The notes under the pieces were generated by a model. It did not search any database. It saw only the letters and a program-made list of their open reading frames with translations, and was not told the DNA's origin. DNA of 64,000 bases from Pseudomonadota bacterium (GTDB lineage Bacteria > Pseudomonadota > Gammaproteobacteria > Steroidobacterales > Steroidobacteraceae), in the NCBI GenBank assembly GCA_025357635.1, contig JANXOV010000073.1:1-64000 (forward strand), given 5' to 3'. Below are positions 1 to 64,000 of the stretch, one piece after another. Each line of letters begins with the position of its first letter. Within the stretch, counting starts at the first letter, position 1. Position numbers and translations under genes: made by a program.

Positions 1-117
1 CAGTGACAATCAAGCCGCTAAACAGCTCAACCAGGCACGCGCAACCCTGTTTAAACTTATCTCCAACCGATCGACATCAGTCGCCTGAGGACTCCCCGGC
101 TCTCTCTTTGCTCAGAC

Positions 118-1206
118 TCATACTTGGATTGGAAAATACTCGGAGCCGGTGCCCGCGAAGACGCGCTCAGTGTTTGCCCCGTAGGTTGTGGAGTTCCAGC
201 CGCAGCCGGCCGCAGAGCATCCGGCAGTCGTCGCTCCGACGAACGTCAGGTTCGGCGAACCGGTGCCCGACGTGCCGCATCCCTGGCGCAAAAAGTGCAC
301 CTGGTAGCTCGTCTGGGTACCGGAGGAGTCGCCGCGGCGGCACAGGAAAATGCTGCTCGAGCCACCGGCAGCGGGGATCGCAGTTCCTGCGCCCGTGTCG
401 CCCGCCGGGTTGTTGAACAGCGCCGCGGTGGAGGTGAACTTGCCATTGAAGATGCCACGCAGAATGGATGAGCTCAGGCTCGGCATGCTGGCGCCCTTGT
501 TATTGGCAAGCGTCGCATCCGGCGCAATTCCTTCGGCCGTTTGCAAGGCCGTATAGAACGCGGTCGACACGACCGGCGCGAAATTTACCGCAACGCCGCT
601 GGACACCGTGAGATTGAGCAATTGCGCCGCCGTTGCGCCCAGCAACGGGGGTTCAACGTCCGACAATCCGCCGTGGGTGATCTTTGCCGTCGCGGCAGTA
701 CAACCTGTACGCACCGTGTAGGCTTGACGATCAGCTGATGCAGCAACACCCGTTCCGGTGGCCTGTGCCGTGCGGCAGGCCAATACGTCGACCCATTGAC
801 GGTTGTTGACGTTATCCGGGTTCAGCGCGGCGCCGCTCGCGACCTGGCTGATGCCGGATCCCGAACCGCCGGAGTACTTGCGGAATATCACGTCGATGTT
901 CGCCGCCGCAGCCGGCGTGATCGTGGTGCGCGTGTGGCAGGCGATCGCATAATTTGCCACGGTGGGCAGGAAGGACGCTTCGGTCGTGAACACTTCGATA
1001 TCGGCAACTGCGGAGTCGCAGACGCTCGATGTGGAGGAGTTGATGAACGCATCGGCCATCGCGATGTCAGTGGCAGTGGCGCCGCTGTTGTTCACGATCA
1101 TTGGATCAGGATCCGCCGCCGGATACGTGATGGTGGCCGCCATGACGCCGCCGGCCATCAAAGCCAGCGCGGCGCTGATGCCGGCTTGAAGTAGATTGAT
1201 TTTCAT
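118..1206 (-). CDS. Secreted periplasmic-binding-protein-like protein (phosphate/PstS-like fold suspected)
   Basis: N-terminal signal peptide MKINLLQAGISAALALMAGGVMA; IFLCRRGDSSGTQTSYQVHFL resembles the R-x-D-x-SGT ligand segment of PstS-type binding proteins; several Cys residues. Confidence 0.55.
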   Translation of the reverse strand: MKINLLQAGISAALALMAGGVMAATITYPAADPDPMIVNNSGATATDIAMADAFINSSTSSVCDSAVADIEVFTTEASFLPTVANYAIACHTRTTITPAAAANIDVIFRKYSGGSGSGISQVASGAALNPDNVNNRQWVDVLACRTAQATGTGVAASADRQAYTVRTGCTAATAKITHGGLSDVEPPLLGATAAQLLNLTVSSGVAVNFAPVVSTAFYTALQTAEGIAPDATLANNKGASMPSLSSSILRGIFNGKFTSTAALFNNPAGDTGAGTAIPAAGGSSSIFLCRRGDSSGTQTSYQVHFLRQGCGTSGTGSPNLTFVGATTAGCSAAGCGWNSTTYGANTERVFAGTGSEYFPIQV

Positions 1207-1259
1207 GAAAAGACCTCTAGATAAATGATTTAAACCAGTCGGAGAAGGCCGATGCCCGA

Positions 1260-2108
1260 TCAGGCCTCGACCACATCCGTCTTGCGGCGGCGGGCGATGG
1301 CGCCCAAGCCGGTGATGCCCGACAACAGCAACCAGGCAGCGGCGGGAAGCGGAACCGGCGTTCCACCACCGACGTTGTAGGTCAACACACCGCCGGCGGA
1401 GAGATTCCAGGTGCCGGCGTAGGTCGTGGTTGTGTAGGTTGATGCAAAGGTATCGGTCAGATCAGCAGTCAAGCGGTAGAAGGCCATTGCCGTACCCACC
1501 GTGCCAGCCGTTTGCGCGCCGGGAATGCCCGCCAGATTTCCGCCGTAGTTGTTGCCATAGGAATTCGTGAACGACTTGGTGTCGTTGAAGTCCGTCGCGA
1601 TGCAGGGGTTGGCCTTGTTGCAAACCGCAGCGGCGTACATGCGGCTGGAAGTCCAGTTGCCGATGTTGGAAACGGCGCTTTGAATATTGCCGGCGGCGGC
1701 ACCCTGATCGGGCGCGGTGACGCCGAGAGCCGAGTTGCCGGTGGTGAAAACCGTGTTCAGGTTCAATGCGCTGTCGACGCTGGTGGAGAACACTTCGTAA
1801 CGCAGGTTAGAAGCGGTGCTGCTCGCAAACGCCGTGCTGAAGCCCTGCAGCGTTCCGAAGCTGAGGTTGGCGGTCATATCGGCCGGCGAGATCTGCCCGG
1901 CGCTCAGTCCGACGTATTCAACCAGCGATGCGCCAGTCGTGGCATCCCAAACGGCCACGTAAACGTTGTCGCCAGTCAGCGTGCCAACGGTACCGGTGCC
2001 CGGCAGCGGAGCAGGCTGTGCCGGAACAACGGGCGGAGCGGCCATTGCGGTCGTTGCGCCGAGCCCGAGCGCTGCGGTGATGGCCAGTGCCATAAGTGAT
2101 TGCTTCAT
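1260..2108 (-). CDS. VPLPA-CTERM sorting domain protein, secreted
   Basis: Signal peptide at N-terminus; C-terminal VPLPAAAWLLLSGITGLGAIARRRK = VPLPA motif + TM + basic tail typical of PEP-CTERM/VPLPA-CTERM exosortase substrates. Confidence 0.8.
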   Translation of the reverse strand: MKQSLMALAITAALGLGATTAMAAPPVVPAQPAPLPGTGTVGTLTGDNVYVAVWDATTGASLVEYVGLSAGQISPADMTANLSFGTLQGFSTAFASSTASNLRYEVFSTSVDSALNLNTVFTTGNSALGVTAPDQGAAAGNIQSAVSNIGNWTSSRMYAAAVCNKANPCIATDFNDTKSFTNSYGNNYGGNLAGIPGAQTAGTVGTAMAFYRLTADLTDTFASTYTTTTYAGTWNLSAGGVLTYNVGGGTPVPLPAAAWLLLSGITGLGAIARRRKTDVVEA

Positions 2109-2346
2109 ATGAAAATTCCCCTGAAGGTAAAAAATTAAAGACCCGACACTGAACGCGGCAACACGTAAGGACTGATCCTAAAACCGTGCTGCCGACGGAA
2201 GACTTCGGGCGGGGATTCTGTCGGGGTTACATGTCAGAGCATTGGCTTTAATGTGAATTTTACGCAACACGCTGGCGCGTGGATTTCACGCGGCGGCAAC
2301 AAACGCCGTATAGCGTGAGCGCACCGGCATTCCAACCCACGCGAGC

Positions 2347-3093
2347 ATGACCATGCGCAGCAGCAATTTTTCCCTTGTTTTCCTTAGTTTTTCCTGCCTG
2401 AGCGCGTTCGGCGCCGCGGATGACGCGGCCGCAAGCCGTGTCCGGCAGGCGCTTGCGCAACGCATTCCCGACGTGAAAATCCAGAGCGTGGCCGCTTCGC
2501 CGGTTGCGGGGCTCTACGAAGTAATCACTGCAGATGGGATCTACTACGCCGATGCGGCGGGCGATCATCTGATCATGGGACAGATCCTCGACACGGCAAG
2601 CAAACGAAACCTGTCCGTGGATCGCTGGAATGAACTGAATTCGATCGACTTTTCCAAGCTGCCGCTGGAGCTTGCGATCAAGCGCGTCCAGGGCGACGGC
2701 CACCGGCGCCTCGCCTTGTTCGCCGATCCTGACTGCCCGTACTGCCGTACGTTGGAAAAGGATTTGCAGTCCGTTCCCGACGTCACGATCTACACCTTTC
2801 TGTTTCCTCTGGAGCAGATTCATCCGGGTTCACGGTTGAAGGCGCAGCAGCTGTGGTGCGCCCAGGATCAAGCGGGCGCCTGGACCGACTGGATGCTCAA
2901 CCAGAAAATCCAACACGTGACGCCCTGCGAAGATACGGTGGATGCGACTTACAAGCTCGGCAACGCGCTCAAGGTGGATTCGACGCCCACGCTGTTTTTC
3001 AGCAATGGACGCAGGGTCGCCGGCGTGATCCCGGCGGACCAGCTTCGGCAATTACTTGACGAATCCGAGACCAAGACAGCGCGCGTGAAGTAA
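2347..3093 (+). CDS. dsbC: DsbC-family thiol:disulfide interchange protein
   Basis: Signal peptide, LALFADPDCPYCRTLEKDL CxxC thioredoxin motif, DsbC-like N-terminal dimerisation region and SxPTLFFSNGRRVAG cis-Pro loop. Confidence 0.85.
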   Translation: MTMRSSNFSLVFLSFSCLSAFGAADDAAASRVRQALAQRIPDVKIQSVAASPVAGLYEVITADGIYYADAAGDHLIMGQILDTASKRNLSVDRWNELNSIDFSKLPLELAIKRVQGDGHRRLALFADPDCPYCRTLEKDLQSVPDVTIYTFLFPLEQIHPGSRLKAQQLWCAQDQAGAWTDWMLNQKIQHVTPCEDTVDATYKLGNALKVDSTPTLFFSNGRRVAGVIPADQLRQLLDESETKTARVK

Positions 3094-3100
3094 CGCCGCG

Positions 3101-3739
3101 TTATTCCCAAGGCTTGTTTCCCGGCGGATACTCGGGGTTGGCGCCGCCGGCAGTCTGGGCGGCCACCACCGCAGCAACTTCCTTCTCCTGCGGTACCTCC
3201 TGCGAGGCGGACACTGCTGGCGCGGCCGAAAAATATGGCCCCCGGCGAGCCATCGTCAGCTTCTCCAGGAAGTTCTGCCGAATCAGCACCACGTGATCGG
3301 TAAACACCTGTTGCAGTCTGACACCGCCCGGCATCTGCGCACCGACCATATACAATTTCGATGAGGCGGGGGATTCGCCAATGAACGCCAAGCCCTGCTC
3401 GGGATTCGACATGGCGATGGTGCCCGACAGCACCAGCCCGGCTTTGCTTTCAGGCGCATCCGCGGCGCGGCTGTCGAGGAGCCCAAACAGGTGCGCAGAG
3501 ACAATGGCCTCGACGTTGAGCACCGCCGGACCCGGGCCGGATCGGGCAGGAACCATCGTCCGAGCCGGCGCGGGGATCGGAGGGGGGGTCCTCAGCAACT
3601 GGTTCGAAACCATCGCAACCTGCACCGCCAGCGCCAGCGCCAGTACGGCGGCCACTGCGCGAGGCGCCTGGTCGGCCCGCAGGAGTTTTTCCAATTGAAC
3701 GCGTGCTTCAGGCAATTCAACATCGACTCGATGAACCAT
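3101..3739 (-). CDS. Type II secretion GspC-like protein (N-terminal HR domain, no PDZ apparent)
   Basis: Single N-terminal TM followed by AHLFGLL...LVLSGTIAMSNPEQGLAFIGE...Y.VGAQMPGGVRLQQVFTDHVVLIRQNFLEKL typical of GspC homology region. Confidence 0.7.
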   Translation of the reverse strand: MVHRVDVELPEARVQLEKLLRADQAPRAVAAVLALALAVQVAMVSNQLLRTPPPIPAPARTMVPARSGPGPAVLNVEAIVSAHLFGLLDSRAADAPESKAGLVLSGTIAMSNPEQGLAFIGESPASSKLYMVGAQMPGGVRLQQVFTDHVVLIRQNFLEKLTMARRGPYFSAAPAVSASQEVPQEKEVAAVVAAQTAGGANPEYPPGNKPWE

Positions 3740-3826
3740 GGCCGCGCATCATGCAACCGACGATGCGAAGCCTCTGTTACATCTGCATGAATCTTGGGTT
3801 TCGCGCCGCTGACACCGACTCGGCGC

Positions 3827-5206
3827 TCAGAGCGGCGCGATGAATACCTTGCCGACGATGGATGTCTGGTCGCTCTCCAGTCCGTCGGCGGTGAAGGCGG
3901 TCATCGCAAAGTAGCGTTCGCCATTGGGCAGGAAGCTAATTTTGAACGAAGTCGCGCCCGGGTCGCGGATTTCGACCACTTCGTTCAGCGCAGCCGGGTC
4001 GGTGCCGAAATAGATGCGATAGCCAGCAAGGTTCGCCAGGGCCGCGCCGTCGACGCTTTGCGAAACGGGCAGCCAGCTCAAGGTGGCGGTTGAACCCGGA
4101 TTGCGGTAGATCGGCAACGCGTCTCCGGGAACACCTTCGGTCACCCAGAACTCGGACCCGTGCACCGCGTCATTGGCGATGAACAACAAGCGGCCTTGAT
4201 ACTCACTCACCGGCACCGGATTGGAATCCAGCGGACCGGCGGCGATGTCACTGACAAGCACCGTGCCCTGCGGGGTCCCGTCCGCGCGCCACAACTCGCG
4301 CCCATTGACGGCATCGGTAGCCGAGAAATACAGGTTCTGCCCGACGACGATGAAATTCTTCGGCATCGAATCCGCCGGACCCGGATTGACATCCGTGAAC
4401 ACGGCCGTTCCCTGCGGCGTGCCGTCGGAGCGCCACAGTTCATAACCGCTGATTCCATCTGTCGCGCAAAGATAGACGAATCCGTCGAACACGGTGAAGT
4501 GGTACGGGAAGGAGGAGCCGGCCCCTGACCACAAATCGGCAAGCAGCTTCGTCCCTCCGGGGGTTCCATCCGATACCCAGAACTCACGGCCGTGTGCCCC
4601 ATCATCGGCTGAAAACACCAGGCTGTCCGCGAAGCGCGTGATGCCGATCGGATAGGAACTGCCGAAACCCGGCGCAATGTCGAGAACCAGCGCAGTACCG
4701 GCGTCCGTTCCGTCGGTGCGCCATAGTTCCACGCCGCTGGCCGGATCATAGGCCTGGAAGTACACGATTCCGCCGAGCTGCGCCAGAAAATTTGGAGAGG
4801 ATCCATAGGCGCCCGGCACGATGTCCCTGACCAGACGAGTTCCCGCCACGGTGCCGTCCGAGCTCCACAGTTCCGATCCATGCACCGAATCTTCCGCCGC
4901 AAAAAAAACCACGCCATTGGCCGCAACGAAGTTTCTGGGATAGGAACCTGAGGGACCCGCGGCAATGTCCGTGACCGGGTAGGTGCCGGCCTCCGTGTCA
5001 TCAGAGCGCCACAGCTCTACGCCGTTCACGCCATCGTCAGCGGCAAAGAAGCGCACGCCATTGACCGTTGCGGCATCTTTCGCATTCCATACGGTATGAT
5101 AAAGCGGCGCCGCGAGCGCTAGCGACGGCAGGACGAGGGCGGAACTGGCAAGCGCGCAGATCGCAGCGATGTGAAACAGGACAGGTGCGCGCTTGATCGT
5201 TCGCAT
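3827..5206 (-). CDS. Secreted ELWRSDGT-repeat (beta-propeller-like) protein with C-terminal fibronectin-III-like domain
   Basis: About seven repeats of approx. 48 aa built around G-x-E-[LF]-W-x-[ST]-[DE]-G; signal peptide MRTIKRAPVLFHIAAICALASSALVLPSLALA; start reassigned to the internal ATG. Confidence 0.75.
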   Translation of the reverse strand: MRTIKRAPVLFHIAAICALASSALVLPSLALAAPLYHTVWNAKDAATVNGVRFFAADDGVNGVELWRSDDTEAGTYPVTDIAAGPSGSYPRNFVAANGVVFFAAEDSVHGSELWSSDGTVAGTRLVRDIVPGAYGSSPNFLAQLGGIVYFQAYDPASGVELWRTDGTDAGTALVLDIAPGFGSSYPIGITRFADSLVFSADDGAHGREFWVSDGTPGGTKLLADLWSGAGSSFPYHFTVFDGFVYLCATDGISGYELWRSDGTPQGTAVFTDVNPGPADSMPKNFIVVGQNLYFSATDAVNGRELWRADGTPQGTVLVSDIAAGPLDSNPVPVSEYQGRLLFIANDAVHGSEFWVTEGVPGDALPIYRNPGSTATLSWLPVSQSVDGAALANLAGYRIYFGTDPAALNEVVEIRDPGATSFKISFLPNGERYFAMTAFTADGLESDQTSIVGKVFIAPL

Positions 5207-5401
5207 GAAGGCCTCTAAGGAATTGAAATTTTCGCAAAACTTTTGCGCGCGCAATTAAGCAAGTGGAATTTGACGATTGCGTGACGTCGGTCGGCGACGA
5301 CAATACTTTTTGATTTGCGATTCGGGCACAGGCCGGTGGAATTTGACAATAATGATGCAATACAAATGTATCGCGCCGACTTCTGCGCTCTCGGATGAGG
5401 A

Positions 5402-6385
5402 TTGAGCTTGCACTCTGATCACGCCAGCCGTTTCACCGTCATCGCGCACCGCGGCGCCAGCGGATATCTCCCCGAGCACACGCTGGAGGCCAAGGCGCTC
5501 GCCATCGGCCTTGGCGCCGGCTACCTTGAACAAGACGTGGTGCTCACACGCGATGACGTCCCGATCGTCACTCATGACATTTTTCTTGAGGACATCTCGG
5601 ACATCGCGTTACATTTCAGCGGGCGGCAGCGCGCAGACGGTCACTACTACGCCATCGACTTCAGCATCGCCGAGTTGAAAACGTTGACCCGCCATGAGCG
5701 CGTGAACCATGCCGGCCATCTGGTATTCAATGCGCGCTTTCCGCTCTCAGCCTGCCGCTTCGGCATCGTCACGCTCGCGGCAGAAATCGAGTTCATCCAG
5801 GGCATCAACAAGAGCATGCGCAGGAACGTCGGCCTGTACACCGAGATCAAGTATCCCACGTGGCATCGGGCGCAAGGCAAGGACATCACCCGGATCGTGC
5901 TCGACATGCTCTCGCACTACGGCTACCGGGCGCGCGGCGACGACGCCTTTTTCCAATGTTTCGACGCGCTGGAACTGCAACGCGTGCGCCGGGAACTGGG
6001 CAGCGATCTAAAATTGATCCAATTGATCGGCGAAAATGCCTGGAACGAATCCACGAGCGATTACGACGCGATGCGTACCGAAGCCGGCATTGCGCAGGTT
6101 GCCACTTACGCCGACGGCATCGGCCCGGAGATCGACCAGCTGGTTCGCTGGCCCGGGCGGGGCGCGGCCGCCCAGTCGACGGGACTCGCCCCGCGCGCAC
6201 ATGAGAACGGACTCAAGGTCCATCCCTACACGCTGCGTCTGGATCAACTGCCGGCAAATGCGCCGGATGCAGACGCGGTGTTGCATGCGCTGATCGAGGC
6301 CGAACAGGTCGACGGGATATTCACCGACTTCACGGATACCGTGGTGAGATACCTCGATGCGCGTTCGAGCCGGGAACCGGGCTGA
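5402..6385 (+). CDS. glpQ: Glycerophosphodiester phosphodiesterase
   Basis: VIAHRGASGYLPEHTLEAKALAIGLGAGYLEQDVVLTRDDVPIVTHD GDPD signature; TTG start. Confidence 0.85.
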   Translation: MSLHSDHASRFTVIAHRGASGYLPEHTLEAKALAIGLGAGYLEQDVVLTRDDVPIVTHDIFLEDISDIALHFSGRQRADGHYYAIDFSIAELKTLTRHERVNHAGHLVFNARFPLSACRFGIVTLAAEIEFIQGINKSMRRNVGLYTEIKYPTWHRAQGKDITRIVLDMLSHYGYRARGDDAFFQCFDALELQRVRRELGSDLKLIQLIGENAWNESTSDYDAMRTEAGIAQVATYADGIGPEIDQLVRWPGRGAAAQSTGLAPRAHENGLKVHPYTLRLDQLPANAPDADAVLHALIEAEQVDGIFTDFTDTVVRYLDARSSREPG

Positions 6386-6417
6386 GGGCCCTGCGCCTGG
6401 CGCGGGAGGCCCCCCTT

Positions 6418-6678
6418 TCAAGCCGCCGTCAGCGCCCGCCGCACCCGCGCCGCGGTAGTCCGCTCACACTCAAAGTCGGCCTCGGCCAGCTGCTGACCCA
6501 ACTCGTCCCGCAGCGCCTCCAGCTGGCGCAGCCGCGCGTGCGAACGCCGCCAGGCGAGTTCCGCCGCCTCGAGCGACTGCCGGGTATGATCGCATTCATG
6601 GCGCTGAGTGGTGCAGGCGTTCTGCGCCGCAAACCAGCGGCGTTCGAGCAGATCCCCGGGGCCGTCGCTTCGACTCAT
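6418..6678 (-). CDS. Small coiled-coil hypothetical protein
   Basis: ORF of 86 aa rich in heptad-like helices, adjacent (1 nt gap) to a second small coiled-coil ORF on the same strand. Confidence 0.5.
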   Translation of the reverse strand: MSRSDGPGDLLERRWFAAQNACTTQRHECDHTRQSLEAAELAWRRSHARLRQLEALRDELGQQLAEADFECERTTAARVRRALTAA

Positions 6679-6679
6679 C

Positions 6680-6916
6680 TTAGGAATCCAGCAAGCTCAG
6701 TTCGAGCTTTTCAATCTTGCGCATGACGCGGGCCTTGAATGCCTCGGCCCGTTCCAGCTGATCGACTGCGCGTTGCAGGCGTTCCTTGTCGCCCTTCGTA
6801 TCGGATTGCAGCGCCTCGTAGTCGGCTCTGGCCAGCAGGCTGGCTTCGAATGCCTGGCGCCACTCCAATTCCAGGCGCGTCATGTGGGTGTCGATGTCGA
6901 AATCCAGGCTGCTCAC
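6680..6916 (-). CDS. Small coiled-coil hypothetical protein
   Basis: MSSLDFDIDTHMTRLELEWRQAFEASLLARADYEALQSD... predicted from GTG start inside the longer ORF 6680..7072. Confidence 0.5.
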   Translation of the reverse strand: MSSLDFDIDTHMTRLELEWRQAFEASLLARADYEALQSDTKGDKERLQRAVDQLERAEAFKARVMRKIEKLELSLLDS

Positions 6917-7297
6917 GATAGTCTCTCCGATCCGATCAACGGGTGATGATCGAATCCTGCCCCGCCAACATGACCATTCGCGGTCAGTTTGTTTGCAGAA
7001 CAAAGAAAGACCCCCCGGTGAAGGGGGGGTGAGTATCGACTGGGGAGCGAACGAAAAACGGTGGGCGATCAAACACCCGGCTGGCGCAGAGCGAAGGGAA
7101 CCTTGTGCGTCAGCGCGCGAAACATCCAGAATTCACGCGCCGCCGGCACACGCGGCGCGCTGGCGGCCAGAGCGCGCAGCAGCTGCTGCCAGGGCAGATT
7201 GCTGGGTGCTGGAGCCGGCTCGAGCTGGCGGATCATTTTCATCCTGCTATTTGACACTGGCTAAATGACATGTGTATGAAGCGCAGGTGATGTTTTT

Positions 7298-9106
7298 TCA
7301 TGCGCTGAGCCGTTCATCGGCATCGGGCAACTGGTGTTGCAGAAAATGCGCGGCGTCCGTCTTGCCCATGTACTTGTCCAGCACGCGCACGTCGGTCTTG
7401 CGCAGATCCACCACCAGCAGGCAATCGATGGAGTCGCTGAAATCCGCATCGACATTGAAGCCGACGATCTTGCCGCCGAGCTTCAGGTATTGGCGCAGCA
7501 GCACCGGAATGCCCTTGCCGTCGGCTTCGAGGTTGCTCACGACATCGCCCAGGGACTCGAGCGACTGCGGACCCGGCCAGGGGTGAATCAGCGTCTTCAA
7601 GGACATGCGCCGGCGCAAGCGGTTGCGCGGCTTGACGCAGCGGGCAAGATCGGCCGCGAAATGCTCGCGCGAGAGATACTCGCGCAGAAACTCCTTGGAC
7701 AAGGGGTGATAGTCATTGCTGATGCTGACGGCGCCGAACAACACCGAATAGCGCGGATTGCGCGCGACGTAGGCTGCGATGCCCTTCCACAGCAACAGCA
7801 GCGGCGTGAATGATCGCTGATATTCCTGTCGAACGAAGGAGCGGCCCAGTTCCAGCGCCGGTCGCTGTTGCTCGAAGAAGCTGCGATGAAAGCGGAACAG
7901 ACTCTGCGTATACAGTCCGCTGAGCCCGCTGACCCGCAGGATCTCATCCGACCGTCCGATGCGGTAGGCGCCGGCAATCTCGCCTCGGGTCTCGTTCCAG
8001 ATGAACAGGTGGTCGTAATAATCGTCAAAACGGTCCAGATCGGTGGCGCGCCCGGTGCCCTCGCCGACGCTGCGGAAGGTGATCTCCCGCAGGCGGCCGA
8101 TCTCGGCGATCACCGCCGGCGCCTGTTGGCGGGTGGCCACGACCACGCTCAATTCGCCATTGCTCGACAGGCGTTGCAAGTCGGGCAGCGCAGCGATCTG
8201 TGCGGCCAGCACTTGTGGGTCGCTCGCCGCGGCAACCGGCTGACCCACCGCTTTGGCGGCCTCGGCCTTGGGGCGCACGACAGTCTCAACGGCCAGCGCA
8301 TACACCTGCAGCCGCAGATGACTGGCCAGCACATCGTTCTTTTCGATGCCGGCGATCCGGGCGGGTTCGACCGGCTTGCCGATGCTGATCAGGACCTCTT
8401 GGCGCGCCTTGTTCAACAACTCGCGCGGCAGCAGTGCGGTGCGCAGCAGCGGATGCACCAGGCCTGCCAGCTGAAACATCCAGCTGTTGTGGCCGCCGAA
8501 ATAGACCGGTGTGACCGGCGCGCCGCTCATGCGCACGATGCGCGCGGCCGAATCCGGCCACACGGGGTCGATGATGCCGCCGGCGTCCACCTTCAAGTGC
8601 GACACTTCACCAGAAGGGAACATCGCCAGCATGCCGCCGGATTCCACCCAGCGCAGGGCCTTGCGCACGCCGCTCACGTTTTCGCGTATGCCGCCGCGGC
8701 CGTTGAACAGGTCGACACTGATGAACAGTTCGCTCAATTCCGGAATCCGCGCCAGGAAGCGGTTCGTCAGAATCCGCACATCGGGACGGCGCTTGAGCAG
8801 CAATTGCGCCAGCAGCAGCCCGTCGAGCCCGCCAAACGGATGGTTCGCAACCGCGATCGCAGGACCGGTGGCGGGAATGGCGGCAAGACCGGCGCCGAGA
8901 ATCCGGGTGCGCACCTGCAGATGCTGGATGACCAGATCGACAAATTCCGCTGCCGTGTCTGCCGGCGGAATCCCGCGATAAAAATCGCTGAGCTTGTCCA
9001 GCGCCAGCGCGCCGTCGGCGACGCGGGTGAAGGCGCGCTTGAACGTCGGTAGGCGCGAAGAACGGGGGCGGTGACCACCGATGGAAAGGGCTCGCTGCTG
9101 CATCAT
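7298..9106 (-). CDS. Bifunctional acyltransferase: N-terminal PlsC/OlsA-like + C-terminal GNAT/OlsB-like (OlsF-like, ornithine-lipid synthesis)
   Basis: ANHPFGGLDG (PlsC NHxxxxD-like), FPSGEVSH (FPxGxxS-like); C-terminal half EITFRSVGEGTGRATDLDRFDDYYDHLFIWN...GAYRIG...LELGRSFVRQEYQRSFTPLLLLWKGI hemolysin/OlsB-type acyltransferase. Confidence 0.8.
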   Translation of the reverse strand: MMQQRALSIGGHRPRSSRLPTFKRAFTRVADGALALDKLSDFYRGIPPADTAAEFVDLVIQHLQVRTRILGAGLAAIPATGPAIAVANHPFGGLDGLLLAQLLLKRRPDVRILTNRFLARIPELSELFISVDLFNGRGGIRENVSGVRKALRWVESGGMLAMFPSGEVSHLKVDAGGIIDPVWPDSAARIVRMSGAPVTPVYFGGHNSWMFQLAGLVHPLLRTALLPRELLNKARQEVLISIGKPVEPARIAGIEKNDVLASHLRLQVYALAVETVVRPKAEAAKAVGQPVAAASDPQVLAAQIAALPDLQRLSSNGELSVVVATRQQAPAVIAEIGRLREITFRSVGEGTGRATDLDRFDDYYDHLFIWNETRGEIAGAYRIGRSDEILRVSGLSGLYTQSLFRFHRSFFEQQRPALELGRSFVRQEYQRSFTPLLLLWKGIAAYVARNPRYSVLFGAVSISNDYHPLSKEFLREYLSREHFAADLARCVKPRNRLRRRMSLKTLIHPWPGPQSLESLGDVVSNLEADGKGIPVLLRQYLKLGGKIVGFNVDADFSDSIDCLLVVDLRKTDVRVLDKYMGKTDAAHFLQHQLPDADERLSA

Positions 9107-9128
9107 GGGGTGCCGGCTCCTGTCCGCG

Positions 9129-9983
9129 TCAACGCAACTGCGCGATGCGGGCGACCAGAGCGGCCGCGACCGGTGCCGTTGCAGGGTCGAGCGCCGCCGG
9201 GACGGTTGCAGCGGGCAGCACGGCGGATGGAGCGGCCGTCAGCAGCCGCTCGCGGATCTTCGGCCACTCGATCAGGCTGAGCCGCCCGTTCATGTCCTCG
9301 ACCAGCGAGGTGCAGCTCTCCACCCAGTCGCCGTCGTTGCAATACAGGATGCCGTCCATGTCGCGCATCTCGGCGCGGTGAATGTGGCCGCAGACCACCG
9401 CGTCGACATTGCGCTTGCGCGCAGCCTGCGCGACCGAGTCTTCAAAACAACCGATGTACTGCACGGCCTTCTTGGTCTTATTCTTGAGATAGCCGGCCAA
9501 TGACCAGTGCGGCAGGTCGAAGCGGCGGCGCACCCAGTTGATGTAGGGGTTGATGGCAAGAAGAATGTCGTAGATATTGCTGCCGACCTTGGCAAGCCAA
9601 GGGCTGAACTTGACGACATTGTCGAACTCATCGCCATGCAGGATCAGCATGCGGCGGCCGTCAGCTGTCTCATGAATGTATTCGTTATGTATTTCGAGGT
9701 TGCCGAACACGCTGCCGTCGAAATCCCGGAACACTTCGTCGTGATTGCCGGGCACGAAAATCACCTTGGTGCCGCGCTTGGCCTTGCCGAGAATCGTGCG
9801 CACCACGTTGTTGTGCGATTGCGGCCAGAACATGGTCTTCTTCATGCTCCAGACGTCGATGATGTCACCGACCAAGAACAGGGTGTCCATTTCAACCTGG
9901 TGCAAAAACTCGAGCAGCAGATCGGCGCTGCACCCCTTGAAGCCGAGGTGAATGTCGGAGATGAAGACAGTGCGCAGGCGCAT
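9129..9983 (-). CDS. UDP-2,3-diacylglucosamine diphosphatase-like metallophosphoesterase (LpxH family)
   Basis: FISDIHLG, LVGDIIDVW, VPGNHDE, HGDEFD, VCGHIHRAE metallophosphatase motifs. Confidence 0.85.
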   Translation of the reverse strand: MRLRTVFISDIHLGFKGCSADLLLEFLHQVEMDTLFLVGDIIDVWSMKKTMFWPQSHNNVVRTILGKAKRGTKVIFVPGNHDEVFRDFDGSVFGNLEIHNEYIHETADGRRMLILHGDEFDNVVKFSPWLAKVGSNIYDILLAINPYINWVRRRFDLPHWSLAGYLKNKTKKAVQYIGCFEDSVAQAARKRNVDAVVCGHIHRAEMRDMDGILYCNDGDWVESCTSLVEDMNGRLSLIEWPKIRERLLTAAPSAVLPAATVPAALDPATAPVAAALVARIAQLR

Positions 9984-10128
9984 GTTCGAATCCTCCGCGT
10001 CGCTATGACACGGGACCAGATTCGCGCCAGCGTGTTACGGCCACATGACCGCGGGGAGAAGATTTGTTTACAACAGAGGAACTTAGCCGTGGAACATCAC
10101 GTGGAATTGTAATTATGTGAGACGCGTC

Positions 10129-10851
10129 TCAAACCGGGCCGGCGCCGTTCGACGGCACCGCGAACCGGTAGCCGAAACCCCGCACCGTCTGGATGTACTC
10201 CTCATAACCCGGATCGGCCAGGATCTTGCGCAGGCGCTGCACGTTGACATCGACGGTGCGCACATCGACCTCGCAGTCCTTGCCCCACACCTGCGAGAGC
10301 AACTGATCGCGGCTGAAGGTGCGCCCCGCGTGCGACATCAAGAACTCCAGCAGACGGTATTCGGCGCCGCGCAGATTCAGCAGCTGCCCGCGCGCGCTCA
10401 CGCGGTTGGTGGTCGAGTTCAATTCCAGGTCATCGAAACTCAGCGCCGTCTTTCGCTCCTGCAACCGATGTGAGCGCAGCACCGCCAGCACCCTTGCCAC
10501 GACCTCGCGCGGCGAAAAGGGCTTGGCGATGTAATCATCGGCGCCGGACTCCAGGCCGGTCACCACGTCGTGCTCACTGGTGAGTTCCGACAGGATGATG
10601 AGCCGCACGGTCTGCGGGGCGCGCATGGCGCGCACGCGGCGGATCAGCTCCAGCGCCGCGAACCCCGGCATGTTCCAGTCCAGCATCACCAGCAACGGCG
10701 GGCGGTCGGAGAAGCGCGTCATGGCGGCCGCGCCATCGACCTCTGAACGGACGCTGAATCCCAACTCGGACAATCGCTGACGGACGGGCTCGAGCGCAGA
10801 CAGATCCGGGTCGACGATGAGAATGTGTCTGGTGGTTTCTGTTGCGAGCAT
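10129..10851 (-). CDS. OmpR/PhoB-family response regulator
   Basis: REC domain with MLDWNMPG phosphosite and C-terminal winged helix (TFSRDQLLSQVWGKDCEVDVRTVDVNVQRLRKIL...GFGYRF). Confidence 0.9.
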   Translation of the reverse strand: MLATETTRHILIVDPDLSALEPVRQRLSELGFSVRSEVDGAAAMTRFSDRPPLLVMLDWNMPGFAALELIRRVRAMRAPQTVRLIILSELTSEHDVVTGLESGADDYIAKPFSPREVVARVLAVLRSHRLQERKTALSFDDLELNSTTNRVSARGQLLNLRGAEYRLLEFLMSHAGRTFSRDQLLSQVWGKDCEVDVRTVDVNVQRLRKILADPGYEEYIQTVRGFGYRFAVPSNGAGPV

Positions 10852-10914
10852 ACGACGCTCGCATTTAAGGAACTCAGTCTTACACTACGTTGACGATTTT
10901 GTGACGGGACGAAA

Positions 10915-11118
10915 TTAAATGTTGTGAGCGCGCACGGATCTCACCGTCACGAGGGGGTGCTTGTGCAGCGGCGCCGGCTTGTTCGCTGTGGTTGTGACCG
11001 CATCGTTGTCGCTGAAGTTCCACGCGGCGAGCAACAATCCCAATGCCAGCCAATTGCGCGCGCCGTCGCTGCGCAGTGCAAACCAGGGATGGGTCGGATG
11101 GTGCGAAGTCATGGTCAT
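10915..11118 (-). CDS. Small single-TM hypothetical protein
   Basis: 67 aa MTMTSHHPTHPWFALRSDGARNWLALGLLLAAWNFSDNDAV...; good Shine-Dalgarno (GGAG) 5' of ATG; one hydrophobic segment. Confidence 0.4.
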   Translation of the reverse strand: MTMTSHHPTHPWFALRSDGARNWLALGLLLAAWNFSDNDAVTTTANKPAPLHKHPLVTVRSVRAHNI

Positions 11119-11276
11119 TTCTCCTGCCGGTTGTGTGCGTCCGGTGATGACAGTTGACCGCGGCGGCCGCCGTGGGTACGGGCGCAATCCGGCCAAACCG
11201 GCTGCAAAATCTGATGAATTGTGGCGAGCGGTGCGCCCCCGGCCAGCCGGCGCGGTCGATGGGCTATGATCTGCGC

Positions 11277-11966
11277 ATGAAAAAGAGCATTGCCATCGTC
11301 GAAGATGAGGCGGCGCTGCGGGAGAATTACGCGGCGGCGTTGGCCCGGCTGGGCTATCAGGTCAAGACCTTCGCCAACCGCAAAACGGCCCTGCAGGCGT
11401 TTGCCGTTCGTCTGCCGGATCTGGTCATCATCGACATTTCACTGGAAGACGAGGCCGAGGGCGGGTTCGATCTGTGCCGCGACCTGCGCGCCCTGTCGGC
11501 CGAATTGCCCCTGATCTTTCTGACCGCGCGCGACAGCGAACTGGACGCCGTGTCGGGGCTGCGCCTCGGCGCGGACGACTTCCTGACCAAGGATGTCAGT
11601 CTGCCGCACCTCGCCGCGCGGGTGGCGGCGCTGTTCCGGCGCATCGATGCGCTGCGCCGTCCCGAGGATGCCGCGCAGGTCCTGCGGCGCGGCGCCTTGT
11701 CCATCGATTCGGAGAAGATGCAGACGACCTGGAACGGTCAGGCGGTTTCCTTGAGCCTGACCGAATTCTGGATCGTGCATGCGCTGGCGAAAAACCCGGG
11801 CCACGTGAAGAACCGGCAGCAGCTCATGGATGCCGCCAACGTGGTGCTGGATGACAACACCATCACCTCGCAGATCAAGCGGGTGCGGCGCAAGTTCCAA
11901 AGTGTCGATGCCACATTCGATGCCATTCAGACGGCCTACGGCATGGGATACCGCTGGGTCGAGTGA
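11277..11966 (+). CDS. Response regulator resembling the proteobacterial dedicated sortase system regulator (PdsR-type)
   Basis: MKKSIAIVEDEAALRENYAAALARLGYQVKTFANRKTAL...LTEFWIVHALAKNPGHVKNRQQLMDAANVVLDDNTITSQIKRVRRKF...YGMGYRW; 4-nt overlap with downstream kinase. Confidence 0.75.
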   Translation: MKKSIAIVEDEAALRENYAAALARLGYQVKTFANRKTALQAFAVRLPDLVIIDISLEDEAEGGFDLCRDLRALSAELPLIFLTARDSELDAVSGLRLGADDFLTKDVSLPHLAARVAALFRRIDALRRPEDAAQVLRRGALSIDSEKMQTTWNGQAVSLSLTEFWIVHALAKNPGHVKNRQQLMDAANVVLDDNTITSQIKRVRRKFQSVDATFDAIQTAYGMGYRWVE

Positions 11967-14008
11967 GCATCCGGCTGCAGCTGCTGTTGATGTCCCTCGC
12001 CACGCTGGTGCTGCCATGGGCCGGGTGTCAGTACGCGCGCGAGGTGCAGACCGTGCTGCGCGCCTCGCAGGAGCAGGCGTTGCTGGCGGCTTCCGGGACC
12101 ATTGCGAACGCGCTGTCGGCGCAGCCGCAGCGTATGTTTCACAGTGCGCAGTCGGGCAGCAAGTTCGATGCGGGCGGCGGCGACATTTATGCATTTCCTC
12201 TGCGCGCCACGCCGTTGCTGGATGGCTACCGGGACGACTGGGATGTGCCGCTGGAGCCGCGGGCGCTGCCTTCCGCGTCGGGCTTGCGCGCACGCATGCA
12301 GGCCGGCGTCACCGACCGGTATCTGTTCGTGTACGTTGAAGTGGACGATTCGCACTGGGATCCGCAGGCCGGGGAAACTTCCGCCGCCGATGCGGACCGG
12401 ATCGAATTCGCGCTGCAGGACCCGGACGGCGCGCTGGAGAATTACCTGTTCGCCACCAACGCACCGGGCATGGTGGCCGCGCAGACCACGGTGCGCGGCG
12501 ATGACGGCAGCGTGCGGCTGGTCAGCGAACCGCGCATCCAGGGGTTCTGGCTGCAGACTGCGCGCGGCTATACGCTGGAGTTTCGCGTGCCGATGGCCCT
12601 GGTGGGCGCACGCTTGTGGATCGAGGCCATCGACGGCGCCAGTCCGGTGCGGCGCCGCGCCGGCACTCTCGGCGGCGCCGACAAACTGACCGGCGGTCGC
12701 TTGTTCTTCTCCTCGGGGAGTCTGATCGAGTGGCTGTCGCCGTTCATTCGCAACGGCACGGGCGCCACGGTGATCGACGCCAACGCGTTGAAACTGGCCA
12801 CCGCCGGATCGGCGGAAGCCGCGGCGGCGCCGGGTGACGAAGAAGCCCAGGTCGCCTGGTATCGCCGCTTCCAGGCCATGGACATTCAGCACCTGCCCTC
12901 ACGCAAACCGCTGGCGGACCGGCTGGAGGGCGCGCATGTGGATGCCGCGTTGCTGGGACATCCCCAGGCACAGTGGTATCGGGTGGGCAGCCACGATGAA
13001 ATCCTGCTGGCCGCGGCCGCGCCTGTCATGGCCAATGGGCATGCGATCGGCGCCGTGGTGCTCGAGCAGGCCGGCGATCAGCTGCTGGGTCTGCGCGACC
13101 GCGCATTGAGCCGGCTGTTCAATCTGACCCTGATCGCCACCGGCATTGCGGTGATCTTCGTTCTGGGATTCGCCAGCCGCCTCAGCAGTCGCATCGGCAA
13201 GCTGCGCGAGGCGGCGGACACGGCGCTGTCGGCGGACGGGACACTCGCCACCACGCTGCCTGAGTCCGGCGCCGGCGATGAGATCGGCGCGCTGTCGCGC
13301 AGCTTCGCGCGCATGCTGACGCGCCTGAGCGAACACACACGGTATCTGCGCACCCTCGGCGGCAAGCTCTCGCACGAGCTGCGCACGCCGCTCAGCATCG
13401 TCAAATCCTCGCTCGACAACCTGGAGCTGGAAGGCGCATCGGCCAGCCAGCAGATCTACCTGACGCGCGCGCGCGATGGCGCGGAACGATTGCAGCAGAT
13501 CCTGGGCGCGCTGGGCGCGGCGGCGCGCACCGAAGAGAGCATTCGCCAGGCCGACCGGGTTGGTTTCAACTTGAAGGAACTGGTCGAATCCGCCGTGGCG
13601 GCCTATCGCGACAGCTTCGCGCCGGCGCGATTCGTTCTCGAGGTTCCCGTGGAGGCCTGCCATTGGCGCGGGGCTCCCGAGTTGATCGTCCAGATGCTGG
13701 ATAAGCTCGTGGAAAACGCCGTGGACTTCACGCCGCCCGAGGGCAGCATCCGCATCGCGCTATCCAGGGACGCCGGCCGTTATCTGCTGCAGGTGGGCAA
13801 CGACGGCGCTCTCATACCGGAGAGTCTGTTGCCACGGCTGTTTGAATCCTTGTTTGAAATGCGCGATACCAAGGACGATCGCCCGCATTTCGGCTTAGGG
13901 TTGTACATCGTCCGTTTGATCGCGGAGTTTCATGGCGGCGTGGCGCAGGTCGCCAATCGCGAGGATGGCAGCGGCGTGGAGTTCACGATTTCGCTGCCGA
14001 TGCTCTGA
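11963..14008 (+). CDS. Sensor histidine kinase resembling the dedicated sortase system kinase (PdsS-type)
   Basis: GTG start overlapping upstream regulator; N-terminal TM, CBM9-like periplasmic region (LLDGYRDDWDVPLEP...), second TM, HAMP, HisKA LSHELRTPLSIVKSSL, HATPase FGLGLYIVRLIAEFHGG. Confidence 0.8.
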   Translation: MSIRLQLLLMSLATLVLPWAGCQYAREVQTVLRASQEQALLAASGTIANALSAQPQRMFHSAQSGSKFDAGGGDIYAFPLRATPLLDGYRDDWDVPLEPRALPSASGLRARMQAGVTDRYLFVYVEVDDSHWDPQAGETSAADADRIEFALQDPDGALENYLFATNAPGMVAAQTTVRGDDGSVRLVSEPRIQGFWLQTARGYTLEFRVPMALVGARLWIEAIDGASPVRRRAGTLGGADKLTGGRLFFSSGSLIEWLSPFIRNGTGATVIDANALKLATAGSAEAAAAPGDEEAQVAWYRRFQAMDIQHLPSRKPLADRLEGAHVDAALLGHPQAQWYRVGSHDEILLAAAAPVMANGHAIGAVVLEQAGDQLLGLRDRALSRLFNLTLIATGIAVIFVLGFASRLSSRIGKLREAADTALSADGTLATTLPESGAGDEIGALSRSFARMLTRLSEHTRYLRTLGGKLSHELRTPLSIVKSSLDNLELEGASASQQIYLTRARDGAERLQQILGALGAAARTEESIRQADRVGFNLKELVESAVAAYRDSFAPARFVLEVPVEACHWRGAPELIVQMLDKLVENAVDFTPPEGSIRIALSRDAGRYLLQVGNDGALIPESLLPRLFESLFEMRDTKDDRPHFGLGLYIVRLIAEFHGGVAQVANREDGSGVEFTISLPML

Positions 14009-14162
14009 CGAAACGGTCTCAGCAATTCTGTTTCGCAATGTATGCTTGATTGCGACGCACCATCTGATTTGCGACAGACAGCGGCGGGAATCTTATCAAT
14101 AACAAGCCATTTGGATGCAAATCCATTAAAGTAATACCTGATAATTTCTGAGTGTTACCTCG

Positions 14163-14405
14163 ATGGCAACAAATATGACGAGCAAAGGTCAGGTGACCGT
14201 TCCGAAGAGTGTGCGTGACTATCTGGGTCTGAAGCCTGGTGTCGCCGTGACCTTCGAACGCCAGCCGGGCGGCGAAATCGTCCTCCGGCCAGTCAAACGA
14301 GGCGCGAAGTCTCGACCCAGTGTCTTCGCCAAGTTTAGAGGCAGCGCGACCATAAAAATGACGACCGATGAAATAATGGCGCTGACGCGCGATCAGGACG
14401 AATGA
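14163..14405 (+). CDS. AbrB/MazE-family antitoxin
   Basis: MTSKGQVTVPKSVRDYLGLKPGVAVTFE SpoVT/AbrB DNA-binding signature; 4-nt ATGA overlap with PIN ORF. Confidence 0.85.
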   Translation: MATNMTSKGQVTVPKSVRDYLGLKPGVAVTFERQPGGEIVLRPVKRGAKSRPSVFAKFRGSATIKMTTDEIMALTRDQDE

Positions 14406-14800
14406 TTCTAGTCGATACGAACGTACTGTTAGATGTGTTTCAGGACGATTCGCAGTGGGCAAAATGGTCGCAGGATCAGCTCGATACCGCCCTGCTCACA
14501 GATCGACTTGCCATCAATGCGGTGATCTACGCTGAGCTATCGATCGCTTACAGCAGGATCGAGGATCTTGAAAAAGTCGTCGCTGGCACGTCGCTTAAAG
14601 TCGAAGCCATGCCGCGCGAAGCATTATTCCTCGCAGGAAAGGTGTACCGCGACTACAGGCGCAAACAAGGGCGCAAGACAGGAGTCCTGCCTGATTTCTT
14701 CATTGGTGCGCACGCTGCCGTACAGAATTGCCCGATTCTCACGCGTGACACGGCCCATTACAGGACCTACTTTCCCGGTGTGCGGCTCATCTGCCCGTAG
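14402..14800 (+). CDS. PIN-domain ribonuclease toxin (VapC-like)
   Basis: MILVDTNVLLDVF...; AVIYAELSIAY; DFFIGAHAA; LTRDTAHYRTYFPGVRL PIN acidic motifs. Confidence 0.85.
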   Translation: MILVDTNVLLDVFQDDSQWAKWSQDQLDTALLTDRLAINAVIYAELSIAYSRIEDLEKVVAGTSLKVEAMPREALFLAGKVYRDYRRKQGRKTGVLPDFFIGAHAAVQNCPILTRDTAHYRTYFPGVRLICP

Positions 14801-14840
14801 CGCAGCGGTGAGTTCTGAGCTGCCGCCGCAATGGCGTCCG

Positions 14841-20775
<5,935 letters not shown>

Positions 20776-20943
20776 AACCCGCCGTGCCGTGCGGTTTTGG
20801 CCGCATAGCCTAATAAAAACAATCGCTTAAAGCCGGTTCGTGCGCTTTGCAATGCGCCGCGCGTGGGGGTGGCGGATGCACCGCTACACCAATGTCTATG
20901 GCTTCATAATACCCAGGTGGCGGGTATCGTCAATCGGCAATTC

Positions 20944-21393
20944 CTACGCGCCGGCGATGTAGCGCTGCAGCTGCTCGATTTCTTCGCGTTGCTCATCGAT
21001 CACGGCCTTGACCAGATCGCCGATCGACAAAACGCCCACGACCTTGGAATTGCTCACCACCGGCAGATGCCGGATGCGCTTGTCGGTCATGATCTGCATG
21101 CAGTGGTGCACGGTGTCCTCGGGCCGAACGGTGATCACCGGCGAACTCATGATCTCGCCCACCGTGGTGTCGGCCGAGGAGCGGCCCTTGAGAATGACCT
21201 TGCGTGCGTAATCCCGTTCGGACAGCACGCCCAGCAGCTCCGCGTCCTGCATGACGAGCAGCGCGCCCACATGCCATTGCGCCATCACGCCAATCGCGTG
21301 CAGGACGGAATCCTCAGATCGCACGGATAGAACCTCGCCGGATTTCTGATCGAGCAGATGCTTGACGGTTTGCATGACTTCAAACTCCCCCAC
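20944..21393 (-). CDS. Tandem CBS-domain protein
   Basis: Two CBS repeats: VRSEDSVLHAIGVMAQWHVGALLVMQDAELLGVLSERDYARK and VRPEDTVHHCMQIMTDKRIRHLPVVSNSKVVGVLSIGDLVKAV. Confidence 0.9.
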   Translation of the reverse strand: MGEFEVMQTVKHLLDQKSGEVLSVRSEDSVLHAIGVMAQWHVGALLVMQDAELLGVLSERDYARKVILKGRSSADTTVGEIMSSPVITVRPEDTVHHCMQIMTDKRIRHLPVVSNSKVVGVLSIGDLVKAVIDEQREEIEQLQRYIAGA

Positions 21394-21472
21394 CCTTGCA
21401 TGGTCCGTCGGCGTCAGATGCGCCGTTTGACACGTCTATACTTGCGCTCTTTCCCGCCGGACGTCAATTGAC

Positions 21473-23578
21473 ATGCCATCAGCCAAGAAACCCCGAGCGC
21501 AGGTGGCGCCCCTGCCGCCACTGCCGCTGGCCGAGGAGCGGGAACACTGGGTGCAATCACCCCATGGAAACCGCGCCGACCCGTACTACTGGCTGCGCGA
21601 TGATTCGCGTAAAAACCCGCAGGTGCTGAAGTTTCTGCGAGCCCACAATCGCCGCGCCGCCCAGTGGTTCAAGGCGCACGGCAACCGCGAGCGCGGCCTG
21701 TACCGGGAAATCATTGCGCGCCTGCAGCAAGAAGACAGCACCGTGCCGTACCTGAAGAACGGCTACTGGTACTACGCTCGCTACCAGAGCGGCAAGGAGC
21801 ATCCCTTGTATGCGCGGCGGGCCGGCTCGCTGCAAGGCACCGAGCAGGTCATGCTGGACGTGAACGAACTCGCGGCGCCGCACGACTACTACGACATCGG
21901 CTCCATCGAGGTGTCGCCGGACGGGCGCTTCATGGCCTACTGTGAGGACAGCGTGGGCCGTCGCGAATATTCGCTGCGCTTGAAGAACCTGGACAGCGGT
22001 GAAACGCTGGCCACGCAGATACCCAATGTCGAATCGGATCTGGCGTGGCTGAACGATTCGAGCAGCATCCTGTACATCGCCAAGGATCCGAAGACACTGC
22101 TGGGCTTGTATGTGAAGCGGCATCGCCTCGGCACGTCGGTGAGCGAGGATGAACTGGTGTTCGAGCAGACCAACCCCAGCTTCTATACGACGGTGGTGAA
22201 GTCCAAGTCTGACCGTTACGTGTTCATCGGCATGCAGAGCACCGTTTCCTCCGAATGGCGCTACGCCGAGGCCGGCGGCGGCGTGTTGCAATTCAACACG
22301 GTGCTGGCGCATGCGCGCGATCACGAGTATCAGATCGAGCACTGGGGCGGGGAGTTCATCGTGCGCACCAACTGGGATGCGCCGAACTTCCGGCTGATGC
22401 GCGCGCCGGTTCAAGCGGCATCGGATCGCGCGCAATGGCGCGATCTGCAACCGCATTGCCCCGATGTGTTCATCCATGACTTCGAAGTGATGGCGAATTT
22501 CGTGGCGGTGTCGGAACGCTCCTCGGGCCTGCGCAAGATCCGGATCAGAGCGTTGTCCGATCCCCCCGGCGCGGCAGACGCACAGGAATTTTTCATCGAT
22601 GCCGGGGAAGCCGCCTACACCATGACTCTCGGGGCCAATCCGTGCATCGAATCGGATGTGCTGCGCTATGGCTACACCTCGCCCAAGACGCCGCAGAGCG
22701 TGTTCGACTACGACCTGGGCACGCACGCGCGCACGCTGATGAAGCGCGAGCCGGTGCTCGGCGGGTTCGACCCCGACCGGTACGCGACACAGTTCATCCG
22801 TGCCCCGGGCCGCGACGGCGCCGCCATTCCCGTCTCACTGGTCTATCGCAAGGACACGCCGCTGGATGGCAGCGCGCCGTTGATGCAATACGGCTACGGA
22901 GCGTACGGGCACTCGCTGGACCCGGGCTTTTCCTCCTCTCGCTTGAGCCTGCTCGACCGCGGCTTCGTGTTCGCGCTCGCGCACGTGCGCGGCGGCCAGG
23001 AACTCGGCCGCGCCTGGTACGACGCGGGTCGTCTGCTCCACAAGGAAAACTCGTTCCATGATTTCATCGACGTGACGCGCCATCTGGTGGAGCGGCGCTA
23101 TGCGGCCAAGGACCGCGTCTTCGCCATGGGGGGCAGCGCCGGCGGCCTGCTCATGGGGGCCGTGGCAAACCTCGCGCCGCAGGAGTACTGCGGCATCGTC
23201 GCGCAGGTCCCTTTCGTGGACGTGGTCACGACGATGCTGGATGAAACGCTGCCGCTCACGACGAACGAATACGATGAGTGGGGCGATCCGAGACAAAAGA
23301 TTTACTACGACCACATGCTCTCGTACTCGCCCTACGACAACGTGCGCGCCCAGCACTATCCCGCCATGTACGTGTCCACCGGGCTGTGGGACAGTCAGGT
23401 GCAATACTTCGAGCCGGCCAAGTGGGTTGCAAAACTGGCGCGGCTGAAGCTGGATTCGCATCCTCTGCTGCTGCACGTGGACATGAGCGCCGGCCACGGC
23501 GGCAAGTCGGGACGCTTCGCGCGCTATCGGGAGATCGCGCGCGAATATGCGTTCGTGCTGAGCGTTGTGGCCGCTTGA
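21473..23578 (+). CDS. ptrB: Oligopeptidase B / S9 family peptidase
   Basis: HGNRADPYYWLRDD; FAMGGSAGGLLMGAVANLAPQEYCGIVAQVPFVDVVTTMLDETLPLT; C-terminal GHGGKSGRF. Confidence 0.92.
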   Translation: MPSAKKPRAQVAPLPPLPLAEEREHWVQSPHGNRADPYYWLRDDSRKNPQVLKFLRAHNRRAAQWFKAHGNRERGLYREIIARLQQEDSTVPYLKNGYWYYARYQSGKEHPLYARRAGSLQGTEQVMLDVNELAAPHDYYDIGSIEVSPDGRFMAYCEDSVGRREYSLRLKNLDSGETLATQIPNVESDLAWLNDSSSILYIAKDPKTLLGLYVKRHRLGTSVSEDELVFEQTNPSFYTTVVKSKSDRYVFIGMQSTVSSEWRYAEAGGGVLQFNTVLAHARDHEYQIEHWGGEFIVRTNWDAPNFRLMRAPVQAASDRAQWRDLQPHCPDVFIHDFEVMANFVAVSERSSGLRKIRIRALSDPPGAADAQEFFIDAGEAAYTMTLGANPCIESDVLRYGYTSPKTPQSVFDYDLGTHARTLMKREPVLGGFDPDRYATQFIRAPGRDGAAIPVSLVYRKDTPLDGSAPLMQYGYGAYGHSLDPGFSSSRLSLLDRGFVFALAHVRGGQELGRAWYDAGRLLHKENSFHDFIDVTRHLVERRYAAKDRVFAMGGSAGGLLMGAVANLAPQEYCGIVAQVPFVDVVTTMLDETLPLTTNEYDEWGDPRQKIYYDHMLSYSPYDNVRAQHYPAMYVSTGLWDSQVQYFEPAKWVAKLARLKLDSHPLLLHVDMSAGHGGKSGRFARYREIAREYAFVLSVVAA

Positions 23579-23808
23579 GCAAAAAAGAGGCGTCGCGAAT
23601 CCGGGGGGAGCAGATGCGCGACGCCAATATCAGACCCTAGAGGAGAAAACTAACGAGCCGAAGTCTGTGGCAGTCCGCGGCCCGCCAGTCTTATCAAGCA
23701 ATCTCCGTGCCAGGCAGGGCAATGCCGGGAAATCAGGTTTCTGAGCGGGCCCTTGCTGATCAGGCGCGGCATCGCCCTGACCAGAAGTGTCACAGGTGAC
23801 GAAAATTG

Positions 23809-23834
23809 ATCACGCCCGCGCCGGCGGGCGTGAT
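23809..23834 (-). terminator. Rho-independent terminator-like hairpin near the 3' end of SPOR lipoprotein gene
   Basis: Perfect 11-bp inverted repeat ATCACGCCCGC-GCCG-GCGGGCGTGAT followed on the minus strand by CAATTTTC. Confidence 0.6.
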
Positions 23835-23847
23835 GCACGTCTCGCTC

Positions 23848-24606
23848 TTACGGCGCCACGACGATGCACGCCTGCGACTTGGCCTTGAGGCTGGCGCAGA
23901 CAGACTCCGCGTGCGCCTTGCTCAAGCCTGTCGCCTGCAGACGATACACCGTGCCGTTGGGGCCCTTGCCGCTGACCACGCGATGACTCAAGCCCTTCAG
24001 CGCAGACGGGTGGCTGGACTGCAAGGTCGACCATCCATGCTCCGCCGCCACCTTGCCCGCACTGAACGCACCCAATTGCACCGCATAGGTGCCGGATTTG
24101 GCGACATGCGCGTTTGCGACGTTCGCGTTGGCGTGCGCAGCGCTCTTGGAGTCGTGCTTGGCCGCGGTGGCGGGAGACGTGGCCGCAACCACGGCGGCGG
24201 CAGGCTTGCCGGTCGCGTCAGCTGGCGCGGCCGGCGTGCCGTCCGGGCTGGCGGCGGTGCCCGCCGGAGTCTGCGCCAGCGAGAAATTCTCGATTCGAAT
24301 GCGAGCCTCTTCTGTCCACTTGCCTTCGGGATATTGCTTGAGGAAGGCCTGATACGCATCCGGCGTATCGGCATCGCGCGCCTTCTGCCATTCGCGCTCC
24401 TCTTCCAATTCCTTGAGGCGCGCCTGAGCCTGCGCAGTGAAGTCGCCGCTCGGATATTTTTTGACGAATTGTTCGTAGGACTCGATGTTGTTCGCGGTAC
24501 GCGCCTTGTCCCAATCGCTTTGCTGGCGGCTGCACCCCGCAGCCGTCAGCACTGCAACGCATGCCAGGGCCACGGCCCATTTCATCCCCGACTGTCTTGT
24601 TTTCAC
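23848..24606 (-). CDS. Lipoprotein with internal tandem repeats and C-terminal SPOR domain
   Basis: Lipobox LTAAGCS; two similar segments (DWDKARTANNIESYEQFVKKYPSGDFTAQAQARL / EWQKARDADTPDAYQAFLKQYPEGKWTEEARIRI); SPOR-like GTYAVQLGAFSAG...YRLQATGLSKAHAESVCASLKAK. Confidence 0.8.
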   Translation of the reverse strand: MKTRQSGMKWAVALACVAVLTAAGCSRQQSDWDKARTANNIESYEQFVKKYPSGDFTAQAQARLKELEEEREWQKARDADTPDAYQAFLKQYPEGKWTEEARIRIENFSLAQTPAGTAASPDGTPAAPADATGKPAAAVVAATSPATAAKHDSKSAAHANANVANAHVAKSGTYAVQLGAFSAGKVAAEHGWSTLQSSHPSALKGLSHRVVSGKGPNGTVYRLQATGLSKAHAESVCASLKAKSQACIVVAP

Positions 24607-24744
24607 GCTCGCTCCTGATGCAAGTATCCTAAAACCGGCACCATTCTACTTAACTTTGGTCCCGGCATGTCGATGCCGCCAAGCGCGTCACAGTACGTCT
24701 TGATCGCGATGCGATAATCGGGCCTTCCGCAACGAGGCTCATGC

Positions 24745-25170
24745 ATGTCCGAACCGCAACGCAAGCTGGATTTGTCCGATCTGGAGCGCCGCTTCATCAA
24801 TCGAAGCGCCGGCACTCCAACCGTTTTGGGCGCCTCGACCAGCTTCGTCGGCGATGTCCGCGGCAGCGGCACCTTCGTCGTTTATGGTGAAGTGCGCGGC
24901 GACGGGGACATTCAAGGCAGCCTGAATCTGGCCGCATCGGCCCGCTGGCACGGCCACGTTCATGCGCAGCAGGCCGTCATCGCCGGCCACATCACCGGCA
25001 GCCTGATCGTCGAAGGCCGGCTTGAAATCGGCTACACCGCCGTTATTCACGGCAGGGTAAGCGCCAGTTCCATCGCCATCGCAACGGGCGCCGTCGTGGA
25101 CGGGGAAATCGAGACGACCAGCGGCGCGCCCATCCAGCAATTCGCCGAGAAGAGAACCGACGGCAGCTGA
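24745..25170 (+). CDS. Bactofilin-like polymer-forming protein
   Basis: FVGDVRGSGTFVVYGEVRGDGDIQGSLNLAASARWHGHVHAQQAVIAGHITGSLIVEGRLEIGYTAVIHGRVSASSIAIATGAVVDGEIE beta-helix repeat pattern. Confidence 0.85.
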   Translation: MSEPQRKLDLSDLERRFINRSAGTPTVLGASTSFVGDVRGSGTFVVYGEVRGDGDIQGSLNLAASARWHGHVHAQQAVIAGHITGSLIVEGRLEIGYTAVIHGRVSASSIAIATGAVVDGEIETTSGAPIQQFAEKRTDGS

Positions 25171-25318
25171 GCGTCGGCGAAGAGCCGCGGGCGGCCAAAC
25201 CACCGCAGCCGGCGGCTGTAGGCGATTGGCGACAGAGCGCCTGCGTTGAGCAGTGGCTCGCAAAGGTTCAAGCACATTTCCGTTCGCGTTCGCCAGTCCC
25301 CTACAATGCGCAGGCTGC

Positions 25319-26125
25319 ATGAACGCCATTTCCACACCTCCCCCGATCACCGACCGGCAAGCGGTCGCGCCACGGCGCCTGCCGCAGATCGTGGCCCACC
25401 GCGGCAACGCGCGGGAATTTCCTGAAAATACCATTGCCTCCCTGCGCTCGGCCATCGATCTGGGCGTCCGTTTTCTGGAATTCGATGTGCACCTGTCCGC
25501 TGACGAGGTTCCGATCGTGATACACGATGAAACCCTGGTCAGAACCGCCGGGCGGCCTGAATCGGTCTTCGAATTGAATGCCGCCGATCTGTTGAAGATA
25601 GAGGCGGCCGAGCGCACCCGCTTCGATGACCGCTTCAGCGACATTCACATCCCCTCTCTGGAACAGGTCACCGAGCTGCTCGCCGCGCATCCGCAGGTCA
25701 CCGCCTTCGTGGAGATCAAGCGCGCCAGCCTGCAGCGCTTCGGCAGCGCCACGGTGGTTGCGAAGGTGATCGAGCGGCTGCGCCCGGTGCGGCCGCAATG
25801 CGCCATCATTTCCTTCGATCTGGCCAGCGTGCAGGCCGCGCGTCAGGCCGGCGCTGCCGCCGTGGGCTGGGTGCTCGACCAGTACGATGAGCGCGCGCGC
25901 AGCAAGTACGAAGCGCTGCGGCCGGATTTTCTGTTTTGCGATCAGCTCAAACTCCCCAAATCCACGGCGAGGCTGTGGCGCGGACCGTGGCGATGGGTGG
26001 TGTACGAAATCGAACAAGTGGCCGACGCGATGGCGCTGGCCGATCGTGGCGTCGAATTCGTCGAAACCATGGCGGTGCGTTCCCTGACGCGTGGCTTGCA
26101 TGCTTTGAACAATGGACAACCATGA
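25319..26125 (+). CDS. Glycerophosphodiester phosphodiesterase
   Basis: IVAHRGNAREFPENTIASLRSAIDLGVRFLEFDVHLSADEVPIVIHDETL. Confidence 0.9.
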   Translation: MNAISTPPPITDRQAVAPRRLPQIVAHRGNAREFPENTIASLRSAIDLGVRFLEFDVHLSADEVPIVIHDETLVRTAGRPESVFELNAADLLKIEAAERTRFDDRFSDIHIPSLEQVTELLAAHPQVTAFVEIKRASLQRFGSATVVAKVIERLRPVRPQCAIISFDLASVQAARQAGAAAVGWVLDQYDERARSKYEALRPDFLFCDQLKLPKSTARLWRGPWRWVVYEIEQVADAMALADRGVEFVETMAVRSLTRGLHALNNGQP

Positions 26126-27315
26126 TCGAGTTCGACGTGGTGGTGATTGGCGGAGGGATTCATGGCGCGGGCGTGCTGCAGGCGGCCGCGGCTGCGGGGC
26201 ACAGCTGCCTGCTGATCGAACGCAAGGCCATTGCCAGCGGCACCTCCAGCCGCTCGAGCAAGCTCATTCATGGCGGCCTGCGCTACCTGGAAAGCGGACA
26301 ATTTCGGCTGGTGCGCGAAAGCCTGCACGAACGCACCGTGCAGCTGCGCACCGCACCCGAGCTGGTGCAATTGAAGCCCTTCTACATCCCGGTCTACCGC
26401 AACACGCGGCGGCGCCCCTGGCAGCTGCGCCTGGGGCTGCTCGCCTATGCCGTGCTCGGCGGCTTCAGCGCCGGCACCGGCTTTGGCAGCGTTCCACGCT
26501 CGCAGTGGAAGCAGCTCGACGGGCTGGATACGCGCGATCTGGATGCCGTGATCCGCTATCACGACGCACAGACCGACGATGCGCAGCTGACGCGCGCGGT
26601 GGTGCGCTCAGCGCAAGGCCTGGGCGCGCAACTGGCCATGCCGGCAAGCTTCATCGAAGCTGAGTTGGACGAACATGGGGTGCGCATCGGCTACGAAGAA
26701 AAATCAGATCAGGGATCGGCCATGCGTGAATGCCACGCCCGGGTCATGGTGAATGCCGGCGGTCCCTGGGCTACGCATGTGGCGCGCGATGTACGGCCCG
26801 CCATCGCGATTCCGCGCGTGGATCTGGTGCAAGGGACGCATATCGTGGTGCCCGTGGAGACGAAGTCGGGCATCTACTACGTCGAGAGTCCGGGCGACGG
26901 GCGCGCCGTGTTCATCATGCCCTGGCAAGGCGGCACCATGATCGGCACCACCGAGACGCCGTTTCAGGGCGAACCGGATCAGGTACAGCCACTGCCTGCC
27001 GAAGAGCAATACCTGCTCGACGTCGCGCAGGCTTACTTCCCCCCCCTGCGCGGCCTGACGCGCGCCGATATCACAACGCGGTTCGCGGGCTTGCGGGTGT
27101 TGCCGGCGGGCGACGTGCAGGCATTCGGCCGATCTCGTGAAACCATGCTGATTGGCGACCGCGCCGAAAGCGCGCGCGTGATGAGCATTTATGGCGGCAA
27201 GCTCACCGCGTGGCGCGCCACGGCAGAACAGGTCATGGAAAAGATAGAGACCTCGCTGCCGCGGCGGCGGCGCCGCGCAAGGACAGAAGATCTGCCGTTG
27301 AGGAGTAGCTTATGA
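26122..27315 (+). CDS. GlpD-like FAD-dependent glycerol-3-phosphate dehydrogenase lacking the usual C-terminal domain
   Basis: VVIGGGIHGAGVLQAAAAAGHSCLLIERKAIASGTSSRSSKLIHGGLRYLESGQFRLVRESL; ends approx. 20 aa after SIYGGKLTAWRATAEQVMEKI; ATGA overlap with upstream GDPD. Confidence 0.85.
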   Translation: MIEFDVVVIGGGIHGAGVLQAAAAAGHSCLLIERKAIASGTSSRSSKLIHGGLRYLESGQFRLVRESLHERTVQLRTAPELVQLKPFYIPVYRNTRRRPWQLRLGLLAYAVLGGFSAGTGFGSVPRSQWKQLDGLDTRDLDAVIRYHDAQTDDAQLTRAVVRSAQGLGAQLAMPASFIEAELDEHGVRIGYEEKSDQGSAMRECHARVMVNAGGPWATHVARDVRPAIAIPRVDLVQGTHIVVPVETKSGIYYVESPGDGRAVFIMPWQGGTMIGTTETPFQGEPDQVQPLPAEEQYLLDVAQAYFPPLRGLTRADITTRFAGLRVLPAGDVQAFGRSRETMLIGDRAESARVMSIYGGKLTAWRATAEQVMEKIETSLPRRRRRARTEDLPLRSSL

Positions 27316-28130
27316 AAATTCCGACAGCCGCCGGCGCAGGCCTGCTGCTCACCATTCTGGCCTCGCCCACGCTCGCGCAGGACAACCCGTACATCAGCCC
27401 CACCGTGGAGCGCGTACGCATCTCGCTGGGCGTCATGCAGATGTCGTCGGCCACCAAGCTGCGCATCGACAGCACGAGCGGCGTGCAGGGAACGGACATC
27501 GACGTCGAGAACGATCTGGGCATGGACAAGAGCAAGACGGGTCCGAAGTTCCAGGCCATGATCCGCGTCAGCGAGCGTCACCGGCTGCGATTCGACTATT
27601 TCACGCTCGACCGGGAGGCCTTCAAGAACATCGAAAAACCGATCAGCTTTCGCAATGAGAACCTGGTGGTCGGCGACCCCGTGGATTCTCAGTTGAGCCT
27701 GCGCACGCTCGGCATCACTTATGGCTACTCATTCGTGCGCCGTGAGAATTTCGAACTCGCCGGCACCTTCGGCGTGAACCTCTTGGACTTCTCCGCGCGC
27801 GCCCGCGTGCAGCAGCCCAACCGGCGCATCGATCAGCGTGAAGACCAGGCCGGGCCGTTCCCAACGCTGGGGCTGGAAACCACCTGGGTCATCAGCAAGC
27901 GTTTTTATCTGGATGCGCGCTATCAGTACCTGAAACTGTCCATCTCGGAGCTCGACGGCTCGCTGGGTTTCTTTGAACTGGCGACGATGTACCGCTGGCG
28001 CCCCAACGTGTCCGTGGGTCTGGGATACAGCATGGTGCGCACCAAGCTGTCCTCGACCAAGGCAACCGAAAGCGGTTATTTCGATTTCGACACCAAGGGT
28101 CCGGAACTGTTCCTGCGCATCGCGTTCTAG
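27312..28130 (+). CDS. Outer-membrane beta-barrel-like protein
   Basis: Signal peptide ...LLLTILASPTLAQ; alternating amphipathic strands, terminal aromatic (..PELFLRIAF); ATGA overlap with upstream GlpD-like gene. Confidence 0.7.
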   Translation: MKIPTAAGAGLLLTILASPTLAQDNPYISPTVERVRISLGVMQMSSATKLRIDSTSGVQGTDIDVENDLGMDKSKTGPKFQAMIRVSERHRLRFDYFTLDREAFKNIEKPISFRNENLVVGDPVDSQLSLRTLGITYGYSFVRRENFELAGTFGVNLLDFSARARVQQPNRRIDQREDQAGPFPTLGLETTWVISKRFYLDARYQYLKLSISELDGSLGFFELATMYRWRPNVSVGLGYSMVRTKLSSTKATESGYFDFDTKGPELFLRIAF

Positions 28131-28134
28131 ACGC

Positions 28135-29136
28135 TCACGGCGCGCGCGCCAGTTCCTCGTGGACGAAGCGGTCCAGCCAGGCGCCGCCGAACAAACGTTC
28201 ACGAAACCCGCAGTGACCGCCATGCTGCGTCAGCGTGATCTGCAGCATCGGGTTGGGATACAGGCGCTGCAAGTCCTGCGCGGGAATGATCGGGTCATCC
28301 TGGGCTGCGATGATGTGGCTGTGAACCTGCAGATGCTTGAGCGCCTCCCCGGTGATCGCATAGCCTTGCAGATACTGCGCCAGTGTCGGGAACCCGGTGT
28401 GACCGAGCACCAGGTCCTCGGTCATGCGCGTCAAGTTGCGCTGCCCCGACAGATGCGCAAAGTCGAACTGCCCGGGCCAGGCCTGCTGCTTCATGCGCAG
28501 TGAACGGCGCCACTTGTTGATGAAATAGCGCCGGTACAACGGCGATCCGCTTTCCAATGCGAGCAGCGTCGCCTGCGGGTCCAGCACCGGCGAGACGGCG
28601 AGTATCCGCGACAGTTCACCGCCGCCGGGCGGCAGTGACGCTGCGATGCGCAGGGCGAAATTCCCGCCCAGGGAAAAGCCCACCAAGCTGCGCCGATGAT
28701 CCGGATACTGTTCGGCCAGCCGGCACACCGCGTCGCGCACTTCGGCCAGCCGGCAGGAATGGAAAATGCTGCGATTCAAGTGATGCGACCCGCCGTGGTC
28801 GCGCAAATTCAGTCGAAACACGTCGAAGCCCCGTTCCAGCAGATGCTGTCCGAGGCCGAGCACGTACATGGAATCGCTGCTGCCTTCCCAGCCATGCAAA
28901 ATGATGACGAGCCGGCGTTGCGCGCCGGCCGCGGCGCCGGATGGCGAAAAGTGACCCAGCAGGCGGACACCGTCGCCGCAATCCAGCAGCACGGACTGGC
29001 TGGATCTGAGCAGAGCCGCGCAGCGGCGCCGCACCAGCGGCTTGCGTAAGGCCAAACTCGGGAAGATCGACTGAACGTCCGCGCTGCGTAGCCAGAACGA
29101 GGGTCGAAAATGAGCCGGCTGCGCCTTAACCGGCAC
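28135..29136 (-). CDS. Alpha/beta hydrolase (YheT-like)
   Basis: LVIILHGWEGSSDS, RRSLVGFSLGGNFALR (GxSxGG), HGGHCGF; GTG start just inside the preceding gene. Confidence 0.85.
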   Translation of the reverse strand: MPVKAQPAHFRPSFWLRSADVQSIFPSLALRKPLVRRRCAALLRSSQSVLLDCGDGVRLLGHFSPSGAAAGAQRRLVIILHGWEGSSDSMYVLGLGQHLLERGFDVFRLNLRDHGGSHHLNRSIFHSCRLAEVRDAVCRLAEQYPDHRRSLVGFSLGGNFALRIAASLPPGGGELSRILAVSPVLDPQATLLALESGSPLYRRYFINKWRRSLRMKQQAWPGQFDFAHLSGQRNLTRMTEDLVLGHTGFPTLAQYLQGYAITGEALKHLQVHSHIIAAQDDPIIPAQDLQRLYPNPMLQITLTQHGGHCGFRERLFGGAWLDRFVHEELARAP

Positions 29137-30514
29137 CCGGCTCCACCGCGAACTCCACACGATTGTTGGCGGCGGCGGCCTTGTTCCACTCGCCCGCGCT
29201 GGTGGAGTCGGCGCGCGCCGGATAGGCCACCGCCGTCTTCGCAGCGCCGGCGTTTTCCACACTCACGCTGATGGCGCCTGCACTTCGCTGCCGGATGCCG
29301 CTGACCAGATTGGCGAAGGCGACGGACTGGCGCTGCGAATTGGCGAGCGATTCTTCGAATGGATTGCCCAGCGTATCGCACTTGCTGAGCGGCGTTGCTG
29401 CCGGCGCGGGTGCGTAGCCGTCGGCGGCATTGCCGCTCAGGCAAAACGCGCCCGCATGGCTGGTGATCCGAACGACCCCGCGAAAGCCCTGGGATTCGAG
29501 CCGGCCGGTCAGATCACGCAGGAAATCCAGGCGTGAACGATCCATCGCCACTTCGCCATACGGCACGGGTTCGGTGCGCACCAACGATGCGGGGCCGGCA
29601 GCGCCGGAACCGGCCGACCCGAGGCCCATGGAGGCCGCCGGCAGGGCGTTGGTCAGCGCGCCGCTCAGCTCCTTGATGGTATCGGTCAGATCCTGCTGGC
29701 TGCGCTTGAGCTGTGCATTGGCGCTGTTGAGGGCGGCGACCTGATTCAGAATCTGGGTCAGTTCACTGCGTGAGGAGACCCACAGGAAACCGAAGGACAA
29801 CGCGGCGATCAGCGCAGCGGCAATGCCGCCGAGCCATGCCCAGCGCATCGACAGGTTCGAGGCCGCGACGGCCGCGGGTTCCGGCGACGGCGGCGCGGCG
29901 GGGACAAGGCCGCGCACATCGCTGATGATGCGCGTGGCGAAGCTGTCGAGACTGGCGATGACGAAGCGCCGCAGATCCACGCCCTGCTCCTTGATGGCCT
30001 GCTCCACGCGGTGTCCCCATTCTGCGGACGGCGCGGCCGGCTCACGGCGCTCGGCGCCGGAGGGTTTGGCTGCGCCGGAGACCGGGTCCACTTCGACGGG
30101 TTCGAGCGCCGGCGCCGACCAATCGCGCCGATCAGGAAGCAAGTGCAGTTCGTAGAGAACCTTGGACACATCGACGGGGCGGACCTGCTTGGGCAGCACG
30201 CCCATTGCACCCAGCGCGCGCGCCTGACCCACGTATAACTCGCCCTCCTGCGAGGTGTACATCATGATCGGGATGGTGGCCGTCTGCGGATTGCCTTTGA
30301 TGGCTTCGACCGCCTGCAGACCGTCCATCCCGGGCATGAGATGGTCCATGAAAATGGCGTCGGGCCGATTCTGCTGCAGATAGTGAATGGCTTGTTCGGC
30401 CGACTCCGACATGTCGACTTCGATGTCGTACTTCTCGAGCATGCGGCTCAAGATCACGCGGGCCGATTTGGAATCGTCCACGATCAAAGCGCGTTTGCGG
30501 GCCATGGATGCCAT
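29126..30514 (-). CDS. CheY-like REC domain protein with TM helix and C-terminal OmpA-like domain
   Basis: REC: RALIVDDSKSARVILSRMLEKYDIEV...AIFMDHLMPGMDGLQAVEAI; TM WAWLGGIAAALIAALSFGFLWV; coiled coil; C-term VVRITSHAGAFCL...LANSQRQSVAFANLVSGI...NNRVEFAVEP OmpA-like pattern. Confidence 0.75.
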   Translation of the reverse strand: MASMARKRALIVDDSKSARVILSRMLEKYDIEVDMSESAEQAIHYLQQNRPDAIFMDHLMPGMDGLQAVEAIKGNPQTATIPIMMYTSQEGELYVGQARALGAMGVLPKQVRPVDVSKVLYELHLLPDRRDWSAPALEPVEVDPVSGAAKPSGAERREPAAPSAEWGHRVEQAIKEQGVDLRRFVIASLDSFATRIISDVRGLVPAAPPSPEPAAVAASNLSMRWAWLGGIAAALIAALSFGFLWVSSRSELTQILNQVAALNSANAQLKRSQQDLTDTIKELSGALTNALPAASMGLGSAGSGAAGPASLVRTEPVPYGEVAMDRSRLDFLRDLTGRLESQGFRGVVRITSHAGAFCLSGNAADGYAPAPAATPLSKCDTLGNPFEESLANSQRQSVAFANLVSGIRQRSAGAISVSVENAGAAKTAVAYPARADSTSAGEWNKAAAANNRVEFAVEPGAG

Positions 30515-30597
30515 TGTAACGTACTCTATGCGGGGCTAGGACGTTGCGCCGCGCGCCGGTAACATGGTCCGGCGTTTTGTCGCACAGTCGGGTGACC

Positions 30598-32508
30598 ATG
30601 AGAAATGTTTTTGTCTGGCAGCGGTTCCGTCCCGTGCTCACGATGGCCGCGGTTTATCTGGCGCTCGGGCTGACGCTGCGGCTCGGACTGTGGTGGGCGT
30701 TCGGCCGCAAGGAAGACGTCTCCACGCTGTCGCTCGTCTGGATACTGCCCGCGGGTCTGATCGCCGATTGGGTTCAATCGCTGTACCTGCTGCTGCCGTT
30801 TTCGGCCTTCGTGTTGCTCATGCCCGATCGCTGGTACCGCTGCACCGGCAATCGCTGGTTCGTGACAGGCATGTGCGCATTGAGCCTGTTCGCGCTGCTG
30901 TACCTGATTCCCACCGAATATTACTTCTTTGAAGAATTCGATGCGCGTTTCAACCTGGTCGCGGTCGACTATCTCATGTACCCGACCGAAGTCTTCACCG
31001 ACATTTGGGAAGCCTATCCGGTGATGCAATTCGTCGCCCTCGCGGCGATCCTAACGCTGATCGTGACCTGGGCCATTCGTCGCCATCTGGCGACGGGATT
31101 TTCCAATCCAACCACGCTGCGCGAGCGGGCGCCGGTTTTTCTCGCGCATGCTGCGCTGCTGGCCCTGGCAATCGGGCTTTTTCCCAGCAATCTGCTGTCG
31201 CGATCGGAAAACCGGCTGTCCAATGAACTGGCGCAAAACGGACACTCGAGCTTCTTCCGCGCACTGCGCACCAGCGAACTGGATTACCACGCGTACTACC
31301 GCACCCGCGACCGCGCGCAGAACTTTGACCGTCTGGTCAAGCAGCTGGCCGGCGGCGGCGGGCAGTTCACGCGTCTGCAGGAAGGCCGGCTGGACCGTTC
31401 CTTTCCGGCAAACCCGCAAGGATTGGGCAAGCTCAACATCGTCATCGTCATGAACGAATCCTTCGGCGCGGAATTCAGCAAGCTGTATGGCGATGAGCGC
31501 GATCTGATGCCCAACTTCGATCGCTACGCGCAGCAAGGACTCTGGTTCCGCAATGCCTATTCCTCCGGGACGCGCACGGTGCGCGGGCTGGAGGCCATCA
31601 CCAGCTCCTTTCCACCCACGCCCAGCGAGTCCATCGTGCGGCGTCCGGGCAACGACGGCATCGCCAGCATCGGCAAGGTGCTGCGCGCGGCGGGCTACCA
31701 CACGTCCTTTCTGTACGGCGGCAACGGCTACTTCGACAACATGAATGCGTTCTTCGATGCCAACGGTTACGAAATCCTGGATCGCAGCAAGATCAGCAAG
31801 ATCCGCTTCGAAAACATCTGGGGCGTCAGCGACGAGGACCTCTTCGATCGCGCGCTGGAGCATTTCGATGAGGTGGCCGGAACCGGCAAGCCGTTCCTGG
31901 CGCAGATCATGACCACCTCGAACCACAAACCGTTCACCTTCCGCGCCGGCGTCCCCGGAGTGCCGCCGGCGGGCGGCGGACGGGCGGCGGGTGTGCGCTA
32001 TGCGGACTTCGCCGTGGGATACTTTCTCGAAGAAGCGAGGAAGCATTCCTGGTTCAAGGACACCGTATTCGTGGTCGTTGCCGATCACGGCGCGCGCGTT
32101 TACGGCAAGGTGGAAATTCCACTGAAAACCTACGAGATTCCATTGATGATCTGGTCGCCGGGGCACATCAAGCCGCAGCGCGTGGACACGCTCACCGGCC
32201 AGATAGACATCGCGCCGACGCTGCTGGGCCTGCTGGGCCTGCCGTACACGGCGCCGTTCTTCGGGCAGAACGTGCTGGGTCCGAACCCGGGAACGCGCAT
32301 CGCGCTGTTCAATCACAATCACGATGTCGCACTGTACCGGGACGGCAAGATCGTGGTGCTGGGTCTGCAGAGGAAATCCACGACCTACACTTACGATAAG
32401 GATCGCAACACCTTCAAGCTCGAGCCGCGGGACGCAGGCCTCGAGGATCTGGCCATCGCGTACTATCAAACGGCATTTGAGCAGTTCCGCGCGCACACTT
32501 ACGAATGA
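30598..32508 (+). CDS. LTA synthase/phosphoglycerol transferase family sulfatase-fold membrane protein
   Basis: Five-ish N-terminal TM helices; NIVIVMNESFG, SSGTRTVRGLEAI, HTSFLYGGNGYFDNM, VVVADHGARV sulfatase motifs. Confidence 0.85.
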   Translation: MRNVFVWQRFRPVLTMAAVYLALGLTLRLGLWWAFGRKEDVSTLSLVWILPAGLIADWVQSLYLLLPFSAFVLLMPDRWYRCTGNRWFVTGMCALSLFALLYLIPTEYYFFEEFDARFNLVAVDYLMYPTEVFTDIWEAYPVMQFVALAAILTLIVTWAIRRHLATGFSNPTTLRERAPVFLAHAALLALAIGLFPSNLLSRSENRLSNELAQNGHSSFFRALRTSELDYHAYYRTRDRAQNFDRLVKQLAGGGGQFTRLQEGRLDRSFPANPQGLGKLNIVIVMNESFGAEFSKLYGDERDLMPNFDRYAQQGLWFRNAYSSGTRTVRGLEAITSSFPPTPSESIVRRPGNDGIASIGKVLRAAGYHTSFLYGGNGYFDNMNAFFDANGYEILDRSKISKIRFENIWGVSDEDLFDRALEHFDEVAGTGKPFLAQIMTTSNHKPFTFRAGVPGVPPAGGGRAAGVRYADFAVGYFLEEARKHSWFKDTVFVVVADHGARVYGKVEIPLKTYEIPLMIWSPGHIKPQRVDTLTGQIDIAPTLLGLLGLPYTAPFFGQNVLGPNPGTRIALFNHNHDVALYRDGKIVVLGLQRKSTTYTYDKDRNTFKLEPRDAGLEDLAIAYYQTAFEQFRAHTYE

Positions 32509-34658
32509 TCCGCCAGCGCAGGAGCCGGGGCGCAATTCCGATGACTGGCCGTCGCCTTGACTTGCGCGCAGGCGGCGCGTTGATGGCGGCAGCGTCGCTG
32601 CTGTTTTGCCCGCCGAGCGGGGCGATCGATCAGATCAGCGCAAGTGTAGAACGGTTGCAGCAATCCGGGGTGGATGCGCACGACATCGAAGTGCGGATGA
32701 ATTTTCCGGACCTATCGAAGAGCCCCGTCTGGATCCGGATCGCGCGTGTGGATCTGGGCGCCACGCTGGGCAGGGTCGATGACGTGCGGATCGAATGCCC
32801 GCTGCCGGTGATCAAGGAGCCGATTTTCAGCTGCGCGCGGGCGCAGGTGCGCGCCCGCTCCAGCCGCTTCGGTTTGCAGAATCTTCAAGCGGGCATCATC
32901 TGGAACAACCGCGATCGCACGCTGCAATTCAGCGCTGCCGGGCTGCGCGTAGCCGGCGGGCGCATCGATGCGCAGGGCCGGTGGGGACGGCGCGGCTGGT
33001 CGATGACTCTGAAGGCGGATTCCATCGCCCTGGCGCAGGCGCGCCCACTGCTGGGCGGCCTTCTGCCGCTTCCGGGCGACTGGTCGCTGGAGGGAAAACT
33101 CGAGAACCTGACGGCGCAACTCGCCGGCGCGGCGGCGCTGGGGACCGTCAGTGTGCATGCCGTGCTGGGTGGCGTGAGCCTTGCCAATCCCGAGGGCACG
33201 ACCGCAACCGACCAATTGGGTGCGACCCTGGAATTGCGCGGCAACAGGACCCAAGGCGCCTGGCAATACGAGGCAACCGTACATTCCACGCACGGTGAGG
33301 CCTTGTCAGGCCGCTGGTATTGGAATTTTTCGAATCAACCGCTGCAGGCGCATTGGCGCGGTCAATGGAACGATGAGAACGTGTTGACGCTGGAGGAATC
33401 ACAGCTGACCCTCGGCGGCTTCATTCACGCCGCCGTGCGCGGCCGGATCAGTCTGGCCGAAAAACCGATGTTGCGCGACCTCGAAATACAGCTTGCAGAT
33501 CTGGATCTGGCCGCGCTTCCACCGCAGACGCGCGACGGCATTTTTTCGGGCAGTCTCGTCTCGCAACTGCATGGCGCCGGACATTTCAGCGGCCGCATCG
33601 AGGTGCAGGACGATCTGCCGGCCGCGATCGACCTGACGCTCGACTCGGTTCTTCTGCAGGATCAAAGCGCGAAGCTCGCGCTGGGCGGGGTAAACGGACA
33701 TCTCGTGTGGCACACTCTCGAGCGGCGCAAACAAGCCCTGGCCGCGCAGAGCGATGACACGCAATCCGAACTGCGCTGGGACAGCGGACTGCTGTACGGC
33801 GTGCAGATCGGCGAGGCGCGGATTCGATTCACCACCGCCGGCAACGACGTGCGTCTGATGCAACGCGCGCGCATCCCGATTCTGGATGGCGGGCTCGCAA
33901 TCAGCACGCTGCAGTTGCGCCGCATCGGTGAGGAGGCGATGTCCATCCGCTTCGACGCGACGCTGGATCCGATCAGTGTGGCGCAGCTGTGCAAGGCATT
34001 TGGCTGGCCGGAGTTCGCCGGAAAACTGTCGGGCCGGATTCCGGACCTCACGCTGGAATCCGGGGTGCTGACACTGGGCGGCGCATTACAGGCATCGGTC
34101 TTCGATGGTCAGTTGTCGGTCAAGGACTTGAAGCTGAGCGACCCATTCGGCTCGCGCCCGCGCCTGCAGGCCAACATGGCGTTCTCGCACCTGGATCTGG
34201 CGGCGGTCACCGGCGCATTTTCCTTCGGCAAGATCACCGGCCGCATCGACGGGCACATTTCCGCGCTGGAACTGGTGGGATGGGAACCGGTGGCATTCGA
34301 TGCGGCGCTGTACTCGACACCCGGCGACCGGACGCGCAAGCGCATCAGCCAGCGTGCCGTGCAGAACATCTCCAGCATCGGCGGCGGATCCGGCGCCGCA
34401 GCCGCGCTGCAGCGAAGCGTGCTGCGGTTTTTCAACGAGTTCAACTACGACAAGCTCGGCATTTCGTGCCGGCTGAATAACGATGTATGTCTGATGCAGG
34501 GCGTCCAGGCGCACGCCTCGGGCTATTATCTGGTCAAGGGGTCGGGACTGCCGCGCATCGACGTCATCGGGGATGCGCACCGGGTGGACTGGCTGAGCCT
34601 GGTCGCGACCCTGAAGGAGCTGCCTAAATCCCAGGCTGCAATCGGCAAATCCCCTTGA
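32505..34658 (+). CDS. AsmA-like YdbH-type protein (putative envelope-spanning lipid transport)
   Basis: 717 aa; beta-rich AsmA-like repeats; C-term TRKRISQRAVQNISSIGGGSGAAAALQRSVLRFFNEFNYDKLGISCRLNNDVCLMQGV; followed by DUF1318/YdbL as in the enterobacterial ydbH-ynbE-ydbL locus; ATGA overlap upstream. Confidence 0.65.
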   Translation: MIRQRRSRGAIPMTGRRLDLRAGGALMAAASLLFCPPSGAIDQISASVERLQQSGVDAHDIEVRMNFPDLSKSPVWIRIARVDLGATLGRVDDVRIECPLPVIKEPIFSCARAQVRARSSRFGLQNLQAGIIWNNRDRTLQFSAAGLRVAGGRIDAQGRWGRRGWSMTLKADSIALAQARPLLGGLLPLPGDWSLEGKLENLTAQLAGAAALGTVSVHAVLGGVSLANPEGTTATDQLGATLELRGNRTQGAWQYEATVHSTHGEALSGRWYWNFSNQPLQAHWRGQWNDENVLTLEESQLTLGGFIHAAVRGRISLAEKPMLRDLEIQLADLDLAALPPQTRDGIFSGSLVSQLHGAGHFSGRIEVQDDLPAAIDLTLDSVLLQDQSAKLALGGVNGHLVWHTLERRKQALAAQSDDTQSELRWDSGLLYGVQIGEARIRFTTAGNDVRLMQRARIPILDGGLAISTLQLRRIGEEAMSIRFDATLDPISVAQLCKAFGWPEFAGKLSGRIPDLTLESGVLTLGGALQASVFDGQLSVKDLKLSDPFGSRPRLQANMAFSHLDLAAVTGAFSFGKITGRIDGHISALELVGWEPVAFDAALYSTPGDRTRKRISQRAVQNISSIGGGSGAAAALQRSVLRFFNEFNYDKLGISCRLNNDVCLMQGVQAHASGYYLVKGSGLPRIDVIGDAHRVDWLSLVATLKELPKSQAAIGKSP

Positions 34659-34744
34659 CGAACGGGCTTTTGGCGTTCAGCGTTCATTCACCCGGCAGGG
34701 AAGAAACTGGTTGCCGGCTTGCGATAAACGGTCAGGAGCAATGG

Positions 34745-35365
34745 ATGAAAAAGATTTTCTTGGTTCAATGCGCGGTGTTGTCGGCGGTGCTGGCGGCCTG
34801 CGTCACGATCAACGTGTACTTCCCCGCGGCAGCAGCCGAAAAGGCCGCCGACCGGATCATCGGCGATGTGATCGGCAAGAGTTCCGAGGCCGCACCGGCC
34901 GTGAAAGAGCCGCCAACCGGATCACTGGAGGAAAGCGCGCCGCGCCTCGGCAATCGGCTGCTTGCAGGCCTGGATCAGGTGTTGCGGGTGTTGGTCGCGC
35001 CTGCACAGGCGGCAGCTCCGGATCTGGATGTTTCCTCGGCCACCATCCGCCAGATCACCGATTCGATGAAGGCGCGTCACGCAACGCTTGCAAAGTACTA
35101 CGACGGCGGCGCCATCGGCTACACGGCCGACGGCCTCATCGACGTGCGCGACGCGAATGCCATTGCGCTGGCCGAGCGCAACTCGGTGCGCAAGGCGGTG
35201 GCGGATGAGAATCGCGACCGCGCCGCGCTTTACGCCGAAATCGCCAAGGCGAATGGACATCCGGAATGGCAGCCGGATATCCGTGCGACTTTCGCCAAGC
35301 GCTGGGTGGCCAACGCCAAGGCCGGCTGGTACTACAACGACGGCAGCGGCTGGAAGCAGAAGTAG
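34745..35365 (+). CDS. DUF1318 (YdbL-like) lipoprotein
   Basis: Lipobox LAAC then VTINVYFPAAAAEKAADRIIGDVIG; C-term GYTADGLIDVRDANAIALAERNSVRKAVADENRDRAALYAEIAKANGHPEWQPDIRATFAKRWVANAKAGWYY; GGAG before ATG. Confidence 0.8.
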   Translation: MKKIFLVQCAVLSAVLAACVTINVYFPAAAAEKAADRIIGDVIGKSSEAAPAVKEPPTGSLEESAPRLGNRLLAGLDQVLRVLVAPAQAAAPDLDVSSATIRQITDSMKARHATLAKYYDGGAIGYTADGLIDVRDANAIALAERNSVRKAVADENRDRAALYAEIAKANGHPEWQPDIRATFAKRWVANAKAGWYYNDGSGWKQK

Positions 35366-35390
35366 CCTTGGATTGAGGGGTCCTGCCAGA

Positions 35391-35597
35391 TCAGGCGGAT
35401 CCCTTTTCTTCCTTGTTCTGCGAGATCCACAGCAGCGCCGCCTCGACATCGGCCAGGTCGCTGGCGGTGAACCCTTCCAGCCGGACCGTCGTGGAATCGG
35501 CTTTGCGGCGATTCAACTCGTTGTTGGCGGTCGAATGCACCCACACCAATCCGCGCCGCACCTTGGAAGTAAATTTCTGCTGTTTATCTTCGGTCAT
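35391..35597 (-). CDS. Small hypothetical protein
   Basis: 68 aa MTEDKQQKFTSKVRRGLVWVHSTANNELNRRKADSTTVRLEGFTASDLADVEAALLWISQNKEEKGSA; isolated ORF with plausible start. Confidence 0.45.
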   Translation of the reverse strand: MTEDKQQKFTSKVRRGLVWVHSTANNELNRRKADSTTVRLEGFTASDLADVEAALLWISQNKEEKGSA

Positions 35598-35831
35598 ATT
35601 CGACTCCTTACGTTTAATGAAGGCCGCAGGTCTCAAGGACCTGATCCGGCCTGTTCCAATTTCTGCCCATAGGCATCGCGCACGCCGGTAATCCGCGCGC
35701 ATCGGTCAGCAGCGGCTCAGGGCGGGTGAGCGAGCGCATTGCATTGCGCTCGCCTGCCTGCCGATTGTGGATCGGCGGCGTTCAAAAGTCGACCGTATTG
35801 CGCAACACGGGCGTTTCTCGACGCGGACGGC

Positions 35832-36617
35832 TCAGTCTCGAATGCCTGTACCACGGTTCAGCAGCTGCACGGCAAGCGTAAACATGAAAACCGCCGCACC
35901 GATCATGATGCCAAAGGCGAGCCGCAGGTCGACGTCCGTGGTGCCGAGAAACCCGAAGCGAAATGCACTGACCATGTACAGGATGGGATTGGCGTGCGAG
36001 GCGGCGCGCGCCCAATCGGGCAGCATGTTGATGGAATAGAAAACCCCACCCAGATACGTCAGCGGCGTCAGCACGAAGGTTGGAAACCAGGAAATCTGGT
36101 CGAAATTCTTGGCGAAAATGGCGTTGATGAAGCCGCCGAGCGCGAACACGACGCTGGTCAGCAGAACGGCCGACACGGTCGCAAAAACATTGTGGATGGC
36201 CAGGTGCGTGAAGAACAATGCCACCACGGTCACCACGCTGCCCACCAGCAGGCCGCGCAGCACGCCGCCGCCGATATAGCCGGTGAGGATCAGCCAGTTG
36301 GGGAGCGGCGAGACCAGCAATTCCTCGATGTGCTTGCCAAATTTTGCGCCGAAGAACGAGGACACCACGTTGGCGTAGGAATTGGTGATCACCGTCATCA
36401 TGATCAGACCGGGCGCGATGTATTGCATGTAGTCGAAGCCGCCGACGCTGCCCACGCGCCGGCCGATCAGGCTGCCGAAAATCACGAAATACAGGGTCGC
36501 GGTGACCGCGGGGGGCACCAGCGTCTGACCCCAGATGCGTGCGATGCGGTTGAACTCGCGGATGATGATGGTCTGAAAGCCGATCCAGTCGGTGCGCGCG
36601 CGCGACGGCGCCCTCAT
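35832..36617 (-). CDS. ABC-2 type transporter permease (YadH-like)
   Basis: Six TM pattern, FFGAKFGKHIEELLVSPLPNWLILTGYIGGGVLRGLLVG, FSINML-like; ATGA overlap with ATPase gene. Confidence 0.9.
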   Translation of the reverse strand: MRAPSRARTDWIGFQTIIIREFNRIARIWGQTLVPPAVTATLYFVIFGSLIGRRVGSVGGFDYMQYIAPGLIMMTVITNSYANVVSSFFGAKFGKHIEELLVSPLPNWLILTGYIGGGVLRGLLVGSVVTVVALFFTHLAIHNVFATVSAVLLTSVVFALGGFINAIFAKNFDQISWFPTFVLTPLTYLGGVFYSINMLPDWARAASHANPILYMVSAFRFGFLGTTDVDLRLAFGIMIGAAVFMFTLAVQLLNRGTGIRD

Positions 36618-37561
36618 GCGGGCAGCACCGCAGCGGCCGGTTGCGCAGGTTTGGCATCGACAAGGCGGATGAACAGCTCTTCGAGGCGGTTGACCTTGTT
36701 GCGCATGCTGGTCACGTCGATCCCAGCCGCAGAAAACTGCGCGAAGATGTCATTCAAACTCTGCTCCTTGGACATCTCGACCTCGAGGGTGTGCTCATCG
36801 ATCAGGTGCGCGGTGAAGCCCTGCAAAGCCGGCGCGCGCTGCAGCGAGGCGCGCACGTTGAAGACGAAGATCTCCGTCTGCAGCTTGCGCAACACATTGG
36901 CCATGCTGTCGCGCTCGATGATCCGTCCGCCGTCGATGATGGCGATCTGGCGGCACAGATTCTCCGCTTCTTCAAGATAGTGAGTGGTCAGGATGATGGT
37001 GGTGCCGCTGTCGTTGATCTCCCGCAGGAACACCCACATGCTGCGGCGGATCTCGATGTCCACGCCCGCCGTCGGCTCGTCCAGAATCAGCAGCCGCGGC
37101 TCGTGCATCAAGGCGCGAGCGATCATCAGGCGCCGCTTCATGCCGCCGGACAGCGAGCGGGCGATGGAATTGCGCTTCTCCCACAACTGCAGTTGCTTGA
37201 GATACTTCTCGGCGCGCTGTTTGGCAAGCGAACGGGGGATGCCGTAAAAACCGGCCTGATTGACCACGATGGTCAGGCAGGTTTCGAACATGTTGAAATT
37301 GATTTCCTGCGGCACCAGGCCAATGCAGGATTTGGCGACCTCCAGTTCCCGGTCGATGTCGTGGCCGAACACCTCGACCGCTCCACCGGTCTTGTTGACC
37401 AGCGAGGTGACAATGCCGATCGCCGTGGTCTTGCCGGCGCCATTGGGGCCCAAAAGCGCAAAGAATTCCCCTTCCGGGACTTCCAAATCGATGCCTTTTA
37501 AAGCCTGGACGCCGTTTTTGTAGGTTTTCGACAGATTCTTGAGGACTAGGGCAGGTTTCAT
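36614..37561 (-). CDS. ABC transporter ATP-binding protein (YadG-like)
   Basis: LLGPNGAGKTT Walker A, LSGGMKRRLMIARAL signature, LLILDEPTAGVD Walker B. Confidence 0.95.
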   Translation of the reverse strand: MKPALVLKNLSKTYKNGVQALKGIDLEVPEGEFFALLGPNGAGKTTAIGIVTSLVNKTGGAVEVFGHDIDRELEVAKSCIGLVPQEINFNMFETCLTIVVNQAGFYGIPRSLAKQRAEKYLKQLQLWEKRNSIARSLSGGMKRRLMIARALMHEPRLLILDEPTAGVDIEIRRSMWVFLREINDSGTTIILTTHYLEEAENLCRQIAIIDGGRIIERDSMANVLRKLQTEIFVFNVRASLQRAPALQGFTAHLIDEHTLEVEMSKEQSLNDIFAQFSAAGIDVTSMRNKVNRLEELFIRLVDAKPAQPAAAVLPA

Positions 37562-37657
37562 GGCAGGGGCGAAGCCTAAACTGCGCGTGCCTCGCGGCGC
37601 AATGTTTTGACGCCGGCGCGTCCGCCGGCGGGACCGGCGCTGCGCCGGGAGCGAGAA

Positions 37658-38281
37658 TTAATTTGACAAACGCACCGCGGCGGCAATCTGCAGACCGAAC
37701 AGCTGGGCGCGCCGCAGATTGACCGAGCCCGGAAGGCTCGCGGGGCTCGTCAGTGCATACCAATACGACCGGGAGTTTGCCCAGCGCAAGCTCAGGTGAT
37801 GCCGCTGCAAACCGATGAGGGCGGGCAGCCGGTCAAGCGTGACCCGGCCCAGATCGCGCGCGGTGCGCTCGGCCATTCCCAGGATCAGCGGTGCGGACAA
37901 CGGCTGCGTCTGCGCCAGATGCCAGCAGTAAAACAGCGCCAATTGCAGAAACTCGGCAATTTGCGGGTTCTGCGCGGGCAGATCCGCCACCCGCCAGTGG
38001 GGCGCGGACTGAAGCGAGATCTGCCAATGGGCATCGTCGCAAAAGCGGATGTCGAACAATGCGTACGGGCATTGCGACAGCGCCGTCCGCCGCTCTTCGC
38101 TCAACCCGGCGATGCGCCGCGCAAGTTCTGCCGGCGCGCTGAGGCTCCACTGCGACCCGCAGATCGCGCCGCAGCCGGCGGCCAGATCCAAAAAGCGCCG
38201 GTTCAACTGGTTCAGCGAGCTGAGCAGCTGCTGCGACAAAAGCGGTTCTCGATGCGTGCCGGCCGGTCTTGCTTCTTGCAT
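37658..38281 (-). CDS. Hypothetical protein divergent from FlhC-like gene
   Basis: 208 aa ORF from ATG with GGAG ribosome-binding site; no recognised family. Confidence 0.6.
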   Translation of the reverse strand: MQEARPAGTHREPLLSQQLLSSLNQLNRRFLDLAAGCGAICGSQWSLSAPAELARRIAGLSEERRTALSQCPYALFDIRFCDDAHWQISLQSAPHWRVADLPAQNPQIAEFLQLALFYCWHLAQTQPLSAPLILGMAERTARDLGRVTLDRLPALIGLQRHHLSLRWANSRSYWYALTSPASLPGSVNLRRAQLFGLQIAAAVRLSN

Positions 38282-38403
38282 GTTGAGTTCTCCATGAGTT
38301 TTGAATCGGGGTGAAAACGGCACTAATGCCGACTGGAAAATCGTCTACCATGCCTTTTAAACTTTATGACTAAATTTTGTCAAATTTTTTGATAAGGGAA
38401 AAC

Positions 38404-39027
38404 ATGCGTATTTCAGACGACCGTTACAGCCGCGATCGGCAAAACATGGAAATCGCCGTCCGCTTGATCCACCACGAGGCCCGCACGCTGACCATCCGCG
38501 AATGGACCGGCCTGTCCGATGACCGCATTCGCAAGCTGTACCGGACCTACGTCGCCAATCAAGGGACGCGGCGCATACTGCGTCATCGCGGCAAGTCCCC
38601 CCGCCAGAGCGCCTACTTCTTCCGCAATGCGGACCGCAATTTTCAAGCCGCGCAGCTGGCCAGCATGTACATCATGGTCGGCCTGCTCAAGCCGGTTGCG
38701 CTGGGCGTGGAGTCGCGCTGCGAATTGGGATCCCTCACCTCCTGCCTGCTGTTGTGCCAGGCCTATGAGACCTACGCCGATCTGCATCCGCAGAACGATC
38801 GGCTGTCCTTCGAACACGCCTGGTTCTTGCTGATCGCCCTGTCCCGGCGCCATGAAATCGGCATTTCCAGCTGCGGCGCCTGCGGCGGTGTCAAGCTGCG
38901 CGACCTGCTGTCCCGCCGCGGCGCTGTCTGCAGCCACTGCCAGTCCAGCCTGGAGTTGCATTTCGCTGACCCGTTGGACGCACCGCCGGCCCTCGCGGGT
39001 GCTCAAGGCGGCCGCTCGAGGGACTGA
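38404..39027 (+). CDS. FlhC-like transcriptional regulator
   Basis: EIAVRLIHHEARTLTIREWTGLSDDRIRKLYRTY and C-terminal zinc ribbon SSCGACGG...GAVCSHCQSSLEL, arrangement as in enterobacterial FlhC. Confidence 0.7.
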   Translation: MRISDDRYSRDRQNMEIAVRLIHHEARTLTIREWTGLSDDRIRKLYRTYVANQGTRRILRHRGKSPRQSAYFFRNADRNFQAAQLASMYIMVGLLKPVALGVESRCELGSLTSCLLLCQAYETYADLHPQNDRLSFEHAWFLLIALSRRHEIGISSCGACGGVKLRDLLSRRGAVCSHCQSSLELHFADPLDAPPALAGAQGGRSRD

Positions 39028-39039
39028 TAGAATCAGTCG

Positions 39040-40005
39040 ATGCACCGAAGGAACGTTTTTGCCGGGCCGTATCTGGACCGCGTGGCCCATTTGCGCCAGG
39101 ACGAGCACTGGCTGGCCGCAGCGCTGGCCGATGCCCGCAGCCGCGCCATTCCGGTCTGGAACTCCAAGAGCCTGATCACCGAGGCTTCGGATGCGCCGCC
39201 CGGAGCGCCCACGGCGCGCGCCGGATTCGTTGAATTTTCCGCCCTGCCCAGCGGCACCGCGAACCTGGGATCCCTCATTTTCCTCGGCACCCACGAACAA
39301 GCGCACTACTTTGCCTACGAACTGGAGGCCACGGAGCCGCCGCTGCTGCTGCCTAACGCCCAATTCCAGGATTTGCGCCTGAACGCCGCGCGCCTGGACT
39401 CGCGCGAGGCGGGGTTGCTGGCGTATGCCCGGGCGATGATTTCATGGCGCCGCAGTCACCGCTACTGCGGCAAATGCGGAACGGGAACCGCTGCGGCCAA
39501 GGGTGGTCATGTTCTCAGATGCACCAATCCTTCCTGCGGACATGAACAGTTTCCACGCCTCGATCCCGCCGTCATCGTGCTGGTGAGCGACGGCAATCAG
39601 GCGCTGCTGGGCCGGCAGGCCTCCTGGCCGACCGGGCGCTATTCCACCATCGCCGGCTTCGTCGAGCCCGGCGAGTCGCTCGAAGACGCGGTCGTGCGCG
39701 AAGTGGCCGAGGAAACCGGTGTCGAGGTGCAGGAGGTTCACTATCATTCCTCGCAACCCTGGCCCTTCCCCTCCTCCTTGATGCTCGGCTTCCTGGCCCG
39801 GGCGCGTACGCGCGCCATTCACCTTCGCGATCAGGAACTGGAGGATGCCCGCTGGTTCAGCCGCGCCGACATACTCGCGGCGCCGTCGATGCTCCCGCCG
39901 CATCAATCCATTTCATTCAGCCTCATCGAGCAATGGTTTGATTCCCTCGGCGATGGGCGGCTGCGCGATCTCGCCGGTGGCAGTTCGTGGCCCGCGCCGC
40001 GCTGA
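39040..40005 (+). CDS. nudC: NADH pyrophosphatase / NAD-capped RNA hydrolase (Nudix)
   Basis: Zinc ribbon YCGKCG...CTNPSCG and Nudix box GFVEPGESLEDAVVREVAEETGVEV. Confidence 0.93.
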   Translation: MHRRNVFAGPYLDRVAHLRQDEHWLAAALADARSRAIPVWNSKSLITEASDAPPGAPTARAGFVEFSALPSGTANLGSLIFLGTHEQAHYFAYELEATEPPLLLPNAQFQDLRLNAARLDSREAGLLAYARAMISWRRSHRYCGKCGTGTAAAKGGHVLRCTNPSCGHEQFPRLDPAVIVLVSDGNQALLGRQASWPTGRYSTIAGFVEPGESLEDAVVREVAEETGVEVQEVHYHSSQPWPFPSSLMLGFLARARTRAIHLRDQELEDARWFSRADILAAPSMLPPHQSISFSLIEQWFDSLGDGRLRDLAGGSSWPAPR

Positions 40006-41732
40006 AGGGACCTTTCCGGGTTTTGGCGGCATGCTTGGCTGGGCTCCTGTGTCAGCGGGCGCTGGGCAACATCACCATCGACGTCAACGGCATCGACGGC
40101 GACATGAAACGCAATGTGCTTACTTTCCTGAGCCTGCAGCGCTATGCCGAGCGCGACGATCTTGACGCCGATACGGTCGAGCGCATCAGCCAGCGCGCCA
40201 CGCCAGAAGTCAAAGCCGCGCTCAAGCCCTTCGGCTATTACGATCCCACGGTCACTGCGGCCATCAAACGCGAGGGCAGCAACTGGCGCGCCACCATCAC
40301 GGTGGAGCGCGGCGAGCCGGTCGTGCTGCGGGAAGTGGACCTGCAGATCACCGGACCCGGCGCGCAGGAGCGCATGTTCAGCGCCGCGCTCGCCCGCTCC
40401 ACCCTCAAGGTGGGCGATCAACTCAACCACGGCGCCTATGAACGGGTGAAAGGCGATCTGGAGCGCACTGCCGCCTCTTTTGGTTACCTCGACGCCAAGC
40501 TCGAGCGGCATGAATTATTGGTCGACCCGAAGGGCAAGAGCGCCAGCGCGCATCTGCTGCTGGACACCGGGCCGCGCTACCGTTTCGGCGAGACCACCAT
40601 CAGGCAATCGGTGATCGACGAGGAGGTGATGCGCAAATACATCCGCTATCGCGAAGATCAGCCCTACGACTCAACCTCGCTCCTGCGCACCCAGTTTGCG
40701 CTGGATGACAGTCAGTACTTTTCCAGCGTCGAAGTGCTGCCCGGCGAACGCAACACCGAAACGCTCACCGTACCCGTGGTCATTCAAGGATTGCCGAACA
40801 AGCGAAACCGCTACAGCATCGGCGCAGGCTACGGTTCGGACACCAAGTTCCGCGGCACACTGGCCTGGGACAACCGGTTGGTCAACGCAAAAGGTCATCG
40901 GGCGCATGTGGAGATCAAGGCATCGGGCATCACGCAGGAACTGAACGCCAACTACATCATCCCGGTCGGTGATCCGGCGCTGGAAAGATTGAGCCTCGAG
41001 TCCATTTATGGACGATCCACCCTGGGCGATGTGACCACCACGGGTCTGGTGGTCAAACCCAGCCTGACCCAGGTGCTGGGCAACTGGCAGCGCGTGCTGT
41101 TCGTCTCGATGAACAAAAGCATCAGCCGCACGGATTTCACCAGCACGGCAAATTCCTTGCTCATTCCAGGCATCAGCTATGCCTCGATACCGCCGGGCAT
41201 TTTCGGGCAACCCGTGTCCGGGCGCGGCCTGTACGCCGAGTTGAGGGGTTCGCACGCCGTCTTGGGATCCAATTCAAACTACCTGCGCTTGTTCGTTCAA
41301 GATGACCGGCGCTTCGACCTGTCGCAGCGCTGGCACCTGTTGCTGCGCGCTCAGTTTGGCACCACCATCGTTTCGCAGTTCGCTGAGTTGCCCGCGTTCG
41401 AGCGCTTCTTCGCCGGCGGTGATCGCAGCGTGCGCGGCTTTGCACTGAACGATCTGAGCCCGGTGGATCAGTACGGCCAAAAGGTCGGCGGCCGCCATCT
41501 GGTCGTCGGCAGCGTGGAAATCGAGCGCGATCTGCCCCGCAACTTTGCCGTGGCGAGCTTTTTCGATGCCGGCAATGCCATGAATTCCTTGACCGATCCG
41601 CTGGAGTATTCGGCCGGCATCGGCGTGCGCTTCAAACTGCCGGCGGTGAGCTTTGGCCTGGATATCGCGCAGGCCTTGTCGCGCACAGACCTGGCTCCGC
41701 GACTGCACCTGAACATTCAGCCGGTGTTCTAG
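39987..41732 (+). CDS. tamA: TamA (Omp85-family translocation/assembly module)
   Basis: POTRA-like N-terminus, C-terminal Omp85 barrel with RFFAGGDRSVRGF motif, terminal ..LHLNIQPVF; GTG start overlapping nudC. Confidence 0.9.
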   Translation: MARAALKGPFRVLAACLAGLLCQRALGNITIDVNGIDGDMKRNVLTFLSLQRYAERDDLDADTVERISQRATPEVKAALKPFGYYDPTVTAAIKREGSNWRATITVERGEPVVLREVDLQITGPGAQERMFSAALARSTLKVGDQLNHGAYERVKGDLERTAASFGYLDAKLERHELLVDPKGKSASAHLLLDTGPRYRFGETTIRQSVIDEEVMRKYIRYREDQPYDSTSLLRTQFALDDSQYFSSVEVLPGERNTETLTVPVVIQGLPNKRNRYSIGAGYGSDTKFRGTLAWDNRLVNAKGHRAHVEIKASGITQELNANYIIPVGDPALERLSLESIYGRSTLGDVTTTGLVVKPSLTQVLGNWQRVLFVSMNKSISRTDFTSTANSLLIPGISYASIPPGIFGQPVSGRGLYAELRGSHAVLGSNSNYLRLFVQDDRRFDLSQRWHLLLRAQFGTTIVSQFAELPAFERFFAGGDRSVRGFALNDLSPVDQYGQKVGGRHLVVGSVEIERDLPRNFAVASFFDAGNAMNSLTDPLEYSAGIGVRFKLPAVSFGLDIAQALSRTDLAPRLHLNIQPVF

Positions 41733-44700
41733 ATGAAGCGCAAGATCCTCATCGTCGTTGCCGCCGTCTTGACGCTGTTTCTGGCGCTGCCCGTCGGTGC
41801 GATCTACTGGGTGGTGTACACCCAAAGCGGCCTGCGCTTTGCCATCGGGCAATTGGATCATCTGAAGAAAGTCGTGCGAATCCACGCCACCGGTGTGCAT
41901 GGCACGCTGGCCGAGGGCGTGCGCATCGACAGCGTGAGCGTCGATCACGAGCGGGTCAGTATCCAGGTCGAGGATTTCAAATTCACCGTGCTGCCGCGGG
42001 CGCTGCTTTTGCAAACCGTGCGGGTGGAGCGCTCCTCCATGGGCAAGGTGCGCGTGGAAGTGCGGCCGCGGACGCATCCGCCCAGCAACACGCCGTTGAA
42101 ATTTCTGCCCTCCTTCCTGCGCATCGTCGTGAGCGACGGCGATCTGGGTCAAGCGGATGTCGTACTGCAGAATCACTACCAGATCCATGCGCATGCGCTG
42201 CACGCCGGCGGCCTGCTGCTGACCAGCAGGCACTTGTCGGTCACCAAGCTGTTCGCCGACGGCGGATTCTTCACCGCGGCCGGCAGTTTCGACATGGACG
42301 CCGCCGATCCGATCGCCCTGCGCAGCGAATTGGATTGGACCCTGGTGTTTGCCGATCGGCCGCCATGGAAGGGCGTGCTGCATGCCAAGGGCGATTTGAA
42401 CGATCTTGAGGTCAAGGCGGAGCAAAGCCAGCCCATCCAGGCAACTGTCGTGGGCCGCGCGCTGGCGCTGACGCATGACTGGCACTGGGAAGCGCGCGTC
42501 ACCAGCAACTTCATCGATTTCACGCATCTGAATCCATCAGCCAGGATTTCCGCCGCCGACATTGCACTGGATGTGCGCGGCGATCACACCGGCATGCAGG
42601 TGGGCGGCGTCCTGCGTCCCACCACCCTGCCCACCGGCAACCTGCGCGTGAGTGCGAGCGGACCGTACCCGGGCCGTCGCGTGCAGCTCGACGCAATCCG
42701 GATCGAGGCGGCCGGTGGTGTGCGCGTGGACGCTCGCGCCGTGATGAATTTCATCGACGGCGGCCCGGACATCGCTCTGAGCGGCCGCACCACCAATTTC
42801 CGCTGGCCCATTCTCGGCAAGGCGGTGGTCACCTCGGCGTCCGCCGAATTTTCCTTGAGCGGACCGCGCCTGCCCTATCGGTTCACGGTGAAGGGCCCCG
42901 TGAGCGTGCCCGCTGTACCCGCCTTCGGCGTCGAAGCCTCAGGCATCCTCGGCAGCGATCACCTGGAGCTGAGCAAGGCCAGCGCCACGTGGCTCAAAGG
43001 CCGCATCGATGCCAGCGGGCAGCTGGGCTGGACGGGACGCGGGCAATGGAGTTTCGCCGCCACCGGAATCGATCTGGACCCCGGCTCGATTGATCCTGCC
43101 TGGCCGGGTCGGTTGAGTTTCGGCGCGACGCTGGAAGGCAGCGGCCTCAACGCCAATGCCGACATCGATTTGAGAGTCAGCCGCGTGGCCGGGACTTTGC
43201 GCGGCGAAAGCGCGTTTGCGCAAGGTCGCGTGCAGCGCCACGGCGAGAATCTGATGTTCGATCATGTGCAGGCGCGGCTGGCGGACGCGCATGCAGAACT
43301 CAGCGGAACCTTCGGCAATCCGCGCGACATCCGCCTGACCCTCGACGCGCCGCACCTGCAGCGCATCGTGCCGCCGTTCAAAGGCGCGGTCTCGGTCAAC
43401 GGGCGCCTGTCGGGCCCCCCCGCCACGGCGCGATTGAGCGGCACGGTGACCGGCCATGCGCTGATCTTCAGCAGCATCGCCGCGCAGAACCTGCATGCCA
43501 GCGCCGACATCGACCTGTCCGATCGGCTGGCCTCGCATTTCAATCTCAAGGCCGACGCGGTGACGCTCGCCGAGCGCAATCTCGGGCGCGTCGATGCACT
43601 GCTCGATGGACGCGCGTCCGAGCATCGATTCATCTTCAATGTCGCCGACGGGCTGATCGACATCCACGCCGGCGTGAGCGGCGCGTATGACCCCAAAGGC
43701 TGGCGTGGCCGCATCGAGGAATTGATGCTGCGCAATGGCGTCGATGTGAATCTGGCCCTGGAAGCGCCGGCCGCGCTGCAGGCCTCCTCCAGCAGCGCAG
43801 CCCTTGCGCATCTGTGCCTGCTCGGAACAAAGGAACGCGTGTGCGCGCAGGGCGACTGGACGCGGGCCGGCCGGTGGAATCTGCAGTCCGCCGGCACCGG
43901 CATAGCGCTGCGCGCCTTCGGCGCCAACCTGCGCACCAAGCCCCAGTACACGGGCGCGCTGGCGTACGACATCGACGCGCATGGCACCACGCTGGAGGAT
44001 GCGGTGGGGCATCTGTCGGTGGATCTGGCCGAAGGCAATCTGCGCTACAAACTGCCCAGCGGACACGAGGATACGGTGCACCTGGGCAGCGGCCATGGCG
44101 AGATCACCGCCACGCCGGCATTCATCGACGCGAAGCTGCATCTCGCAGCGACCGAACAAAACTTCCTCGACGTGAAGCTCCAAGGCGCGCGTGCCGCCGG
44201 ACAGAGCGTGCTGCAGACGCCGGTGACCGGCGAGATCCATACCCAGGCCAACGAACTCGGATTCATCGCCCTGCTCGTGGATCAGATCGATCGAGCCAAA
44301 GGCCAGCTGAACGCCGACCTTGCCGTCAGCGGCACACTGGCCGAACCACGACTGGATGGCGCCGTGAAACTGCAGCAAGGCGAGCTGGATATCTATCAGG
44401 TGAACCTGCTGATGCGCGCCATCAATGCGCGCGTCGACATCGCCGGCACGCAGATCGCGTTGGCCGGCAGCACCACCATCGGCGCAGGCAAGGCCAGCAT
44501 CGCCGGCGAACTCGCCTGGACCGAGCGCAAGCCCAAGGGAGAGATTCATCTCACCGGCGAGAAGCTGATGATGGTGAACATTCCGGAACTGCGCGCGGAC
44601 GCATCGCCTGATCTGAAATTCAAGATCGACGGCCGGCGCATCGACGTCGACGGCACCGTGACCATTCCCTACGCGCGCATCAAGCCGGCGGATCTCACCG

Positions 44701-45470
44701 GCGCCGTACTCTCATCAGGCGATGAAATCATCGTTGGCGAGCAGACCGGCCCCGACGATCAACGCCTGATGATCTACACCGACGTCAAACTGGTGCTGGG
44801 CGCGGATGTCACGGTGGACACCTACGGACTGACAGGCCGGCTCACCGGCAGCGTGGCGGCGAGCAGCGATCCGAGCGGCGCTGCGCGCGGTTCGGGCGAA
44901 CTGAAAATCGCAGAAGGCAAATACGCGGCCTACGGAAGGTTGTTGGACATCGAGCGCGGCCGGCTGATTTTCAGCGGCGGGCTGGTAAGCGATCCGGCGG
45001 TGGATTTACGAGCCCAGAAGATGTTCCCCGACGTCACCGCGGGCGTCAACGTTCGCGGCAAATTACGCAATCCGCAGATCAGCTTCTATTCCGTTCCGTC
45101 GCTGTCGCAATCTCAAATCGTTTCGATACTGCTGGCCGGCGGCACGCTCGAGTCGGTGCAGAAGAGCGGCCCGCAGCAGGCAAGTCAAGCCCGCAACCAA
45201 TTGCTGGCGCAAGGCGGCGCCATTGTCGCGCAACAGTTCGGAGCCCGCGTGGGCGTGGAGGATGTGGGCCTGGAATCCGATACGTTCAATCAGACCTCCC
45301 TGGTCCTGGGTAAATTCCTCAACCCACGGCTGTATGTCAGCTACGGCATCAGCTTGTCGGAGTCCATCAACACGGTGAAGCTGCGCTATACGCTGGGAGA
45401 TCACTGGACCATCAAGACTGAGGCCGGGCAGAATCGCAGCACGGATTTGATTTTTACCATCGAGCGGTAG
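41733..45470 (+). CDS. tamB: TamB (inner-membrane-anchored AsmA-like translocation protein)
   Basis: 1245 aa; N-terminal TM, DUF490 C-terminus (YGLTGRLTGSVAASSDPSG...GSGELKIAEGKYAAYGRLLDIERGRLIFSGG...VGVEDVGLESD); immediately follows tamA. Confidence 0.92.
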   Translation: MKRKILIVVAAVLTLFLALPVGAIYWVVYTQSGLRFAIGQLDHLKKVVRIHATGVHGTLAEGVRIDSVSVDHERVSIQVEDFKFTVLPRALLLQTVRVERSSMGKVRVEVRPRTHPPSNTPLKFLPSFLRIVVSDGDLGQADVVLQNHYQIHAHALHAGGLLLTSRHLSVTKLFADGGFFTAAGSFDMDAADPIALRSELDWTLVFADRPPWKGVLHAKGDLNDLEVKAEQSQPIQATVVGRALALTHDWHWEARVTSNFIDFTHLNPSARISAADIALDVRGDHTGMQVGGVLRPTTLPTGNLRVSASGPYPGRRVQLDAIRIEAAGGVRVDARAVMNFIDGGPDIALSGRTTNFRWPILGKAVVTSASAEFSLSGPRLPYRFTVKGPVSVPAVPAFGVEASGILGSDHLELSKASATWLKGRIDASGQLGWTGRGQWSFAATGIDLDPGSIDPAWPGRLSFGATLEGSGLNANADIDLRVSRVAGTLRGESAFAQGRVQRHGENLMFDHVQARLADAHAELSGTFGNPRDIRLTLDAPHLQRIVPPFKGAVSVNGRLSGPPATARLSGTVTGHALIFSSIAAQNLHASADIDLSDRLASHFNLKADAVTLAERNLGRVDALLDGRASEHRFIFNVADGLIDIHAGVSGAYDPKGWRGRIEELMLRNGVDVNLALEAPAALQASSSSAALAHLCLLGTKERVCAQGDWTRAGRWNLQSAGTGIALRAFGANLRTKPQYTGALAYDIDAHGTTLEDAVGHLSVDLAEGNLRYKLPSGHEDTVHLGSGHGEITATPAFIDAKLHLAATEQNFLDVKLQGARAAGQSVLQTPVTGEIHTQANELGFIALLVDQIDRAKGQLNADLAVSGTLAEPRLDGAVKLQQGELDIYQVNLLMRAINARVDIAGTQIALAGSTTIGAGKASIAGELAWTERKPKGEIHLTGEKLMMVNIPELRADASPDLKFKIDGRRIDVDGTVTIPYARIKPADLTGAVLSSGDEIIVGEQTGPDDQRLMIYTDVKLVLGADVTVDTYGLTGRLTGSVAASSDPSGAARGSGELKIAEGKYAAYGRLLDIERGRLIFSGGLVSDPAVDLRAQKMFPDVTAGVNVRGKLRNPQISFYSVPSLSQSQIVSILLAGGTLESVQKSGPQQASQARNQLLAQGGAIVAQQFGARVGVEDVGLESDTFNQTSLVLGKFLNPRLYVSYGISLSESINTVKLRYTLGDHWTIKTEAGQNRSTDLIFTIER

Positions 45471-45537
45471 ACAGCCGCGGCCTGCGCAGCGTACCTGAGG
45501 TTGTCAACCGGTCCGCGTGTGCCCCGTTGTACCGTGC

Positions 45538-46914
45538 ATGCTTGCCGAGATAGCCGCATTACGGTTCGGATTGGGCGCCCGCCCCGGCGAACTGCGCGAG
45601 TCCGCCGGCGATTCGCGCGGCTGGCTGCGCGCGCAGATCCGCGGGCCTGTGAACCTCGCGGTGGCCGCGGACCTCGCGCCGTCCGCCCAAATCCTGAACG
45701 CCTTTCTCGCCGCACGCGAACAGCGAAAACAGGCCAAGCGCAGCGGCAATGACGCGGATCTTCTGACTGCGTTCAAGGAGGCGTATCTGCCGCATTACCG
45801 CGCGCAAGTATTGGTGCGCGCGCAAAGCGCCGCCGTCACACGGCGCCCCTTTGGCGAGCGCCTCGTGCACTTCTGGTCCAATCACTTTGCCGTCTCCGCG
45901 GACAAAGGACTGGTCACCGGCATCGCCGGCGCGCTGGAGAATGAAGCCATCCGTCCGCATGTTTGCGGTCACTTCGCCGACCTGCTGTTCGCCGTGGAAA
46001 AACACCCGGCGATGATCGGCTTTCTCGATAACCAGGCCTCGGTGGGGCCGGCCTCACCGGCCGCGCGCTGCATGAGCCGCCGCGATGACAAGCGCGAGCC
46101 GGGCATCAACGAAAACCTGGCGCGCGAGATCATGGAACTGCACACACTGGGTGTGAACGGCGGCTACTCGCAGGCAGACGTCACGAGCTTTGCCAAGGTG
46201 CTCACCGGCTGGTCCATCGGCGGCATGCACGGGCACGTCCGTGGCGGGGATCCGGGCCGCTTTTATTTCCGCGACAATGCCCACGAGCCGGGATCGCAGA
46301 CCGTGCTCGGCCGAGGATTTTCGCAGGCAGGCATCGAGCAGGGCGAAGCCGTCCTGCGCTCGCTCGCGCAGCATCCTTCCACCGCGCACTTTCTGGCCGA
46401 CAAACTCGCGCGCCATTTCGTGGCGGATGATCCGCCGCCGGCGTTGGTGGATCATCTGGCGCACGCGTACCGGCAATCCGACGGCCATCTGCCAGCCGTC
46501 TACGACGCCTTGATTGACGACGACCTTGCCTGGGCCACGCCGGCACAGAAGTACAAGACGCCACAGGAACTGGTGTTCTCCACGCTGCGCGCCTTCGATG
46601 TTCAACCCCGTGAGCCGCAGGAGGCGCTGCACAGTTTTGACTTCCTCGGCCAGCGCCAGTACACGCCAGGATCCCCGGCGGGCTGGCCCGACACGGCCAG
46701 GAGCTGGGATGGCTCGGATGCGCTGATGCATCGGGTGCTGTGGGCGGCGCGGATGGGCGAGCGATTTGAAACAGGCCATGACCCGGTGACCCTGTGCCGC
46801 GAGGCGCTGGGCCACTACGCTCGGCCGGAAACCATCACGGCCTTGCAGCGCGCAGCCTCCGGCTCCCAGGCGCTTGCGCTGCTGATCATGAGCCCGGAGT
46901 TCCAGCGGCGATGA
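45538..46914 (+). CDS. DUF1800 family protein
   Basis: ALRFGLGARPGE...RRPFGERLVHFWSNHFAVSADKG...NENLAREIMELHTLGVNGGYSQADVTSFAKVLTGWSIGG. Confidence 0.9.
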   Translation: MLAEIAALRFGLGARPGELRESAGDSRGWLRAQIRGPVNLAVAADLAPSAQILNAFLAAREQRKQAKRSGNDADLLTAFKEAYLPHYRAQVLVRAQSAAVTRRPFGERLVHFWSNHFAVSADKGLVTGIAGALENEAIRPHVCGHFADLLFAVEKHPAMIGFLDNQASVGPASPAARCMSRRDDKREPGINENLAREIMELHTLGVNGGYSQADVTSFAKVLTGWSIGGMHGHVRGGDPGRFYFRDNAHEPGSQTVLGRGFSQAGIEQGEAVLRSLAQHPSTAHFLADKLARHFVADDPPPALVDHLAHAYRQSDGHLPAVYDALIDDDLAWATPAQKYKTPQELVFSTLRAFDVQPREPQEALHSFDFLGQRQYTPGSPAGWPDTARSWDGSDALMHRVLWAARMGERFETGHDPVTLCREALGHYARPETITALQRAASGSQALALLIMSPEFQRR

Positions 46915-48134
46915 AAAGCGTCAGCCGCAACAATCGATTCACCCGACGCCGTTTCCTGTTCGGCGCAGGCGCCCTCGCGGTCGGCGCCGCACTGCCCGAT
47001 GCGCTGTTCGCCAAAACCGGCGGCGAGGCGCGATTCGTGGCCATCATCCTGCGCGGCGCGCTGGACGGCCTGGCCGCCGTGCCGCCCTACGCCGACCCGC
47101 ACTACGCAGGTCTGCACCGGGATCTGGCCATTGCCGCGCCCGGCACGCAGGCAGGCGCGCTGGATCTGGACGGCCATTTCGGATTGCACCCCTCGCTGAG
47201 TTTTCTGCACGAGCGCTATCGCAGCGGCGAACTCGCGGTGATGCAGGCCGTGGCCTCGCCCTACCGCGACCGGTCGCATTTCGACGGCCAGGCCGTGCTG
47301 GAGAATGGTCTGACCCGCGCCGTGGGCAGCGCCGATGGCTGGTTGAATCGCGCGCTTGCGGTGATGCCGGCCCGCGCGACCGGCGCAGCGGCCGAGCACG
47401 CGCTGGCGCTGAGCCAGAACGTGCCGCTCATTCTGCGCGGCAATCAACGGGTGCAGTCGAAGTCCCCGCAGGTTACGCCCGCAGTGGATGAGGATCTGCT
47501 GACCCGGCTGGCGGATCTGTACTCCAAGGACGACTGGTTCTCGGCGCGACTGAGCGAGGCGGCGAACATGCAGGCAATGCCGGCGCCCGGTACGGACAAC
47601 CCCAGGCCTCAGATCAACGCCCGCATTCAACAATCCGCGCAAATGGCCGCCGCCATCATGGCCGCCGACGGCGGCCCGGAAATCGCCGTGCTCGAAGCCT
47701 CAGGCTGGGACACTCACGCCAACCAGGGTGCGGCGCAGGGCACACTGGCCAACCGCCTGGCCGGGCTGGATCACGCACTGCGTGCCTTCAACGACGGGCT
47801 TGGGCCCTTATGGCGCCACGCCGTGGTGATGGTGGTGACGGAATTTGGCCGCACCGCCGCGATGAACGGCACGCGTGGCACCGATCACGGCACGGCCGGC
47901 TGTTGTTTCGTGATGGGTGGCGCCATCGCCGGCGGCCGGGTCATGACCGACTGGCCCGGATTGGCGCCGGCCGATCTGTATCAAGGGCGCGACTTGCAAC
48001 CCACGCAGGATCTGCGCGGCGTGTTCAAAGCGGTGCTGACCGATCATCTGAGAATCGACCGGAGCAGCGTGGAGCGCCTGATTTTCCCGGAAAGCGCGGA
48101 CATCAAGCCGGTATCCGGCCTGATCAAGGGGTAA
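46911..48134 (+). CDS. DUF1501 family protein with Tat-like signal
   Basis: NRFTRRRFLFGAGALAVGAALP twin-Arg signal; VAIILRGALDGLAAVPPYADPHY; VVTEFGRTAAMNGTRGTDHGTAG; ATGA overlap with DUF1800 gene. Confidence 0.92.
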   Translation: MKSVSRNNRFTRRRFLFGAGALAVGAALPDALFAKTGGEARFVAIILRGALDGLAAVPPYADPHYAGLHRDLAIAAPGTQAGALDLDGHFGLHPSLSFLHERYRSGELAVMQAVASPYRDRSHFDGQAVLENGLTRAVGSADGWLNRALAVMPARATGAAAEHALALSQNVPLILRGNQRVQSKSPQVTPAVDEDLLTRLADLYSKDDWFSARLSEAANMQAMPAPGTDNPRPQINARIQQSAQMAAAIMAADGGPEIAVLEASGWDTHANQGAAQGTLANRLAGLDHALRAFNDGLGPLWRHAVVMVVTEFGRTAAMNGTRGTDHGTAGCCFVMGGAIAGGRVMTDWPGLAPADLYQGRDLQPTQDLRGVFKAVLTDHLRIDRSSVERLIFPESADIKPVSGLIKG

Positions 48135-48140
48135 GACAAC

Positions 48141-48184
48141 CGCGGCCTCCCTGACGACGCGCAGACGCCGCCGGGGAGGCCGCG
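48141..48184. terminator. Long-stem inverted repeat between convergent genes
   Basis: CGCGGCCTCCC ... GGGAGGCCGCG, 11-bp perfect stem, approx. 22-nt loop, located between the DUF1501 stop and the histone-like gene stop; no clear T-run. Confidence 0.45.
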
Positions 48185-48191
48185 AACAGTC

Positions 48192-48623
48192 CTAGAACAA
48201 CGGCGACTGGTTCGAGCTGGAGGCGCCACCGTTCGAGTCCGGTGTCGCCGCCGGCGCAGGCGCCGGAGTCACAGGGACCGGATCCAGAATGGAGGGGCGC
48301 GAAACGGGCGCGAAACTGGCCGGTGTGCGCGGCGGCACATATGCCGCCTTCACCGCGGGCGCCGGCTTCTTCACCGCTGGTTTTTTCGGAGCCGCTTTCC
48401 TGGGCGCCGCCTTTTTGGGCGCGGCAGTCTTTTTCTTCGCAGCGGCTTTTTTCTTTTTCGGCGCCGCCTTTTTGGCCGCGGCCCGCTTCACCGGCTTGCG
48501 CGCCTTCTTCGCTGCCGCCTTTTTCTTTTTGCGCGGCGCAGCCTTGGCGAGCGCGCGCTTGGGCTTCCTGGCCTTGGATTTCTTGGCCTTCGAGCCGGTC
48601 TTCGATCGTTTCTTCTTCGCCAT
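48192..48623 (-). CDS. Histone H1-like (AlgP/Hc-like) Lys/Ala/Pro-rich DNA-binding protein
   Basis: MAKKKRSKTGSKAKKSKARKPKRALAKAAPRKKKKAAAKKARKPVKRAAAKKAAPKKKKAAAKKKTAAPKKAAPRKAAPKKPA... Confidence 0.8.
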   Translation of the reverse strand: MAKKKRSKTGSKAKKSKARKPKRALAKAAPRKKKKAAAKKARKPVKRAAAKKAAPKKKKAAAKKKTAAPKKAAPRKAAPKKPAVKKPAPAVKAAYVPPRTPASFAPVSRPSILDPVPVTPAPAPAATPDSNGGASSSNQSPLF

Positions 48624-48750
48624 CTGCTGTCACCTCTTGAAGTGCCGAACGCTTGTGTTGAGATTAGTCCTGAAAACTGCGGCTGTCACTAGCGTTGCGA
48701 ATACGCAGGCCGCGCTGGCAGCGTTCAAATCATTTGCGTACCCTGGCGCC

Positions 48751-49374
48751 ATGAATTCACTTCAAGAGGTTTGGATACGCCCCCGCAAAGTGTTTCGTGC
48801 GCTCGCCAGCCAGCCCATCGGAATTCTCGACTACCTGCTGAGCGGCGTGCAAGGCGTGGTGGTCGTTTTGGCGCTGGGCCGGGCGAGCAACCTGGGCTCC
48901 AAGGCGGGCGTGGCGGAGATCTTCCTCCGAGCGGCGACCGAAGGAATGCTCATCGGGATAGCCATCGTCTGGGTCCAAGCCTGGATTTACACCTGGATGG
49001 GCCGCCGCGCAGGCGGGGTGGCCACCCGGGCACAGGTCATTCACGTGCTCGCCTACGGCAGCGTACCCATGCTCGGTTCACTGGCCATCTGGTGCCTCGC
49101 CGCCTTGCTGCTGGGCAATCACGCCTTCATCGAAACACCCAGCGGCGATGCCGATGCCTTCGTCTCCTTGTTGAACGCCGCTCAAGTCACCGGGTTTGCG
49201 CTGCTGGGGATCTGGAGCGTCATCCTGCAGGTCATGGGCCTGAGCGAAGTTCACCAGCTGCGCACCGGCGGCGCAGCCGGCACCTGGCTGCTGGGTCAGG
49301 TCGTCTCCGGATTCGTTCTGGGGGTCATCCTGGTGCTGGTGATCCTGATCACAGGCCCGCTGCCGCAGACCTGA
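48751..49374 (+). CDS. Yip1-family membrane protein
   Basis: MNSLQEVWIRPRKVFRALASQPIG + five hydrophobic segments; start set to 48751, not the longer ORF start. Confidence 0.75.
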   Translation: MNSLQEVWIRPRKVFRALASQPIGILDYLLSGVQGVVVVLALGRASNLGSKAGVAEIFLRAATEGMLIGIAIVWVQAWIYTWMGRRAGGVATRAQVIHVLAYGSVPMLGSLAIWCLAALLLGNHAFIETPSGDADAFVSLLNAAQVTGFALLGIWSVILQVMGLSEVHQLRTGGAAGTWLLGQVVSGFVLGVILVLVILITGPLPQT

Positions 49375-49381
49375 GCCAGGT

Positions 49382-51241
49382 TCAAGGACCCCCGCCGACC
49401 GAAAACGCCAGCAGCACATTGCCCGGCATGTGGCCATACAGCCCGTAGCCGGAGTTCACGTACACCATGCCCTGATAGACGACCGGACCCGGACCGCCGA
49501 TCGTTCCGCCGCGGCCCGTCGCTCCCGACAGCGTGGTGATGGGCGCCGTGGTGTCATGGCTCCACAGCACCTTGCCGCTGCCGCTGTCATAGGCGCGGAC
49601 CCGCCCGTCCATGTGGCCTGCGAAAACGGCCCCGGGAATCGCGGTGATGGCGGCCAGAATACCCGAGTCGCAAAAATCCCGGCCGGCGCACACATTGTCG
49701 GCGGGGCTGGACCACAGCAGCTTGCCATCCGCAGGGTTCAGCGCGTAGAGGCCGGGACGCGCAGGTTCGTTGTAGACACGGCCATCGTGGGCATCGGCCA
49801 TATCCGACACCGGCACGTACAAACGCGATTGATCGGCAGCCATCGCGAACTGCACCCCGCCTTGGATGCTGCCGCGGCCCAGCTTGGCCTGCCACACGGC
49901 CGTGTCGTGCTTGTCCGGATCCAGGGCGAACACCGTGCCGTCTTTGCGCCCGACGAGTATCAATTCCTTGCCCGTTGGCAACGTCGTAAGAATCGTGCCC
50001 GCGCCGATGTCGAAATCCGGGCCCACTTTGTCGGGGCAGCCTTCGATGCCGACCATGCAGGCGATGTTCCAGGTATCACCGGCCACGGATTGCCAATGCC
50101 AGCGAATCGCGCCGCTGGCCATATCGAAGGCAACCACCGAATCACTCAGGTTGGTGGCGGGCGATGAATAATTGTTGCCGGTGCCGACGTACAGCAGCCC
50201 GCGCTTCAAGTCCAGGGTCGGAGAATTCCATATCGGTACGCCCGAAGGTCCCAGGGTGAGCGTCCCGGATTTGGTTTTGCCGGTGGGCGCTGCAGGCCGG
50301 TCGACGCTGTAGGTTTTCCATAGCGTTGCCCCGCTGCCGGCATCCAACGCCACCAGCGAGCCGCGAAAGCTGCAACAGGGATAGGTCGGATCCACCCCCG
50401 CCTCTTCCAACGAGGAGACCGGAACGTACAAGCGGCCGGCATGGTAGACCGGTGCACCGGTGATGGTCGCGCTGGGATGATCATCCATGCGCTGCTTCCA
50501 TTTCAATGCGCCCGTGCCGGCATCCAATGCATAGACGCGGCCCAGGATGTCGCCGAAGAATGCAAGCGACGCACCGCCGGACGCGCTGCTCTGGCTGTCC
50601 GACAGCACCACGGGCGTACGCACTTCGGCAGTGGCGCGATAGGTCCAGCGCACGCAGCCGCTTGCCGCATCGAGCGCGTAGACCGTGCCGTTCTGACTGC
50701 CGACGAACAGCATCCCCCTCGCGAACGTGGGTTGGGAGCGCGCGCGTATGGCGCCGTGATAGTTCAACGCCCATTTGAGCTTCAACTTTGGAATCTGGGC
50801 AGCCGACAGGCCGGCCACCGCCGCGGGGATCAGGCGGGTGTTGCGGTCATCGAATCCCCAGCTGGGGAGCGCCGACCCGCCGGACGATGCGGTCTCGTTC
50901 CTCTGCGCGTTGCAGCGCGGCGCTTGCGCGACCGCGGCAGCCTGCTCCACGGTTTCACCGGACAGATAATGGGCGACGTCGCGCTTTTGAGCCTCGCTCA
51001 ATCCGGCGGACTGTCCTTGCATGATGCCGCTGATGAGCGCCGCGGCGATGGCGTCCGCCGGCATGAGCTGCAGGAAAGTCTTGCTCGGCGCCTTGGGCAC
51101 CTGGCCCAGATGGCAGTGCGCGCAGCGCTCCTTGAAGATCGGGGCGCCGGGCAGGTTTTCCGGATTCGGCGCTGCCGCCAGGCAGGTCCCGCCGATGGTC
51201 AGCACCAAGGCCATCCACAAAGCCGCAGGATTGATTCTCAT
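49382..51241 (-). CDS. Heme c + PQQ-propeller dehydrogenase (polyvinyl-alcohol-dehydrogenase-like)
   Basis: Signal peptide; FKERCAHCHLGQVPKAP c-type heme motif; W-rich propeller repeats (GTVYALDAASGCVRWTYRA, GRVYALDAGTGALKWKQRM, GSLVALDAGSGATLWKTY). Confidence 0.8.
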   Translation of the reverse strand: MRINPAALWMALVLTIGGTCLAAAPNPENLPGAPIFKERCAHCHLGQVPKAPSKTFLQLMPADAIAAALISGIMQGQSAGLSEAQKRDVAHYLSGETVEQAAAVAQAPRCNAQRNETASSGGSALPSWGFDDRNTRLIPAAVAGLSAAQIPKLKLKWALNYHGAIRARSQPTFARGMLFVGSQNGTVYALDAASGCVRWTYRATAEVRTPVVLSDSQSSASGGASLAFFGDILGRVYALDAGTGALKWKQRMDDHPSATITGAPVYHAGRLYVPVSSLEEAGVDPTYPCCSFRGSLVALDAGSGATLWKTYSVDRPAAPTGKTKSGTLTLGPSGVPIWNSPTLDLKRGLLYVGTGNNYSSPATNLSDSVVAFDMASGAIRWHWQSVAGDTWNIACMVGIEGCPDKVGPDFDIGAGTILTTLPTGKELILVGRKDGTVFALDPDKHDTAVWQAKLGRGSIQGGVQFAMAADQSRLYVPVSDMADAHDGRVYNEPARPGLYALNPADGKLLWSSPADNVCAGRDFCDSGILAAITAIPGAVFAGHMDGRVRAYDSGSGKVLWSHDTTAPITTLSGATGRGGTIGGPGPVVYQGMVYVNSGYGLYGHMPGNVLLAFSVGGGP

Positions 51242-51264
51242 GAGCGATCCTCGTTTTTCCAGGT

Positions 51265-52026
51265 TCAAAATTGTGACACGCCGAGCGCGATGCCGCCGTC
51301 GACTTCCAGCGCGACGCCCGTCACCCATTCGGCGCGGATCAGATATTCCACCGCCTCGGCTATTTCCGTTTCAGTGCCGATGCGGCCCAGCGCGTGCAGC
51401 GGCGCGACCGCCGCGTAGCGCTCTGTCGCCTGCGGCGCGGTGAACAGCCCGGCGCGCAGATTCAGTTCGGTGCTGACGGCGCCAGGCAAAATGCAGCCGA
51501 CACGAATCAGTTTGCGTCCCAGTTCAGCCGCCATGACGCGCGTCAATCCTTCCACGGCCGCCTTGGTGGTCGCATAAGGAGAGGCGCCCGGAAACGCCCG
51601 GCGCGTGTGGGTGGAGCCGATGAACACGATCGAGCCCTGCGTCTTTTCCAGATGCGGCACCGCAATGCTGGACAGCATCATGGCGGAGATCACGTTGGTG
51701 TCGAAAGCTTCCTTGAGCAGGGCCTCGGTGTATTCCCCGACCGCCTGCCGGTACATGTTCGCCGCATTGTTAACCAGGGCATCGAGCTTGCCGCCATGCG
51801 CGATGGCCGCCTCCAGCATGCGGTGCCGGTCGGCATCGACCGTCACATCGCCGGCAATGCCGAGACAGGCGGGCCCGATGCTGTTTGCCACGGCCTGGAT
51901 TTTCTCCTGCCGGCGTCCGCTGATGGTGACGCGCGCGCCGCGCCCGGCCAGATAGCGGGCAATGCCCGCGCCGATGCCCGAGCCGCCGCCGGTAACGAGC
52001 ACCGACATGTCTTTCAATTCACGCAT
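51265..52026 (-). CDS. SDR family oxidoreductase
   Basis: VLVTGGGSGIGAGIARYLAGRGARV, LVNNAAN, FIGSTHTRRAFPGASPYATTKAAVEG. Confidence 0.93.
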   Translation of the reverse strand: MRELKDMSVLVTGGGSGIGAGIARYLAGRGARVTISGRRQEKIQAVANSIGPACLGIAGDVTVDADRHRMLEAAIAHGGKLDALVNNAANMYRQAVGEYTEALLKEAFDTNVISAMMLSSIAVPHLEKTQGSIVFIGSTHTRRAFPGASPYATTKAAVEGLTRVMAAELGRKLIRVGCILPGAVSTELNLRAGLFTAPQATERYAAVAPLHALGRIGTETEIAEAVEYLIRAEWVTGVALEVDGGIALGVSQF

Positions 52027-52045
52027 TGCATTCTTGCCCCCGAAG

Positions 52046-53038
52046 TTAACGCCGCAACAATCGCCGCGCATTGTCCGCCAGATACGGCGGCGCGGCATCG
52101 CTGCGCAAGCTCTCCGGCTGATCCCAGCCGGCAAAATTGGTGCCCAGCACCAGCCGCTCCTCACCCACGATGCTCCTGAGCAGCGCCAGGGAGCGCTCAT
52201 CGTGTACATGGTTGTCGAACCACAGGCGCTTCAGGCGCGATTCGAATGCGCCCTCATCGCGCAGCGCGCCCTGCGACCAGGGGCGTTTGCGGGCCGCCTG
52301 CGACAATCTGCCGCTCAGGAAACCGACCGCACCGCCGCCGTGGCTGACGCAGATGTCCAGATCCGGATGCCGGTCGAGCACGCCGCCGAAAATGAGCGTC
52401 GCCACCGCGATGGTTTCCTGCGTGGCGAATCCGATCAACAGATCCAGATCGAAGTAATTCACCGCCGGAAACGCGGCCGGTCCGTCGATGCCGGCAGGCG
52501 CCGGATGAAAAAACAGCGGGACATTCAACTCCACGCAGCGGCGGTACAGCGGATCCAGCGCCGCCGAATCCAGGCGGATGCCGAACTCCGTGCCGACGTA
52601 GGGCGCCCACAATCCCAGTTCCTGCACGGCCCGCGTGAGTTCATCGGCGGCGGCCTGCGGGTCCTGCATGGGCAGGGCCGCAAAGCCCGCCAGGCGCTGC
52701 GGAAAAGCGGCGATGCGCTGCGCCGTGACGTTGTTCTGGCGCCGGCAGAATGCGCTGGCCGAGGCTGTGTCGATGAAGTGGAAATAGGTCAGCGGATTCG
52801 GCGACACAACCTGAAAGTCGATGCCGGCCTTGTCCATGGCCGCGATACGCACGTCCAGATCCATGAAGGCGCTGCCGCGATAGCGCACGCCGTGCAATCG
52901 GTAGCCGCCGACTCTGAACAGCGGCCGGCCATCCGGCGCCGTCGTCAGTTCAGGCCCATGCTCGCCGGCTGCGCCGAAGGTTTCTTCGAGCACGATGTGC
53001 GCATGGATGTCGATGGTTCTTGCGCTGCGTATGGACAT
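52046..53038 (-). CDS. ACMSD-type amidohydrolase (amidohydrolase 2 family)
   Basis: RTIDIHAHIV HxH, PLFFHPAPAG, DICVSHGGGAVGF, LVLGTNFAGWDQPESL. Confidence 0.88.
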   Translation of the reverse strand: MSIRSARTIDIHAHIVLEETFGAAGEHGPELTTAPDGRPLFRVGGYRLHGVRYRGSAFMDLDVRIAAMDKAGIDFQVVSPNPLTYFHFIDTASASAFCRRQNNVTAQRIAAFPQRLAGFAALPMQDPQAAADELTRAVQELGLWAPYVGTEFGIRLDSAALDPLYRRCVELNVPLFFHPAPAGIDGPAAFPAVNYFDLDLLIGFATQETIAVATLIFGGVLDRHPDLDICVSHGGGAVGFLSGRLSQAARKRPWSQGALRDEGAFESRLKRLWFDNHVHDERSLALLRSIVGEERLVLGTNFAGWDQPESLRSDAAPPYLADNARRLLRR

Positions 53039-53048
53039 CGGCGATTCC

Positions 53049-53417
53049 TCAGCGGCCTTCGCGCTGGCGCAGGTACGTGGCCAGATCGAAGTAATCCCGC
53101 CAGGCGGCGATCAATCCGTCGCGGATTTCGAACGCGCCCATGATGGGCAGTTTCACGTGCACGCCGCCAATACCGAATTCGTCGATTCTTTCGGTGAGAA
53201 CCGTGTCGCCGGATTCGGCAATCGCCAGCAGTTTCCAATCCACCCAATCGAAACTGCCCGCGCTGTGCAGATAGGTGCGGACCGCCTCGCGACCCTGGAT
53301 GGGTTGCAGCGGAATATTGTGATAGCGGACATCCGGGTGCAGCGAAGCGACCACTCGATCCAGGTCGTTGGCGTTCCACGCATCGATGAAGGCACGAATG
53401 ATATCCGCGTGCGCCAC
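53049..53417 (-). CDS. NTF2-like/SnoaL-type small protein
   Basis: IIRAFIDAWNANDLDRVVASLHPDVRYHNIPLQPIQGREAVRTYL...ILTERIDEF..; GTG start sharing one base with upstream TAG. Confidence 0.85.
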   Translation of the reverse strand: MAHADIIRAFIDAWNANDLDRVVASLHPDVRYHNIPLQPIQGREAVRTYLHSAGSFDWVDWKLLAIAESGDTVLTERIDEFGIGGVHVKLPIMGAFEIRDGLIAAWRDYFDLATYLRQREGR

Positions 53418-54208
53418 TACAGGTAACCCTGCACGGTGCCGCCGTCGACCTGGAGCGCTGCGCCGGTGACGTAGCTTGCGCGCGCCGAGCCGAGGAACAC
53501 GATGACATCGGCAATCTCGTTTGCATCGGCGAGCCGGCGCATCGGAATGCCCAGCGCGATGCTCTGCTCGACCGAGTGGCTGTCGGATGCCGATCGGCGC
53601 GCCCGTTCATCGACGATATCGCGGACCCGCTGCGTGCGCGTCCAGCCCGGGCAAACCGTATTCACCAGCACGTTGTCCTGCGCCACTTCATTGGACAGTG
53701 ATTTGGCCCAGCCCAACACGGCAAGGCGAATGCTGTTGGAGAGCAACAGGCCATCGATCGGCTGTTTGACCGAGTAGGAGGACACATTGACGATCCGGCC
53801 CCATCGACGCTGCCGCATGCCCGGCAATACTTCGCGGGTCAGGCGTATGGCGGACATCAATGTCAGATCCACTGCACGCTGCCAGGCCGCATCGTCCAGC
53901 GCCGCGAAATTGCCGGGCGGCGGGCCGCCGACATTGTTGACCAGCACATCGACCCCGCCCCACTGGCTTTGCACGCGCGCATACAAAGCCTGAGCGCCGT
54001 CCGGCTGCGACAAATCGGCGGCCACCGCAAGCACGCTGCCGGCGCCGCCGGGATCCAGCCGGCGCACGGCCGCCTCCAGATTCTTTTCACTGCGAGAGCA
54101 GATGGCAACGCGCGCGCCCTCCTGCACGAAGGCCTGTGCCGTCGCCAGCCCGATGCCGGCGCTCGCACCGCTGACCAGAACCACCCGATCGTTGAGTCCT
54201 AGATCCAT
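53417..54208 (-). CDS. SDR family protein with non-canonical active site
   Basis: VVLVSGASAGIGLATAQAFVQEGARVAICSRSEKN; LVNNVGG; VSSYSVKQPIDGLLLSNSIRLAVLGW instead of YxxxK. Confidence 0.9.
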   Translation of the reverse strand: MDLGLNDRVVLVSGASAGIGLATAQAFVQEGARVAICSRSEKNLEAAVRRLDPGGAGSVLAVAADLSQPDGAQALYARVQSQWGGVDVLVNNVGGPPPGNFAALDDAAWQRAVDLTLMSAIRLTREVLPGMRQRRWGRIVNVSSYSVKQPIDGLLLSNSIRLAVLGWAKSLSNEVAQDNVLVNTVCPGWTRTQRVRDIVDERARRSASDSHSVEQSIALGIPMRRLADANEIADVIVFLGSARASYVTGAALQVDGGTVQGYL

Positions 54209-54211
54209 GTT

Positions 54212-54955
54212 TCAGCCTGCCGTCAATCCAAGTCCCAGCCCGCCGTCCACATCGACGATGGCGCCGGTGGTCCACTCGGCGCAACACAGATAGCCGATCG
54301 CTTCGGCAATCTCGGTCTCGGTGCCGATGCGCCCCAGTGCGTGCATCCCCGCCATGCCTTCGAGGCGTTTGCGGGCGGTGGCGTCATCGAACAGTCCGGC
54401 GCGTTGATTGATTTCGGTGAGCACGGCGCCGGGCACCACGCAGTTCACGCGAATGCGCTGTTCTCCCAATTCGGCCGCCAGCACCCGCGTCAGCACTTCC
54501 ACGGCGCCTTTGGTCGCTGCATAGGGCGAAGCGCCCGGGTAGGCGCGCCGCGTATGCACCGAGCCGATGAAAATCACCGCGCCCTGCGTCTTGGCCAGAT
54601 GCGGCACCGCCAGACCGGTGAGCAGCATGGCCGCGATGACGTTGGAGTTGAACACTTCCATCAGCTTATCTTGCGTGAGCGTGGCGATGGGTCCGCGGTA
54701 CATGTTGCCGGCGTTGTTGACCAGCACATGCAATCCGCCGCCGTGCTCCACGGCACCGGCCAGAATCGACTGCCGGTCCGCCGCCTGCGTGATGTCACCG
54801 ACCACGACGCGGCACGCGGCGCCCAGGTCGTGGGCCACCTCGGCAAGCTTGTCGCCGCGCCGGCCGCAAATGGTCACGCGCGCGCCGCGCGCCGCAAAGT
54901 AACGCGCCGTGCCGGCGCCGATTCCCGATCCGCCACCCGTGATCAGCACCGACAT
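54212..54955 (-). CDS. SDR family oxidoreductase (paralogue of 51265..52026)
   Basis: MSVLITGGGSGIGAGTARYFAARGARVTICGRR; FIGSVHTRRAYPGASPYAATKGAVEV. Confidence 0.93.
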   Translation of the reverse strand: MSVLITGGGSGIGAGTARYFAARGARVTICGRRGDKLAEVAHDLGAACRVVVGDITQAADRQSILAGAVEHGGGLHVLVNNAGNMYRGPIATLTQDKLMEVFNSNVIAAMLLTGLAVPHLAKTQGAVIFIGSVHTRRAYPGASPYAATKGAVEVLTRVLAAELGEQRIRVNCVVPGAVLTEINQRAGLFDDATARKRLEGMAGMHALGRIGTETEIAEAIGYLCCAEWTTGAIVDVDGGLGLGLTAG

Positions 54956-54965
54956 TGCCTGGATC

Positions 54966-55682
54966 TCACGCAAGACCCACCTCCTGCCCGACCGCGTTCG
55001 GCTGCACCAGCCAGGCCACGGCCCGGTCGAGAATTTTCCGATGCGTCGGCTCGTTGATCGACTCCACCCCATGTCCCAGCGCATCGTAAACGACGCGGCC
55101 CTTGCCGAAGCGATGCGTCCACATCACCGGTTGATAGTCCCCATCCGGCACAGTGCGTGCGCGCAGGATGGGGCGTGCCTGCGCGTCAAGCCGCAGACCG
55201 TGATAGACCTCGTCGAACACCTGGAACGGCGGGACATCCTGCGTCAGCGTCCCGCGCGGCTCGATGGATTCCACCTGCACCATGCCGGTCGGCGGATGAA
55301 AGGATTGGCCCCATACCCATTGTGCACCGAGGATCGACCCCCACCCGGCCCAACTGTCAAAACAAATGCTGGCCGTGTGCAGGCCGAGCAGAGCGCCGCC
55401 GCGGCGAACGAAATCAGTCAGTGTTTCGCGTCCGGAGAGAGAGAGATTGAAGGCCCATTGGGCGCGAAATGGCGCGTATTTTTCATTCTGCGTCATGCTG
55501 AATCGAAGCGCGTTCACGGTCAGCAGCCGGCACTTGCCCGATTGCGCCAGCGCCTGCAAAGCGGTTTCAGGATCCAAGAAGACCTGCGTGCGCAGATTCA
55601 ATGCGGCGCAGCGCGCGGCCAGCAGCGCCGAAGTCTGCTCGAACTCGTGGTAGATCCCCCCGGCAATCAGCACATGATCCAT
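54966..55682 (-). CDS. ThuA-like domain protein
   Basis: VLIAGGIYHEFEQTSALLAARC...LTDFVRRGGALLGLHTASICFDSWAGWGSILGAQW...HPPTGMVQVE...PVMWTHRFGKGRVVYDALGHGVESI. Confidence 0.8.
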   Translation of the reverse strand: MDHVLIAGGIYHEFEQTSALLAARCAALNLRTQVFLDPETALQALAQSGKCRLLTVNALRFSMTQNEKYAPFRAQWAFNLSLSGRETLTDFVRRGGALLGLHTASICFDSWAGWGSILGAQWVWGQSFHPPTGMVQVESIEPRGTLTQDVPPFQVFDEVYHGLRLDAQARPILRARTVPDGDYQPVMWTHRFGKGRVVYDALGHGVESINEPTHRKILDRAVAWLVQPNAVGQEVGLA

Positions 55683-55696
55683 GGGCGTTGAGCCGG

Positions 55697-56437
55697 CTAT
55701 TCGCGCGGCAGGCCCGCCAACACGCTGTTGACGACGCCGCCATCGACAATGAGCTCATGGCCGTTGATGTAAGAGCCTTGATCCGAGGCCAGAAACAGCA
55801 CCGCGTTGGCGATGTCCTGCGCCGTTCCCAGACGCCGCTGCGGCACGGCGCCGCCGCGCAGTTCACGCACCCGCGGATTCGCATAGATTGGCGTCGACAT
55901 TCCCGCATCGATGAAGCCCGGCGCAATCGCGTTGACGCGAACGCCGCCCGGGCCCCACTCCAGCGCCATATGCTGCGTCAGCGACACGATGGCCGCCTTG
56001 GTGGCCGGATAGGCGCCCGAACCGGGCGCCGGATGCGTGGCGTTGATCGAGGACATGTTGATGATGACGCCGGAGCCGCGCTCGAGCATGCCGCGCGCAA
56101 CCGCGCGCGCCGTGACGAAGGTGCCGATGAGATTGACGTTCACCGCGGCTTTGAAGTTCTCCAGGCTGTGCTCCAGCAAAGGACCGAAGCGCACGATGCC
56201 GGCGTTGTTGACCAGCACGTCCGGCGCAGCGCCGAGTGAGCGCAGCACGGCATCCACCGCCTGTTCATCGCTCACATCCACACCAAAGGCGACGCCGTCT
56301 TTGAGACTGAGCGCCACGGCGGCGGCGCGCGCCGCGTCCACATCCAGCACCGCGACGCGATAACCGGCCGCGGCGGCCGCGCACGCAATGGCCTCACCGA
56401 TGCCTGCGCCCGCGCCGGTCACCATCATCGTCTTCAT
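55697..56437 (-). CDS. SDR family oxidoreductase
   Basis: [67 protein letters not shown]; 4-nt overlap with P450. Confidence 0.93.
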   Translation of the reverse strand: MKTMMVTGAGAGIGEAIACAAAAAGYRVAVLDVDAARAAAVALSLKDGVAFGVDVSDEQAVDAVLRSLGAAPDVLVNNAGIVRFGPLLEHSLENFKAAVNVNLIGTFVTARAVARGMLERGSGVIINMSSINATHPAPGSGAYPATKAAIVSLTQHMALEWGPGGVRVNAIAPGFIDAGMSTPIYANPRVRELRGGAVPQRRLGTAQDIANAVLFLASDQGSYINGHELIVDGGVVNSVLAGLPRE

Positions 56438-57636
56438 ATCTTGAACTCCACGGGGTATCGGCCCCAATTCTGGCGCTGCGTGTTCGGGTCCGCCACCGGT
56501 GGGTCGCGCGGATCCGGCCGCGCGCCGGCCTGCAGCAACTCGGCCACGAGCAGGGTCACGAGACCATATTGGTGAGTCGCCGGGTCGACATCCGAGCGGG
56601 CGATGATTCCGCCGTCCAGATCCCGGCCGAGGCACGCATGCACGCCGGTTCCGAACGTCAGACCGAAGGGAAACAAGCCCTGCGGCACGCGTCGGCCCGG
56701 CTTGAACTCATCCGCATCAGCGCCGAAAACGCTTTGATCCCGGTTTGCGGCCGCCAGGTCGATGACGACGCGATCCTTCGAATCCAATTGGTCACCGGAC
56801 TTCAACGTGACCGGGCAGGTGGGCCGGCGCCAGGCGACCGGACTGGCCGGGTGCAGGCGCATGCTCTCGTGCACGCAGCGCTGCACGAACAGCCGGTCGC
56901 GGCGCACCCGCGCCCAATCCTCGGGATGCTGATCGCACCAGGTGAAAATCTCGTGCATGGCATGCGCCATGGAGTTGGACGTGCTGTGCGAGCCGGCTTG
57001 CAGATAAAACGCCATCTCGCGCAGCAGCACATCGGGCGGCAGATCGATCTTGTCTTCGTTGCGAAGCAGCACCGTCAGCACATCGCGCGGCAATTCCTCC
57101 TCGTCGATTTCCCCTGCCGCCAGGCGTGCGATCAACGCCTGCCGGCGCGCCATGGAAGGGGTGAGAAATTCTTTCTGCAGTGCCGCCAGCGCGCTGCGCA
57201 CCTCCGCCTGCACACGCAGCGGATCGCGCTTGGAGTGAACCAGGGTGGCGCCTTCGCTGAACGTCTTGACCAGGCCGAACAGCGCCTCGGTTTCCCCGAC
57301 GGTTCCCGCCGGTCGGTCAATACCGGCGAAATCGGCGGTCAGATTTATGGTGACGCGGTAGCCGAATTCGATGAGACTGGCGCGGCCGGCGTCGAGGTAG
57401 GGCTGCAAAGTCGCGCGCAGCGTCGCCGGAAAAACCTCGCGCTCGTAATAGGCAAAGAAGTTCTTGCGAAAAACGCGGAACTCCAGCAGCCGCCGCACCC
57501 GATGCTCCTCGCCATGCAGCGTCAGCAGCACCTTGTCCATGACGACGGCGCCCGCCTCGTACATGGATTGCGCCAGATCGGGATTGCGCAAGGCGGCGCC
57601 CGCCGCGTCGAACCCCGTCACGAAGGATTGCTTCAC
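56434..57636 (-). CDS. Cytochrome P450
   Basis: ExxR (HESMRLHPASPV), heme loop PFGLTFGTGVHACLGRDL, I-helix FYLQAGSHSTSNSM. Confidence 0.95.
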   Translation of the reverse strand: MKQSFVTGFDAAGAALRNPDLAQSMYEAGAVVMDKVLLTLHGEEHRVRRLLEFRVFRKNFFAYYEREVFPATLRATLQPYLDAGRASLIEFGYRVTINLTADFAGIDRPAGTVGETEALFGLVKTFSEGATLVHSKRDPLRVQAEVRSALAALQKEFLTPSMARRQALIARLAAGEIDEEELPRDVLTVLLRNEDKIDLPPDVLLREMAFYLQAGSHSTSNSMAHAMHEIFTWCDQHPEDWARVRRDRLFVQRCVHESMRLHPASPVAWRRPTCPVTLKSGDQLDSKDRVVIDLAAANRDQSVFGADADEFKPGRRVPQGLFPFGLTFGTGVHACLGRDLDGGIIARSDVDPATHQYGLVTLLVAELLQAGARPDPRDPPVADPNTQRQNWGRYPVEFKI

Positions 57637-58847
57637 GGCAACGAAAACACGATCGGATACCGCAACCAGGTCTCGCGTTCGGTGCTCAGATCCTGTTGCG
57701 GTCCCTCCTGAGGATCGGGCCGCACACCATGCATCAATAGCTCACGCGCCACCAGGGTGATCGTTCCGTACTGATGCGTGTTCGAATCGGTGGTGGCCTT
57801 GGGGATGTCACCTGCCGCCAGGTTCTTGCCCAGGCAGCTGTGAACCCCGACCCCGAATGTCAGTCCGTAAGGCATGTGCGGCGGTGACTTCGCGCGCTGC
57901 GGATTGAATGCCGCGGCATCCTCTCCGAATGCGTCGACCTGGCGATTGGCCTGAAACAGACTCACCACCACGGTGTCATCGACGCCGGCCACCTCACCCT
58001 GCGCCAGCGTCACCGGGCACAGAGGGCGGCGCTTGGAAACCGGGCTGGCCGGGTGCAGCCGAAAACTCTCATGCACGCAACGCTGCAGATACAAGGGCTC
58101 AGCGAGCAGCCGCGCCCGCTGCGCCGGATCCCGAGCGCACAGCTCGAACAGCTCGTGCATGACATGCGAAATCGAATGCACCGAGGTATGGGCGCCGGCC
58201 AGAAAATAAAAGGCGGTTTCGCGCAACATCATGTCCCGCGGCAGATCCACCTGTTCTTCGTTGCGGACAAGAAGCGTCAGGATATCGCGCGGCAGGCTGT
58301 CCTCTGCGATCACGCCTTGCCGGAATTGCGCAACCAAGGCCACGCGCCGCGCCACCGACGGATTGAAATAGCGCGCTTCGAACTCCTGCATGCCCTGCGT
58401 GATCGATGCCTTGAGCGCGGCAAACTCCTCGCGCGATCCCTTGAACTGGCCGATGGTGGCGGCGTTGCCGAATACGCGCAGCAATCGCACCAGATCCGCC
58501 GTTTCGGCCTCCGTGCGCAACGGCCGGTCGATGCCCGCGAAATCGGCGGTCAATCCGACCATGCACTGATAGGCCACGTCGATGAGATCCACTCGAACCG
58601 CGGCGACGAACGGCAGCAGCGTTTCGCGAATGACTTTCGGCAGCACCTGCGTTTCGTAATAGGCGAAGAAATCCTTCTTGAAAATCTTCATTTCCAGCAG
58701 GCGCCGCCGGCGATGCTCCTCGCCGTGCAAGGTCACGAGCACCCGGTCCATCAGCGCCGCTCCTTCGTCGTACAAGGATTGCTTCAGATCCGCAATGGAC
58801 AGCGTTTGCTGCGCTTCGCGAAAGCCGGTGACGGTGATGGTTGCCAT
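57633..58847 (-). CDS. Cytochrome P450 (paralogue of 56434..57636)
   Basis: ExxR (HESFRLHPASPV), heme loop PYGLTFGVGVHSCLGKNL, I-helix FYFLAGAHTSVHSI; 4-nt overlap with next P450. Confidence 0.95.
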   Translation of the reverse strand: MATITVTGFREAQQTLSIADLKQSLYDEGAALMDRVLVTLHGEEHRRRRLLEMKIFKKDFFAYYETQVLPKVIRETLLPFVAAVRVDLIDVAYQCMVGLTADFAGIDRPLRTEAETADLVRLLRVFGNAATIGQFKGSREEFAALKASITQGMQEFEARYFNPSVARRVALVAQFRQGVIAEDSLPRDILTLLVRNEEQVDLPRDMMLRETAFYFLAGAHTSVHSISHVMHELFELCARDPAQRARLLAEPLYLQRCVHESFRLHPASPVSKRRPLCPVTLAQGEVAGVDDTVVVSLFQANRQVDAFGEDAAAFNPQRAKSPPHMPYGLTFGVGVHSCLGKNLAAGDIPKATTDSNTHQYGTITLVARELLMHGVRPDPQEGPQQDLSTERETWLRYPIVFSLP

Positions 58848-58849
58848 GA

Positions 58850-60187
58850 TCAGTGTTTCCGGCCGCGCATCGCCAGCTCGCGTGTCAGAATCTGGCTGGA
58901 ATACAGGCTGACGCGCCAGCCCGGAATCGCGCGACGCTCGCGTTCCGGCCGCTGCAGATCGACGAAATGGCCATCGGCCATGACGTATTTCATTTTCGAG
59001 CGATCACCGAGCACGGTGACGTCTTTGGACGGATCACCCTGAAGAACGATCAGGTCGGCGAGCCGGCCCGCGGCAATTTCACCCACCTGCCCTTCCATGC
59101 GCAATGCGCGCGCCGCATCGAAGGTCGCCGCACGGATGGCTTGCAGCGGCGTAAACCCCAGGTCGCGCACGAACACTTCAAGTTCGCGGTAATGCCACTC
59201 CCCCAGGGGAGTCAGCGAGAACCCGCTCTCGGTTCCGCACAACAAGGGCACTCCCGCCGCGTGCAGCCGCTGCAGCATGACGGCGCTGTCGGCAATCTCG
59301 CGGCGGAACATTTCCTGCAGCGCCGGGTCGGCGTTCACCGCATCGCCGTAGTCGGCCAGATTCGCCTGGAACGCAAACGTCGGCACCACCGGCACCTTGC
59401 GTTCGCATACGGCATCGAAGGCTTCTTCGTCCATGTGCGTTGCATGCAAAATCATGTCGAACCCGGCGCGCACGGCGTCGCGCGTACTGCCGGCGTTGCG
59501 GCAATGACCGACCACCGGGATGCCCAGCGCATGGGCCGCATCGCACACCGTACGCAATTCATCCATGGACCAGACCGTGAGCTCGCCCTGCGATCGCTGC
59601 CTCGGGATCAGGCCGGTCACATGCACCTTGATCCAGTCGACGCCGTTTTTGATCTGCCGCCTGACTTCGGCGACGATTTCGTCGCGCGAACGCACGATCA
59701 CCGCATAGCCGCGGATGCCCTCGTCCGGAAACAGCCGCCCGGCGGTGCCGCCGACCGAGGTCAGCAGCGCGTGCCCGCCCGTGGTCATGCGCGGACCTTC
59801 GACGATGCCGGCCTCGATCGCATCGCGCAGATCCGTACCGATCTCGAAAATGGAATCCGCATCGAAGAAACCGGTGACGCCGGCGCACAGCAGCTTGCGC
59901 ATGTCGGCCGCGGCGATGATGGCGGAGAGCGCGGCGCGGCGATGAAAGAACAGCTCGTCGTTGGAGCGCGGCGCATCGAAGGTGACATGGCAATGCGCGT
60001 CGATGAGGCCGGGCATGAGCGTTGCGCCGGCGATGTCGATGCGCCGAAGGTCGAGGATCAGCGCTGCGCGCTGCGCCGCTTGCGCACCGGTGGCGGTAAT
60101 CCTGTTTCCCTCCACCAGAACGTCGACGGCACGGGCGGGTGCGCCCGTGCCGTCGATGACACTACCATTCTGAAACAGAACCGCCAT
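58850..60187 (-). CDS. Imidazolonepropionase-like amidohydrolase
   Basis: LMPGLIDAHCHVTFD, DWIKVHVTG, VVGHCRN, HATHMDEEA, LLCGTESGFSLTPLGEW, AAGRLADLIVLQGDP. Confidence 0.92.
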   Translation of the reverse strand: MAVLFQNGSVIDGTGAPARAVDVLVEGNRITATGAQAAQRAALILDLRRIDIAGATLMPGLIDAHCHVTFDAPRSNDELFFHRRAALSAIIAAADMRKLLCAGVTGFFDADSIFEIGTDLRDAIEAGIVEGPRMTTGGHALLTSVGGTAGRLFPDEGIRGYAVIVRSRDEIVAEVRRQIKNGVDWIKVHVTGLIPRQRSQGELTVWSMDELRTVCDAAHALGIPVVGHCRNAGSTRDAVRAGFDMILHATHMDEEAFDAVCERKVPVVPTFAFQANLADYGDAVNADPALQEMFRREIADSAVMLQRLHAAGVPLLCGTESGFSLTPLGEWHYRELEVFVRDLGFTPLQAIRAATFDAARALRMEGQVGEIAAGRLADLIVLQGDPSKDVTVLGDRSKMKYVMADGHFVDLQRPERERRAIPGWRVSLYSSQILTRELAMRGRKH

Positions 60188-60188
60188 A

Positions 60189-62564
60189 TCAGAACTTCAG
60201 CTGTACATCCACTCCGTAAGTGCGCGGCGGGCTGAGCGTTCCGAATGTCCACAGTCCGGCCACCGGCACCGCACTGTTGCCGGGTCCCGCGTTGTAGTTG
60301 GTGCCGACGTCAAGCACGTGCAGGAAATGCCGCTCGTCCGTCAGGTTCTTGGCCCAGGCCGTGACCTTCCAGGACTTCGCATCATAGGCGAGCATCAGAT
60401 CCAGATTGCCGTAGGACTTGATGAGGCCGGGATTGCTGCTGAAAGCGCCCTGCGGGCTGACGTCATAGGGCGACAGCGTGTTCGCAACGATGTAGTAGTC
60501 GTCCTTGTAGGCATAGTTGGCGCCGTAGTCAATGCTGTGGCCGTTGGAAAGCGACTGCTCATACAGAAGGTTCACCGCGGCCGTGAACTTGGGCGCACGC
60601 CGCAGCTTGAAGCCTTTCTTGTCGACGGTACCGCCGGAGAGGCCCGGCACATTCCAGCTGTCGTACTTGGCATCGAGATAGCCCAGATTGATCCCAGCGG
60701 TGAAGCCCTGCACCGGCACCGCGGTCAGTTCCAATTCGGCGCCCTTGAGCGTGGCTGAAGCCGCGTTCTGCACCAGCGTCACCGTCACCAGATTCGGATC
60801 CGGGAACACCACGTCTTCCTGCTTGTTGGTGTACTTGGTGTGGAACACGGCGAGGTTCGCGCGCAGGCGATTGTCCATCCACTGTGTCTTGGCGCCCAAC
60901 TCGACCGACTTCACCTTCTCCGGCTCATACGGCCCGAGGGTCTTCGGATCGCTGGAACGGCCGTTGAAGCCGCCCGAGCGGAAGCCTTCCGAATAGGTGG
61001 CATACACCATCTTCGACGGATCGACGCGCCAGGACAGGTTCACGCGCGGCGTGAACTTGGACCAGGTACGCCGGCCGGTCTGCGTGATGGTATTGCCGTT
61101 CACGTCCACATACGAGGCGATGTAGTTGCCGGCATCGCAGGTGCCGAAGCTGCTCTGCACGGCGGAAAGATCGGTCGGATCGTAGTTGATGGCGCAGGCG
61201 TCTTTCTTCTCACGCGTGTAGCGGCCGCCGACACTCAGGGTGAAATTGTCGATGAACTCCCAATCCACCTGGCCAAACAGCGCCGAGGAGGTGGTGCCCT
61301 GTTTGTAGTACGGCGCACCGAACGGGCCGCCGCCAAAGAAGGTCAGCTGACGCAGGTTATAGCTGCCGTCGAAGTAGTAGGCGCCGAGCGTGGAACGCAG
61401 CTTGGAGGTCCAGTCCGACTCGAGGCGCAGCTCTTCGCTGAACTGATGGCTGCTCTGCGGCCGCACCGTATTGAAGAACGACAACTCAAATGGCGGCGTC
61501 ACTCCCGGCGGCGACAGCGTGGTCGTCTGGCCGTCGAATTCCTCGATCGCATCTTCCTTGACATCGCGGTAACCGGTGACCGAGACGATGCGCTGCGTGT
61601 CGCTGATCTGCCACTTCGCGTTCAACGTGGCGGCCTTGGTCTTGAGGAAGGCCGTCTGCTCCAGCGAGGTGTGGGTGGTGCCGTGATAGTTCTCATCGCC
61701 CGCCGGCGCGCCGCCGACAAAGGCGCCCAGTACTTCCAGCGGTCCGGTGATGGAGGTCACCGGGCGCGTCGGGGACTTGTCGTCGAAGTAATCCAGGATC
61801 AGGCCCAACTCCAGCTTGTCCGTGGCCGCGAGCGTCGTGAACAGCGAAACGCCGGTGAAGGCCGTGTCGCCCTCGCGCTTGCCGTTGCGCGTGTAAGTCA
61901 CGTTCTTCCAATACCCGCCGCCGGACTGGCGCACCACTGACAGCTTGGTCTTGAGCTTGCCGTCGAAGGCGGCGTCGAAGTTCAGCACCGCATGGCCGTC
62001 GAACTGCTGGAAGCGTCCGTAGCCCAGCTGCAGCTTGCCACCGAACTCGCCGGTGGGCGCGGCGCGGCGGATGTTGAGCAGACCGCCGATGGTGTTGCGG
62101 CCGAACAGCGTGCCCTGCGGCCCGCGCAGCACTTCGATGTCGGCCGCGTCGAACATCTGCAGCAGCGCACCGGTGGTGTTGGCGAGATAGATGCCGTCCA
62201 AATACACGGCGACCGCCGGGTCGAAGGACTTCTCCACATCGTTCAACTGCATGCCGCGGATGGAAATGGCCGCGGTGCCGTTGCCCAGGATCGGATCCAC
62301 GATGAGGTTGGGCGCAAGCTGTGCCACGCCTTGTATGTCGCGCGAATGCGAGCGCTCGATGGCCGCCGCGTCCAGCGCGGTAAGTGCGATGGGCACGCTC
62401 TGCGCGCTTTCGTCGCGCTTTTGAGCCTGCACGATGATTTCTTCAAGTCCTACGACTTCCGCCACAGGTTTGACGTCCGCCGCGGACACGGGCAGGGCGA
62501 AGGCGCTCACCGCCAGCCCGGCACACAGGGCCGACAACCACTTGTTGGATAAATATTTGTTCAC
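60189..62564 (-). CDS. TonB-dependent receptor
   Basis: Signal peptide, TonB box-like EEIIVQAQKRDESAQSVPIALTALD, plug IEVLRGPQGTLFGRNTIGGLLNI, C-terminal LSPPRTYGVDVQLKF; GTG start (MNKYLSN...) with GGGAGCGGGAA upstream. Confidence 0.95.
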   Translation of the reverse strand: MNKYLSNKWLSALCAGLAVSAFALPVSAADVKPVAEVVGLEEIIVQAQKRDESAQSVPIALTALDAAAIERSHSRDIQGVAQLAPNLIVDPILGNGTAAISIRGMQLNDVEKSFDPAVAVYLDGIYLANTTGALLQMFDAADIEVLRGPQGTLFGRNTIGGLLNIRRAAPTGEFGGKLQLGYGRFQQFDGHAVLNFDAAFDGKLKTKLSVVRQSGGGYWKNVTYTRNGKREGDTAFTGVSLFTTLAATDKLELGLILDYFDDKSPTRPVTSITGPLEVLGAFVGGAPAGDENYHGTTHTSLEQTAFLKTKAATLNAKWQISDTQRIVSVTGYRDVKEDAIEEFDGQTTTLSPPGVTPPFELSFFNTVRPQSSHQFSEELRLESDWTSKLRSTLGAYYFDGSYNLRQLTFFGGGPFGAPYYKQGTTSSALFGQVDWEFIDNFTLSVGGRYTREKKDACAINYDPTDLSAVQSSFGTCDAGNYIASYVDVNGNTITQTGRRTWSKFTPRVNLSWRVDPSKMVYATYSEGFRSGGFNGRSSDPKTLGPYEPEKVKSVELGAKTQWMDNRLRANLAVFHTKYTNKQEDVVFPDPNLVTVTLVQNAASATLKGAELELTAVPVQGFTAGINLGYLDAKYDSWNVPGLSGGTVDKKGFKLRRAPKFTAAVNLLYEQSLSNGHSIDYGANYAYKDDYYIVANTLSPYDVSPQGAFSSNPGLIKSYGNLDLMLAYDAKSWKVTAWAKNLTDERHFLHVLDVGTNYNAGPGNSAVPVAGLWTFGTLSPPRTYGVDVQLKF

Positions 62565-62670
62565 TTCCCGCTCCCCGATGTTGTGGAATGGCCGGGGTTC
62601 GACGCACCGGCTCGCGATAACCCCTGGATAATACATCGAAATCGATCTAAATGAGCAATCGCAGATTGTC

Positions 62671-63771
62671 TCATTCACGCAACCCCGCCTGGCGCATCAG
62701 CGGCAGGATCTTCTGCTTGAACTGCGTCAGGCCGGCATCGTAGTTGAGCCAGCTGAGGGTGATGCCGTCGAGTCCGGCGCGGGAAAACGCCAGCATTCCT
62801 TCGACGACCTGTTCGGCCGTCCCCACCAGGGGAATGGCGCCATAGCCGGCGATGAGATTGGATGCCATCGCCTCCCAGCCCGTCCCCAGCGCGCTCTTGG
62901 AGTTCGGGACTAGCACATCTAATAGGTTGCGGACGCCGGGCCAGTCGCCCTTCACATTCACATAGTCGTTGACGTACTCGCGCGCCTCGCGCTCGGTGTC
63001 ACGGCACACCACATAGGCCTGGCCGAATACCTGCATGCGGCGGCCAAATTTCTCCGCTGCAATGCGTTTGCCGGTCGCCGCAATTTCTCCGGCCGCCGCG
63101 ATGTCCTTGGCGACGACGAAATTCAAGTCCGCATGCTGGGCGGCGAACAGCTGACCGCGCGCGCTGTTGCCGGCGCTCATCAACGGCGGATGTGGGGATT
63201 GGACCGGCTTGGGTTCGGAGTAGGCCCCCGGCGAGGGGAAGTAGGGGCCCTCATGATCGAACTCGCCTTTCGCCGTCCACAGCCGCTTGCACAGCGTGAT
63301 CCAATCGTCGGCGACGTCATAGCGCACGTCATGCTCCTTCTGCGGCACGCCGAACATGCCGATTTCCTTCGAGTTCCAGCCGGCCACGATGTTCAGCCCG
63401 AAGCGCCCCCTGGAGATGTGGTCGATGGTCGCGACTTCCTTGGCCGCGCGGATCGGATGCACCGTGGGCACATGGAAGGTCGCGAAGACGGATATCTTGC
63501 TGGTCACGGCCGACAGCCCGGCCGCCCAGGTGAAGGTCTCGAAATTGCGGTGATTGAAGTTGACGTTGCCGCCCATCCCCTTCCACCGCGCCACCGGAAT
63601 GATGGCCTCGATGCCGGCGGATTCAGCCAATTGGGCGATGCGCACCGATTCGTCCCAGGTGACCTGCAAGACTTCCGGCGAATCGGTCATGGAGCAGCCG
63701 CCGCTGACATTCAAGCCGAAAACGGCCAGCTTGAGCTTGTGCGGACTGGTCAGGATCGGATTGTTGGACAT
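62671..63771 (-). CDS. LLM class flavin-dependent oxidoreductase
   Basis: KLAVFGLNVSGGCSMTD...WDESVRIAQLAESAGIEAIIPVARWKGMGG...ISRGRFGLNIVAGWNSKEIGMFG; start set at MSNNPILTS. Confidence 0.92.
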   Translation of the reverse strand: MSNNPILTSPHKLKLAVFGLNVSGGCSMTDSPEVLQVTWDESVRIAQLAESAGIEAIIPVARWKGMGGNVNFNHRNFETFTWAAGLSAVTSKISVFATFHVPTVHPIRAAKEVATIDHISRGRFGLNIVAGWNSKEIGMFGVPQKEHDVRYDVADDWITLCKRLWTAKGEFDHEGPYFPSPGAYSEPKPVQSPHPPLMSAGNSARGQLFAAQHADLNFVVAKDIAAAGEIAATGKRIAAEKFGRRMQVFGQAYVVCRDTEREAREYVNDYVNVKGDWPGVRNLLDVLVPNSKSALGTGWEAMASNLIAGYGAIPLVGTAEQVVEGMLAFSRAGLDGITLSWLNYDAGLTQFKQKILPLMRQAGLRE

Positions 63772-63867
63772 GGGCTTTTCGACTTTTGTTGAGTATGTTT
63801 GAATCGCAGCAAGGCAGCCTATCTTAACATTGCATTTCACGCGCAGAACATCAATGCCCGTCAGTCT

Positions 63868-64000
63868 CTAGACGCGCGGGCCGAGCATTCGTGCCAGATC
63901 CAAAATGGTGTCGAGGTTATGCGCCGATGCGTTGCGATGAGCGTGACGCGCCAATACGCCAGCGCCGGCGGCGAGCGGCTGGTAGCCGGCGTGCCGCCGC
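63868..64000 (-). CDS. 3'-terminal fragment of a CDS running off the window edge
   Basis: Open frame on minus strand ending ...RHAHRNASAHNLDTILDLARMLGPRV*. Confidence 0.35.
   Translation of the reverse strand, partial: RRHAGYQPLAAGAGVLARHAHRNASAHNLDTILDLARMLGPRV

Follow-up and report, generated by a model that had tools for sequence, protein, structure and literature searches.

Gene content and organisation of the cluster

The window analysed is a stretch of 64,000 nucleotides, corresponding to positions 1-64000 of the 101,765 on contig JANXOV010000073.1. Twelve co-oriented genes were found at 51265-63771 on its minus strand and were assigned to families by Pfam. They are listed below in the direction of transcription, followed by the genes adjoining them on either side.

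62671-63771, minus strand: LLM-class flavin monooxygenase, RutA/SfnG-like (PF00296, 3.8e-53; RutA and SfnG matches in PDB)
60189-62564, minus strand: TonB-dependent outer-membrane receptor with signal peptide, probable GTG start at 62564 (PF00593, PF07715)
58850-60187, minus strand: AH1, amidohydrolase of the Xaa-Pro dipeptidase/ochratoxinase/imidazolonepropionase group (PF01979, Amidohydro_1; PDB matches)
57633-58847, minus strand: P450B, cytochrome P450 (PF00067)
56434-57636, minus strand: P450A, cytochrome P450, paralogue of P450B (PF00067)
55697-56437, minus strand: SDR1, short-chain dehydrogenase (PF13561, 2.2e-58)
54966-55682, minus strand: ThuA-fold protein (PF06283)
54212-54955, minus strand: SDR2, short-chain dehydrogenase (PF13561)
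53417-54208, minus strand: SDR3, short-chain dehydrogenase (PF13561)
53049-53417, minus strand: limonene-1,2-epoxide hydrolase (LEH) homologue (PF07858, 9.5e-24; PDB 5aih, 1.1e-22)
52046-53038, minus strand: ACMSD-like amidohydrolase (PF04909, Amidohydro_2; ACMSD match in PDB)
51265-52026, minus strand: SDR4, short-chain dehydrogenase, paralogue of SDR2 (PF13561)
49382-51241, minus strand: cytochrome c/PQQ-propeller dehydrogenase, accessory gene at the left end (PF13360, PF01011, PF13442)
63868-64000, minus strand: 3' end of coxE, coding for a VWA maturation protein; it is part of a molybdenum hydroxylase module, which runs on to contig position 70305, with MarR to 70846

The intergenic gaps range from -4 to 19 nt, except for 106 nt between the LLM and TonB genes when the GTG start of the latter is taken as 62564. 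An earlier sequence-only reading had described a compact co-oriented set here, and every gene that it named was recovered by Pfam on the minus strand at correct coordinates. Of the two ATGA overlaps that it gave, the one at 56434-56437 (P450A/SDR1) is present, but the P450B/P450A overlap at 57633-57636 reads GTGA; and the gene that it called NTF2-like is instead the LEH homologue. Further left in the window, on the plus strand, a TamA-like (Omp85/POTRA) gene at 39987-41732 is directly followed by an ORF of 1245 aa (41733-45470, plus strand), probably TamB. Two overlapping genes of the DUF1800 and DUF1501 families, which are commonly paired, lie at 45517-46914 and 46794-48134, also on the plus strand.

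Flanking accessory modules

To the right, coxE ends at 63868, 97 nt before the start of the LLM gene. Beyond it on the contig and in the same direction lie coxD, the genes of an FAD subunit and a [2Fe-2S] subunit, and coxG, followed by a divergent molybdenum large subunit gene and a MarR gene at contig 67927-70846; the suspected continuation past the right edge of the window is thus borne out. Together they comprise a complete molybdenum hydroxylase of the CO-dehydrogenase type, with small, FAD and large subunits plus CoxG, CoxD and CoxE. The large subunit found its best PDB matches in CO dehydrogenase, quinoline 2-oxidoreductase and hydroxypseudooxynicotine dehydrogenase. In subunit composition and accessory proteins the module resembles the CO-dehydrogenase family, but its large subunit has the loop AYRGAGR, invariant in 24 sequences, and lacks AYxCSFR, the motif that marks form I CO dehydrogenase. 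Because of this loop, the enzyme is probably not a CO oxidiser. The module lies directly before P450B in one relative of the same family (genome G103, locus L046), and parts of it were found in loci L097, L117, L120, L127 and L129.

To the left, the PQQ/cytochrome c dehydrogenase gene is separated from the cluster by 23 nt, and counterparts with 46-50% identity were found in the clusters of L082, L097, L101 and L126. Both the molybdenum hydroxylase and the PQQ dehydrogenase belong to the cluster as accessory modules. The gene set at 51265-63771 is therefore not self-contained, as had been proposed, since these two modules and the MarR regulator are also part of it.

Conservation and distribution of the cluster

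Dozens of loci, from many genera of alpha-, beta- and gammaproteobacteria, share a core of AH1-P450B-P450A-SDR1-ThuA-SDR2, with identities of 35-77%, and its order was retained in most of them. Because distant relatives have the same genes in the same order, we conclude that 51265-63771 is a real, conserved cluster, far beyond what chance would give; a lack of synteny, which the sequence-only reading had named as grounds for rejecting it, was not what we found. Scanning the genome collection with the P450 alignment gave at least 78 loci out of 177 confirmed relatives, a number of loci that depends on the bait and is not a prevalence figure. The lineages represented were Steroidobacteraceae, Comamonadaceae-type betaproteobacteria, sphingomonads, marine PS1/OCS116/Rhodobiaceae and Pseudomonadales/Woeseiaceae. 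The cluster also occurs under the names Klebsiella pneumoniae, Janthinobacterium lividum, Pelagibacterales and Crocinitomicaceae (L097, L053, L080 and L084), MAG names that are probably incorrect or the result of mis-binning.

Among 43 loci of at least 15 kb found via the P450s, SDR1-type genes were present in 42 and SDR2-type genes in 40, counts which may include paralogues, as may that of SDR3 (24). AH1 was present in 37 of them, ThuA in 33, the ACMSD-like gene in 27, the molybdenum large subunit in 19 and LEH in 13. Distance correlations between cluster proteins ranged from 0.14 to 0.71 and partly reflect shared ancestry; rho was 0.65 for P450A and P450B, and 0.71 for SDR2 and ThuA.

Carriers made up 10 of 217 genomes of the family and 1 of 369 in the class sample; nine relatives of the same family have the whole or a partial set (G172, G175, G199, G167, G116, G166, G103, G140 and G115). 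The cluster was absent from the single other genome of the same genus, the phylum sample yielded no further carriers, and the phage collection no P450 match. A near-complete copy is carried by the conjugative plasmid pTHN (L129, 193367-224563), with an IS110-type transposase gene nearby. The patchy distribution in the family and the absence from the other genome of the genus fit gain by transfer, and the cluster has probably spread horizontally.

A divergent pair of cytochrome P450s

P450A and P450B are 49% identical to each other, and their matches to the Pfam P450 family and to P450s in PDB are weak. Both have the heme-thiolate FxxGxHxCxG motif and the ExxR of cytochrome P450, and the heme Cys, ExxR and the I-helix Ser/Thr are universal in the 136 P450 relatives surveyed (136/136). 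The canonical acid-alcohol pair of the I helix, Asp/Glu before Thr/Ser, is absent from this clade: the motif is AGAHTS in P450B and AGSHST in P450A, with His replacing the acid, and across the 136 sequences the acid position is occupied by His in 89, Phe in 23, Gln in 19, Leu in 2, Val in 1 and Glu in 2, the two sequences with Glu being without the clade motifs. By comparison, six of seven other P450s of the same genome carry Asp/Glu there. Another P450 of this genome (L001, G000 C112:2706-3947), with Val at the position (AGNVTS), falls outside the clade. Both P450s are members of a divergent clade in which His, Gln or Phe takes the place of the I-helix acid.

The predicted model of P450B (pLDDT 87.8) has a P450 fold, closest to those of CYP134A1, P450BioI and CalO2, with a best TM of about 0.7 at about 16% structural-alignment identity. 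Thus the pair shares the fold, heme Cys loop and ExxR with CYP134A1, P450BioI and CYP125, but differs from them in this low identity, in the His/Gln/Phe at the acid position and in its obligate-looking tandem arrangement. The A-type P450s form one monophyletic clade with a support of 100, and the order B then A was found in all 42 adjacent pairs, seven others being separate. P450A and P450B derive from an ancient duplication retained as an ordered pair. A copy of P450A near a contig end in one same-family relative (L034/L045, G166 C226:1127-2317) contains one internal TGA.

A [2Fe-2S] ferredoxin gene is present in seven clusters, and such a ferredoxin is a plausible electron donor. In place of the missing proton-relay acid, the P450s would probably rely on the Ser/Thr that they retain and on the His/Gln beside it, with the ferredoxin as reductant. 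A P450 on the megaplasmid of Streptantibioticus cattleyicolor (L128, 6524-20026), 44.5% identical to P450A and with His at the acid position, adjoins NRPS and B12 radical SAM genes. Given this location in an NRPS cluster, catabolism is not the only role in the clade.

Hydrolases and other enzymes of the cluster

AH1 does not have the canonical Amidohydro_1 active site with its catalytic Asp on beta-8: that position is Glu (CG[TS]E) in 54 of 54 matched relatives, while the other ligands (H65, H67, K187, H228 and H248) are conserved. The ACMSD-like protein likewise departs from the HxH, His and beta-8 Asp of ACMSD-type decarboxylases, having Asn301 at the metal-binding Asp position, within a GTNF[AS]GW motif present in 32 of 32 relatives, although the metal His residues are conserved. 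We take both substituted positions to be that of the catalytic Asp, judged by motif position in known families. The two proteins therefore resemble ACMSD and the Xaa-Pro dipeptidase/ochratoxinase amidohydrolases in overall family and metal His residues, and differ from them in the beta-8 residue, which is invariant among relatives. Two hydrolase/decarboxylase steps had been proposed; both amidohydrolases are present, but their non-canonical active-site residues make the steps uncertain. For the LEH homologue, the catalytic set (Y, N, R, D, W, D) is complete by alignment, with Y32, N34, R77, D79, W106 and D108 invariant in 13 sequences.

The best sequence matches of the LLM protein are RutA and the dimethylsulfone monooxygenase SfnG, but its scores are far below both equivalog cut-offs (182 against 383 bits, and 156 against 498), so that neither function can be assigned to it. 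Relatives at 65-74% identity were found in about five other loci, making it an accessory gene. In the ThuA-fold protein, H12, H102, H129, D157, E158 and H204 are invariant; its fold search matched ThuA-like, GATase-like and GH42 domain structures, and neither this search nor the literature gave a clue to function.

Import, regulation and proposed pathway

Importer modules and the MarR gene adjoin the core, and the type of importer depends on the lineage. Gammaproteobacteria and sphingomonads have TonB and MFS proteins, betaproteobacteria and part of the alphaproteobacteria a Liv-type ABC system, and L072 a TRAP system. Receptors related to the TonB protein described here were found in L048, L071, L097 and L120. 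The variation of importer type by lineage, together with the MarR gene, favours catabolism over biosynthesis. We consider it probable (about 0.7) that the cluster is a catabolic operon, probably MarR-regulated, for one dissolved natural organic compound or compound family. This agrees with the uptake-plus-oxidation cluster, apparently catabolic, that was first read from the sequence, as the genes form a conserved compact unit with importers beside the core.

In the pathway we propose, the substrate would be imported by TonB here and by MFS, Liv ABC or TRAP systems elsewhere, and the P450 pair, the molybdenum hydroxylase or both would insert oxygen. If a P450 produces an epoxide or arene oxide, LEH could open it to a diol; three or four SDRs would oxidise alcohols, AH1 would open a lactone, amide or imide, and the ACMSD-like enzyme may remove a carboxyl group or cleave a C-C bond. 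Lineage-specific variations could come from the OYE, LLM, Rieske or PQQ enzymes. LEH, LLM, OYE, PQQ and TonB are each found in fewer than half of the loci, and the steps assigned to them may therefore not be common to all clusters. Because the core has neither a CoA ligase nor a ring-cleavage dioxygenase, the route into central metabolism is either absent or encoded at another site.

Candidate substrates and alternative readings

N-heterocycles or cyclic amides, and terpenoids or other olefins, are the two leading substrate options. The former, a nitrogen-containing heteroaromatic or cyclic amide such as an alkaloid, a pigment or a vitamin-like compound, is a tentative but quite possible choice: the molybdenum hydroxylase would hydroxylate the position beside the ring nitrogen, ring opening would fall to AH1 and the RutA-like LLM protein, and the ACMSD-like enzyme would decarboxylate. 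The matches and the AYRGAGR loop of the large subunit, RutA among the best LLM matches, the grouping of AH1 with cyclic-amide and N-acyl hydrolases, and the Liv ABC importers of betaproteobacteria all point this way, as do the hydantoinase A/B genes adjoining the cluster of L067. There (14455-18930, in a marine Pseudomonadales MAG), hydantoinase A/B and a nitroreductase lie beside a variant cluster with two LLM genes. However, the molybdenum hydroxylase is present in only 19 of the 43 long loci, LLM and hydantoinase genes are rare, the LLM protein is equally close to SfnG and RutA, and a heteroarene would not call for LEH unless it passed through an arene oxide. The other option is an olefin, such as an alicyclic terpenoid, broken down in the manner of limonene, with P450 epoxidation, diol formation by LEH, SDR oxidation, a Baeyer-Villiger-type oxidation and lactone opening. 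The complete LEH catalytic set, the several SDRs, the LLM and ene-reductase genes of some loci and the TonB uptake are consistent with such a route, which parallels the limonene 1,2-epoxide pathway of Rhodococcus erythropolis DCL14 in its monooxygenase, LEH, SDR and ring-opening enzymes. That pathway, however, has no counterpart for the two P450s, the molybdenum hydroxylase, the ACMSD-like enzyme, ThuA or AH1, and the scheme leaves no place for the molybdenum hydroxylase and ACMSD-like enzymes; with LEH in 13 of the 43 long loci and acyl-CoA beta-oxidation genes lacking from most loci, we hold this option rather doubtful. The steroid, terpenoid or other hydrophobic substrate suggested at the outset stands as one possibility, but a soluble nitrogen-containing or aromatic compound fits equally, given the Liv ABC importers, hydantoinases and quinoline-oxidoreductase-like enzyme of some relatives. 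A steroid-specific substrate was not adopted, as the CYP125-like similarity of the P450s is weak (E about 1e-8 to 1e-11) and no identified neighbour gene points to sterols. Microcystin was rejected as a lead: two carriers are microcystin degraders, but the transcriptome paper on THN1 (PMC6691742) draws no link to the cluster, mentioning a P450 once and citing other work, and the marine distribution argues against it as well.

A biosynthetic cluster for oxidative tailoring of a small molecule is unlikely. Tailoring enzymes are often P450, SDR or SnoaL/LEH-like proteins, the S. cattleyicolor relative lies beside NRPS genes, and the folds nearest to P450B are those of CYP134A1, P450BioI and CalO2; but no scaffold-building enzyme such as a PKS, NRPS or terpene synthase was found among the annotated genes of the proteobacterial loci, the core has importers and a MarR gene as neighbours, and importer genes are exchanged between lineages. 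Most improbable of all is that these oxidoreductases are unrelated neighbours with no pathway in common, for although accessory genes vary and the SDR, P450 and amidohydrolase families are common, the order is fixed across classes at low identity, the gaps are near zero, and P450A with P450B and SDR2 with ThuA diverge in a correlated manner.

Significance of the cluster

The open-access literature yielded no description of this gene combination, steroid, bile acid, terpenoid, microcystin and limonene clusters having been considered, an absence that is not proof of an undescribed pathway; a match to a characterised degradation cluster, which the sequence-only reading would have taken as a refutation, was likewise not found there. 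The same literature contained nothing relevant on P450s with an I-helix His or on those of the PS1 clade. The cluster is therefore apparently uncharacterised. More speculatively, the two P450s might work together as a pair and represent a new P450 subfamily, activating oxygen (or catalysing a non-monooxygenase reaction) via His/Gln in place of the I-helix acid, as part of a pathway, not described before, that would act on some common constituent of dissolved organic matter and be shared by soil, lake and open-ocean bacteria. They represent a large natural set of P450s, in obligate-looking pairs, without an acid held to be important for oxygen activation, and both these atypical pairs and amidohydrolases with conserved active-site replacements occur in cultivable strains, carriers of this kind including Peristeroidobacter soli JW-3, Sphingosinicella microcystinivorans and Rhizorhabdus histidinilytica UM2. 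The carriers span the oceanic PS1 and OCS116 clades, lake betaproteobacteria, and soil sphingomonads and steroidobacters; given this presence in ocean, lake and soil lineages, the substrate is likely to be a natural compound of wide occurrence, with no genes as yet assigned to its breakdown.
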